Virus record (IMG/VR): IMGVR_UViG_3300034954_000564
Location: 1-33,837 of that record
DNA: 33,837 nt
Reading direction: 5' to 3' (one strand)
Source: a virus
The first letter of the stretch is position 1. Each line of letters begins with the position of its first letter. Below the pieces are notes generated by a model that saw only the letters and a program-made list of their open reading frames with translations, was not told the DNA's origin and made no database searches. A program made the translations under genes and the position numbers. Below, piece after piece: positions 1-33,837 of the stretch.

Positions 1-762
1 TCCAGCGTTGTAGTTTACTGCAGAAGCTGCGAGGTTGTACACGCCAAAGTCATTGTTATTGCCGCTGGAATCATTGCCAATCCCGCTTTCATTAGCGAAG
101 TCGAAAAGATGAAATCCGTTCGTTCCAAATGTTCCGCTATAGGCTGCCGCTTGCCATACGCCGTTATCGTCAAACGCCCCAAATGATGTGGGGTCAAGCG
201 CAAAGCCGTCAATAAAGTAAACGTCGGCTAAATAACCGTCAAAGTAGTATTCATATGAGCTTTCTCCAGTCTGCCCAATGTTCATAGCATTGGCACTGTT
301 CCAAATCCCGTCAGTGTTTTGGGCACAGAACGAGCCAGTAACAGACTGCTCTGCGCCATTTACATAAATCTTGGTGCGATTTGCGGCAGTTGCTTGTGCC
401 GAGTCAAACACTAATGTGACGTGATACCATCCAGAAAAATCCCTAAAAACAGCATCAGTGTCTATAAAAGTGTTTGTACCAGATACAACTACTTGAAAAC
501 GCAAGTTGTCGCTTGAGTTGTAGACAAGTTGAACGGTGTTATTGGAAACGTCCGTTCCAAATAATGCTTTATTTGCGCCCGATCCAGAACGCTTCACCCA
601 GCCAGCCCAAGTCCATTTTTTGCGATTGCCAGCAGACGACGGAGTGCGGTTGAGAAAACTTGAATCACCATCGTTAAACCGAACGGACTTAATCGGTCCT
701 GCTGCAGCAGCATCCGCCGCACTCGCAAGGAACAGAGGCGACGGACTTCCAAGTGCGCTCAT
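1..762 (-). CDS. LamG/concanavalin-like tail-associated protein, C-terminus beyond the window
   Basis: Reading leftward from the ATG at 762, the frame stays open for 254 codons to the window edge, so the gene is partial. The start overlaps the stop of the upstream fibre gene as ATGA, a strong sign of translational coupling. After an Ala-rich start, the protein has a motif like RTPSSAGNRKKWTWAGWVKR near residues 39-58, then GWYHVTLVFD and KIYVNG, all typical of LamG/concanavalin A-like jelly-roll domains in marine phage tail proteins. Such domains bind glycans. By position directly after the fibre it is probably a receptor-binding or fibre-tip component acting outside the virion. The substrate cannot be told. 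The family call is by motif memory only. Confidence 0.75.
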   Translation of the reverse strand, partial: MSALGSPSPLFLASAADAAAAGPIKSVRFNDGDSSFLNRTPSSAGNRKKWTWAGWVKRSGSGANKALFGTDVSNNTVQLVYNSSDNLRFQVVVSGTNTFIDTDAVFRDFSGWYHVTLVFDSAQATAANRTKIYVNGAEQSVTGSFCAQNTDGIWNSANAMNIGQTGESSYEYYFDGYLADVYFIDGFALDPTSFGAFDDNGVWQAAAYSGTFGTNGFHLFDFANESGIGNDSSGNNNDFGVYNLAASAVNYNAG

Positions 763-3700
763 GAGACGTTCAGCAATACTTGAGCCGTAATCCGACTCGT
801 GCTCTCCACATAGTAAGTCAAAATATCAACCGCACTAGCTGTCGTCGTTAGCGTCGGTGCCGTCCCACCAGCAAATTTGAATTTATTTCCGAACGCCATG
901 GTTCTGCTGCCCGTTCCATCCTGCGTAATCGCAATCACACCGGACTGACCAGCCGTCAGGTTGCTTGGGTTCGCCAAGGTGGCATTCGTTCCAAGCGTCA
1001 CGGAGAAGTTGTTAGATGCTGCGAAATCAGGCGTGATGGTTGACGCTGAGGTCAACGCATCAATCTCACCAACAGATGAGTTCTTGACAGTAACGACACC
1101 TTTGCTGCTAATGCTGAGTCGCTCCCCTGAAGAAGAATGACCATCCGCAGTAGTGTGGAACGCCAAGCGAGTTGGCATATCGTTAGTGCCAGGGGTGCCG
1201 TCTACCGCGGCTGTAATTTGCGCCCCCACGATCTCATTTGTTCCGTCCGCACCTACAAAACGAATTTCACCAAGAGTGTCACCTGATTGAACAACAGTAT
1301 TAGTCCCTACGCTTGTGCCTCTAGATTTAAATAGGTGAACAATTGGGCCAGGAGCATTGTTGGAATATCTAAATGCGCCAAACCCTGCTGCATTTCCAGC
1401 GGCTGCAGATTGGACTTTGGGAATAATACCAACAGTGTCAAGAGCACTACTCGTCCCAACCAACAACTGCCCCGAGCTGTCGATGCGCATCTTTTCCGAC
1501 GCCCCAGCCGTACCAGCTTTTACATCAGTGCCGCCGACACTCCAAGTAAAAAAGCCGCCACTATTGACAACTGTTTTAATCGAATCATCACCACGAATAA
1601 CAGCATTAGCCACCAAGGCAATGTCTGAGGTATCTGTTTGATTGGCAGCTCGATTTAAATAAAGTGTAGGGACTCCACTAACAACAGAACCTGCAATTTC
1701 AAGTCGCGCGGCGGGCGAATCTGCTCCGATGCCCAAGTGTCCTGAATGATCAATAGTGAAAACGTTGCTAAAAGTATTGCTGTCATTTCCAGCTCTTATT
1801 CTGAACTTACCGTCAGTGCCTGCGGCGTGCATCCAGTTTTTTAAGTCTGTGCCTGCGGCTGTATTGGTATAAGTGAAATAGGGGGCAGAACCGTTAAGAT
1901 GCAGTTGCGAGAAGGGCGAGCTTGTCCCCACGCCCAAGTTCCCAGCAGAATTAATTCGAGCGCGTTCGCTGGATGCGGTAGAAAACAGAAGCGCGTTTGA
2001 TGCTGAGGTTCCAGCGATGGAAGCACTTGTTCCACCCCATTCAATTGCAGATCCATCAGCAATACGAACAGTTCCGTTAACATCAAGTTGTCTTGCAGGG
2101 CTCGTAGTTGCGATGCCGACCTTGCCACTTGAGTCGATTCTGAGTCGCTCAGTGCCATCTTGCGCAAAGTAAATGTTTGCACCATCCCCAACAATGCCAA
2201 TGTTGGCTGAGTGATCAACACCATTAGAAAACTGAATATGAGCGTCGGCATTGCTGGCGTTAGCAACAAAACGAGCAATCGTATTAGCTTGCGCAGTTGT
2301 TGATGTTGCCGAAGAATCGGCTACATGCAGCTTTTTAGTCGGAGAGCTGACCCCGATGCCCACGTTGCCACTTGAATTGATCCTGAGTCGCTCACTTGCG
2401 TTTGTCCAGAAAAGCAACTCTTGTGCAGTTGGATATACCTGAATGGCAGCGTTAGAAGTTCCACCCGTACCTAAAAGTGCTCCTCCTGCATCCGGTACTT
2501 TGTAATTGCTGGCAAAAACAGTACCGTTTACTTCAAGTGGTTGCGTTGGAGACCCTGTTCCGATTCCTACTTGACCGCTGCTATCAACAACAACGCGCTG
2601 CGTGCCGCCAGTTGTAATCGCAACTTCGTCAGCCGCTGAGTGATACAAGCCGGTGTTCGTATCAGTTCCAAAGTAAAAACTTGGCGCGGATGCGGTACCA
2701 GCAGGGAATTTAACCTTGCCGTCTGCACTGATCAGACCAGTAACAGCAGCAGTCGAATCAAACGTTGCCGCTCCAGTAACGTCCAACGTTCCAGGGACAT
2801 CAACATTGCTGGTGAACTCAACGCCCGTTCCAGCAACATCGGTCTGCAGCAGTTGACGCGCAGAACCGTTCGCCAGCTTGCTAACGGCAATCTCTGCACT
2901 TGCATTGATGTCAGCATTGACGATCGTGCCGTCAGTGATCATCGTGCTGGTCACGACGCCGCTTGAACCAGTCGTCAGCAGCGTTCCAGTTTCATTAGGC
3001 AGCGTGATCGTCCGATCAGCCGTGGGATCGGCAACAGTCAGTGTTGTTTCAAATCCGTCGTCAGTCGCACCTTCGAAGACAATGACAATGCCATTGCCCA
3101 GCTCAAGGTTGCCGGTCATTGTGCCACCAGCTTTTGCCAGCTTTTCAGTGTCAAGCTCTTGCAATGCAGCCTGAACATCTGTTGCCGCAATGTTGCCCGT
3201 AGCAACAACAGAAATGTTTGCTGCAGTCTGACCAGCAATAGCGTTAGAAACGTCAATCAGCTGGAACGTTGTTCCCGCAACACCAAGCGAGATCAACATG
3301 TCAGGTGGTGCCAAAGCAACAGCTGGGGCGTTACCTGAACCCGTTCCAGACGTGTCAACAACAACGTAGTAGTTGAGGTTGCCAGAAGCAGGTGCAGGCA
3401 GTGCGGCACCATTCGTGAAGCCAGCAGCAGAACCAGCAGTCGTGACGCTGCTCAGCAGGTTGGTGCTTGCGTCATACGTTCCAGCGTTGACAAGGTTGCC
3501 GCTGATAACCGTGATCGGCAGGAAAGACTCACCCGTATAAACGTAGAGATCTTCATTCTTCTCATCGAAGAAGAACTGACCCTTATAGTCACCATCAGGG
3601 AAGGTAACAACGTTGTCGGTCGCACCCGCACCGCCGAACTTGGTGACACTTTGATCAGCAAGCTTTGCAGCTGTAACAGCATCATCAGCTAATCGCGCTG

Positions 3701-4688
3701 TCGGGAAAGTGCCTGTCGTGATCTTTGCTGCATCAAGATCAGGAATGTCAGCAGCAGCAAGAGTCACTGCACTGGTGACGTGACCTTGAGCATCAACAGT
3801 CACCTTGGTGTAGGTGCCAGCTGTTGTGCTGTTGGTGTGATTCAGCGTTCCACCAGACGCAACTTCTAAACCCGATCCAGGGACAACAGCGCCTTTAGCG
3901 CTAGAAGTTGCTTCGGGCAGATCGCTTGCTGCAATAACGCGACCAGCAGTAATCAGACCATTGGCGTCGTACTGAACAAGGTGATGCTCAGTCGTCTCTG
4001 CCGTAACGCTGTTGTCAATCTGAATCTCATCGTTGCTCATCGTCAGGCCATTGCCATTGACGGCAACAGCACCTTTTGCCGATGAAGTGGCAGTTGGAAG
4101 ATCACCGCTGGCAATAGCGCGATAACCAACCGTTCCACCAGCACCCGTAGGACCGGCAAGAAACTGCTTGGCTGCAGTGGTGTCGTCTAACGTCGTGCTG
4201 ACAGTAACCGTGTCACCACTGGTTGACGTGGTGATGTTGACGATGCCGCTGGTGCTGCCGTTAACAACGTTGATTGAACCAGCGCCTTTGACGGAATCCC
4301 ATGCTGACCCGTCCCAGATATAGATCTTGTTGTCGTCGGTATCAAGCGCAATCTGGCCCGTGAAGTCGCCTGAACCAGGCAACGTAGAAACCAACGTCAC
4401 ACTGGAGTTGTCAGCCAACTTGGCTGCAGTGATCGACGAATCGGCCACTTTGGCTGTAGTGATTCCAGCATCAGCAACAGAAGCTGTGGCAACGCTTCCT
4501 GCCGCAAACAGAATCTTCGCGCTTGGAATCGTTGCGTTGGAGATCAGCGTGACCCCGTTTGCGATTAGATCGCTGACCGTTAGCTTTTTAGTTTCACTGG
4601 CGCTATCGTCAACGACAGCAACCACGTCTGCTGCAACCAGATCAGCCCCAGCGAGGCTGTTAAGGGCACTGATCTTGACGTCAGCCAT
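759..4688 (-). CDS. Large tail fibre protein with GIGTxSP repeats
   Basis: This 1309-residue protein starts MADVKISALNSL, a start common to marine phage fibres. The N-terminal half is rich in Ala, Thr and Gly with repeated phrases such as ATSSAKGAV (seen three times before residue 275). From about residue 700 to 985 there are five or more copies of a unit around SSGxVGIGTxSP followed by a short LxVNG strand, for example VGIGTGSP, VGIGVSSP, VGIATTSP, LGVGTSSP and LGIGADSP. This unit is typical of beta-structured shafts in phage fibres. I do not see an obvious S74 peptidase chaperone at the C-terminus, which ends TAQVLLNVS. It sits last but one in the leftward structural operon, as expected for a host-recognition fibre. 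Its exact polymer state and receptor are unknown. Confidence 0.85.
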   Translation of the reverse strand: MADVKISALNSLAGADLVAADVVAVVDDSASETKKLTVSDLIANGVTLISNATIPSAKILFAAGSVATASVADAGITTAKVADSSITAAKLADNSSVTLVSTLPGSGDFTGQIALDTDDNKIYIWDGSAWDSVKGAGSINVVNGSTSGIVNITTSTSGDTVTVSTTLDDTTAAKQFLAGPTGAGGTVGYRAIASGDLPTATSSAKGAVAVNGNGLTMSNDEIQIDNSVTAETTEHHLVQYDANGLITAGRVIAASDLPEATSSAKGAVVPGSGLEVASGGTLNHTNSTTAGTYTKVTVDAQGHVTSAVTLAAADIPDLDAAKITTGTFPTARLADDAVTAAKLADQSVTKFGGAGATDNVVTFPDGDYKGQFFFDEKNEDLYVYTGESFLPITVISGNLVNAGTYDASTNLLSSVTTAGSAAGFTNGAALPAPASGNLNYYVVVDTSGTGSGNAPAVALAPPDMLISLGVAGTTFQLIDVSNAIAGQTAANISVVATGNIAATDVQAALQELDTEKLAKAGGTMTGNLELGNGIVIVFEGATDDGFETTLTVADPTADRTITLPNETGTLLTTGSSGVVTSTMITDGTIVNADINASAEIAVSKLANGSARQLLQTDVAGTGVEFTSNVDVPGTLDVTGAATFDSTAAVTGLISADGKVKFPAGTASAPSFYFGTDTNTGLYHSAADEVAITTGGTQRVVVDSSGQVGIGTGSPTQPLEVNGTVFASNYKVPDAGGALLGTGGTSNAAIQVYPTAQELLFWTNASERLRINSSGNVGIGVSSPTKKLHVADSSATSTTAQANTIARFVANASNADAHIQFSNGVDHSANIGIVGDGANIYFAQDGTERLRIDSSGKVGIATTSPARQLDVNGTVRIADGSAIEWGGTSASIAGTSASNALLFSTASSERARINSAGNLGVGTSSPFSQLHLNGSAPYFTYTNTAAGTDLKNWMHAAGTDGKFRIRAGNDSNTFSNVFTIDHSGHLGIGADSPAARLEIAGSVVSGVPTLYLNRAANQTDTSDIALVANAVIRGDDSIKTVVNSGGFFTWSVGGTDVKAGTAGASEKMRIDSSGQLLVGTSSALDTVGIIPKVQSAAAGNAAGFGAFRYSNNAPGPIVHLFKSRGTSVGTNTVVQSGDTLGEIRFVGADGTNEIVGAQITAAVDGTPGTNDMPTRLAFHTTADGHSSSGERLSISSKGVVTVKNSSVGEIDALTSASTITPDFAASNNFSVTLGTNATLANPSNLTAGQSGVIAITQDGTGSRTMAFGNKFKFAGGTAPTLTTTASAVDILTYYVESTSRITAQVLLNVS

Positions 4689-4700
4689 GAAACCCTACGC

Positions 4701-4720
4701 ATGAACCACGATGGGTTCAT
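4701..4720 (-). other. Hairpin upstream of the tail fibre gene
   Basis: A perfect 7-bp inverted repeat (ATGAACC, loop of 6, GGTTCAT) lies between the stop of the upstream tail gene at 4734 and the fibre start at 4688. No T-run follows on the minus strand, so it does not look like an intrinsic terminator. It could be an mRNA-stabilising or processing element, or chance. Confidence 0.35.
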
Positions 4721-4733
4721 CATAGAGGCGCAA

Positions 4734-5600
4734 TCATGTCTGTTCCAGGGCGACCTTGTCAGACGTGCTCTGCTCCGTTACAAGCTCGTCATCGTTTTCC
4801 TGCAGCAGCTTGCTTTCAACCTCAAGGTCCATTCGCAGCTGGATCGTTCCGGTACTAATAAAATCTGCCTGAATTTGCACTGTGTTGTCGGGAGCAAACT
4901 GAACAGCACAGGCAGTTAAAACGCCAGTGAACTCATAAAAAACCTCATCGTTATCGTTGGCAGTCACTCCGCCAGGATTGTGAGAAGTTGTTTTAATGTA
5001 AAAACGAGCTTTAAACTGACTGCCTACCCTTGTTCGCAAAGATAGTTCGACCAAGTAGTTGGGCAGCTCTTGGGCGGCATTTCCGGTGTACTCCCAAAAG
5101 GCAGACATCCGACCAGAGCCAGACATCAACGTGCTAATCCTGCTGCGAAACTCATCGGACAGCGTGGTGGTGTCCACGGTTTCGCGTTCAGTATTTAGCT
5201 CAAAACCGTTGACTTGCGCCAACACCAAGTAATCGGTGTTCTCAACTTTGACGCGAATCGGAATGTTATCGCCCGGATCGGCTAGGTCTACTGCGTTGGT
5301 CGTTCCACCGTTTACGGCGTCGGCAAACGAGTCATAAAGCCTGATGCCGTCTAGCTCGTCAACATGAACAAACTTCTTGACGCTGGTTTTTGTGTAGCTG
5401 TCGATAAAATCCAGCGCCGTTCCATCGGTGCTCGTAATTTCAATTTGATCGCCGCTAATCAGCTGACCATGCTCGAAATCAAAGCTAAATCGTTTTGCTG
5501 TTGCGTTTACGTCTGAAGTGTTAATTGTTCCTCGCAATTCACCTTCAGCAAACTGCCGCTGCAGCTTGATCTCTCCGTACGTACCAAGATAAACACTCAT
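4734..5600 (-). CDS. Putative distal tail protein
   Basis: This protein has 288 residues and no domain I can name with certainty. It is acidic and beta-rich with no membrane segment. Its start ATG shares its A with the upstream TGA stop (TGATG), so it is coupled to the tail-tube-like gene before it. Residues about 130-215 (ERETVDTTTLSDEFRSR, then GSGRMSAFWEY) resemble the part of tail tube proteins where a TTT.GD/DEFR stretch precedes a GSG strand. It may therefore be an enlarged tail-tube-fold protein, for example a distal or baseplate-hub subunit. The place between the J-like protein and the fibre supports a tail-tip role. The family link is inference. Confidence 0.6.
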   Translation of the reverse strand: MSVYLGTYGEIKLQRQFAEGELRGTINTSDVNATAKRFSFDFEHGQLISGDQIEITSTDGTALDFIDSYTKTSVKKFVHVDELDGIRLYDSFADAVNGGTTNAVDLADPGDNIPIRVKVENTDYLVLAQVNGFELNTERETVDTTTLSDEFRSRISTLMSGSGRMSAFWEYTGNAAQELPNYLVELSLRTRVGSQFKARFYIKTTSHNPGGVTANDNDEVFYEFTGVLTACAVQFAPDNTVQIQADFISTGTIQLRMDLEVESKLLQENDDELVTEQSTSDKVALEQT

Positions 5601-6031
5601 CAGACTGTGACAGTAGCCAGTGCTCCAGTGCCCTGGAACGCAATCTCAGCTCGCACAATGTCGCCGGTTGCCGCTCCAATGTTTGCGCTAGTGATATAAG
5701 CCGTCAGCTTGATGTCGTTGTTGTCCGTTCCATCAACCCAACGGAACGTCAGCTCAACCGTATCTGAGCTGCTGACGCCTGTTGTGCCGGTTTTGTAAAG
5801 CTTGTTCAGCAGGTCGGTTGTATTGATGTCGTCGTCGTCGTCCTTGTAATACAACAACGTTGCACTACCCGAGTACCCTGTTACGCCAGGGCTATAGCTT
5901 CTGACGCCATCACCCAGCGTCGTAGTTTCAAGCGTCTCTAGGTTGCTGGACACAGCAAAATTGACGACCTTGGCAAGGGTCGTGCCAGCAAGCTGCATTA
6001 CGCCATCTCTGCCGGTGTAAACCTTTGCCAT
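5600..6031 (-). CDS. Tail tube-like protein (small, distal copy)
   Basis: The 143-residue protein starts MAKVYTGRDGVMQLAG and carries the pattern of siphophage tail tube proteins: NLETLETTTLGD near residue 30, GYSGSATLLYY near residue 52, and a C-terminus with AEIAFQGTGAL. The tail tube fold builds the hollow tube through which DNA passes. This copy lies downstream of the J-like tip gene, between two other tail genes, which is unusual for the main tube protein. A second protein with the same outline is at 20252-20674. It overlaps its neighbours by one base on both sides. It may be the main tube subunit or a distal-tail version. Confidence 0.6.
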   Translation of the reverse strand: MAKVYTGRDGVMQLAGTTLAKVVNFAVSSNLETLETTTLGDGVRSYSPGVTGYSGSATLLYYKDDDDDINTTDLLNKLYKTGTTGVSSSDTVELTFRWVDGTDNNDIKLTAYITSANIGAATGDIVRAEIAFQGTGALATVTV

Positions 6032-6405
6032 CAGAGCACACCAATTAAATTGACTGTAACGCTACTAGTCCCCGGACGCACAGACGTAATCTGTGGCGCT
6101 GACTCGTATCGCCAGCTATTTCCAGTCGCAGCGTCGATAGCGTCTTCATCCCCGTTCCAGCCTGCGCGAAATTCAGACGGGAGTGTGAACACATCAAAGC
6201 CGCCCTTCACCTCGTCGTAATGAGTGATGAAGTCATCAGCTGCCGTATCCGCAATGTTGGCGTACTGCAACTGCAATGTCATGCCGGTTCGCTTGTCGCC
6301 ATACAAGATCCGGTGCTCTTTGCCGGATTGGGACGAAAAGGTCTTATAGCGGTAGTCGCCAGCGTCAAAAGAACGGCCAGTTGGCTTATGAGCAGGAAAT
6401 GCCAT
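6031..6405 (-). CDS. Small conserved tail protein, function unknown
   Basis: This protein has 124 residues, starting MAFPAHKPTGRSFDAGDY, with aromatic and Gly-rich strands (RILYGDKRTGMTLQLQY; a SEFRAGW stretch near residue 77). It ends VTVNLIGVL, like many small beta-rich tail tip proteins. It is directly downstream of the J-like gene with a 1-base overlap and directly upstream of a tail tube-like gene. This suggests a tail-tip or tube-attachment role in the same polycistronic message. I do not recognise a named family. Confidence 0.55.
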   Translation of the reverse strand: MAFPAHKPTGRSFDAGDYRYKTFSSQSGKEHRILYGDKRTGMTLQLQYANIADTAADDFITHYDEVKGGFDVFTLPSEFRAGWNGDEDAIDAATGNSWRYESAPQITSVRPGTSSVTVNLIGVL

Positions 6406-9400
6406 CAGTCGTCCAACGGTCCTTCAATTGTAATCGCGCCCGCAGTGTCGAGAACGTCGATAGCAAGCTGGCTAACGCCGTTGGAATTGACTGCGTAGTT
6501 GCTGGCTTTGATCGTGACGATACCGTCCTGATCAACGTCCAATGCCTCGACTTGATAGATCTGCGATGAGCTGTTAGAGCCAGACTTCAGGCTAAACACT
6601 GCATTGAACAGACCTGTTGACTTGCCATCTTTGATCGTCAGCACCCCTTCATTGATGGCTGTGTTTTGGCGCTCCCAGTAATAAACGTCATGATCTCCAT
6701 CCGCCAAAGCAGAAATTGAAACCACCGTTCCATCATCCTGGATGATGCCGTTGTTGTCGGGACGGTATGGGCTTAGCTCACTGGCAACACGAATAAATTT
6801 GCCAGCTTCTAGGTTTAGGCCCCAGGGCAACGTCTTAAAGGTGATCGTGTGAGTCAGGTTTTTGCGCAGTGACAAGAAGTACCGGGCAACCTTCGCAGCG
6901 TGCTCGTCGCTGGTGATGTGCTTGAACGAAAATTCTTCAATCGGAAGGTCGCTGTTATCTGTTCCAAAGTAAGCAAGCAACGTCTTTTGCTCAGGGAACT
7001 GGTTGACCCGTGACTGCTGGTAAATGACTGCCGCTTGAAACATCTTGCGCTCCTCAAGCTCCAGCCATGTAATTTCAAGGCTGTCCTCAATGATGTTGCC
7101 CTCGGTGAACATCGCAGAAATCGTTACCGGGTTCGTTGCGTCAATCTTGTGGTTTGAGTCATAAGGCAGCGCAGGCTCCAAACTCATCTTGCCGTTTTTC
7201 AACGACACAAAGCAGAGAACGCTTGGCGCTTGAGTAGAAAGCCATGACCGCAAGTTGATTGATTCAGCAATAACGTCATCCCAGTACAACTTGTTGGCGC
7301 GTAGATAACGACCAGTCGTCGTCAGCAACGCTTTGTCAACAAGATCGCTATTAAGGATACTGCCCGCTCCAGTGTCCTTATTCGTCACTAAGTACCAAAG
7401 CAAGTCAGTCAACAAGTTGCTAGACGCAACATCTCCATCAATCAGACGCTCCACCTCAATGCCGTTCTTGACGTATGTCCGAAGCTGATCAAGCTGGTTA
7501 AAGTTGTCACTTGACTTGAGCTTCAGGCCAGCCATTGCGCAGCCGTCGTACTGAGGAATCGTTTCCTCTGAGAGCGTCTCGTTGACATAAACAATTTCAT
7601 GTTCAGCACCGTTATCACAGCTGCGACTAATCAAGTCGCTGTAATGAGAAACCTCTGCTAAGCCGCTGTATTTTTGCCAAAGACGAGTTGCTGTTGTATC
7701 AAACTCAAGCGCACCTGCTGAGTTGGTGGGATGTAAGAATTGATATTTGAAAGCAAATTGAATGCCGTTCTTGTTTCTGGCGTGCTTGTTAAAAGTTTCA
7801 CCTTCGGAATACTTGCCGACATAGCTCTGGGGGTTAACAAGCTCAATACTTTCAACGCGCCACCATTTGTTCCGTGGCGTGTCTGGGTAGGGTTGCTCAT
7901 ACGAAATCAAATGTAGTTTCATATAAACTTCTTTGCCTGAAACGCGGGTGTACTCCCAGTTCTCAATGGTGCGCCTTGTGCCATTGTCAAGATTATCGAA
8001 ATACGGATCAGCGCCAAGAACTAACGAATATATATTACTTACAGTATTGTCATTGATTTGATCTCCAACTGAATAACCAGGGCCGTTTTCATTTGCTGTA
8101 ATGCTAACTCCTGTTATCTCAAAAGTAGATGTCTCTTTCTGAGCACTGCCATATCTGATGTTAATCCTGCCTTCATCGTCCGTGATCAACTCAGGCACTG
8201 CAGCCATTTCACGATGCGTGAAATAGTTTCGCGGCTCTGCCTTATAACCACGCGCTCGAATCTGAAATGTCCCGTAAATAGTGCTGCCTTCCCAACCTTG
8301 CGCCCCAAAGCGCCCCCCATCTAGAACAAATACATCACCTTCGCCGTTGCTCTGCTCTACAAAAACGGCACTATTAAAAGGACGCAAACGATATTCAAAC
8401 TGCTTGCGATCAGGATGCTGGACTCTAATAAACGAGTAAAGATCAACTGGCGATTGACCAACAACCGCAAAAAGATAAGGGCCTATGTTGACCCAGCCAT
8501 CATTGGTGCTTGCTGATGAGTCGTAATTGCTAGGGCGGACATCTAACGCAAAAAACGACACTCGATGCGCAAAAGAAGTTACTTTGCCTTCAGACAACTG
8601 GATCTTATCTTTGTTTGCATTACGCAGTGATCTCGGAGACGGGACAGTATTAAAATTAGTAATACCTTCGAACTTGGCCCAAACTTGAGACTTAATGCCA
8701 ATCTCGGTTACATCGCAAGCTCGTGTGTTCTGAAACGTTCCAAGCTCATACTTAAGCAAGGGATACCATGCCTCATGAATATCGTCGCCTTCTTGAGTAA
8801 ACGGCAGGTACTCCTCAACCGTAATTGCCTCTTCAGCAACAATACCAATTTTTCTTTGTAAACGGCTCCACGTTTCAATACACTCAAGTGTAATTCTGAT
8901 TCCGCTAGCTACATGATCAGATCTTGAGCCATCATAGGGATCATCGGTGCTGCGACGAGTTACCTTCCAAGTGGTTCGCCCCACCATCCATGTAGACCCA
9001 CGGGAAAACATAGCGTCATATCTTGAGGATTCCGCCTGAACTGCAGATTCAATATCACTCAGGTCAACGTCATCAACGTCTTTTACTTTAAAAGGTTTTT
9101 CTTTTTGCCGTCCCTTGCCAATAAGCACTTCAATTTCATCACCTACTTGGCAATCAACTTCTCGTTTTAAGTTATTCCAGCTTTGGTTCCCGTTCTCAGT
9201 ATCTCTTACGCCGTGGCTGACTGTCGTAACAATTCCCCCTCGAACATGCTTAACAATCCCAATACGCCTTGCATAGTTTGTGCCAGTGCCGGGCATTCCG
9301 CACTCGCTGCTGCCGCTGCCTTCGTCTTTTGAGCCTCCGCCAAATTCATGCTTATCCATCAAATATGGATCAACATATTTTTTCTGTTGATTCTTCAGTT

Positions 9401-10355
9401 GTCGGTCTGTTTTGCTTGCTTGCCCACTTACGATTGAAATAATTTTCCAGTTTGGCCTATAAGGTGTTCCGTTTGGAACGCCAGTGTACACGCCAAATCG
9501 CGTCTGTGATGATGGAGTAAACGCACCACAAAATGCAGGCTGCGCTACGCCACTTCTCGTTGGCGCATAAAACACTTGATCTGCGCCAGACAGCCCTGGA
9601 TTGTCCCTATCGCCGTCAATCGCTAGATTCCCGTAGCGCAGGTTATACGCACGCAGACGGCTGCCAGCACCTAAAACTTCAAAGCCACCGTTCCAATAAA
9701 AATCAAAGTAATCCTCGTAAATACCATCAAGCGCGTTATTGCCAAGGAAAATACCGGCAAGGTCAGGCTTGGCCATGTTGCCTTGACCAGCAATCGCCAC
9801 GATTTCAGCGACTTGATAGCCGCCCCAGCTCTTCATGCGTGACCACACCAATTCAGGCGAGATCAGCAACCCGCCCGTTCCTTTGTCGTCGTTTTGATTA
9901 TTAGGGTCAACTTGACCTTGACGACGAGTAAATGCGATTGGAACGGTTTGACCGTATTCAGCTAACTCTTGGATACTGTCAAAGCCAAACGAAGGCGCAT
10001 AAATATCTTTGCCACGACGACTGCCAAGCTGACGTTGTTCAACACGATTTGGTTGTTTTGGCTTTGGCGCAAGCAGGATTGCCGCTGCCGTGAAAATTGC
10101 ACTAACGGCAATGTTGATCAGAATTCCAGTTAAAACGCCCCCATCAGGACCGTTTTTAATGTCTGGAATATGCGCATAATCCTCAGGGCGTTCGTTATAC
10201 CGACGCTCTACCTCTTGCGCAAACTGTCGATATTCCTGCTCACTACAACCAAGAGCCGTGATTAGCCGCTTTTCATACGGAAGCAGTGGCTGTTCGACAC
10301 TCCGTCGATAGGGCACCATGCGACCGCCTTCAAATGCCGATTGATGTAGAGACAT
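6405..10355 (-). CDS. Central tail tip protein, lambda J-like
   Basis: The open frame extends to a TTG at 10367, but I place the start at the ATG at 10355, which has GGAG six bases upstream. This gives 1316 residues. An alternative ATG is at 10319. Near residues 70-95 there is a short hydrophobic Ala/Ile-rich stretch followed by LAPKPKQPNR, a usual N-terminal feature of J-type tail tip attachment proteins. The rest is a long mixed alpha/beta protein containing ITITAxE-like and ESIELVNPQSY segments. J forms the tail tip, contacts the host receptor and starts DNA release. The upstream L-like and NlpC/P60-like genes match the lambda L-K-I-J order. The start overlaps the end of the NlpC/P60-like gene by 94 bases (58 if 10319 is used). 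Confidence 0.8.
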   Translation of the reverse strand: MSLHQSAFEGGRMVPYRRSVEQPLLPYEKRLITALGCSEQEYRQFAQEVERRYNERPEDYAHIPDIKNGPDGGVLTGILINIAVSAIFTAAAILLAPKPKQPNRVEQRQLGSRRGKDIYAPSFGFDSIQELAEYGQTVPIAFTRRQGQVDPNNQNDDKGTGGLLISPELVWSRMKSWGGYQVAEIVAIAGQGNMAKPDLAGIFLGNNALDGIYEDYFDFYWNGGFEVLGAGSRLRAYNLRYGNLAIDGDRDNPGLSGADQVFYAPTRSGVAQPAFCGAFTPSSQTRFGVYTGVPNGTPYRPNWKIISIVSGQASKTDRQLKNQQKKYVDPYLMDKHEFGGGSKDEGSGSSECGMPGTGTNYARRIGIVKHVRGGIVTTVSHGVRDTENGNQSWNNLKREVDCQVGDEIEVLIGKGRQKEKPFKVKDVDDVDLSDIESAVQAESSRYDAMFSRGSTWMVGRTTWKVTRRSTDDPYDGSRSDHVASGIRITLECIETWSRLQRKIGIVAEEAITVEEYLPFTQEGDDIHEAWYPLLKYELGTFQNTRACDVTEIGIKSQVWAKFEGITNFNTVPSPRSLRNANKDKIQLSEGKVTSFAHRVSFFALDVRPSNYDSSASTNDGWVNIGPYLFAVVGQSPVDLYSFIRVQHPDRKQFEYRLRPFNSAVFVEQSNGEGDVFVLDGGRFGAQGWEGSTIYGTFQIRARGYKAEPRNYFTHREMAAVPELITDDEGRINIRYGSAQKETSTFEITGVSITANENGPGYSVGDQINDNTVSNIYSLVLGADPYFDNLDNGTRRTIENWEYTRVSGKEVYMKLHLISYEQPYPDTPRNKWWRVESIELVNPQSYVGKYSEGETFNKHARNKNGIQFAFKYQFLHPTNSAGALEFDTTATRLWQKYSGLAEVSHYSDLISRSCDNGAEHEIVYVNETLSEETIPQYDGCAMAGLKLKSSDNFNQLDQLRTYVKNGIEVERLIDGDVASSNLLTDLLWYLVTNKDTGAGSILNSDLVDKALLTTTGRYLRANKLYWDDVIAESINLRSWLSTQAPSVLCFVSLKNGKMSLEPALPYDSNHKIDATNPVTISAMFTEGNIIEDSLEITWLELEERKMFQAAVIYQQSRVNQFPEQKTLLAYFGTDNSDLPIEEFSFKHITSDEHAAKVARYFLSLRKNLTHTITFKTLPWGLNLEAGKFIRVASELSPYRPDNNGIIQDDGTVVSISALADGDHDVYYWERQNTAINEGVLTIKDGKSTGLFNAVFSLKSGSNSSSQIYQVEALDVDQDGIVTIKASNYAVNSNGVSQLAIDVLDTAGAITIEGPLDD

Positions 10356-10627
10356 CCTCTGCTCCAAACGACTGCAAAGACAGGATCACCCTGATCTAGC
10401 AGCAACACGTCCCCATCGTAACCGGGCTGGTCAATTCGACTCCCCCACTTCAATAAATCTCGCCCATATTGCCTAACACTCTGGTTATACCAGTCATCCT
10501 TAAACTCAGGCGTTGGAATGTTCATCCGTTCCAACACCACATAAACCAGATGGATGCAGTCGATTGCTCCGTCCGCTCCGGTGCCATCAGCACCTAGGCG
10601 ATACGGTCTGCCGATCAGATCAATCAC
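10262..10627 (-). CDS. NlpC/P60-like tail tip peptidase, possibly degenerate
   Basis: This protein has 121 residues. The GTG start overlaps the stop of the upstream gene as GTGA. The motif AIDCIHLVYVVLERM around residues 21-35 matches the nucleophile-Cys helix of NlpC/P60 cysteine peptidases, and GDVLLLDQGD around residues 71-80 matches the strand before the catalytic His. The usual [SH]HVGIY segment reads FAVVWSRGCLY here, so the catalytic His is not at its normal place; a His occurs a little later in NRHL. The place between L-like and J-like genes fits the lambda K peptidase, which helps tail tip assembly or cell-wall penetration. Activity is doubtful from the sequence alone. Confidence 0.6.
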   Translation of the reverse strand: MIDLIGRPYRLGADGTGADGAIDCIHLVYVVLERMNIPTPEFKDDWYNQSVRQYGRDLLKWGSRIDQPGYDGDVLLLDQGDPVFAVVWSRGCLYINRHLKAVAWCPIDGVSNSHCFRMKSG

Positions 10628-11100
10628 GCCACTCGAACGCTGCTAGTCAAAGGCAAATGACCAACAAGCTGCCGCGTCAAACGCTTGCGTGGCACGTCCG
10701 CACCAACAGCATCAAACACTGATGCCATCTCAAGAGTGAGTGCCTGACTGTCCCATTTGGCGCTAACGATCTGCCCGATGTACTGATTCAGCAAGGTGTA
10801 ACCGTCTTTGTCGTCTGGGTCGATTAACACAGTGCGAACGTTGGCGAGATATTCGTCCTGCACGGCAATCGTTGCAAACGGACGACTCAGCTCATTGTTT
10901 GGGAAAGCGATCGTTGCGGGCTGGTTGTCGCCTGATTTAGTGACGGTGACGCCTGAAAAGGCAAACGGCAAGAAGCCAAAAGCAGTGCCGTTGAAGTCTG
11001 CGTTTTCTCCGACCCAATAGTTCTGGAACTTGTAATCGCCCAAAGTCGTGGGTGAGCGCAGCGTCAAATAATGACCAAACGCAAGAGCGGTATCACTCAT
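10624..11100 (-). CDS. Minor tail protein, DUF1833/L-like
   Basis: This protein has 158 residues. The stretch ATIAFPNNELSRPFATIAV near residues 62-81 and the later IGQIVSAKWDSQALTLEM resemble DUF1833/DUF2163-type phage proteins that take the place of lambda L at the tail tip. In lambda, L acts with K, I and J in building the tip complex. It lies between the tape measure gene (4-base overlap) and the NlpC/P60-like gene (4-base overlap), which supports the call. No membrane segment or signal peptide is visible. Confidence 0.65.
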   Translation of the reverse strand: MSDTALAFGHYLTLRSPTTLGDYKFQNYWVGENADFNGTAFGFLPFAFSGVTVTKSGDNQPATIAFPNNELSRPFATIAVQDEYLANVRTVLIDPDDKDGYTLLNQYIGQIVSAKWDSQALTLEMASVFDAVGADVPRKRLTRQLVGHLPLTSSVRVA

Positions 11101-13892
11101 GAGAGACCAACCCTCCGGCGCTGTGATGTGTTCTGCCTAAGAGTAGTCAAGGCACGCTGCTCACCTTGTTTCGCACCGTTAGCTGCAGCCTGCTGCATTC
11201 CACGCTGGAACTGATCAGCAGTCACATAATCAACGCTGTTGATGCGCTCGACGGTGTAGCGAACGTCGATTGGTGCGGCAACTGCAGTTCCACCACCTTC
11301 GCCTGACGTTCCAGAAGCTCCAGACTCTGGGATAACAGAAGAACCGCGAGCACCACGCGAATAACGCGCCATGCTTTCACGCATTTTGCTTTCAGGAATG
11401 ATGTACTCAGATTCGCCGCCTTCACCAACTAAAGCGCGAGTTGGACCGGAAACATAACCACCCTCTGCATATCCAAGACTGCCAAGAACACTAGGATTAA
11501 CGTCTGTAAAACTTGACGTAAGTCCTTGACCAGGGCCCGTCTGAAGAGTTGCGCTTTCACCACTGCCCATCCCAGCAAACGCACGAGCAATGCCAATCGC
11601 GATATAAGTCGCAATCATTTGCTTTGCAGCATCCATCAACAGAGATGCAATGTCTCGCAAGAAACTTGCAAACGCTTCTTTTGCAGTCTTCGTGCCCTCA
11701 ACAACTGCAACTAAATTGTCAAACAAAGAATCTGTCACTGGGACAGTCAAGGCCAATGCTTCGCTGAAACGCGCTTGCGCTAACGCAGCTTGGTCTATAG
11801 CCGGTTGATACTCTTTGTATCGAGCGATGTTATTTTCTAGCTCAATTCGTTTATCTACTAAAGCCAGTTTCGCTTCATGATCTAAATCTGTTCCAAACTC
11901 AATGTTTTTATTTACATTATCCAGCTCTGCATTCATCAACCTAAGCGTTTCGGCAAATTTTTGGTTTTGTTCTGACTCAAGCTTGCGACTGCCACCAAAG
12001 TATGGATCCATCAAGAAACCTTGATTCTCAAAAGGACTGGTTGCACGAATAGCCTGTTGAGCCGCAATTTCTGCAGTCATATCTGCCATTAAAATTGCTT
12101 GATTTTTAGTGGCTCGCTCTAATTCAAACGCTGCTTGCGCTTGACGCGCCAAGGTCTCTGCATTTCTTTGAGCGGCTTGAGCCTCCAAAAGCTCTGCCTC
12201 AGCCAAAGCTTTTTTCAAGCCAAGACGTTGCCTGTCAGCATCTGTTTGAGCGTTTGAAAACTCCAGCTGAGCTTTTGCAAGCTTAATATCTGCCTTTGCA
12301 ACTGCTACCTGACTTGTTTTAACACCAAGCTGTCCCCTAATTAAATTTAAACGGTCCTGCTCAATCGCTACCTGGAATCCAGCAAGAGCTATTTCTGCTC
12401 TTCTAATCTGTTCAGCTCGTTTAGCAAGATCAATTTGATTCTGAGTTGGTAAGTCTGGCTGACCATCAGGTTTCGCAGAAGATGGCTTACCTCCCAATGC
12501 TCCTTCATCTGCCATCTCGCCTTGAGCTTTTGCGAAGCCAGCGGCTCTTCCGAGCATTCCACCGCCTTGGCTGACTCCTCCGCCACGATTAAATAGATTT
12601 ACTGCTTGAGTCAAAAATGTTATAAATCCAATAAGCTTGTTAGACGCAAGAGCGGCAAGAGCAAGTCTTAGTTTTTTAACTTCATTGGCAAACTCATCGT
12701 TTTTTTCTTTAAATTTTTCAATGTCTTTAACGCCAAACTCTCCGATCTCCTCGCTAAGCGTTTCTACAGCAACAGCGCTTGCGGTTGTATTTAAACCAAG
12801 ATCCTGAAGCTCTCTAATCAATCCTTTTGTTTTTGTGCCAGAAAGCGGCAAAAGATCAATCAGTTGTTGGGCATTTTTTGTGGGTTCCTCTAAGGCTTTT
12901 CCTAATTCAACAGCGGCGTCAACAGCCGCGTCTAAAGGAGTCAAAAGGACTGATCCGGCAATGCCACCTGCAAACGACGCTTTTTGCCCAAAAGCAGCCC
13001 CTCCAACTCCACCGCCGATAAGTCCACCAGCTGCAGAAAAACTAGGACCACCAAAAAGCAATGGAAAACCGCCACCAAGGATTGCCCCTTGAGCAGCGTC
13101 ACCAAGCATTTGCTTTCTGGTGCGACGGATTCTCTTAGCCGATTTTTCTTCTTCTTCTGCTCCCTTGTTTTTCTTTTTGTTCTGACGAATAATTGCCTCG
13201 TTCTGTCTAATTTGATCTCTAAGCTCTTCTGTCATTTCTTCAGCCGCATCAACACGTCGCTCATCAAGAGCAAGATTTATCTTTGCAACTTGACCACTAA
13301 GACGATCAACTTGAACTTTTTGCGAAGCAAGCTCGTTTATCCGCTCCACTAACTGAACTTGTTCCGTGCGAAGCCTATTGGCTTTTGTAATCTGAGCTGA
13401 TTCAAAACGAACTTGCTGAGCAACAGCTTCAGGACTGCCCAGCTGAGTAGCAGGACCGATTGCTACGCCAGCTTGTTGACGAGCCTGCGTTATTAACTTA
13501 TTTTGAACAGCCGTTAGCCCTTCAGCCTTGGCCTCAGCTTGCGCTAAAGCATTTGCATAGTTTTGAGCTTCAGCAGCATTTTTGTTAAAATTTAAATTAT
13601 CTAATGCTGTGCCAAACGCTCTTGCCTGACCCGTAACCCCTGCAAGCGTTGAAGAAAACAAGCCTGTTGTTTTCTCTCCTTTCTGCATTGCATTTGTAAC
13701 ACCTCTAGCAAAGCCGTCTAACTCTGTCTTGGCTTTCCGTATTTCATCAGCTAAAGCTCCTGGCTTTTTTGTTCCAAAATCTAATGGCTTTAGGTCTTTC
13801 GCAAGATTGCGAATCTGGCCAATAGTTCGTAATGTCGAATCAAGCTGAGCCTGTCCCTTAACGCTGGCGACTATGTTTAGGTTGTAATCCAT
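11097..13892 (-). CDS. Tape measure protein
   Basis: This 931-residue protein runs inside the tail tube and sets its length. Evidence is the length and composition: a helical N-terminal half rich in Ala, Gln, Lys and Glu, a charged segment with EEEEKSAKR, then a Gly/Ala-rich hydrophobic region (AILGGGFPLLFGG, GGLIGGGVGGAAFG) that could cross a membrane, a second long coiled-coil region (roughly residues 480-720), and a hydrophobic MLADAAKQMIATYIAIG-like helix near residue 770. The C-terminal tail (YTVERINSVDYVTADQFQ, ending RQNTSQRRRVGLS) is of a type I associate with cyanophage tape measures. At about 1.5 angstroms per residue it predicts a tail near 140 nm. It follows the split tail chaperone gene, as in lambda. 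Confidence 0.9.
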   Translation of the reverse strand: MDYNLNIVASVKGQAQLDSTLRTIGQIRNLAKDLKPLDFGTKKPGALADEIRKAKTELDGFARGVTNAMQKGEKTTGLFSSTLAGVTGQARAFGTALDNLNFNKNAAEAQNYANALAQAEAKAEGLTAVQNKLITQARQQAGVAIGPATQLGSPEAVAQQVRFESAQITKANRLRTEQVQLVERINELASQKVQVDRLSGQVAKINLALDERRVDAAEEMTEELRDQIRQNEAIIRQNKKKNKGAEEEEKSAKRIRRTRKQMLGDAAQGAILGGGFPLLFGGPSFSAAGGLIGGGVGGAAFGQKASFAGGIAGSVLLTPLDAAVDAAVELGKALEEPTKNAQQLIDLLPLSGTKTKGLIRELQDLGLNTTASAVAVETLSEEIGEFGVKDIEKFKEKNDEFANEVKKLRLALAALASNKLIGFITFLTQAVNLFNRGGGVSQGGGMLGRAAGFAKAQGEMADEGALGGKPSSAKPDGQPDLPTQNQIDLAKRAEQIRRAEIALAGFQVAIEQDRLNLIRGQLGVKTSQVAVAKADIKLAKAQLEFSNAQTDADRQRLGLKKALAEAELLEAQAAQRNAETLARQAQAAFELERATKNQAILMADMTAEIAAQQAIRATSPFENQGFLMDPYFGGSRKLESEQNQKFAETLRLMNAELDNVNKNIEFGTDLDHEAKLALVDKRIELENNIARYKEYQPAIDQAALAQARFSEALALTVPVTDSLFDNLVAVVEGTKTAKEAFASFLRDIASLLMDAAKQMIATYIAIGIARAFAGMGSGESATLQTGPGQGLTSSFTDVNPSVLGSLGYAEGGYVSGPTRALVGEGGESEYIIPESKMRESMARYSRGARGSSVIPESGASGTSGEGGGTAVAAPIDVRYTVERINSVDYVTADQFQRGMQQAAANGAKQGEQRALTTLRQNTSQRRRVGLS

Positions 13893-13923
13893 AGCCGCGT
13901 CAGGCTCGACACTTCACCTAATC

Positions 13924-14118
13924 CTACCGTCTGCTCATTGTTTGCGCCCTACCAGCAGTCTTAGCGTTCTGAATTGCCTTCTCCTCTTGCTCTCCCTTTA
14001 GCTCAAAAAACGCAGCCCATCCGACTAGCTCCTCTTGCGTCATCGTTTGCGAAAGCTGAGCAACGGTCATGCCCAGCTCTTTCGCTAACGCATAGATAAA
14101 AAACCAGTCGCTCTTAGC
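13924..14118 (-). CDS. Frame-shifted C-terminal part of the tail assembly chaperone (lambda T-like)
   Basis: This 64-codon stretch has no good start of its own. It reads AKSDWFFIYALAKELGMTVAQ... and continues QEELVGWAAFFELK, the hallmark of the GT C-terminal part of tail assembly chaperones (DW..., LGMTVAQL, W.A.FEL). It is open in the frame +1 (equivalently -2) to the upstream chaperone frame, which ends at a TAA at 14116-14114. In many siphophages a programmed frameshift joins the two. Here the run CTC AAA AGC TAA has four A's, where a Lys-tRNA could slip +1 just before the stop. The fused product would be about 179 residues. The homologous region begins before the first ATG, which favours fusion over independent translation. 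Confidence 0.7.
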   Translation of the reverse strand, partial: AKSDWFFIYALAKELGMTVAQLSQTMTQEELVGWAAFFELKGEQEEKAIQNAKTAGRAQTMSRR

Positions 14119-14464
14119 TTTTGAGGTCTGCTTTCGCTTCCTCCACCTTGTTTTCCGTTCCAGAAGCCAGCATCGCGAGCTGGATCTCTTGCAGCACAGC
14201 CGCTTCCACAGCGTTCTTCAGCACCGCAACCTCGCCGTCCTGAAACAGTCGCTTGCCTTCAGCATCTAACGCTTTACGCACCATCATGCTCAGTGCAAAA
14301 TCAACTGCGTCGTCGGAGTCAGCGTTTTTTTGGATCGACTCACGCTCGGCAATCGTCAACGGATGCCAGTAGATCTCCAGCACTACCTCACCGTCTTGCT
14401 CAACCTGATGCTTATACAGCTGGCTTACACCAAACTTGTTGCGAAGAAGCTCTGCGGCTCGCAT
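14114..14464 (-). CDS. Tail assembly chaperone, lambda G-like
   Basis: This protein has 116 residues from the ATG at 14464. A TTG at 14485 would add seven residues (NKRRSS). The protein contains EIYWHPLTIAERESI, then SDDAVDFALSMMVRKALDAEGKRLF, a pattern found in phage tail assembly chaperones that bind the tape measure and bring tube subunits. It lies between the tail terminator and tape measure genes, the classic place. The downstream alternate-frame extension ends 32 bases before the tape measure start. No strong ribosome binding site precedes either start. Confidence 0.75.
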   Translation of the reverse strand: MRAAELLRNKFGVSQLYKHQVEQDGEVVLEIYWHPLTIAERESIQKNADSDDAVDFALSMMVRKALDAEGKRLFQDGEVAVLKNAVEAAVLQEIQLAMLASGTENKVEEAKADLKS

Positions 14465-14492
14465 CGAAGATCTGCGTTTATTCAATACTATA

Positions 14493-14921
14493 CTATGCGG
14501 TTGCAGTAAACCCGCAAGAAATCACGCCAACAAAGTGTGAGCGATCTTCAATATCCAGTGACGTAGGACCAACAATGTCAAGCACACGAGGAGAACTGCT
14601 AAACGTGTCGGTATAGCCAGGTGCATTAACTGAAGTCAACCCATCAATAACAGACTCGCTAATCGCTGAAAGCACTGACGTGCCAGCTGATTTGGGCACG
14701 TACACGTTGCATTGAATCGTGCCGGAATAGTAATCCTGAGCTGCGCCTTGGTTTTGGAGCGTGGATTGCCCAAAACTGACCGTCATCAAAATGTACTTCT
14801 GATCTTTGCCTGGCGTTGTAAACGCAACGTTGTCGTATTTCATCAGCACCGTGTCGTCCGCGTCTGCTACAGCGTCGGTTACGGCTTTCTCAAAAGCTGC
14901 TCTGGCGTTGACTAAGGTCAT
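14493..14921 (-). CDS. Tail terminator-like protein (DUF4128 type)
   Basis: This protein has 142 residues. The start LVNARAAFEKAV, the middle KYILMTVSFGQ with NVYVPKSAGTS, and the end IGxxSLDIEDRSHFVGVISCGF match the outline of DUF4128-type proteins, which share the fold of lambda U. Such proteins form the ring that closes the top of the tail tube and joins it to the head. It sits between the gp10-like neck gene (3 bases away) and the tail chaperone gene. The family assignment is from memory of the motif pattern. Confidence 0.7.
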   Translation of the reverse strand: MTLVNARAAFEKAVTDAVADADDTVLMKYDNVAFTTPGKDQKYILMTVSFGQSTLQNQGAAQDYYSGTIQCNVYVPKSAGTSVLSAISESVIDGLTSVNAPGYTDTFSSSPRVLDIVGPTSLDIEDRSHFVGVISCGFTATA

Positions 14922-14923
14922 GA

Positions 14924-15439
14924 CTACAGCTCGGTATAACCAGTGTAAATCTCGCCAGCTTGCGTGCCAAACGTGCCAATACCTTGCCGCGCTCCGACTG
15001 AAATGCGTGGAGCGCGTGGCTTAAATGCCTCTCCAAAAAGCTTTGCCATCTCAGGCCCTTGCACAAACTGCTGAACTTTTCCGCTTTCTAGTGCGTAAAC
15101 AGCATATTCAGCCGTATTTCCAATATAAACACGTCGTTTGTAGTTAAAAGCCTTTTCGGGAGGATAAAACCTAGGGTCAATCCTATAGTCCTTGTTTTTT
15201 GGGTCAGCTCTTTTTGCTTTGCGAAGACCTGCCCACGGCTGAAAACTTTCTACCTTATCTGTTGACTTGATTGGTGACGTACTGGCTTTCCAGCTAGAAG
15301 CAAAAAAGCCCGTATAAACAGGACTACGTTTTTTAGTCGCCAAACGACGCATAACCGTCAAAATTAACTTATTAAAACTCTCCTGCATATATGCCTCTAG
15401 ATCAGGCCCGACCAAATCAAGAGATCTAGCTGTAGCCAT
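14924..15439 (-). CDS. Neck/tail completion protein, HK97 gp10-like
   Basis: This 171-residue basic protein contains the phrase RSPVYTGFFASSWKAS near residues 38-53. That matches the P[VY].TG.L..S pattern of HK97 gp10-like proteins, where an Arg/Lys-rich helix is followed by this turn. Later it has YIGNTAEYAVYALESGK, also typical (N...YA..LE.G). These proteins help attach tail to head. The start shares one base with the stop upstream (TAATG), so it is coupled to the head closure gene. Neighbours on both sides are neck or terminator genes. Confidence 0.75.
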   Translation of the reverse strand: MATARSLDLVGPDLEAYMQESFNKLILTVMRRLATKKRSPVYTGFFASSWKASTSPIKSTDKVESFQPWAGLRKAKRADPKNKDYRIDPRFYPPEKAFNYKRRVYIGNTAEYAVYALESGKVQQFVQGPEMAKLFGEAFKPRAPRISVGARQGIGTFGTQAGEIYTGYTEL

Positions 15440-15822
15440 TAGAACCGCACCAACAGCTGATACAGGTACTCCTGATCACCTTTGAACGTCCGAATGTCCG
15501 TGATCTGAGCAACGCGGTTTGACCCTGCATACTTCAGCGTCACCGTGTCTTCAAATGTAGGCTGGTTGTCTCCAATCTGATCAGGCGTGATATACAAGCG
15601 GGCTTTACGCTCTTCACGTCCTTCTTCCTCTTCAGCATCAACAAACTCGATTGGAACGTCAAACGAGTACGCCGTATCAGTCGTTGTCAGCGCTCCAGTG
15701 CTCGTGTTGTAGGTCGGAGATGCCTTACGGGTGTACGTGATTGTGTGATCAAACGACTTACCCAGGTCTGCAACGACCTGCTTGGCAACGTTCTTGAAAA
15801 GCGTGTCAAGTGCGCCTGCCAT
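15439..15822 (-). CDS. Head closure/head-tail joining protein
   Basis: This protein has 127 residues. It begins MAGALDTLFKNVAKQVVADLG, followed by ITYTRKASPTYNTSTG and a central acidic run DAEEEEGREER, then ITPDQIG and a C-terminal ITDIRTFKGDQEYLYQLLVR. The pattern of a beta-barrel with an acidic loop and this C-terminal strand is typical of small head closure proteins (SPP1 gp16/HK97-type adaptors), which plug the portal and bind the tail. It lies between the connector gene (1-base gap) and the gp10-like gene (1-base overlap). Confidence 0.65.
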   Translation of the reverse strand: MAGALDTLFKNVAKQVVADLGKSFDHTITYTRKASPTYNTSTGALTTTDTAYSFDVPIEFVDAEEEEGREERKARLYITPDQIGDNQPTFEDTVTLKYAGSNRVAQITDIRTFKGDQEYLYQLLVRF

Positions 15823-15823
15823 C

Positions 15824-16354
15824 TCAACCCCTCACAACGCGGAGAGAATACGTGCCACTGCCGCCCAGACAATAAGCCCCGAGATAAGACTGAAGCCAAG
15901 GATAAACGTCGAATACGTTGTTAACAGTTCCAGTAGCCTGACTAGAAGTGTTGTACTTGACTTCCATCTCCCCAAGCTTGACGGACTCGTAAAGCCCCGT
16001 ATCGCCGGTAGTCCCTGTAATCGAGTCCGTGTCATTAGCCAGTGCATTGGCTAATTCATAAGTAGCGTATTTAATGTCGTTTGGAATGCTGGTGCAAACC
16101 AACTCCACACGATCCACGTGATAATCGTTACGAGGCCAGCTCAGCGCTTGGCCGTTATCGCAACGCTCACCATAAAAATTCAACGTGTCGATCCAGCGCG
16201 TTGCAGAGATCAGCGCTCGATTCTTTTTGTCGTCAGACTTGTTGTCCCATTGCGTGCTATCTGGGACGGTTTCAAAATATGCGTCGGCTTCTGCCAGCGT
16301 CACATAGCTGTTGGCTGTCGCACTCTTCAGTGTGGCGTTGATTGTGGCAGCCAT
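15824..16354 (-). CDS. Head-tail connector, DnaT-like phage family
   Basis: I use the ATG at 16354 (176 residues) rather than the GTG at 16378, because the GTG lies inside a terminator hairpin. The protein starts MAATINATLKSATANSYVTL, with AEADAYFE and later ALISATRWIDTLNFYGERC and LSWPRND. This matches the phage family whose members are often annotated as DnaT-like but which in virions act as the connector between portal and neck. The position just after the major capsid gene agrees. There is no clear ribosome binding site; a T-rich tract directly precedes the start. Confidence 0.7.
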   Translation of the reverse strand: MAATINATLKSATANSYVTLAEADAYFETVPDSTQWDNKSDDKKNRALISATRWIDTLNFYGERCDNGQALSWPRNDYHVDRVELVCTSIPNDIKYATYELANALANDTDSITGTTGDTGLYESVKLGEMEVKYNTSSQATGTVNNVFDVYPWLQSYLGAYCLGGSGTYSLRVVRG

Positions 16355-16357
16355 AGC

Positions 16358-16392
16358 AAGAAAAAGAAGAGGCCCCACCTAATGGTAGGGCC
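16358..16392 (-). terminator. Intrinsic terminator behind the major capsid gene
   Basis: On the minus strand, 11 bases after the capsid stop, GGCCCTACC - ATTA - GGTGGGGCC forms a stem of nine positions with one mismatch and a four-base loop (16371-16392). It is followed by a T-rich tract TCTTCTTTTTCTT (16358-16370). This would end part of the transcription after the capsid gene and so raise capsid mRNA relative to the neck and tail genes downstream. Confidence 0.75.
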
Positions 16393-16403
16393 ATGAACCG
16401 TTA

Positions 16404-17483
16404 TCAGGAAGGGATAGCGGTGGTGTCGAGTGGCGTGTTCACGATCAGTTCGACCATGGGAATCAGGTCGATGTCGTAAGTAGCCGTCCAGTTGCCAGCT
16501 GTTGCAAGCTGTGCGTTGGTCGGGTTGTCGCTAGCGCTGCCCCACTTGGTGCCCATCACGTGATAAGCAGTGTGGTAGTCAACCGAGATCACATCCTGCT
16601 TGGACAGGATGTTGCGGTCAGCTTCCACGCGGAGATCCTGCTGCACACCCTCAAGGATGGTGCCGGACTTCAGCATGTAGCAGCGGAACTCGCTGATGTG
16701 GGTTGCAGTACCAGGACGCACGGTGTTGACCTGTGAGTCAACAATCACGCGCATACCAGCAAATTCACCAACCTCACGAGCGCCGACGCCAACGCCGCCA
16801 CCACCCCAGGTCACTGCGCCAGAAGCAGACAGTGCAGAAGTGGAGAAGGTCAGCATTCCCACCTGATACAGGTAGTAAGCGACGGAGGGGTGAACAACCA
16901 GGATGTCCAGTTCATCACCACGCTCACCCAGAACAGAGCGAGCTTCAGCAACGTTGGCAGCAGTCAGATAGTTGGCTTCTGCCTGACCAGAAGTTGCACC
17001 AACAGCTTTGTCCAGTGAGTGACCAGACAGAGCAGTACCAAACAGACCAGCAAGCTGGTTATACAGACGTGCGCTGTTCAGCTTGTTGATGGCATCAGCC
17101 AGTTGGTTGCGGATGTGAAGCATGGGGTCTTCACCAGCAGCCAGAACTGCAACGTCATCCACGGCATACGCGAAACCGCGATGGCAGATGGTTGCAATCT
17201 GAGTGGCAGTACCAACCTTTTGAGGAACCAGATAGCCGTTGGTGTTCCAAGTTGCCGTACCGTCCATGATGGTTTCGGTAGGTGCAACCGGGTTGAACTC
17301 GGGCACTTGGATCCGGGTGCCGCCTTCGCGTGCATCCAGAAGAGAGTTGCGAACAACAGCGCCGCTCTTGATGAACTCGCTGCGCTCTTTAATAGCCTCA
17401 GACACATAGGTGCTGAGATTATTCCTTTTTACGATGTCCGCGAGAAGGACACCGCCGGAATAATTCTGAAATGGTGCGGCCAT
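16404..17483 (-). CDS. Major capsid protein
   Basis: This protein has 359 residues. The N-terminus (YSGGVLLADIVKRNN, SEAIKERSEFIKSG) and EGGTRIQVPEFNPVAPTETI are of the type seen in phage capsid proteins of the gp13/P22-related group with an HK97 fold. So are VDDVAVLAAGEDPMLHIRNQLA, DILVVHPSVAYYLY (a capsid A-domain signature) and the C-terminal VDYHTAYHVMGTKW. It forms the head shell. The scaffold gene lies directly upstream and the connector downstream. A strong terminator right after it and a 5' leader hairpin suggest that its message is separately tuned. No N-terminal protease-cleaved region is obvious. Confidence 0.85.
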   Translation of the reverse strand: MAAPFQNYSGGVLLADIVKRNNLSTYVSEAIKERSEFIKSGAVVRNSLLDAREGGTRIQVPEFNPVAPTETIMDGTATWNTNGYLVPQKVGTATQIATICHRGFAYAVDDVAVLAAGEDPMLHIRNQLADAINKLNSARLYNQLAGLFGTALSGHSLDKAVGATSGQAEANYLTAANVAEARSVLGERGDELDILVVHPSVAYYLYQVGMLTFSTSALSASGAVTWGGGGVGVGAREVGEFAGMRVIVDSQVNTVRPGTATHISEFRCYMLKSGTILEGVQQDLRVEADRNILSKQDVISVDYHTAYHVMGTKWGSASDNPTNAQLATAGNWTATYDIDLIPMVELIVNTPLDTTAIPS

Positions 17484-17512
17484 TTCTTAATCGGGGTAAA
17501 AGTTTGCGGGTC

Positions 17513-17529
17513 TCAAGTCACGGACTTGA
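17513..17529 (-). other. Leader hairpin before the major capsid gene
   Basis: TCAAGTC - CGT - GACTTGA (minus strand) is a perfect 7-bp stem with a 3-base loop, 30 bases before the capsid ATG at 17483. It may stabilise the capsid message or be an RNA processing site. Confidence 0.4.
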
Positions 17530-17531
17530 AG

Positions 17532-17550
17532 GAAAAGCCCCACGGGAGCT
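17532..17550 (-). terminator. Weak terminator-like hairpin at the end of the scaffold gene
   Basis: On the minus strand, AGCTCC - CGT - GGGGCT (6 bp with one G-T pair, 17536-17550) is followed by TTTTCC. It overlaps the scaffold stop codon. The stem is short and the T-run short, so it is probably leaky, or only an RNA-stabilising structure between scaffold and capsid. Confidence 0.4.
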
Positions 17551-18268
17551 ATTTACCAGCCTCTCGCTTGAGCACGGCTGCAAGCTCGGGGTCGGTAATT
17601 TCCAAGGACATTTGCCTTGTAATGTTAATACTACCTTCTGCCCATGGATTAGCCATTCCGGCAGCTCCTGCAGTGCCAGTAGCAGGCTTAGCGCCCATGC
17701 CGGCCTGAGCACTTGGCTTGAAATGATGCTCATACCCTGAGCCGGGATTTTTCAGCTTGGCCAGATAGACATTGATGTCTTGCTCAACGCCACCGTCAAG
17801 CACTTTGACGCTGCCATCCTCAGCTTTTTTGAGGTTGCCCTGCACCAGCTGCAGCATCTGACCGGAATTGATCGCACCAGCTTGGTTGATTGCTGTCAAT
17901 GCAGCATTCTTCATTGCTGCGGTCTCGTTTGAAGTCCGAAGATCAGCAAGCTGTCGCTCCAAATCAGCGATCTGTTGGTCTTTGGTTTGAGCCGTTTTGT
18001 TGGCTTCTTCCCAAAGATCCTTCCACTGGCCTTGATCTTCTAGCCTTTTTAAACGCTCAGCTTCGTTCTTTTCCAGCTTTTTATCAAGGGCGTTCATTTT
18101 TTCCTTGATTCGCTGGAATTTACCCTCAGCCTCTTCAGCTCGGGCTCTTTCAGCTTGAATTTGCTGCTCGTAAGCAGAAACGTCAATGTTGACAGTGTTG
18201 TCATTCGCAACCACGGGTTGCTCAGCAGGAGTTGCCACGGGCGTTTCCTGGATGACTTGTTCTTCCAT
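17549..18268 (-). CDS. Capsid scaffolding protein
   Basis: This protein has 239 residues. The N-terminus is rich in Pro, Val and Glu; residues about 35-115 form a long charged coiled coil (AERARAEEAEGKFQRIKEK, then DQQIADLERQLADLR). Next is a Gly/Ala-rich linker (AGMGAKPATGTAGAAGMANPW) and an acidic C-terminus. This is the usual build of siphophage scaffold proteins, which fill the prohead and are lost before DNA packaging. It lies directly upstream of the major capsid gene and downstream of a small acidic/basic protein gene (2 bases away). No protease motif is visible. Confidence 0.8.
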   Translation of the reverse strand: MEEQVIQETPVATPAEQPVVANDNTVNIDVSAYEQQIQAERARAEEAEGKFQRIKEKMNALDKKLEKNEAERLKRLEDQGQWKDLWEEANKTAQTKDQQIADLERQLADLRTSNETAAMKNAALTAINQAGAINSGQMLQLVQGNLKKAEDGSVKVLDGGVEQDINVYLAKLKNPGSGYEHHFKPSAQAGMGAKPATGTAGAAGMANPWAEGSINITRQMSLEITDPELAAVLKREAGK

Positions 18269-18270
18269 TA

Positions 18271-18486
18271 TTAGGAATTAGTGGACTCTTCTACCTTAGT
18301 ACTTTTCTTGCGACGGGTAGTTTTAGGCTTTGCCTCGGTTTCTACTTCCGTGCCAGGGAATGGAGTGCCGTTGGCAAGTGCTTCTTCTTTGGCAGCACGT
18401 TCAGCAAGATACTGCTGCGTGATTTCTACCATTTCCCACTTGTAGGTTCCATCAGCTTGTGGAACCTTATCCATGGATTTAGCCAT
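18271..18486 (-). CDS. Small hypothetical protein before scaffold
   Basis: This 71-residue protein has an N-terminal part MDKVPQADGTYKWEMVEIT and a Lys/Arg/Thr-rich tail (KPKTTRRKKSTK). I do not recognise the family. It lies between the portal and scaffold genes in the leftward head operon and ends two bases before the scaffold start, so it is almost surely expressed with them. A head-assembly accessory role is possible but is inferred from position only. Confidence 0.6.
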   Translation of the reverse strand: MAKSMDKVPQADGTYKWEMVEITQQYLAERAAKEEALANGTPFPGTEVETEAKPKTTRRKKSTKVEESTNS

Positions 18487-18507
18487 GAGTACAGAAGTGA
18501 TTTAGTC

Positions 18508-19959
18508 CTACTGTAACTCTGGTGCGGAATCTGGCGACTCAGCTGCTGTTGGCAGGATTTCACCCTGAACCAGCATGTCGCGGAACTCTTCGCGATCAAT
18601 CACCTTGTCTTCAAACAGCTGTGCCATCGCAGCAATATCCTGACCAATCAAGCGCTGCAAGTCGAAGTCACGGCTGATCTTCACCTCAGGTGGCTCAAGA
18701 CCCAGATAGTCAGCAGCCATGTTGTAAGCCTTCTGCAGGCCAGACTCCAAATCCATAGACACCATCGACAACATCGAGTTGGTGTCAATCCGATCCAGGC
18801 GACGTGCGTCTGCAGACTCAGCAACGAACTTCTGTTGGCTCAGCGTACTGATACCCAACGTCGCCATTTGCTGCTGTAACTCCTGGATTTCCGCCGATTG
18901 CGCTTCAAACGCGCTTGCCGCAGGCTCCACGTAATAGACCTTGTTACCCGGCTGGGTCGCCATCGCGTAATTAACGCTGATTGCCATATCCTTCGTCTGA
19001 TCGTCCCAACCCTCAAGGACGAGCATCGGTTGCGAAGCGATGTGGAGACTGTGGATAAGATCCGCTTGACGCTGATAATGGGCCAGATTGAGATGAGCAA
19101 TGTCCAACAGCGGTGGCTTGCTCGTCAACGTATCGGTTTTGTTGGCGTAAATCGTCACCAACGGAATCTGACCAAGTGAGAAATCGCCAGACTCAACCAG
19201 CTCGTACTCCGACGTAGCGTCGGATTGATCGAACGAAGCGGGGTATGGAAATGGCCCTTGCATTTCGAGTTTTTGCTCTTCCTGACGAAAGACGCGATAA
19301 CGACCTGGCTCGATGACACGTACTTGGTCATAAACTTTTTCGCCAAACTCGCCGTCAGGAACTACGGCTTTTTCCCCAATCCGAACTTGTGTAAGGTTTC
19401 CGTAATTGGCTTCGCGGTCCAGTCGCCAACCGTAGACGTTGGTTGGATCCACCTCAATCCAATAGGGCCGACGATTAAGAGCACGCTCCTCTGCAAGACT
19501 TCTCGCGCCCGAAGGCGCAGGAAAATCAACCAGCGTGTGGCAGTGCCCATACGTCAGGGCACAGATCAAGAGTCGTCGAGCGTATTCATCTAGATCCGAT
19601 CCACATCCATCAACATCTTTATTAAAGACATCTGTCCAATACGGATCACCCTGGACGCTAATTGGTTTTCGCAGGATTAACCCAGCTGCTGCACGAAGCA
19701 ACCGCTGCGTATAAGGCGTAAAAACAGAGCGATTTACCCGCGAAAGATAGGCCGTGTAGTCCTCACGGGGCTCTAGAGGCAGGAATGTCTCGCAGTTGTC
19801 GCGTAGATACTCCGTTCCGCTTGTGACGGCTCTCATGATCTCCCAGCCCTTCATCTGGTCGATCACAGCCCGTGTCCTCACGAACGGACTATCAACAGTG
19901 CCCATATAGGAACTGCTGACAAGATGCGTTCTAACGAGACCAGGAACGGAGTAAGTCAT
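18508..19959 (-). CDS. Portal protein (DUF4055 family)
   Basis: This protein has 483 residues. Early segments SRVNRSVFTPYTQRLLRAAAG and LILRKPISVQGD, then TYGHCHTLVDFP, PYWIEVDPTNVYGWR, and PLLDIAHLNLAHYQRQADLIHSLH are the recognisable features of DUF4055 portal proteins. The portal is the dodecameric ring at one head vertex through which DNA enters and leaves. Its place between the terminase-side genes and the scaffold fits. The C-terminus is acidic, with REEFRDMLVQGEILP, typical of the portal family tail. Confidence 0.8.
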   Translation of the reverse strand: MTYSVPGLVRTHLVSSSYMGTVDSPFVRTRAVIDQMKGWEIMRAVTSGTEYLRDNCETFLPLEPREDYTAYLSRVNRSVFTPYTQRLLRAAAGLILRKPISVQGDPYWTDVFNKDVDGCGSDLDEYARRLLICALTYGHCHTLVDFPAPSGARSLAEERALNRRPYWIEVDPTNVYGWRLDREANYGNLTQVRIGEKAVVPDGEFGEKVYDQVRVIEPGRYRVFRQEEQKLEMQGPFPYPASFDQSDATSEYELVESGDFSLGQIPLVTIYANKTDTLTSKPPLLDIAHLNLAHYQRQADLIHSLHIASQPMLVLEGWDDQTKDMAISVNYAMATQPGNKVYYVEPAASAFEAQSAEIQELQQQMATLGISTLSQQKFVAESADARRLDRIDTNSMLSMVSMDLESGLQKAYNMAADYLGLEPPEVKISRDFDLQRLIGQDIAAMAQLFEDKVIDREEFRDMLVQGEILPTAAESPDSAPELQ

Positions 19960-19979
19960 GACACCTCAGAGTTGAGTTA

Positions 19980-20240
19980 TTAACAGCCCCATCGACGACG
20001 GGCCGCTTTACCCCGTTCACCAGTCCAATTACGACTTCGAGCGCAGAAAGAACGCTTACGGGCAGCTTCTTCCTTTGTCTTTGGCTTGCCTGTAACCGGC
20101 GGTTTCAAATTAGAACCCGTTTCCCGGTTGTACTTAGCCCGACCTTTAGCGGTCAGGCCAGCACCCTTACTAGCAGGCAGCTTCTCGCCACGGCCAACAC
20201 TAAGGTTGGGACCACGCTTACGCTTTTTGCGCTCTGCCAT
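19980..20240 (-). CDS. Small basic protein, DUF6321-like
   Basis: This 86-residue, very Lys/Arg-rich protein contains the phrase GLTAKGRAKYNRETGSNLK, then PPVTG and RKRSFCARS. That is the conserved core of DUF6321-type proteins, common in marine phages near head genes. Function is not established. The strong positive charge would suit DNA or RNA contact. It lies 20 bases upstream of the portal gene and 11 bases after the tail-tube-like gene. Confidence 0.7.
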   Translation of the reverse strand: MAERKKRKRGPNLSVGRGEKLPASKGAGLTAKGRAKYNRETGSNLKPPVTGKPKTKEEAARKRSFCARSRNWTGERGKAARRRWGC

Positions 20241-20251
20241 CGTCCTAACCC

Positions 20252-20674
20252 TTATTCAAGGTTGGAAGTGATGGCGCCGCTGGTGATGAAGTTGCAAGTG
20301 GCAACAACCAGATCACCGACAGTAGAAGCAATATCCATGCTGGTGATAATGCCTGCAAAGCTCACGCTGTCAGTACCAGAAGTGGTACCAGTCGTAAACA
20401 GCTCAAACGTGGCATCAGCGGTGTCGCTGGTGGTCAGCACATCTTCGATAAATGCTGCTTGACCTGTTGCGTCAGGGTCGTAAACCAGCTCAACAGTGCC
20501 AGAACCTGAAACCAGGCTGCCAACAAATGCACGAGACGTGTCACCGTGATCGGTAACGTCCAACGTGTCTTTGGTGATGTTCAGTGTCCAGCTACGAGTG
20601 CCAACAATGGTTGCGTTGGAAGAACCAGCAGCATCAAACTGGACCGCACCTTGCTCTCCGCGAAGGATGGCCAT
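20252..20674 (-). CDS. Tail tube-like protein (proximal copy)
   Basis: This protein has 140 residues. It starts ILRGEQGAVQFDAAG and has TRSWTLNITKDTLDVTDHGD near residues 26-45, then GSGTVELVYDPDA, and a C-terminus DLVVATCNFITSGAI. These strands and the T(K)DTLDVTDHG turn match siphophage major tail tube proteins. Its place between the DUF6321/portal genes and the terminase side is unusual for this function. Another protein of like outline is at 5600-6031, and the normal slot between tail terminator and chaperone is empty. This copy may be the main tube subunit. Confidence 0.65.
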   Translation of the reverse strand: MAILRGEQGAVQFDAAGSSNATIVGTRSWTLNITKDTLDVTDHGDTSRAFVGSLVSGSGTVELVYDPDATGQAAFIEDVLTTSDTADATFELFTTGTTSGTDSVSFAGIITSMDIASTVGDLVVATCNFITSGAITSNLE

Positions 20675-20734
20675 GATTAGACATAGGAAGGGTCTATACG
20701 GTTGATTCTAACCGCTCACAACCCACAAGCCATC

Positions 20735-21037
20735 TTAGGACTTCTTCTTTTTCGCCTTGCGCCGCCGATGTTGATAAGAAATCTTCTTTGAACCTGTTTT
20801 TTCTTTCTTGAAACGAGCTTTTTCTGCAGGACTCATTTCTTTTGTGGTTTTTGGCGTCTTATCTGACACTTTGCGTGATGGTCTACACGCTGGATAAGCC
20901 CTATCTTCGCCTTTGGAGCGGCCACAAGGCTTTCCGGTCTTTATATCGACCCATTTCTCGTCAAACCATCTGCCAAGGCCACCACGGCCTTTACTTTTTG
21001 GTTTTGCGGGTTTTCGTGGTTTTTTTCGTTCCGCCAC
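20735..21037 (-). CDS. DUF5872-like protein, C-terminal half (frame 2)
   Basis: The open frame reaches back to an ATG at 21100, but the similarity I recognise begins near GGLGRWFDEKWVDIKTGK, followed by AYPACRPSRKVSDKTPKT. The nearest alternative start is a GTG at 21037. This is the second half of a family usually seen, in my memory, as one protein (DUF5872). Its first half is the overlapping upstream gene at 20991-21191, in a different frame. The protein is very basic. A run of seven A's lies in the overlap (21026-21020). It may be made by frameshift, by separate start, or the gene may be split by an indel. Function unknown. Confidence 0.6.
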   Translation of the reverse strand: MAERKKPRKPAKPKSKGRGGLGRWFDEKWVDIKTGKPCGRSKGEDRAYPACRPSRKVSDKTPKTTKEMSPAEKARFKKEKTGSKKISYQHRRRKAKKKKS

Positions 21038-21191
21038 TGGTTGCTTTCCGATAAGTGCCACCACGCTTCTTATATTCGCGCACAAGCCACGCATTTGCAT
21101 ACGCGCTCGGATAAACCGCGAATTTGCGCTTGGCTTCTGCCTTTACTCGGGCGTAAAGCGCCTTGTTTACTGGGACGTTTTCACTTGCCAC
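20991..21191 (-). CDS. DUF5872-like protein, N-terminal half (frame 1)
   Basis: This protein has 66 residues with a GTG start that overlaps the end of the preceding 33-residue gene. The core LYARVKAEAKRKFAVYPSA, then NAWLVREYKKRGGTY, is the recognisable N-terminal part of DUF5872-type phage proteins. The Thr/Lys-rich end (GGTKKTTKTRKTKK) then stops, while the rest of the family continues in the next frame. Basic charge suggests nucleic-acid contact, but no function is known. It may be produced as such and as part of a longer fused product. Confidence 0.6.
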   Translation of the reverse strand: MASENVPVNKALYARVKAEAKRKFAVYPSAYANAWLVREYKKRGGTYRKATSGGTKKTTKTRKTKK

Positions 21192-21282
21192 AGCTGCACC
21201 GCATCTTTTTGCTGCCCTTCTTCATGCCTTTTTTCTTGCCGTTGGGCTTTTTCTTGCCGCCAGCTCCGTAATGTCCAGGCAT
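21181..21282 (-). CDS. Tiny Lys/Gly-rich basic protein
   Basis: This frame of 33 codons begins MPGHYGAGGKKKPNGKKKG and ends RCSCGK. Very short basic proteins starting MPGHY/MPYH and rich in Lys runs are common beside DUF5872 genes in marine phages, which is why I call it real. Its stop overlaps the GTG start of the next gene. Two Cys near the end (CSC) are notable. Function unknown. Confidence 0.55.
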   Translation of the reverse strand: MPGHYGAGGKKKPNGKKKGMKKGSKKMRCSCGK

Positions 21283-21309
21283 GACGCAAAATGCAACGTT
21301 GCGCCCAGT

Positions 21310-21564
21310 CTAAACAGCTTTAGACCCGTATTCCAGCGTTACACGCCGTTTTCTGCCGCTAGGCGAATTCCAACGGAAAAACCTTACCTGCACTGATGGA
21401 TGAAGCTCCTCCTCAGGCGATTGCAGCGTCTTCCAACGGTGATCACACTCCAAACAACGCCGCTCACGCACACAATCGTTGTCCTGTGACGTATATCGCC
21501 CCATCACCTTTGACTCCTCTGATCCGCATTTCGGACAACAAGGCGCGTTGAGCGGACGAAACAT
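21310..21564 (-). CDS. Zinc-ribbon protein with NrdR-like N-terminus
   Basis: This protein has 84 residues from the ATG at 21564, two bases after the terminase stop. A TTG at 21570 is an alternative. The first part has CPKCGSEE, then CVRERRCLECDHRWKT: two CxxC pairs spaced as in the zinc ribbon of NrdR regulators, including the RR.C..C..R(W/F)(K/T)T pattern. The NrdR ATP-cone is absent, so it is not a full repressor. Phages often carry such short zinc-ribbon proteins near terminase; a DNA-binding or packaging role is possible. It is coupled to the terminase gene. Confidence 0.65.
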   Translation of the reverse strand: MFRPLNAPCCPKCGSEESKVMGRYTSQDNDCVRERRCLECDHRWKTLQSPEEELHPSVQVRFFRWNSPSGRKRRVTLEYGSKAV

Positions 21565-21566
21565 CC

Positions 21567-22820
21567 TCAATACAGGCGGTATGACGTTGCCCCCAGCGTT
21601 TCAGGTTTCGCCAGGTTGAACTGTTGAAGCACAAGATACCCGAAAGCATCAAAGGCGTGGTCCACTCCTAAGTTTTTGTTGGGCAAACCAGTGCCTGGTG
21701 CGTAAGTCAGCGTCCGCAACGACTTAATCAGCTCCTTGCACCGTGGATGGATCTTGACTCTGCGCGTTCCAGAAGCATCCATTAGGCCAGTATTGACCGC
21801 TGTGATCTTGTCTCGGATCTTCCACGGTGATCTGGGGCTTTGAACCGTGAAGCCACTGCGTCTGAGGATTGCGTGGTCCGTTACGCCCACACCGCTTGTC
21901 TTTCTTGCACCGCCTGTTGGGTCAGGACACGCGATAACTCTGCGATCCACCCCATACCTACGGGTTACTTCTTCTGCAAAATCCCAAGTGGTAGCCCCGC
22001 CAGTCAGCATGATCTCGTCAAACACGTACAACGTGTCTTGATCCTTGACTGCACAGATGCCACTCATTGGATCCACGTTGAAGTCAACGCCCAGCAGCAG
22101 CGGTTGAATCGAAATATCCTTGGCCTCTGTTGAAATGTTGTCGTCCGAAAAGCTGATGGCTACCAAGCCAGTCAGGTTCTCAAAGGACGCTTCGAATTCC
22201 TGGCGGAACGTGCGCGAATCAAGTTGAGCGCGGGCTGCTTCGACCTCGTGCTTACTGACGTTTCCGCCTTCAATCGTTGTGTAGCTCCATCGTTGCCATT
22301 CGTTTGTTTCGTCGTCTGGGACATAACACCACAAGTCGTAAAACCAGCTAGCTGTACCGTCTGGCGTCGAAATAAACAACGCCCAACCCTCTTTATCTGC
22401 TAAAGCAGGTCTGATTACCTCAAACCAGACCTCTGAATCCATAAATGCCGCTTCATCCAGCACTACACCCGACAAACTCCGGCCTCTCAACGCCATTGCG
22501 TTCTCTGTGCCCTTTAATTCGATCGTTGAACCGTTAATTAGCTCGATTCGTAAGTCTGTTTCGTTCTTAGTCTTAATCCAGACCTTTGGAACTAGCTTTT
22601 TTAACGCCCTCCACGCAATATCTTTGGCCATTCGGTAAGTCGGAGCGCAATAAAAGAAGGTTTCGCCAGGCCTGTTGAGCGCTCCACGGAGTAGCTCAAC
22701 ACACGAAAGGTACGATTTGCCAAATCGACGACCGGCAACTAAGACTCGGAAGCGTTTGTTGCTTGAAAAAACTTGGCCCTGGGCCCATCTCAGGCTTACG
22801 GGCTCTGCTTTTGTGCTCAT
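21567..22820 (-). CDS. terL: Terminase large subunit
   Basis: This 417-residue protein is the packaging motor ATPase with nuclease. Walker A is GRRFGKS at residues 30-36 and Walker B with catalytic acid is VVLDEA at residues 119-124 (D122, E123). Motif III lies near FISTPDG (149-155). The C-terminal nuclease has LGVDFNVDP (D246, D250), FDEI (E269), and an acidic VDHAFDAFGYL near the end, so all expected acidic residues are present. It cuts concatemers and pumps DNA into the prohead via the portal. It heads the leftward structural block and is divergent from a small-terminase-like gene at 22922. Confidence 0.93.
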   Translation of the reverse strand: MSTKAEPVSLRWAQGQVFSSNKRFRVLVAGRRFGKSYLSCVELLRGALNRPGETFFYCAPTYRMAKDIAWRALKKLVPKVWIKTKNETDLRIELINGSTIELKGTENAMALRGRSLSGVVLDEAAFMDSEVWFEVIRPALADKEGWALFISTPDGTASWFYDLWCYVPDDETNEWQRWSYTTIEGGNVSKHEVEAARAQLDSRTFRQEFEASFENLTGLVAISFSDDNISTEAKDISIQPLLLGVDFNVDPMSGICAVKDQDTLYVFDEIMLTGGATTWDFAEEVTRRYGVDRRVIACPDPTGGARKTSGVGVTDHAILRRSGFTVQSPRSPWKIRDKITAVNTGLMDASGTRRVKIHPRCKELIKSLRTLTYAPGTGLPNKNLGVDHAFDAFGYLVLQQFNLAKPETLGATSYRLY

Positions 22821-22921
22821 GCCTATTACATTACACAGGTTTTCAACCCTTACCCCCCGTTAGACCGTTCCACAACGCAGCGCAGCAAGTTATTATCCAA
22901 AGAAACAGGGTCGAGACAGTA
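22821..22921. promoter_or_regulatory. Divergent intergenic region between large and small terminase genes
   Basis: About 100 bases separate two divergent start codons, so promoters for the leftward structural block and the rightward terminase-small gene probably lie here or overlap the coding ends. I could not find a convincing -35/-10 pair in either direction. Late phage promoters may differ from the host consensus. One CGTTCCA motif lies at 22866. Confidence 0.4.
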
Positions 22922-23296
22922 ATGCAGCCCGAACTGACAGAAGCTAAGCAAGCCCGCGTTCGACGGCTCTATAAACGTCAGCTCGAAGGACTCTCGTCAA
23001 CGGCGCTTGTCTACGATCACGCTGAAAAAGAACAGGTCTCAATTCAGACCGCTTGGCGCGATTGGGCAGATGTCAAAAAGATCGTCGATGAAGACTGGAA
23101 AGCTGACCGCGAAAACATGCTGGCTCGTCTTCAACACATGCGCACCAAACTATTTAATCAGGCTCTGAAAAAGGGACAGCTGCAGACCGCAAGCCAAGTG
23201 CTCGACTCCATCGGGCGTGTCATTGGTGAATCCGTTGAGACAGTCAACATCCAGGCACCTGAACTTAAAATCTCCATCGAAGATAAGGGCGACTGA
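22922..23296 (+). CDS. Terminase small subunit-like protein
   Basis: This protein has 124 residues from the ATG at 22922. The frame is open further upstream into the terminase gene, but that part is a non-conserved shadow. The N-terminal half looks like a helix-turn-helix (ARVRRLYKRQLEGLSSTALVYD, then SIQTAWRDWAD). The C-terminal half, MRTKLFNQALKKGQLQTASQ followed by VLDSIGRVIGE, resembles the oligomerisation helices of small terminase subunits. It would recognise packaging sites and regulate the large subunit. It is divergent from the large subunit gene, an unusual layout. A strong terminator follows. A second protein of like build is at 25060. Confidence 0.55.
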   Translation: MQPELTEAKQARVRRLYKRQLEGLSSTALVYDHAEKEQVSIQTAWRDWADVKKIVDEDWKADRENMLARLQHMRTKLFNQALKKGQLQTASQVLDSIGRVIGESVETVNIQAPELKISIEDKGD

Positions 23297-23323
23297 TCCC
23301 CACGCTCACAACTTCAGACCCCT

Positions 23324-23346
23324 GCCCCCACTTAGGGGGCTTTTTT
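23324..23346 (+). terminator. Intrinsic terminator after the small terminase-like gene
   Basis: GCCCCC - ACTTA - GGGGGC forms a perfect 6-bp GC stem followed at once by TTTTTT. It starts 28 bases after the stop codon at 23296. Confidence 0.9.
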
Positions 23347-23441
23347 ATTACACGAATACTGTTCAGCAGATATATATGCAGGGTACCCGCGCCTTGATGC
23401 GTCGATTGTAAACCGCAACCCCACCCCCTGTCTGTATCGGT

Positions 23442-23450
23442 TGCTACAAT
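23442..23450 (+). promoter_or_regulatory. Possible extended -10 promoter element
   Basis: TGCTACAAT fits the extended -10 form (TGn followed by TAnAAT) in an A/T-rich stretch. There is no good -35 box at the expected distance. It would serve the rightward small genes from 23508 or 23757. Confidence 0.3.
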
Positions 23451-23507
23451 AATAGATATATCAACAAATGTAACAAATTGACTTTGATCGAGTGCTAGGG
23501 GATCCCA

Positions 23508-23627
23508 ATGCCTTATACTGTAAGAGTCGAAGGGGAAGCACTAACGCTACCTTCGCCCACAACGTGTACGTCGAACCCGTTAGCCATCAGCGCGCGGCAA
23601 GCTTCCTATGCACTGTATACAGACTGA
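23508..23627 (+). CDS. Possible 39-residue protein
   Basis: An ATG at 23508 preceded by AGGGGA opens a frame of 39 codons: MPYTVRVEGEALTLPSP..., ending SYALYTD. The good ribosome binding site and upstream -10-like element are the only support. I recognise no family, and coding is uncertain. It would be the first gene of a rightward group of small genes. Confidence 0.35.
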   Translation: MPYTVRVEGEALTLPSPTTCTSNPLAISARQASYALYTD

Positions 23628-23756
23628 GAGCGATCCGCAGGATTCAGCGGCTAAGCCGGGTTCACCCTAGCAGCGCCCACAACTGTTCCCAGCGGTTCAC
23701 GCTCCACAGAGCGCGCTCTCAGCAAACGTAAAAAGCCAACCCTACGAATCCAACTA

Positions 23757-24002
23757 ATGGAAACGAAAACTCAGACGACTCACACAGTCACCATTGGCCG
23801 TGTGGAGATCGGTGGCGGTCGCATCGTTGCGACGTGCCAAACATCTGGCGACACTGTGATTCTGGAAGTGCCTTATGGCGCTGTGACTGAGGCGGTTGAG
23901 AAGTATCTGACCGACCGACTGACACGCTGGGATCGCGATCGCATCATCACGATGTTGACCGATGTCAACCGCGAGGCAGACGCTAAAGCGGAGGCCAAGT
24001 GA
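23757..24002 (+). CDS. Small hypothetical protein
   Basis: This protein has 81 residues: beta-strand-like N-terminus (TVTIGRVEIGGGRIVATCQ), then a helical charged C-terminus (RLTRWDRDRIITMLTDVNRE). I recognise no family. Its stop overlaps the next start as TGATG, so it is the head of a chain of coupled small genes (23757-24460). No membrane segment. Confidence 0.6.
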   Translation: METKTQTTHTVTIGRVEIGGGRIVATCQTSGDTVILEVPYGAVTEAVEKYLTDRLTRWDRDRIITMLTDVNREADAKAEAK

Positions 24003-24145
24003 TGACACTTGAGACCTTCGCCACGCGCTCCATGATCGCGGTAACTGCTGCGGCATCTGTCTGGCTGTTCTTCTATCAGCCAGCGGATGAGCGCTCCAGC
24101 TTCAGCCATAGCGGCACCCAGTCTTATGTCCGGGTGATCCGCTGA
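24002..24145 (+). CDS. 47-residue protein with one membrane segment
   Basis: The start overlaps the stop of the gene before (TGATG) and the stop overlaps the next start in the same way. The residues MIAVTAAASVWLFFY (11-25) form one hydrophobic helix, followed by a Ser/Arg-rich tail. It could be a tiny inner-membrane protein. In phages such proteins may be holins or superinfection-exclusion factors, but nothing here is specific. Confidence 0.5.
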   Translation: MTLETFATRSMIAVTAAASVWLFFYQPADERSSFSHSGTQSYVRVIR

Positions 24146-24315
24146 TGACTTACCTAGTGCAAGTTTGGCGAGGCATCCCACAATCAGGAGGCCTCGGTTG
24201 GGTGACATACGGAACCCCACGTAGCAGGAGAGAAGCCGAAAGGCTTCTTTTCTACGCTTCACGGATCCGCCCCAACTATTCCCACAAGCTGGAGACAGTT
24301 ACTAATGCCTTTTGA
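24145..24315 (+). CDS. 56-residue hypothetical protein
   Basis: It starts MTYLVQVWRGIPQSGGLG, followed by WVTYGTPRSRREAERLLFYA. The RREAER helix after a short beta hairpin is of a kind seen in small phage proteins with a compact beta-beta-alpha fold. Its next neighbour (24305) shows the same outline (beta strands, then KAEADEKL helix), so the two may be related in fold. TGATG coupling upstream; the last 11 bases overlap the next gene. Confidence 0.5.
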   Translation: MTYLVQVWRGIPQSGGLGWVTYGTPRSRREAERLLFYASRIRPNYSHKLETVTNAF

Positions 24316-24460
24316 AGTGTTTATGTGGAGTTGGGATGAGATCTCAGGCCGCAAGGTCTTAGCAACCGTCCCAACAAAAGCAGAAGCTGATGAAAAGCTC
24401 GACGAAATGTCCGAGCGTTTTCCTCACGCTTACATCGATTATCGTGGCGTCCCGGAATAA
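24305..24460 (+). CDS. 51-residue hypothetical protein
   Basis: It starts MPFEVFMWSWDEISGRKVLA, then VPTKAEADEKLDEMSERFPHAYIDYRG. It has a beta-helix-beta outline like the gene before it. The stop codon TAA is inside the loop of the terminator hairpin that ends this group of genes, so translation and termination are physically close. No family recognised. Confidence 0.5.
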   Translation: MPFEVFMWSWDEISGRKVLATVPTKAEADEKLDEMSERFPHAYIDYRGVPE

Positions 24461-24475
24461 TCCGGGCGCTTTTTT
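24451..24475 (+). terminator. Intrinsic terminator ending the 23757-24460 gene group
   Basis: CCCGGA - ATAA - TCCGGG (6-bp perfect stem, 24451-24466), then CGC and six T's (24470-24475). The loop contains the stop codon of the upstream gene. Confidence 0.8.
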
Positions 24476-24488
24476 ATTCAACGTACCA

Positions 24489-24773
24489 ATGCAACTAATG
24501 CAAGGGCCATTAATCCGCACCAAGTACCTGGGGCCCACTAATTACAGGGGCTCCAGGATCACAGCGGTTCACAAACGGGATAGCGAGCAAACCCAACGCG
24601 TGACCCTTTCATGGGATCACAGCTTGAATGGTTTGGAGAATGCCAAGGCTGCAGCGCTTGCGCTGCTGAAGTCTTGGCCATATCGCCAGGATATGGTTCT
24701 AGTCGCTTGCGGCTGGGATCATGACCATTACTACTTTGTCGCATCACCCGAACCCATCAGCAGCCCGGCTTAA
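24489..24773 (+). CDS. Conserved phage hypothetical protein (GPTNxRGSRI type)
   Basis: This protein has 94 residues from the ATG at 24489 (another ATG at 24498). The upstream part of the open frame crosses the terminator and is not coding. It contains LIRTKYLGPTNYRGSRITA, a Leu-Asn-rich middle (WDHSLNGLENAKAAALAL) and ends with GWDHDHYYFVA. Proteins with this GPTN.RGSRI start occur in many phages and plasmids. Function is unknown. It is flanked by terminators on both sides, so it is probably its own unit. Confidence 0.65.
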   Translation: MQLMQGPLIRTKYLGPTNYRGSRITAVHKRDSEQTQRVTLSWDHSLNGLENAKAAALALLKSWPYRQDMVLVACGWDHDHYYFVASPEPISSPA

Positions 24774-24787
24774 TCGCCGGGTCTTTT
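24764..24787 (+). terminator. Intrinsic terminator after the GPTNxRGSRI gene
   Basis: CCCGGC - TTAATC - GCCGGG (24764-24781), then TCTTTTC. The stop codon of the upstream gene lies in the loop. The convergent gene on the other strand ends at 24789. Confidence 0.75.
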
Positions 24788-24788
24788 C

Positions 24789-24968
24789 TTATGCGCTGAG
24801 CCGGATCAAGCATTCCTCAGCGCGACAGTCTTCCAGTTTGGCTCGAACCCAATTAAGACGACCGGCAACTCGACGGCCATCATTGGTGTCTTTGTAGCAG
24901 TGAAGCGCTTCGAGCAGAAGCATCCACTCGTCGGCACAAAAATGAATGGTCTTAGTGGGTTCAGTCAT
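24789..24968 (-). CDS. 59-residue hypothetical protein
   Basis: I take the ATG at 24968; the open frame reaches a TTG at 25031 but that part crosses the divergent promoter region. The sequence begins MTEPTKTIHFCADEWMLLLEAL and has a second helix GRRVAGRLNWVRAKLEDC. It is a small helical protein with no family known to me, convergent with the gene at 24489 and divergent from the gene at 25060. Confidence 0.5.
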   Translation of the reverse strand: MTEPTKTIHFCADEWMLLLEALHCYKDTNDGRRVAGRLNWVRAKLEDCRAEECLIRLSA

Positions 24969-24979
24969 GAATGGGTTCG

Positions 24980-25008
24980 TTGCCTTGAATGGATTGTTCC
25001 TGTAAGAT
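24980..25008 (+). promoter_or_regulatory. Possible sigma70-like promoter for the 25060-26940 gene cluster
   Basis: TTGCCT (24980-24985), 17-base spacer, TAAGAT (25003-25008), then about 50 bases to the ATG at 25060. On the other strand a TTGACT (25025-25020) faces the leftward gene, but its -10 is weak. Confidence 0.4.
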
Positions 25009-25059
25009 TCTACAAGTGGAGTCAAGGCCAAGCCCGCTCCGCTCCATCAACATCATCCT

Positions 25060-25413
25060 ATGAAACGTTCCAATGAGCAGCGAGCGGCTCACCAAGAGCA
25101 CGCCAAGCAGCTCCTAGACATGGGCCTACAAAAGGCTGATGTCGCCGCAACGCTCCAACGTAAATACGGTCTCGCTCGCGCTACCGCCTACCGCGATATC
25201 GACGAAGCAGACCTTTTGCGTGAGACCGAGGATCACATGATCGAAGCTGATCCAACGCCAGAGATCACCCTGGCAGACCGTGAGCCATTGATGCGGATGA
25301 CTAAGCATCTGCTGATTGACGCTTACGAAAACGGCAACGTTCAAGACTATGCCCGTCTTGTCCGTGAATACGAAAGGCTCGCCCGTATGGGTGGCCTGTC
25401 TCACAAGTTCTGA
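25060..25413 (+). CDS. HTH protein, second small-terminase-like candidate
   Basis: This protein has 117 residues. A helix-turn-helix is clear around residues 13-46: HAKQLLDMGLQKADVAATLQ, then GLARATAYRDID. A helical C-terminal part follows (MTKHLLIDAYENGNVQDYAR, ending REYERLARMGG). This HTH plus helical-oligomerisation build is that of small terminase subunits and of some phage regulators. It leads a tight cluster of small genes rather than lying beside the large terminase gene, so a regulatory role is as likely. A palindrome lies at its stop codon. Confidence 0.5.
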   Translation: MKRSNEQRAAHQEHAKQLLDMGLQKADVAATLQRKYGLARATAYRDIDEADLLRETEDHMIEADPTPEITLADREPLMRMTKHLLIDAYENGNVQDYARLVREYERLARMGGLSHKF

Positions 25414-25426
25414 GACGTTTGTCTCA
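25398..25426. repeat. Triple GTCTCA/TGAGAC repeat around a stop codon
   Basis: GTCTCA (25398), TGAGAC (25411) and GTCTCA (25421): the last two form a perfect 6-4-6 palindrome beginning at the stop codon of the HTH gene. No T-run follows. It could be a protein binding site for the HTH protein itself or an RNA hairpin. Confidence 0.4.
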
Positions 25427-25451
25427 CACCGCTCCAATCATCATCAAACCA

Positions 25452-25898
25452 ATGGCACTTGACTACTACAACTGGCTTCTACAGCAACCTGAACGCCAGA
25501 AGCTTGAAAAGCAACGTGATGAGCTGCGTGAGCAGTTCCAAAAGCTTGAGCGCAACAGCTCTCAGGCAATGCGAAAGTCCTTTGCTTACTACGCTTCAGC
25601 CGATCGCATCGAAGAAGCTAGAGACGAATGGCAATGCACCTCTAACGAGAGTGACGAAGCCATGCACAAGATCTACGGCATCCATCCAGAGCTATTCGTT
25701 GATTATCAGATGGATGTTGTCGTCAAGCTGAGGCAGCTTGCGCTTGAAGCTGCACAAGGAGCCATCGAACTCAACAAGCTAGCAAGCTCCACTAAATACG
25801 AGTTTGAAAAGGTTGTTGACGAGATTGGCAAGCAGTACGACGCTCTTAAGTCCAAGTGGGAAGCGCTCCAATCCAACGACCAAGAGGAATCCAAATGA
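25452..25898 (+). CDS. Coiled-coil hypothetical protein
   Basis: This protein has 148 residues from the ATG at 25452; the frame begins at a TTG at 25419 within the palindrome. It is almost fully helical: LEKQRDELREQFQKLERN near residue 16 and the end YEFEKVVDEIGKQYDALKSK are heptad-like. No family recognised. Its stop overlaps the next start (ATGA). It is the longest member of the small-gene cluster. Confidence 0.6.
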   Translation: MALDYYNWLLQQPERQKLEKQRDELREQFQKLERNSSQAMRKSFAYYASADRIEEARDEWQCTSNESDEAMHKIYGIHPELFVDYQMDVVVKLRQLALEAAQGAIELNKLASSTKYEFEKVVDEIGKQYDALKSKWEALQSNDQEESK

Positions 25899-26062
25899 CT
25901 ATCCGCTACGACGACATTGATGATCTGCTTCCGTCCGAATATCAAGAGCCTTGGCCGCCCTTGTCAGACGAAGAGATCGAAGAACGAGAACGTCAGGCCG
26001 AGTTCCAGGATTTCCTGGACTCGATCCCTGACGTCGCTGAACGTAACCGCAACCTCAAATGA
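25895..26062 (+). CDS. 55-residue acidic protein
   Basis: It starts MTIRYDDIDDLLPSEYQEPW and continues PPLSDEEIEERERQAEFQ. It is strongly acidic, helical in the second half, and overlaps both neighbours by four bases (ATGA). Small acidic phage proteins may mimic DNA to block host enzymes, but this is only a general possibility. I do not recognise it. Confidence 0.5.
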   Translation: MTIRYDDIDDLLPSEYQEPWPPLSDEEIEERERQAEFQDFLDSIPDVAERNRNLK

Positions 26063-26331
26063 TCACCCGCCAAGACGCCGACCGCTCCATTAATCAATTG
26101 CTCTCGCTCATCCTGGGTGGTCAGAAGGCTAGGGCCTCTGGCCATCTGGCTTACAAGCCCTCAGAACGTATTGAGTTCTGCTTCAAGCTTGTCCAGCAAG
26201 AGATGGAGCGAGTTGTCCGCACCGCTGATCCTGACGCCTTACAGAAAGGTCTCAGTGATGGTCAACGCCAGCTCTCCAGTCTCCAATCCCTCAAAACCCT
26301 TAACCAACTCATTCAAGAGGTCGAATGGTGA
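26059..26331 (+). CDS. 90-residue helical hypothetical protein
   Basis: It starts MITRQDADRSINQLLSLILG and contains FCFKLVQQEMERVVRT and a Gln/Leu-rich C-terminal helix (SLQSLKTLNQLIQEVEW). It is translationally coupled to both neighbours by start-stop overlap. No family recognised; no membrane segment. Confidence 0.5.
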   Translation: MITRQDADRSINQLLSLILGGQKARASGHLAYKPSERIEFCFKLVQQEMERVVRTADPDALQKGLSDGQRQLSSLQSLKTLNQLIQEVEW

Positions 26332-26534
26332 TGTACCACTATCAACCCAAACAAGAATACGAGTGCGACAAGATTCAACGCGCACTTGACATCCTTAAAG
26401 GTGTTATCAATCGTGAGAACAAGCGCCATCAAATGGATGAGCACTTAACTCATTCAATGCGTTCTCTCCTGGAAGATGAAGTCATCCCCCAGCTTGAGAA
26501 CGAATTGAACTTCGATCCAACGCCCCAATACTGA
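26331..26534 (+). CDS. 67-residue hypothetical protein
   Basis: The ATG at 26331 overlaps the upstream stop as TGATG, the pattern of the cluster. An ATG two codons earlier at 26325 has AGAGG at a closer spacing (four bases) and could also serve. The protein (MYHYQPKQEYECDKIQRALD, then two helices) has no known family. Confidence 0.5.
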   Translation: MYHYQPKQEYECDKIQRALDILKGVINRENKRHQMDEHLTHSMRSLLEDEVIPQLENELNFDPTPQY

Positions 26535-26728
26535 TGAGCAGTATTCTCAATGGCAACAAGTTCTCCGCTGCTGGTTCCCGCGTTCCAACAGACCTACTGC
26601 CTAAAGCTATCCGCTATGAAACGGCTAGGGCAGTCATCTTTGAAGAACAGGGCAATTTCGTCCGCGCCAATGATTGTCTACGCTTGAAACGGCACTACGA
26701 ACGTAGAGCTATGGAGGAATGCACTTGA
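26534..26728 (+). CDS. 64-residue hypothetical protein
   Basis: The start overlaps the upstream TGA (TGATG). Residues DLLPKAIRYETARAVIFEEQ, then GNFVRANDCLRLKRHYE, look like two or three helices with a TPR-like spacing (ARAVIFEEQGNFVRA). Unknown function. Its end overlaps the next start in the same TGATG manner. Confidence 0.5.
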   Translation: MSSILNGNKFSAAGSRVPTDLLPKAIRYETARAVIFEEQGNFVRANDCLRLKRHYERRAMEECT

Positions 26729-26940
26729 TGGCTTGGCCTGCAAGTCAAAAGCCAGCAGAGGATGCTCGCATCAAAGCCACAAAGCAACACATCGAAGCTT
26801 TGTACTTGGCAGACAAAATCTCCAGCTCTGAAGCCTCTCAGCTTTTGTCTGATGTTCGCTGGCTTCAAACCTACATTGAACGACGCAGAGCACCTGTAGC
26901 TGTTCGATGGTGGCAAGCTTTACGCCCAGGGCCAACCTAG
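26728..26940 (+). CDS. 70-residue hypothetical protein, last of the rightward cluster
   Basis: It starts MAWPASQKPAEDARIKATKQ, with a helix-turn-helix-like middle (HIEALYLADKISSSEASQLL) and a Trp/Arg-rich end. Start overlaps the stop before it (TGATG). The last 21 bases overlap the end of a convergent gene on the minus strand. No family known to me. Confidence 0.5.
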   Translation: MAWPASQKPAEDARIKATKQHIEALYLADKISSSEASQLLSDVRWLQTYIERRRAPVAVRWWQALRPGPT

Positions 26941-27096
26941 TTCAACGTCTCCGCGCCAAACATCCTCATCGATGGGGCGCTTGACCGCAAACTCCCGAAA
27001 CAGGCGTTTCAGCTCTTCAGTTGAGACGCCTATTTCTTTTGCCTTCACCGCCACGTTGCATTGACCGCGATAGATCAGCTCTAACGCTTCCTCCAC
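26920..27096 (-). CDS. 58-residue protein of a cyanophage type (ends GDVELGWPWA)
   Basis: The GTG start at 27096 overlaps the stop of the nuclease gene (TAGTG). The protein, EEALELIYRGQCNVAVKAKE, then IGVSTEELKRLFREFAV and VWRGDVELGWPWA, has a small helix-turn-helix-like middle and a conserved-looking end. I have seen this W.GDVELSWPW end on small cyanophage proteins. The coupling to the nuclease gene supports its reality. It may be a small DNA-binding partner; the function is not known. Confidence 0.6.
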   Translation of the reverse strand: MEEALELIYRGQCNVAVKAKEIGVSTEELKRLFREFAVKRPIDEDVWRGDVELGWPWA

Positions 27097-27911
27097 TACA
27101 TAACCTCTCCGCTCAACAACATCTCCTTATACAAGTTGTTCCGTTCGGTCCACCTGGCTTCACAGCCTCTCATCTCCAGCTCTGACAACATCCGCAACTG
27201 GACATTGCCGTTTGGCTTCGCAATCACCACCGCTCCAGCATTAACTCGGATGCCTGCTCTCTCGCGCAAACCAAGGCTGTAAGCACCAAGTTGGTCCTGA
27301 TGGTCCTTCAACCATGCCTCTGGCTTGTCAGTCTCTCGACTTGTCGTCTTGAAGTCGCAGATCGTTAAACCCAATGGCGTGTCAATCAACGCATCCGCCG
27401 TTCCAGCAAAGCCTTCATCACTGCTGATGCTGAACTCACTGGCATGAATGGCTGTCACAGTGCCACTTACCAACCAGTCGGATAAACCTCTGGCGTACTC
27501 ACGGGCTGGCCATGGAACCTTGGGCGAACCTTCCTCCGCTTTCTTGAGTGCCCAGTTGGTAACTGCCTTTGGAGGGCGAGCCAATCCATCATCCCAGACC
27601 TTCCATGAACCCTTCTTGTTAGCGCTCTGTCGAGCCAGCTTTGCTGCGGTCTTGAGTACATACTCGCAATGCTCATGAGCAACGGTGCCACGGTCACAAG
27701 CAAGGTCACGCTCCAAACCACTGCCAGCACGTTGTGACCAGCGCTCCAGAGCATCCTTCTGTGATTGAGGGGCTGTGTTCTTCAGAATATGGGTGACAGA
27801 GTGATAAATCTGCCCATGTTGATCCCTGTAAACACGGAATCTGCCTGTGTTGTCTTGCTCCAGCTGCCATCGGCGCAGTGAAGCTAAGGCGTCTTGTGTA
27901 TCAGTCGTCAT
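27096..27911 (-). CDS. PD-(D/E)XK exonuclease (RecB/Cas4-like)
   Basis: I use the ATG at 27911, which lies in the stop-overlap of the small upstream gene, giving 271 residues; the open frame begins at 27989. The nuclease motifs are in order: GTVAHE with H79, TADALID with D173, ICDFKTT with D186 and K188, and QLGAY with Q207 and Y211. This is a full PD-(D/E)XK set of the RecB/lambda-exo-like superfamily. It lies near an ssDNA-binding-like gene and a primase-helicase, so it probably works in phage recombination or replication-end processing. Confidence 0.8.
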   Translation of the reverse strand: MTTDTQDALASLRRWQLEQDNTGRFRVYRDQHGQIYHSVTHILKNTAPQSQKDALERWSQRAGSGLERDLACDRGTVAHEHCEYVLKTAAKLARQSANKKGSWKVWDDGLARPPKAVTNWALKKAEEGSPKVPWPAREYARGLSDWLVSGTVTAIHASEFSISSDEGFAGTADALIDTPLGLTICDFKTTSRETDKPEAWLKDHQDQLGAYSLGLRERAGIRVNAGAVVIAKPNGNVQLRMLSELEMRGCEARWTERNNLYKEMLLSGEVM

Positions 27912-28062
27912 GAATGGCGTTTTCTTCCAGCCACCTTTGACGGAGCTGATTTTCCTTGGGCTCCACGAGATGAGCGCTAGAAACCACACCAGTCAAATGA
28001 CCGACAGTCACTGAGACACAACCGTCTTCCATGAATGTCGTAACTGTCTTGGGCGGTTCCAT
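27901..28062 (-). CDS. 53-residue hypothetical protein coupled to the nuclease
   Basis: It reads MEPPKTVTTFMEDGCVSVTV, then GHLTGVVSSAHLVEPKENQL, ending AIHDD. The stop overlaps the ATG of the nuclease gene (ATGACGACTGA covers both). A second ATG in frame at 28032 is possible. The beta-rich VSVTVGHLTGVV core followed by a helix (QLRQRWLEENA) fits a small folded protein. I believe similar short proteins occur next to nucleases in cyanophages, but I cannot name a family. Confidence 0.6.
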   Translation of the reverse strand: MEPPKTVTTFMEDGCVSVTVGHLTGVVSSAHLVEPKENQLRQRWLEENAIHDD

Positions 28063-28091
28063 AGACGCATCTACCCGAGACTAATTTACAT

Positions 28092-28117
28092 GCAAAGGAA
28101 GGGGGCGCAAGGCCCCC
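28092..28117 (-). terminator. Terminator after the RHH-like gene
   Basis: GGGGGC - CTTGC - GCCCCC on the minus strand (28117-28101) followed by TTCCTTTGC, nine bases after the stop at 28126. The stem is perfect; the T-run is interrupted by CC. Confidence 0.65.
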
Positions 28118-28125
28118 GCTCCAAA

Positions 28126-28647
28126 TCACGCTTTAAAGCCCAGCTTTAATAAGCCATGGCGAACAGCGATTTCGACCGCTTCAGTCTGATTGACTTGGCG
28201 CTCCATCATTAACTGCTCAAAGGCTTTTTGGGTCTGGGGGTCGCGAAGACGACCTGAGATCTTCTTGCAACCAACTCGGTCAGCTGCATCAAAATCAGAA
28301 GTTACTTCCTTTGCTGCAGATGGCTGCTGCATAGGAATTGAAACTACCGTTTCGTTGATCGTTGGGACTAACTTTTTAAGAGCTTCAGGCTGATCGTGAT
28401 TAGGCAGTGCCCAAGTAACTGGGTCTACACCACGGCCAGGCTTCAAAGGCAGCTCAATGCCGATTTGGTCTCCTTCCTCAAGCTCATCAAGCATCCAAAG
28501 TTGCTTGCTTTTGTTGAGAAAACAGAGAGTTTCCACATCGTTGTACTCACTGATGGGGTCATAAATAACCTCAACAACAAGCATTTCTTTGTGGGTGACA
28601 AGGCGCTTGACTTCTGCAAGACCTTTTCGTTTGGGAACTTGGTTCAT
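28126..28647 (-). CDS. Hypothetical protein with RHH-like C-terminus
   Basis: This protein has 173 residues. The N-terminal half is beta-rich (EVKRLVTHKEMLVVEVIYDP). The C-terminal part KKISGRLRDPQTQKAFEQLM, then QVNQTEAVEIAVRHGLLKL, has the strand-helix-helix outline of a ribbon-helix-helix domain. No family name is known to me. It lies between the ssDNA-binding-like gene and the nuclease group and is followed by a terminator. A DNA-binding regulator or replication accessory is plausible. Confidence 0.55.
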   Translation of the reverse strand: MNQVPKRKGLAEVKRLVTHKEMLVVEVIYDPISEYNDVETLCFLNKSKQLWMLDELEEGDQIGIELPLKPGRGVDPVTWALPNHDQPEALKKLVPTINETVVSIPMQQPSAAKEVTSDFDAADRVGCKKISGRLRDPQTQKAFEQLMMERQVNQTEAVEIAVRHGLLKLGFKA

Positions 28648-28712
28648 GGAGGCTCTGGATGGAGGTGACAGTGGGACTTACACAATCAGTCGAAAATTGA
28701 TGCCCACCAACC

Positions 28713-29321
28713 TCAAGCCTCCTTGAAAGGATCGCCACCAGTAATCAGACGATTCAGGTCAAAACCTGCCTTTTGAGCAGCCTTCCAATCCTTTGCCATC
28801 TGTATGTCATCGTGCTCATCCTCATCACGAGGAATCACCATCAGGTCGTACTTGGTCTTGCCACCAACACTGCCTTTCTCCATCTGGAAGTCCCAGTCGA
28901 GAAGGTTCTTGCTGTAGGTCTTGTGCAGACCATATTTCACAAACTGACGAGAGATTGAGATCTGAGTGACCTCAAGCACTTGCACGCGCTTCTCTTCCCA
29001 GTTGTAAACCGCCCAAGTCAGGCACTTATACGCCTTGTCCTCAGCAGTCTTGTCATAATTCAACGCGCGGGTAAAGTCCCGCCCCAATTCCAGATCAATG
29101 TCCTCATCAGAGGGCTTTTCAAGGAATCGGAAAGGCTTGTTGTTGCCACCCTCTTTAGGGGTGCCCCAGACCAGCCAATACTCCAGAGGATCCTCTTCGA
29201 GCAGAGCAAAAACAGCGGGCTTGCCTGATTCAATTTTGTTCGGACGCAGATAGCCGTCCGCAGAGGAAGAGCTGTCAGTTTCTGGCTCAAGAACTGCCAA
29301 AAAGTCGTCGGAAACTTTCAC
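28713..29321 (-). CDS. Putative single-stranded DNA-binding protein
   Basis: This protein has 202 residues. The core KCLTWAVYNWEEKRVQVLEV followed by TQISISRQFVKYG, then WDFQMEKGS and YDLMVIPRDED, matches the pattern of phage ssDNA-binding proteins (a W.V.D....I.VLEITQ strand pair, then a DWDF...YDL turn). These coat single-stranded DNA in replication and recombination. The N-terminal half is acidic. It is transcribed leftward from the divergent promoter it shares with the primase-helicase gene, which fits co-regulated replication genes. The assignment rests on pattern memory. Confidence 0.6.
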   Translation of the reverse strand: MKVSDDFLAVLEPETDSSSSADGYLRPNKIESGKPAVFALLEEDPLEYWLVWGTPKEGGNNKPFRFLEKPSDEDIDLELGRDFTRALNYDKTAEDKAYKCLTWAVYNWEEKRVQVLEVTQISISRQFVKYGLHKTYSKNLLDWDFQMEKGSVGGKTKYDLMVIPRDEDEHDDIQMAKDWKAAQKAGFDLNRLITGGDPFKEA

Positions 29322-29366
29322 GGTGTGTGTCTCGGTAGGTGTCGCGTCTCATTTGGACGCCTTGAT

Positions 29367-29408
29367 ACTGTAATCCGGGATTGACTGCCAGTCAACCTCC
29401 GGTAGGAT
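29367..29408. promoter_or_regulatory. Divergent overlapping promoters on a perfect inverted repeat
   Basis: TTGACTG-C-CAGTCAA (29381-29395) is a perfect 7-1-7 palindrome. Rightward: -35 TTGACT (29381-29386), 16-base spacer, -10 TAGGAT (29403-29408), ahead of the primase-helicase gene. Leftward: -35 TTGACT (29395-29390), 17-base spacer, -10 TACAGT (29372-29367), ahead of the ssDNA-binding-like gene. One dimeric repressor on the palindrome would cover both -35 boxes. Confidence 0.65.
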
Positions 29409-29417
29409 AAAAAAAGA

Positions 29418-29462
29418 CCCGACCCGCCCTGGAGACCAAGGGCAGACCGGGCTTGTTTTCTT
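29418..29462 (+). terminator. Terminator-like leader hairpin before the primase-helicase gene
   Basis: CCCG-ACCC-GCCCT, loop GGAGACCA, AGGGC-AGAC-CGGG, then a T-rich CTTGTTTTCTT. It starts 10 bases after the rightward -10 box and ends 19 bases before the ATG at 29481. This position fits an attenuator or a barrier against read-through, or a structured leader. Confidence 0.5.
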
Positions 29463-29480
29463 ATGTCTTTCTAATCTTAC

Positions 29481-31718
29481 ATGACGCTTCAAGATTTCGT
29501 CAAGGCTCTCCCCGAAGGGCTTGTTTATGCTCCGATCCACGCCAAAAACGCCAAGCGTGGCTTCTGTGGCAAACAGCCCTTGAAAGCCAGTTTTGATCAG
29601 AAGTTTGGGCCTGCAGACGTTGCCTTGGCGCTCCAACGTAACAATGATCTCAAAGCCGTTGGCATCTTTACTGGCATCCGTGGCAACGGCATTGTCTTTC
29701 TTGACGTAGACCGCAACCTCAAGCGTTGCATGAAGCAGTGGGGCGAGTCGCTTGCTGGCGCTCCAATGGTCACGTCAACTAAGCAGAACGCCGCCAAGTT
29801 CATCTTTCGCGTTCCAGAAAAACTTTGGAAGGAAGTTAAAGGTCGTGGCCTTGGTAAAGAGGATTACGAGATTCTCTGGAACTCAAAGAAGCAGGGTGTC
29901 ATCTTTGGCGCTTACCCCGGTGGCGATAACTCTGAGCCCGGCGAGTACAAGTTTGAAGGCGACCTCAACAACATCCCCATCGCTCCAGATTGGTTGCTCG
30001 CTGAAATGCGTGAACCGCCTAAGACCATTATTAAGCGTGATCTCGACTTCTCTGATCGCACGGATGATGAGATCTTTCAGATCATCAAGGACTGCCTGGA
30101 TGTAATCCCCAATAAAGGCAAGGGATCTCGCGATCACTGGGTCAAAATTGGAATGGCCATCAACTCTGCTCTGCCTACAGAAGCAGGAATGATGCTGTGG
30201 TCCTCTTGGTCCTCAGACGATCCAGACTTCGAAGAGGAGTGGAAAGAGGACAACCCCTGCGAGCACATCTGGCACTCCTTTAAAGGCAACGGTGTTGGAC
30301 TTGGCACCCTGATTCACTTGGCTGACCTTGAAGACCCTCATCGTCATCGGTTTTCAGAAGACCTAGCCAAAGCAGTTAAGTCCGCAGAAGACAAGCAGGT
30401 TCAGGAGTACAGGCAATCAACCCTGGATTACGAAGAGGTCATCAAACGCGCCTTTGAGATCCTCAAACTTGATAACCCAGCTGAAGTCAACTACAAGCTC
30501 AACTCTCTTGCGCTCCAAGCGGGCTACCGCGATCAAACCGCTCTTGAAAAGCTGATCGTTGATCAGATCGCTTATGAAAAAGCACAATCGCTGATGACTG
30601 TGGAGAAGTTGATGGAGCTGGATGAGAAACGCGGCTATCTCATCCCAGACGTTCTTCCCCACCCTTCAGTCATTCTCATTTACGGTGCTGGTGGTGATGG
30701 CAAGTCAACTGCTGCTTGGGCTCTCGCAAAACACATCGTTAGCGGCAAACCCTTCAAGGTTCGCGGTGCTGACGTTCCAATTCAACAAGGGCCTGTTCTC
30801 CTTCTCAATGGCGATCAACCTCTGATTCAGCTCAAAGAGCAGCTGATTGAAGCTGACTTTCCCATCACAGATCAGACCTTCATCCAAACCGACTGGCAGC
30901 TTCAACGCTATGCACAGTTCATCAAGCTGATGGAGACGCATAAGCCAAAGCTGGTCGTTATTGACTCGCTGATTGGCTGCTCTGGTGGACGCGCCTTTGA
31001 CGAAAACAAATCTGACTTCGCTACTCCGCTCTACTGGCTGACCAAGAACAACGGTGATCTGTTCCCAGCCACCACAATCCTCATCATTCACCACGCCAAC
31101 AAAAACGGTGGATTCCGTGGCACCTCAGCCATCCGTGATGCCGTAGATGAGACCTGGAGCCTTAAACGCCCTGAAAGCGACCCCCAGAAGCGCTCCAAGC
31201 AGCAACAGCAGCTGCAGCCTCATGAGCGGTTGATTGAAGTGGAGAAGAGCCGCTCAGGACGCTCAGGCACGCATTTGATCCTTGGGCAAAGCGATGACCT
31301 GGACTTCTACATCGCTGACTTCACTCCTGAAATGGATCCCGATGACAACGCTCCATCCTCTGTGCAAGGCAGGGTGCTTAGTCGCTTGAGAACCGCTTAT
31401 CCCGAGTCACGCACCAAAACTGATCTCATTGCAGATCGTCTGGTTGCTGGCTCTCCAGCTGCAATCAAGAAAACGCTCCAAAGGCTGGAAGCTCAACAAC
31501 TCATCGTCTCAAGCGTCTCAGAAGGTTCCCGTTCCAAACAATACAGAGCCAATCTCGCGCGTGGAGAGGGTTGGAGCGTGTCCCCTTTAACTAAAGAAGT
31601 TAGTGATGGAGCGGTATCTGGTACGGGACAACAGGATGGGGACACGCCTTTATGTCCCCCTTTGATGGATGGAGCGGTTGAGATTCAACTCACTGACGAA
31701 GAACGGGGACAAATCTAA
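29481..31718 (+). CDS. Primase-helicase (AEP primase, PriCT-2, RepA-like ATPase)
   Basis: This is a 745-residue fused replication enzyme. Residues about 1-170 look like a bifunctional primase/polymerase (AEP) domain with the catalytic pair in FLDVD (D75, D77). Residues about 190-285 match primase C-terminal 2 (RDHWVKIGMAINSAL, WSSWS, FKGNGVGLGTLIHLA). From about residue 385 there is a RecA-fold ATPase of the RepA/DnaB-like kind: Walker A GAGGDGKST near residue 403 and Walker B LVVIDSLIG near residue 491. A winged-helix-like C-terminus follows (VLSRLRTAYPESRTK, LIADRL, KKTLQRLEAQQLI). It primes and unwinds phage DNA. An iteron-like cluster overlaps its 3' end. Confidence 0.88.
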   Translation: MTLQDFVKALPEGLVYAPIHAKNAKRGFCGKQPLKASFDQKFGPADVALALQRNNDLKAVGIFTGIRGNGIVFLDVDRNLKRCMKQWGESLAGAPMVTSTKQNAAKFIFRVPEKLWKEVKGRGLGKEDYEILWNSKKQGVIFGAYPGGDNSEPGEYKFEGDLNNIPIAPDWLLAEMREPPKTIIKRDLDFSDRTDDEIFQIIKDCLDVIPNKGKGSRDHWVKIGMAINSALPTEAGMMLWSSWSSDDPDFEEEWKEDNPCEHIWHSFKGNGVGLGTLIHLADLEDPHRHRFSEDLAKAVKSAEDKQVQEYRQSTLDYEEVIKRAFEILKLDNPAEVNYKLNSLALQAGYRDQTALEKLIVDQIAYEKAQSLMTVEKLMELDEKRGYLIPDVLPHPSVILIYGAGGDGKSTAAWALAKHIVSGKPFKVRGADVPIQQGPVLLLNGDQPLIQLKEQLIEADFPITDQTFIQTDWQLQRYAQFIKLMETHKPKLVVIDSLIGCSGGRAFDENKSDFATPLYWLTKNNGDLFPATTILIIHHANKNGGFRGTSAIRDAVDETWSLKRPESDPQKRSKQQQQLQPHERLIEVEKSRSGRSGTHLILGQSDDLDFYIADFTPEMDPDDNAPSSVQGRVLSRLRTAYPESRTKTDLIADRLVAGSPAAIKKTLQRLEAQQLIVSSVSEGSRSKQYRANLARGEGWSVSPLTKEVSDGAVSGTGQQDGDTPLCPPLMDGAVEIQLTDEERGQI

Positions 31719-31782
31719 TTGTCCCTACCCCTTGTCCCCATGTAAATCCATTGGCCTGACTGGTTTTTGGAGCGTGGGGACA
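31579..31782. repeat. Cluster of eight TGTCCC(C)/GGGGACA sites, origin- or operator-like
   Basis: Sites: TGTCCCC at 31579, 31653 and 31733; TGTCCC at 31720; GGGACA at 31625; GGGGACA at 31638, 31705 and 31776. Four lie in each orientation. Two pairs make perfect hairpins: 31638-31659 (7 bp, loop 8) and 31706-31725 (GGGACAA/TTGTCCC, loop 6). Five TGGAGCG motifs are in or just outside the cluster (31572-31833). It covers the 3' end of the primase-helicase gene and the 89-base gap after it. Confidence 0.65.
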
Positions 31783-31807
31783 TATTTTGCATCTATACGC
31801 GCGAGAG

Positions 31808-31951
31808 ATGAACTGGACCAAGATTTTGGAGCGCTCAGGCGTCCCAGAACCACCTGGCTATCACGAGACCATTGCTCGCATAAAAGCCAAGCCAGACAAA
31901 CCGCGTGTCAAACCGTCTCGAAAGAGTAAAAAACGTCCCAAGCGTAAGTAA
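31808..31951 (+). CDS. 47-residue basic protein of a cyanophage type
   Basis: It reads MNWTKILERSGVPEPPGYHE, then TIARIKAKPDKPRVKPSRKS, ending KKRPKRK. The MNW.KILE.SGVPE.PG start is one I recognise from small cyanophage proteins beside primase or helicase genes. The C-terminus is strongly basic and could touch nucleic acid. GAGAG lies directly before the ATG. The longer frame at 31669-31929 overlaps it in another phase and is a shadow. Confidence 0.65.
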   Translation: MNWTKILERSGVPEPPGYHETIARIKAKPDKPRVKPSRKSKKRPKRK

Positions 31952-31960
31952 CATCCACGC

Positions 31961-32224
31961 ATGAAAAAAGTTGAAACCCTCCTTCCAGAAGAGCTAGTCG
32001 AAAGACTCTCTGCTGAAGCCAAAGAAAAAGGTGTTCACAGGTCAGACTTGATCCGTGAACGCCTCATGCAACCACCCAATCACCTTGGATTAACCACCAG
32101 TGATTTTCACAAAGCTGTTACGAAGGTTCGTCGTCGATCCAGCTATGGTCTGGATAGGCAACAGGCTGAAAGCCTTGTCGCCACCGTATTCAACGAACTC
32201 TTCAGCCCAAGCGATGGGGACTAG
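31961..32224 (+). CDS. Ribbon-helix-helix DNA-binding protein
   Basis: This protein has 87 residues. The N-terminal 45 residues (KKVETLLPEELVERLSAEAK, then GVHRSDLIRERLMQ) have the strand, helix, turn with G, and second helix of Arc/CopG-type RHH proteins (LP.EL...L...A...G..RS.LIR..L). The C-terminal half is helical (RQQAESLVATVFNELF). RHH dimers bind palindromic DNA. The palindromic cluster just upstream (31579-31782) and the divergent operator at 29381 are candidate targets. Confidence 0.7.
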   Translation: MKKVETLLPEELVERLSAEAKEKGVHRSDLIRERLMQPPNHLGLTTSDFHKAVTKVRRRSSYGLDRQQAESLVATVFNELFSPSDGD

Positions 32225-32468
32225 ATCCGTCAATCTTCAGTACTGCCAGATTACTGACGAACACTGCCCGCTAGCAATAACTCGCTTCACTACCTTTGAC
32301 CTGGACGACAAACCACTTGCTGTTGAGCAAGTGACATATGAATCCAACATGGAGTACATGGAGCGGCAAGTAATTAACGCTTTATCGTGCAATGTTGAGG
32401 TCAGTATTCTGACAGCAACGCCGATTCATGAGTTCAAAAGACTGCATTATTTGTTTAACAAGGACTAA
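32214..32468 (+). CDS. 84-residue hypothetical protein
   Basis: I use the ATG at 32214, overlapping the end of the RHH gene by 11 bases; the frame is open to 32100 but only as a shadow of that gene. The protein (RSVNLQYCQITDEHCPLAIT, then RFTTFDLDDKP and a helix EYMERQVINALS) appears to have a mixed alpha/beta fold. I recognise no family. Start-stop overlap with the next gene (TAATG). Confidence 0.5.
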   Translation: MGTRSVNLQYCQITDEHCPLAITRFTTFDLDDKPLAVEQVTYESNMEYMERQVINALSCNVEVSILTATPIHEFKRLHYLFNKD

Positions 32469-32641
32469 TGAACGTACAAATCTTTCGGCACAATGCTGAA
32501 TGGATTGTGCTAACTGAGTCTTACGCGCTAACGTTCCACCAAACCCTTGCTGGCGCGATGAAGCATGCCGCAACCGAAATCGGGGCGTCAGATCATCATG
32601 GAACGCCTCAACAAAGCAATTCAACTGGCGACAACAGCTGA
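32468..32641 (+). CDS. 57-residue hypothetical protein
   Basis: It starts MNVQIFRHNAEWIVLTESYA with a beta hairpin and then a helix TLAGAMKHAATEIGA. The ATG overlaps the upstream TAA. Its last part overlaps the next gene in another frame by 44 to 77 bases, so either the tail of this one or the early start of the next may be wrong. Unknown function. Confidence 0.45.
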   Translation: MNVQIFRHNAEWIVLTESYALTFHQTLAGAMKHAATEIGASDHHGTPQQSNSTGDNS

Positions 32642-32774
32642 CCTTCAAAGGGCTGCAATGTTCTTGGAAGGAGCCAGAGAAGTTAGAAAAGGTTCTCGTC
32701 GTCAACGCACCAATGCACGCTCTGCTCAGGCAACTGCGTGGAAGAAAAAGGTTGACGAGTCGATAACATGGTAA
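32598..32774 (+). CDS. Small basic hypothetical protein
   Basis: This protein has 58 residues from the ATG at 32598; an ATG at 32565 would give 69. It contains a helix MERLNKAIQLATTADLQRAA and an Arg-rich stretch RKGSRRQRTNAR. No family known. It overlaps the gene before it. Confidence 0.45.
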   Translation: MERLNKAIQLATTADLQRAAMFLEGAREVRKGSRRQRTNARSAQATAWKKKVDESITW

Positions 32775-32798
32775 CATTCGTTTAGTATTTTAGAGCCG

Positions 32799-33089
32799 AT
32801 GGCTACAAAGCACGGCAACCGCGTATATATCCAAGTCTTGTTGGAACCTTACCGTGGTGAACTCTTTATAGAAGAAGCTGCTGCACTAGGCGTAAAACCT
32901 TCCGCGTTGATCAGAGATCTCGTCTATGACTACCTCGCTTCAATGACTGATGAAGAAGCCTATGCAGATGCAGCCTTGAACGACAAAAAGAAATGGCAAG
33001 ATGCTGTAGATGCCAGGCTTGAAGGCAGAGCTAGAAATCGACGAGCTAAAGCTCTTCAATCAGACCAAGACATCGACTCGTCAAACTGA
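32799..33089 (+). CDS. Ribbon-helix-helix-like small protein
   Basis: This protein has 96 residues. The N-terminus RVYIQVLLEPYRGELFIEEA, then ALGVKPSALIRDLVYDYL, fits strand-helix-G-turn-helix of RHH proteins. The C-terminal half is charged and helical (WQDAVDARLEGRARNRRAK). It is the second RHH-like protein near the iteron-like cluster. Its last 34 bases overlap the end of a convergent gene on the minus strand. Confidence 0.6.
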   Translation: MATKHGNRVYIQVLLEPYRGELFIEEAAALGVKPSALIRDLVYDYLASMTDEEAYADAALNDKKKWQDAVDARLEGRARNRRAKALQSDQDIDSSN

Positions 33090-33271
33090 CCAATGTGGCC
33101 TACAGCCTGCTTGAGCAGCTTGGCCTGATGCCAGTTGGTACGCACCAATGACACGCATAACTGCTTTAATGCGTCCTGATCAGCGCAGCTTTTAACGTCT
33201 CGAACGGTACGTTCCAACTCCAACTCCTCTTCAAGGGTCTGGTTGACGACCATCCAGTCAGCCCAGCCCAT
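33056..33271 (-). CDS. 71-residue hypothetical protein coupled to dCTP deaminase
   Basis: I choose the ATG at 33271, with AGG upstream, over the TTG at 33292. The protein begins MGWADWMVVNQTLEEELELE, and its second half ALKQLCVSLVRTNWHQAKLL followed by KQAVGHIGQF is a helix pair of a type I associate with small cyanophage proteins. It lies 22 bases after the dCTP deaminase stop, so it is probably cotranscribed. Confidence 0.55.
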   Translation of the reverse strand: MGWADWMVVNQTLEEELELERTVRDVKSCADQDALKQLCVSLVRTNWHQAKLLKQAVGHIGQFDESMSWSD

Positions 33272-33293
33272 AGCCCTGAAGATTCTTATCAAT

Positions 33294-33812
33294 TCATGCC
33301 ACGGACGGCATGACTGTCAAGTGGTTGTTGTAATGGCCTGTTTCCGCGTAGCTACGCATTGGAGCGTTAGACATCACGTGAAACACCATCTGACCAATCT
33401 TCAAACCAGGCCAAAGCGGCAAAGCATGATGCAGCCGTTCATTCTTCAATTCGAGCGTCAGCTTGCTTCCGTGCCAGCCTGGATCGCACCAGCCAGCAAG
33501 CAGGTGATTAAGACCAGATCGTGCGCGGCTTGACTTGAGTACAAATTGGCAGCTGATGTCGTCGGGCAGGTTAAACAACTCAAGTGTTTCAGCCAAGCAA
33601 AACTCGCCGGACTGAAGCATGAACGGGTCATCTTCTGTCTTGTCCGCGATGTTGATACGCACCAACTCAGGGCTATAGATGCTTTCCACCATCAAATAGT
33701 CACCCAGCCTCAAGTCCAAACTGGCTGGATTCAGCAGCTCTTCATCGAATGGGACGACCATTTGGCTCTTACGGCACCGAGCCTTGATCTCCCAATCACA
33801 CAGAACTGCCAT
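33294..33812 (-). CDS. dcd: dCTP deaminase
   Basis: This protein has 172 residues. It deaminates dCTP to dUTP to supply the dUMP/dTTP route for phage DNA synthesis. The motif KSSRARSGL at residues 93-101 holds the conserved Ser and Arg residues, and LTLELKN at residues 118-124 has the catalytic Glu (E121). NPASLDLRLGDYL (28-40) and GLKIGQMVFH (136-145) are further trimer and nucleotide-site segments of the family. Length is slightly below the bacterial Dcd size. A separate dUTPase or thymidylate synthase is not in the window, so the later steps would come from the host or from genes outside it. Confidence 0.9.
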   Translation of the reverse strand: MAVLCDWEIKARCRKSQMVVPFDEELLNPASLDLRLGDYLMVESIYSPELVRINIADKTEDDPFMLQSGEFCLAETLELFNLPDDISCQFVLKSSRARSGLNHLLAGWCDPGWHGSKLTLELKNERLHHALPLWPGLKIGQMVFHVMSNAPMRSYAETGHYNNHLTVMPSVA

Positions 33813-33837
33813 CCCTGGGACGCAAAAATCAATCCTA

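Follow-up and report, generated by a model that had tools for sequence, protein, structure and literature searches.

The window, the stretch of DNA analyzed here, is the whole of a 33,837-nt virus record. Near its right end, a plus-strand gene (29481..31718) encodes a PrimPol-helicase of 745 aa, a putative initiator characterized with Pfam, AlphaFold, and Foldseek. The protein contains a Prim-Pol domain (aa 30-171), a PriCT-2/helix-bundle region (aa 202-281), a RecA-type hexameric helicase (aa 373-543), and a winged helix (aa 628-690), and it matches the Pfam families PF09250, PF08707, and PF13481. The Prim-Pol match (PF09250) lies only at the Pfam cut-off, and D75 and D77 are invariant. The histidine of the AEP sxH motif is apparently replaced by an invariant Lys106 (K106). 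The helicase shows an AAA_25/RecA fold, with Foldseek matches to DnaB and RSF1010 RepA. The winged-helix codons (31362..31550, plus strand) were located with AlphaFold secondary structure and Foldseek. The winged-helix fold is predicted, with a Foldseek probability of 1.00 to MarR-type domains, and the full-length AlphaFold model has low confidence (pTM 0.35). The AEP primase-polymerase domain and, as a predicted fold, the C-terminal winged helix of pRN1-type replication proteins are both present, and the helicase domain is of the RecA type, not SF3. A DNA polymerase of family A or B was found in none of 7 records. Further genes encode an exonuclease-like protein (27096-27989) and a CopG-like ribbon-helix-helix protein (31961-32224).

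At the stop codon of the PrimPol-helicase gene, eight TGTCCNN repeats (iterons) are ordered + - - + and then - + + -, forming a dyad of two four-repeat halves. The left half-array consists of iterons 1 (TGTCCCC, 31579..31585, +), 2 (CGGGACA, 31624..31630, -), 3 (GGGGACA, 31638..31644, -), and 4 (TGTCCCC, 31653..31659, +). The right half-array, its mirror image, consists of iterons 5 (GGGGACA, 31705..31711, -), 6 (TGTCCCT, 31720..31726, +), 7 (TGTCCCC, 31733..31739, +), and 8 (GGGGACA, 31776..31782, -). As expected of an origin, the repeats are found at one unique locus beside the candidate initiator gene, with 8 copies in 204 bp, and the array is the densest place for the iteron word in each of 16 records. 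The order of the eight-iteron dyad is unchanged in most of some 100 relatives, with 8.6 copies per 470 bp against a background of 1.04. The iteron bases differ between clades in concert, while position and order are constant. No AT-rich unwinding element was found beside the array, which is 46-52% AT within a region (31.3 to 32.3 kb) of 46-55% AT, and an Rfam search of the array region gave no match. The array is very probably the replication origin of the phage.

The gaps between the iterons are occupied by another short motif, TGGARCG, the reverse complement of CGYTCCA. The last plus-oriented CGTTCCA ahead of the array is at 31530..31536. Five minus-oriented copies, all TGGAGCG, follow: one touching iteron 1 (31572..31578, PrimPol frame 0), one between iterons 1 and 2 (31607..31613, frame 2), one in the central spacer of the dyad (31670..31676, frame 2), one directly ahead of iteron 8 and past the PrimPol stop codon (31768..31774), and one immediately right of the array (31827..31833). 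The initial annotation had placed a switch of motif orientation at the iteron cluster and the end of the primase-helicase gene, and the anatomy of the array agrees with this coincidence. Among 54 non-redundant loci, the array interior contains 16 plus and 112 minus copies, and minus copies are almost absent between positions 3,000 and 200 bp to the left of the array center. A second conserved group (32359..32605), with copies at 32359 (-), 32532 (+), and 32599 (-), moves along with the downstream genes in relatives.

The motif counts of the initial annotation were reproduced exactly: 57 plus and 10 minus copies left of 31,550, and 2 plus and 8 minus copies right of it, where the copies not yet mentioned are at 33210 (+) and 33360 (-). 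Fisher's test on the difference gives p = 7e-5, but the breakpoint was picked once the data had been inspected. CGTTCCA (31 copies) and CGCTCCA (28 copies), each expected about 2.5 times, exceed expectation more than all other 7-mers of the window. They hold the same position in 12 records including the window, with 337 against 35 and 335 against 42 copies expected from dinucleotides, or 672 against 77 together. Shuffling synonymous codons in these 12 records leaves 132 +/- 9 of the 643 plus copies, a fifth, and 72 +/- 6.5 of the 192 minus copies. Plus and minus copies per kb amount to 1.84 and 0.34 in plus-strand genes and to 1.31 and 0.31 in minus-strand genes. Because the plus excess is seen in both gene orientations, it is a property of the DNA strand rather than of transcription or codons; the strand orientation claimed for the motif holds at the DNA level, irrespective of gene direction. 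A codon or amino-acid artefact is excluded by the synonymous shuffles, the split by gene strand, and the mixed reading frames, and a transcript-level signal is excluded by the independence from gene direction. One strand is strongly enriched in CGYTCCA; for a set of primase sites, the enriched strand would be the lagging-strand template. The plus sites show no Okazaki-like regularity: they are randomly spaced (CV about 1), with few in the head-gene region.

The counts at the right end had been interpreted as a genome-scale switch near 31.55 kb, in which the motif reverses at an origin and stays reversed along the right replichore of a bidirectional replicon. The 2:8 ratio in the last 2.3 kb and the match in position with the iteron array favor this interpretation. 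It is refuted in relatives extending further to the right, where the ratio of plus to minus copies is 221:83 at 2.3-5 kb and 133:35 beyond 5 kb; the plus bias is back within 1-3 kb, the very outcome that had been named as refuting the switch. Two terminally redundant, apparently complete relatives (G001 and G003) are plus-biased all round (64:14 and 72:21) and in both arms, with 24:4 and 36:7 in G001 and 26:6 and 40:10 in G003. The cumulative motif skew, proposed as a further check, shows only a dip of 2-4 counts beside the array and then climbs all round the circle. The GC skew, also proposed as a check, is of the same sign in nearly all 2-kb bins, and codon usage explains part of it: the third-position skew varies with the coding strand, and only about half is strand-wide. 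The extrapolation to the genome scale fails; the window stops about 2 kb after the minus cluster. A bidirectional switch is extremely improbable. The minus copies at 31.57-31.83 kb are a local conserved block inside an origin-like array, with no genome-scale flip.

The iteron sequence covaries with the PrimPol-helicase itself. Residue 663, in the predicted recognition helix of the winged helix (K663 codon, 31467-31469, plus strand), is Lys with TGTCCCC, Arg with TGTCCCA or TGTCCTA, and Gln or His with TGTCCAG in relatives; L073 (Lys with TGTCCCA) is the sole exception. This residue has the highest normalized mutual information with the iteron type among 720 columns. The K663 codon is outside the iterons, while most of the next-best columns belong to the C-terminal tail, where codons and iterons overlap. 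The covariation corresponds to 4-6 changes on the tree, and the pairing of Lys with TGTCCCC occurs in the main clade and recurs in the distant L085. Roughly 260 additional PrimPol relatives were found beyond those in this comparison. The winged helix of the PrimPol-helicase probably binds the neighboring iterons, as this covariation suggests. A one-residue recognition rule follows, and it is testable by gel shift.

TGGARCG is constant across relatives although the iterons vary. The motif and its strand bias are kept in relatives whose PrimPol is 48-55% identical (L259-L261), and as PrimPol diverges to 48% identity the motif shows no accompanying change other than a drift to CGATCCA or CGAACCA in AT-rich relatives. 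As a test of recognition, this constancy does not discriminate between reading by PrimPol and other roles of the motif. Searching by portal for phages whose replication module had been swapped revealed no clear case, and the longer loci show the same motif bias.

As a whole, these observations are best explained, with somewhat better than even probability, by an origin at 31.57-31.83 kb, the PrimPol-helicase encoded to its left as initiator, priming at TGGARCG, and copying in one direction. The C-terminal winged helix would bind the eight iterons as two mirror-image groups of four, and the RecA-type hexameric helicase, judging from its fold, would open the DNA at the array. The PrimPol/PriCT-2 part may then prime at 5'-TGGARCG-3' on the single-stranded template, the motif being a putative priming site of a self-initiating primase-helicase. 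The array copies, nearly all on one strand, would start one new strand, and the copies elsewhere on the circle, mostly on the other strand, would start the discontinuous strand. Because one arrangement holds round the whole circle, unidirectional theta or rolling-circle copying would be implied rather than a bidirectional fork pair. The fork might move leftward, with late-gene transcription, if TGGARCG reads in the sense of the template and the continuous strand is richer in G than the other. Several observations count against the model. The mirror-symmetric array would suit two helicases or a bidirectional start and is awkward with a one-sided motif. The missing AT-rich element, the random spacing of plus sites, the site-poor head-gene region, and the half-coding GC skew also weigh against it, as do the few tree changes together with L073, Lys106 in place of the sxH histidine, the borderline Prim-Pol match, and the low-confidence structure model.

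The main alternative, which is distinctly less probable, accepts the array as a PrimPol-bound origin and regards the dispersed motif as a Chi-like, helicase-loading, strand-exchange, or packaging-direction signal. The evidence for recognition of TGGARCG by PrimPol is indirect, the exonuclease-like gene is present, and a word kept on one strand around the entire genome also suits concatemer processing or packaging. A reversal exactly within the iteron gaps is unexpected for a Chi or packaging signal. Counts in five bins holding relatives would speak against a Chi-like signal, although these bins may not be the hosts: CGYTCCA is near the reversed-pattern control in four of them, and in G018 it exceeds the control about 1.5-fold. 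Among known cyanophages with a related portal or ATPase, S-2L (15:12, about 8 expected per strand), S-H1, and MED4-184 are without notable enrichment, which also counts against this alternative; a modest excess on one strand, about 2-3-fold, is seen in KBS-S-2A (5:15 against about 5 expected on either strand) and S-CBS4 (13:22, 8 and 11 expected).

Two other proposals concern the array itself. The iterons could be DNA hairpins of a stem-loop origin, since single-strand folding of the array beats all 200 shuffles (z = -3.3), concerted change preserves pairing, and pRN1 requires a stem-loop downstream of orf904. In such hairpins, the outer iteron pairs make stems of 10 bp, and TGGAGCG falls within the loop or next to it. 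Folding is a built-in property of inverted copies, however, and pairing alone leaves the residue-663 covariation unexplained, so that hairpins in place of protein sites are improbable. Even less probable is a regulatory operator, for example for the ribbon-helix-helix protein, although its gene is just downstream, MarR-like winged helices are mostly repressors, and initiators are commonly autoregulated. The array persists where a different gene follows (L065, L066, L080, and L229), half of it is inside the PrimPol coding region, and the repeat sequence tracks an amino acid of PrimPol.

The preferred model, with PrimPol-helicase as initiator, has counterparts in known replicons. RSF1010 (IncQ) uses three proteins, RepA, RepB', and RepC, whereas the phage apparently has all three functions in one. 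RSF1010 iterons are bound by RepC. RSF1010 has two priming sites (ssiA and ssiB), compared with about 60-90 motif copies here. The Sulfolobus plasmid pRN1 (ORF904) and phage BIP-1 likewise combine an AEP primase-polymerase, a helicase, and a C-terminal winged helix in one protein, and according to the accessible part of the report (PMC4234260), ORF904, a PrimPol-helicase-winged helix protein, depends on DNA that lies directly behind the gene encoding it. An essential origin sequence directly downstream of the initiator gene is shared by pRN1 and BIP-1 (PMC4234260), and here the candidate origin has this position. The pRN1 helicase is SF3 rather than RecA/RepA-type, and pRN1 lacks iterons and carries a stem-loop where the phage has an eight-iteron dyad. 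Priming in pRN1 occurs at GTG, and the same part of the report describes no dispersed oriented 7-mer.

NrS-1 polymerase is also a phage PrimPol with a helix-bundle domain, and its C-terminal region is ring-shaped. In the accessible text (PMC8718748), it primes at 5'-TTTGGTTA-3' and GTG, the helix bundle reads the site, and no iteron array or covariation is described. TTTGGTTA and the commonest context here, TTGGARCG, have TTGG in common. The NrS-1 genome contains only two copies of its own 8-mer, one per strand, both central, and the solved NrS-1 structures gave no sequence match to the PrimPol-helicase profile.

It is tentatively suggested, at slightly less than even probability, that in these widespread uncultured marine phages one polypeptide would be origin binder, helicase, and primase-polymerase, with 60-90 one-strand 7-base priming words that are block-reversed only in the origin. 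If so, the sequence of such a one-direction replicon would itself record fork direction and priming. A motif confined mostly to one strand and reversed at just one place would then mark unidirectional or rolling-circle replication of phages, a signature searchable in other viromes. Open-access full texts yielded no earlier description of such an oriented motif, or of an iteron origin, for phages of this kind. For a phage PrimPol, the site used on the template would here be predicted from genomes alone, and PrimPol template requirements are an open problem, as in cyanophage S-2L. The S-2L study (PMC8065100) proposes PrimPol as the sole polymerase, reports no primase activity on standard templates with the template sequence suspected, and likens the helicase to that of papillomavirus. 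The S-2L PrimPol has no detectable relationship to the PrimPol-helicase here, and nothing comparable to the dyad was seen behind the primase/ATPase genes of S-2L and S-CBS4. The S-2L portal ranks first among named phages (38.7%), and the S-2L genome is arranged in a similar way, with genes for an exonuclease, an annealing protein, and a PrimPol.

The motif CGYTCCA (plus; reverse complement TGGARCG, minus) occurs at plus:minus counts of 57:10 to the left of position 31,550 of the window and 2:8 to the right, and a recount reproduced exactly the counts and coordinates of the initial annotation. No 7-mers in the window are more over-represented than CGTTCCA and CGCTCCA; in 12 records including the window they were seen 337 and 335 times, against 35 and 42 expected. 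Single-base neighbours drop steeply, with CGATCCA, CGCACCA and CGTACCA as weaker variants. In synonymous-codon shuffles of the 12 records, 132 ± 9 plus copies and 72 ± 6.5 minus copies were obtained, explaining about one-fifth of the 643 plus copies and less than half of the 192 minus copies seen. The plus excess is present in plus-direction and minus-direction genes alike. Because shuffling explains little and the excess ignores gene direction, the motif is a strand-specific, DNA-level signal. Its sites are randomly spaced, a weak point of the replication reading given below. The oriented motif is markedly sparser in the head and packaging genes (8000-22000) than in the rest of the window, and stretches nearly free of it are also found in several relatives (G003, G013, and G014).

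The window is the entire virus record (33,837 bases), and therefore the right flank was taken from relatives. A search of viral contigs with the PrimPol-helicase protein (745 aa; gene 29481-31718, plus strand) returned 344 matching stretches, 80 of which were kept. In the relatives, the count is 964:49 to the left of the PrimPol 3' end; to the right, it is 228:349 in the first 2.3 kb, 221:83 in the next 2.7 kb, and 133:35 beyond 5 kb. Terminal repeats of 55 and 97 bp are present in two relatives, G001 and G003, which are therefore taken here to be complete genomes. Their totals are 64:14 and 72:21, both arms are plus-biased (24:4 and 36:7 in G001; 26:6 and 40:10 in G003), and the cumulative motif curve shows a mere 2-4-count dip beside the cluster. 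The initial annotation had connected the flip with an origin or terminus. The flip itself is confirmed, while a replichore-scale switch is contradicted by the return to plus on the right and by the plus bias of both arms; an origin at this place is very probable, and a candidate initiator was found.

The real feature is a local reversal of the motif. Among 54 non-redundant loci, minus copies are nearly absent between 3,000 and 200 bp to the left of the array centre, outnumber plus copies by 112 to 16 inside the array, and are followed by a mixed kilobase and then by plus copies again. Individual minus copies recur at constant positions relative to the stop codon of PrimPol (-146, -111, -48, +50, and +111). 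A second conserved group (-, +, -) lies at 32359-32605, equivalent to about +1800 to +2060 from the stop codon in L019-L021; its internal spacing is kept while its position shifts with a gene block, and it may be conserved coding sequence.

The reversed copies occupy the gaps of an array of a second repeat, TGTCCNN, found by comparing the region among relatives. Its eight copies in the window lie at 31579 (+), 31624 (-), 31638 (-), and 31653 (+) in one half, and 31705 (-), 31720 (+), 31733 (+), and 31776 (-) in the other. The halves mirror each other in layout, with steps in relatives of about 46, 13-14, 13-14, a variable spacer, 13, 13, and 46. Most of about 100 relatives share this order; L070, L258, L076, and L260 have only a partial array. 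The mean density in relatives is 8.6 copies per 470 bp, compared with 1.04 in random stretches, and the array is the densest spot for the iteron word in 16 of 16 records, by just 3 versus 2 elsewhere in G015. The word varies by clade (TGTCCCC, TGTCCCA, TGTCCAG, or TGTCCTA), and copies are mostly alike within one array. No AT-rich element was found at the array, which weakens the origin reading. Another one-sided word is TGAATGG, with counts of 8:1 (window), 11:0 (G010), and 12:1 (G014). In many relatives it forms groups of 3-4 copies about 18-31 bp apart, roughly 4-8 kb to the left of the PrimPol end (window 24943-24992; also L236, L259, G009, G010, G012, and G014), possibly an operator or a second array.

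The PrimPol-helicase comprises Prim-Pol, PriCT-2, and RecA-type ATPase domains. The nearest folds of the ATPase part are DnaB and RSF1010 RepA, among other RecA-fold proteins. Residues 628-690 are predicted to form helix-helix-helix-strand-strand and resemble MarR-type winged helices (Foldseek probability 1.00, but E-values only about 1e-3), the full-length model being of low confidence. Residue 663, at position five of the third (recognition) helix, tracks the iteron word with one exception (L073): TGTCCCC goes with K, TGTCCCA and TGTCCTA go with R, and TGTCCAG goes with Q or H. Its normalised mutual information with iteron type is the highest of the 720 alignment columns; the next-ranked columns are mostly in the C-terminal tail, where codons contain the iterons themselves, whereas the codon of residue 663 lies outside them. 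In a tree from residues 1-600, the K/TGTCCCC pairing arises twice, once in the main clade and once in L085. Because of this covariation, the PrimPol-helicase is likely to be an initiator that binds an origin behind its own gene; the case is strong but not final, since the independent changes are few (4-6). By eye, the AEP sxH histidine is apparently replaced in 33 relatives by an invariant lysine, K106 (STKQNAAKFIF; window 29796-29798), so that AEP motif II appears degenerate.

TGGARCG remains constant while the iterons change by clade, and it must therefore be read by a different binding surface. Relatives whose PrimPol is only 48-55% identical also carry it, biased in the same direction with respect to that gene (L259 15:4, L260 20:2, and L261 15:3, versus 1-2 expected), except L258 (7:6). 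The PriCT-2 helix bundle resembles that of NrS-1 polymerase, and for NrS-1 the template word TTTGGTTA is described as being read for priming (PMC8718748). On this evidence, the best, though unproved, reading is that TGGARCG is a priming word. Its single orientation all round would then mean that mostly one strand is primed repeatedly, which would suit a one-direction fork or rolling circle, with the opposite-oriented copies in the origin starting the other strand. The mirror symmetry of the array would instead suit a bidirectional start and counts against one-direction replication. GC skew has one sign nearly everywhere; should the G-richer strand be the continuous one, a one-direction fork would run left, the same way as the late genes, which is uncertain. 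Skew at third positions amounts to -0.15 for plus genes and about 0 for minus genes, dividing about equally into coding and strand components, and GC skew is thus weak support for a leftward fork.

The closest named portals are those of cyanophages S-2L, S-H1, and KBS-S-2A and of Prochlorococcus phages. One contig, from plate AG-345 (an extracellular sort gate), gives a partial match at 82%. Relatives L257-L261 come from genome bins of five unrelated groups (a proteobacterium, Microbacteriaceae, Planctomycetota, Saprospirales, and Sphingobacteriales) and are most likely mis-binned virus contigs. In these five bins, possibly not hosts, the motif is near control in four and about 1.5-fold above it in G018. 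A weak one-sided excess of CGYTCCA is seen in two Synechococcus phages, KBS-S-2A (L207; 5:15) and S-CBS4 (L204/L209; 13:22).
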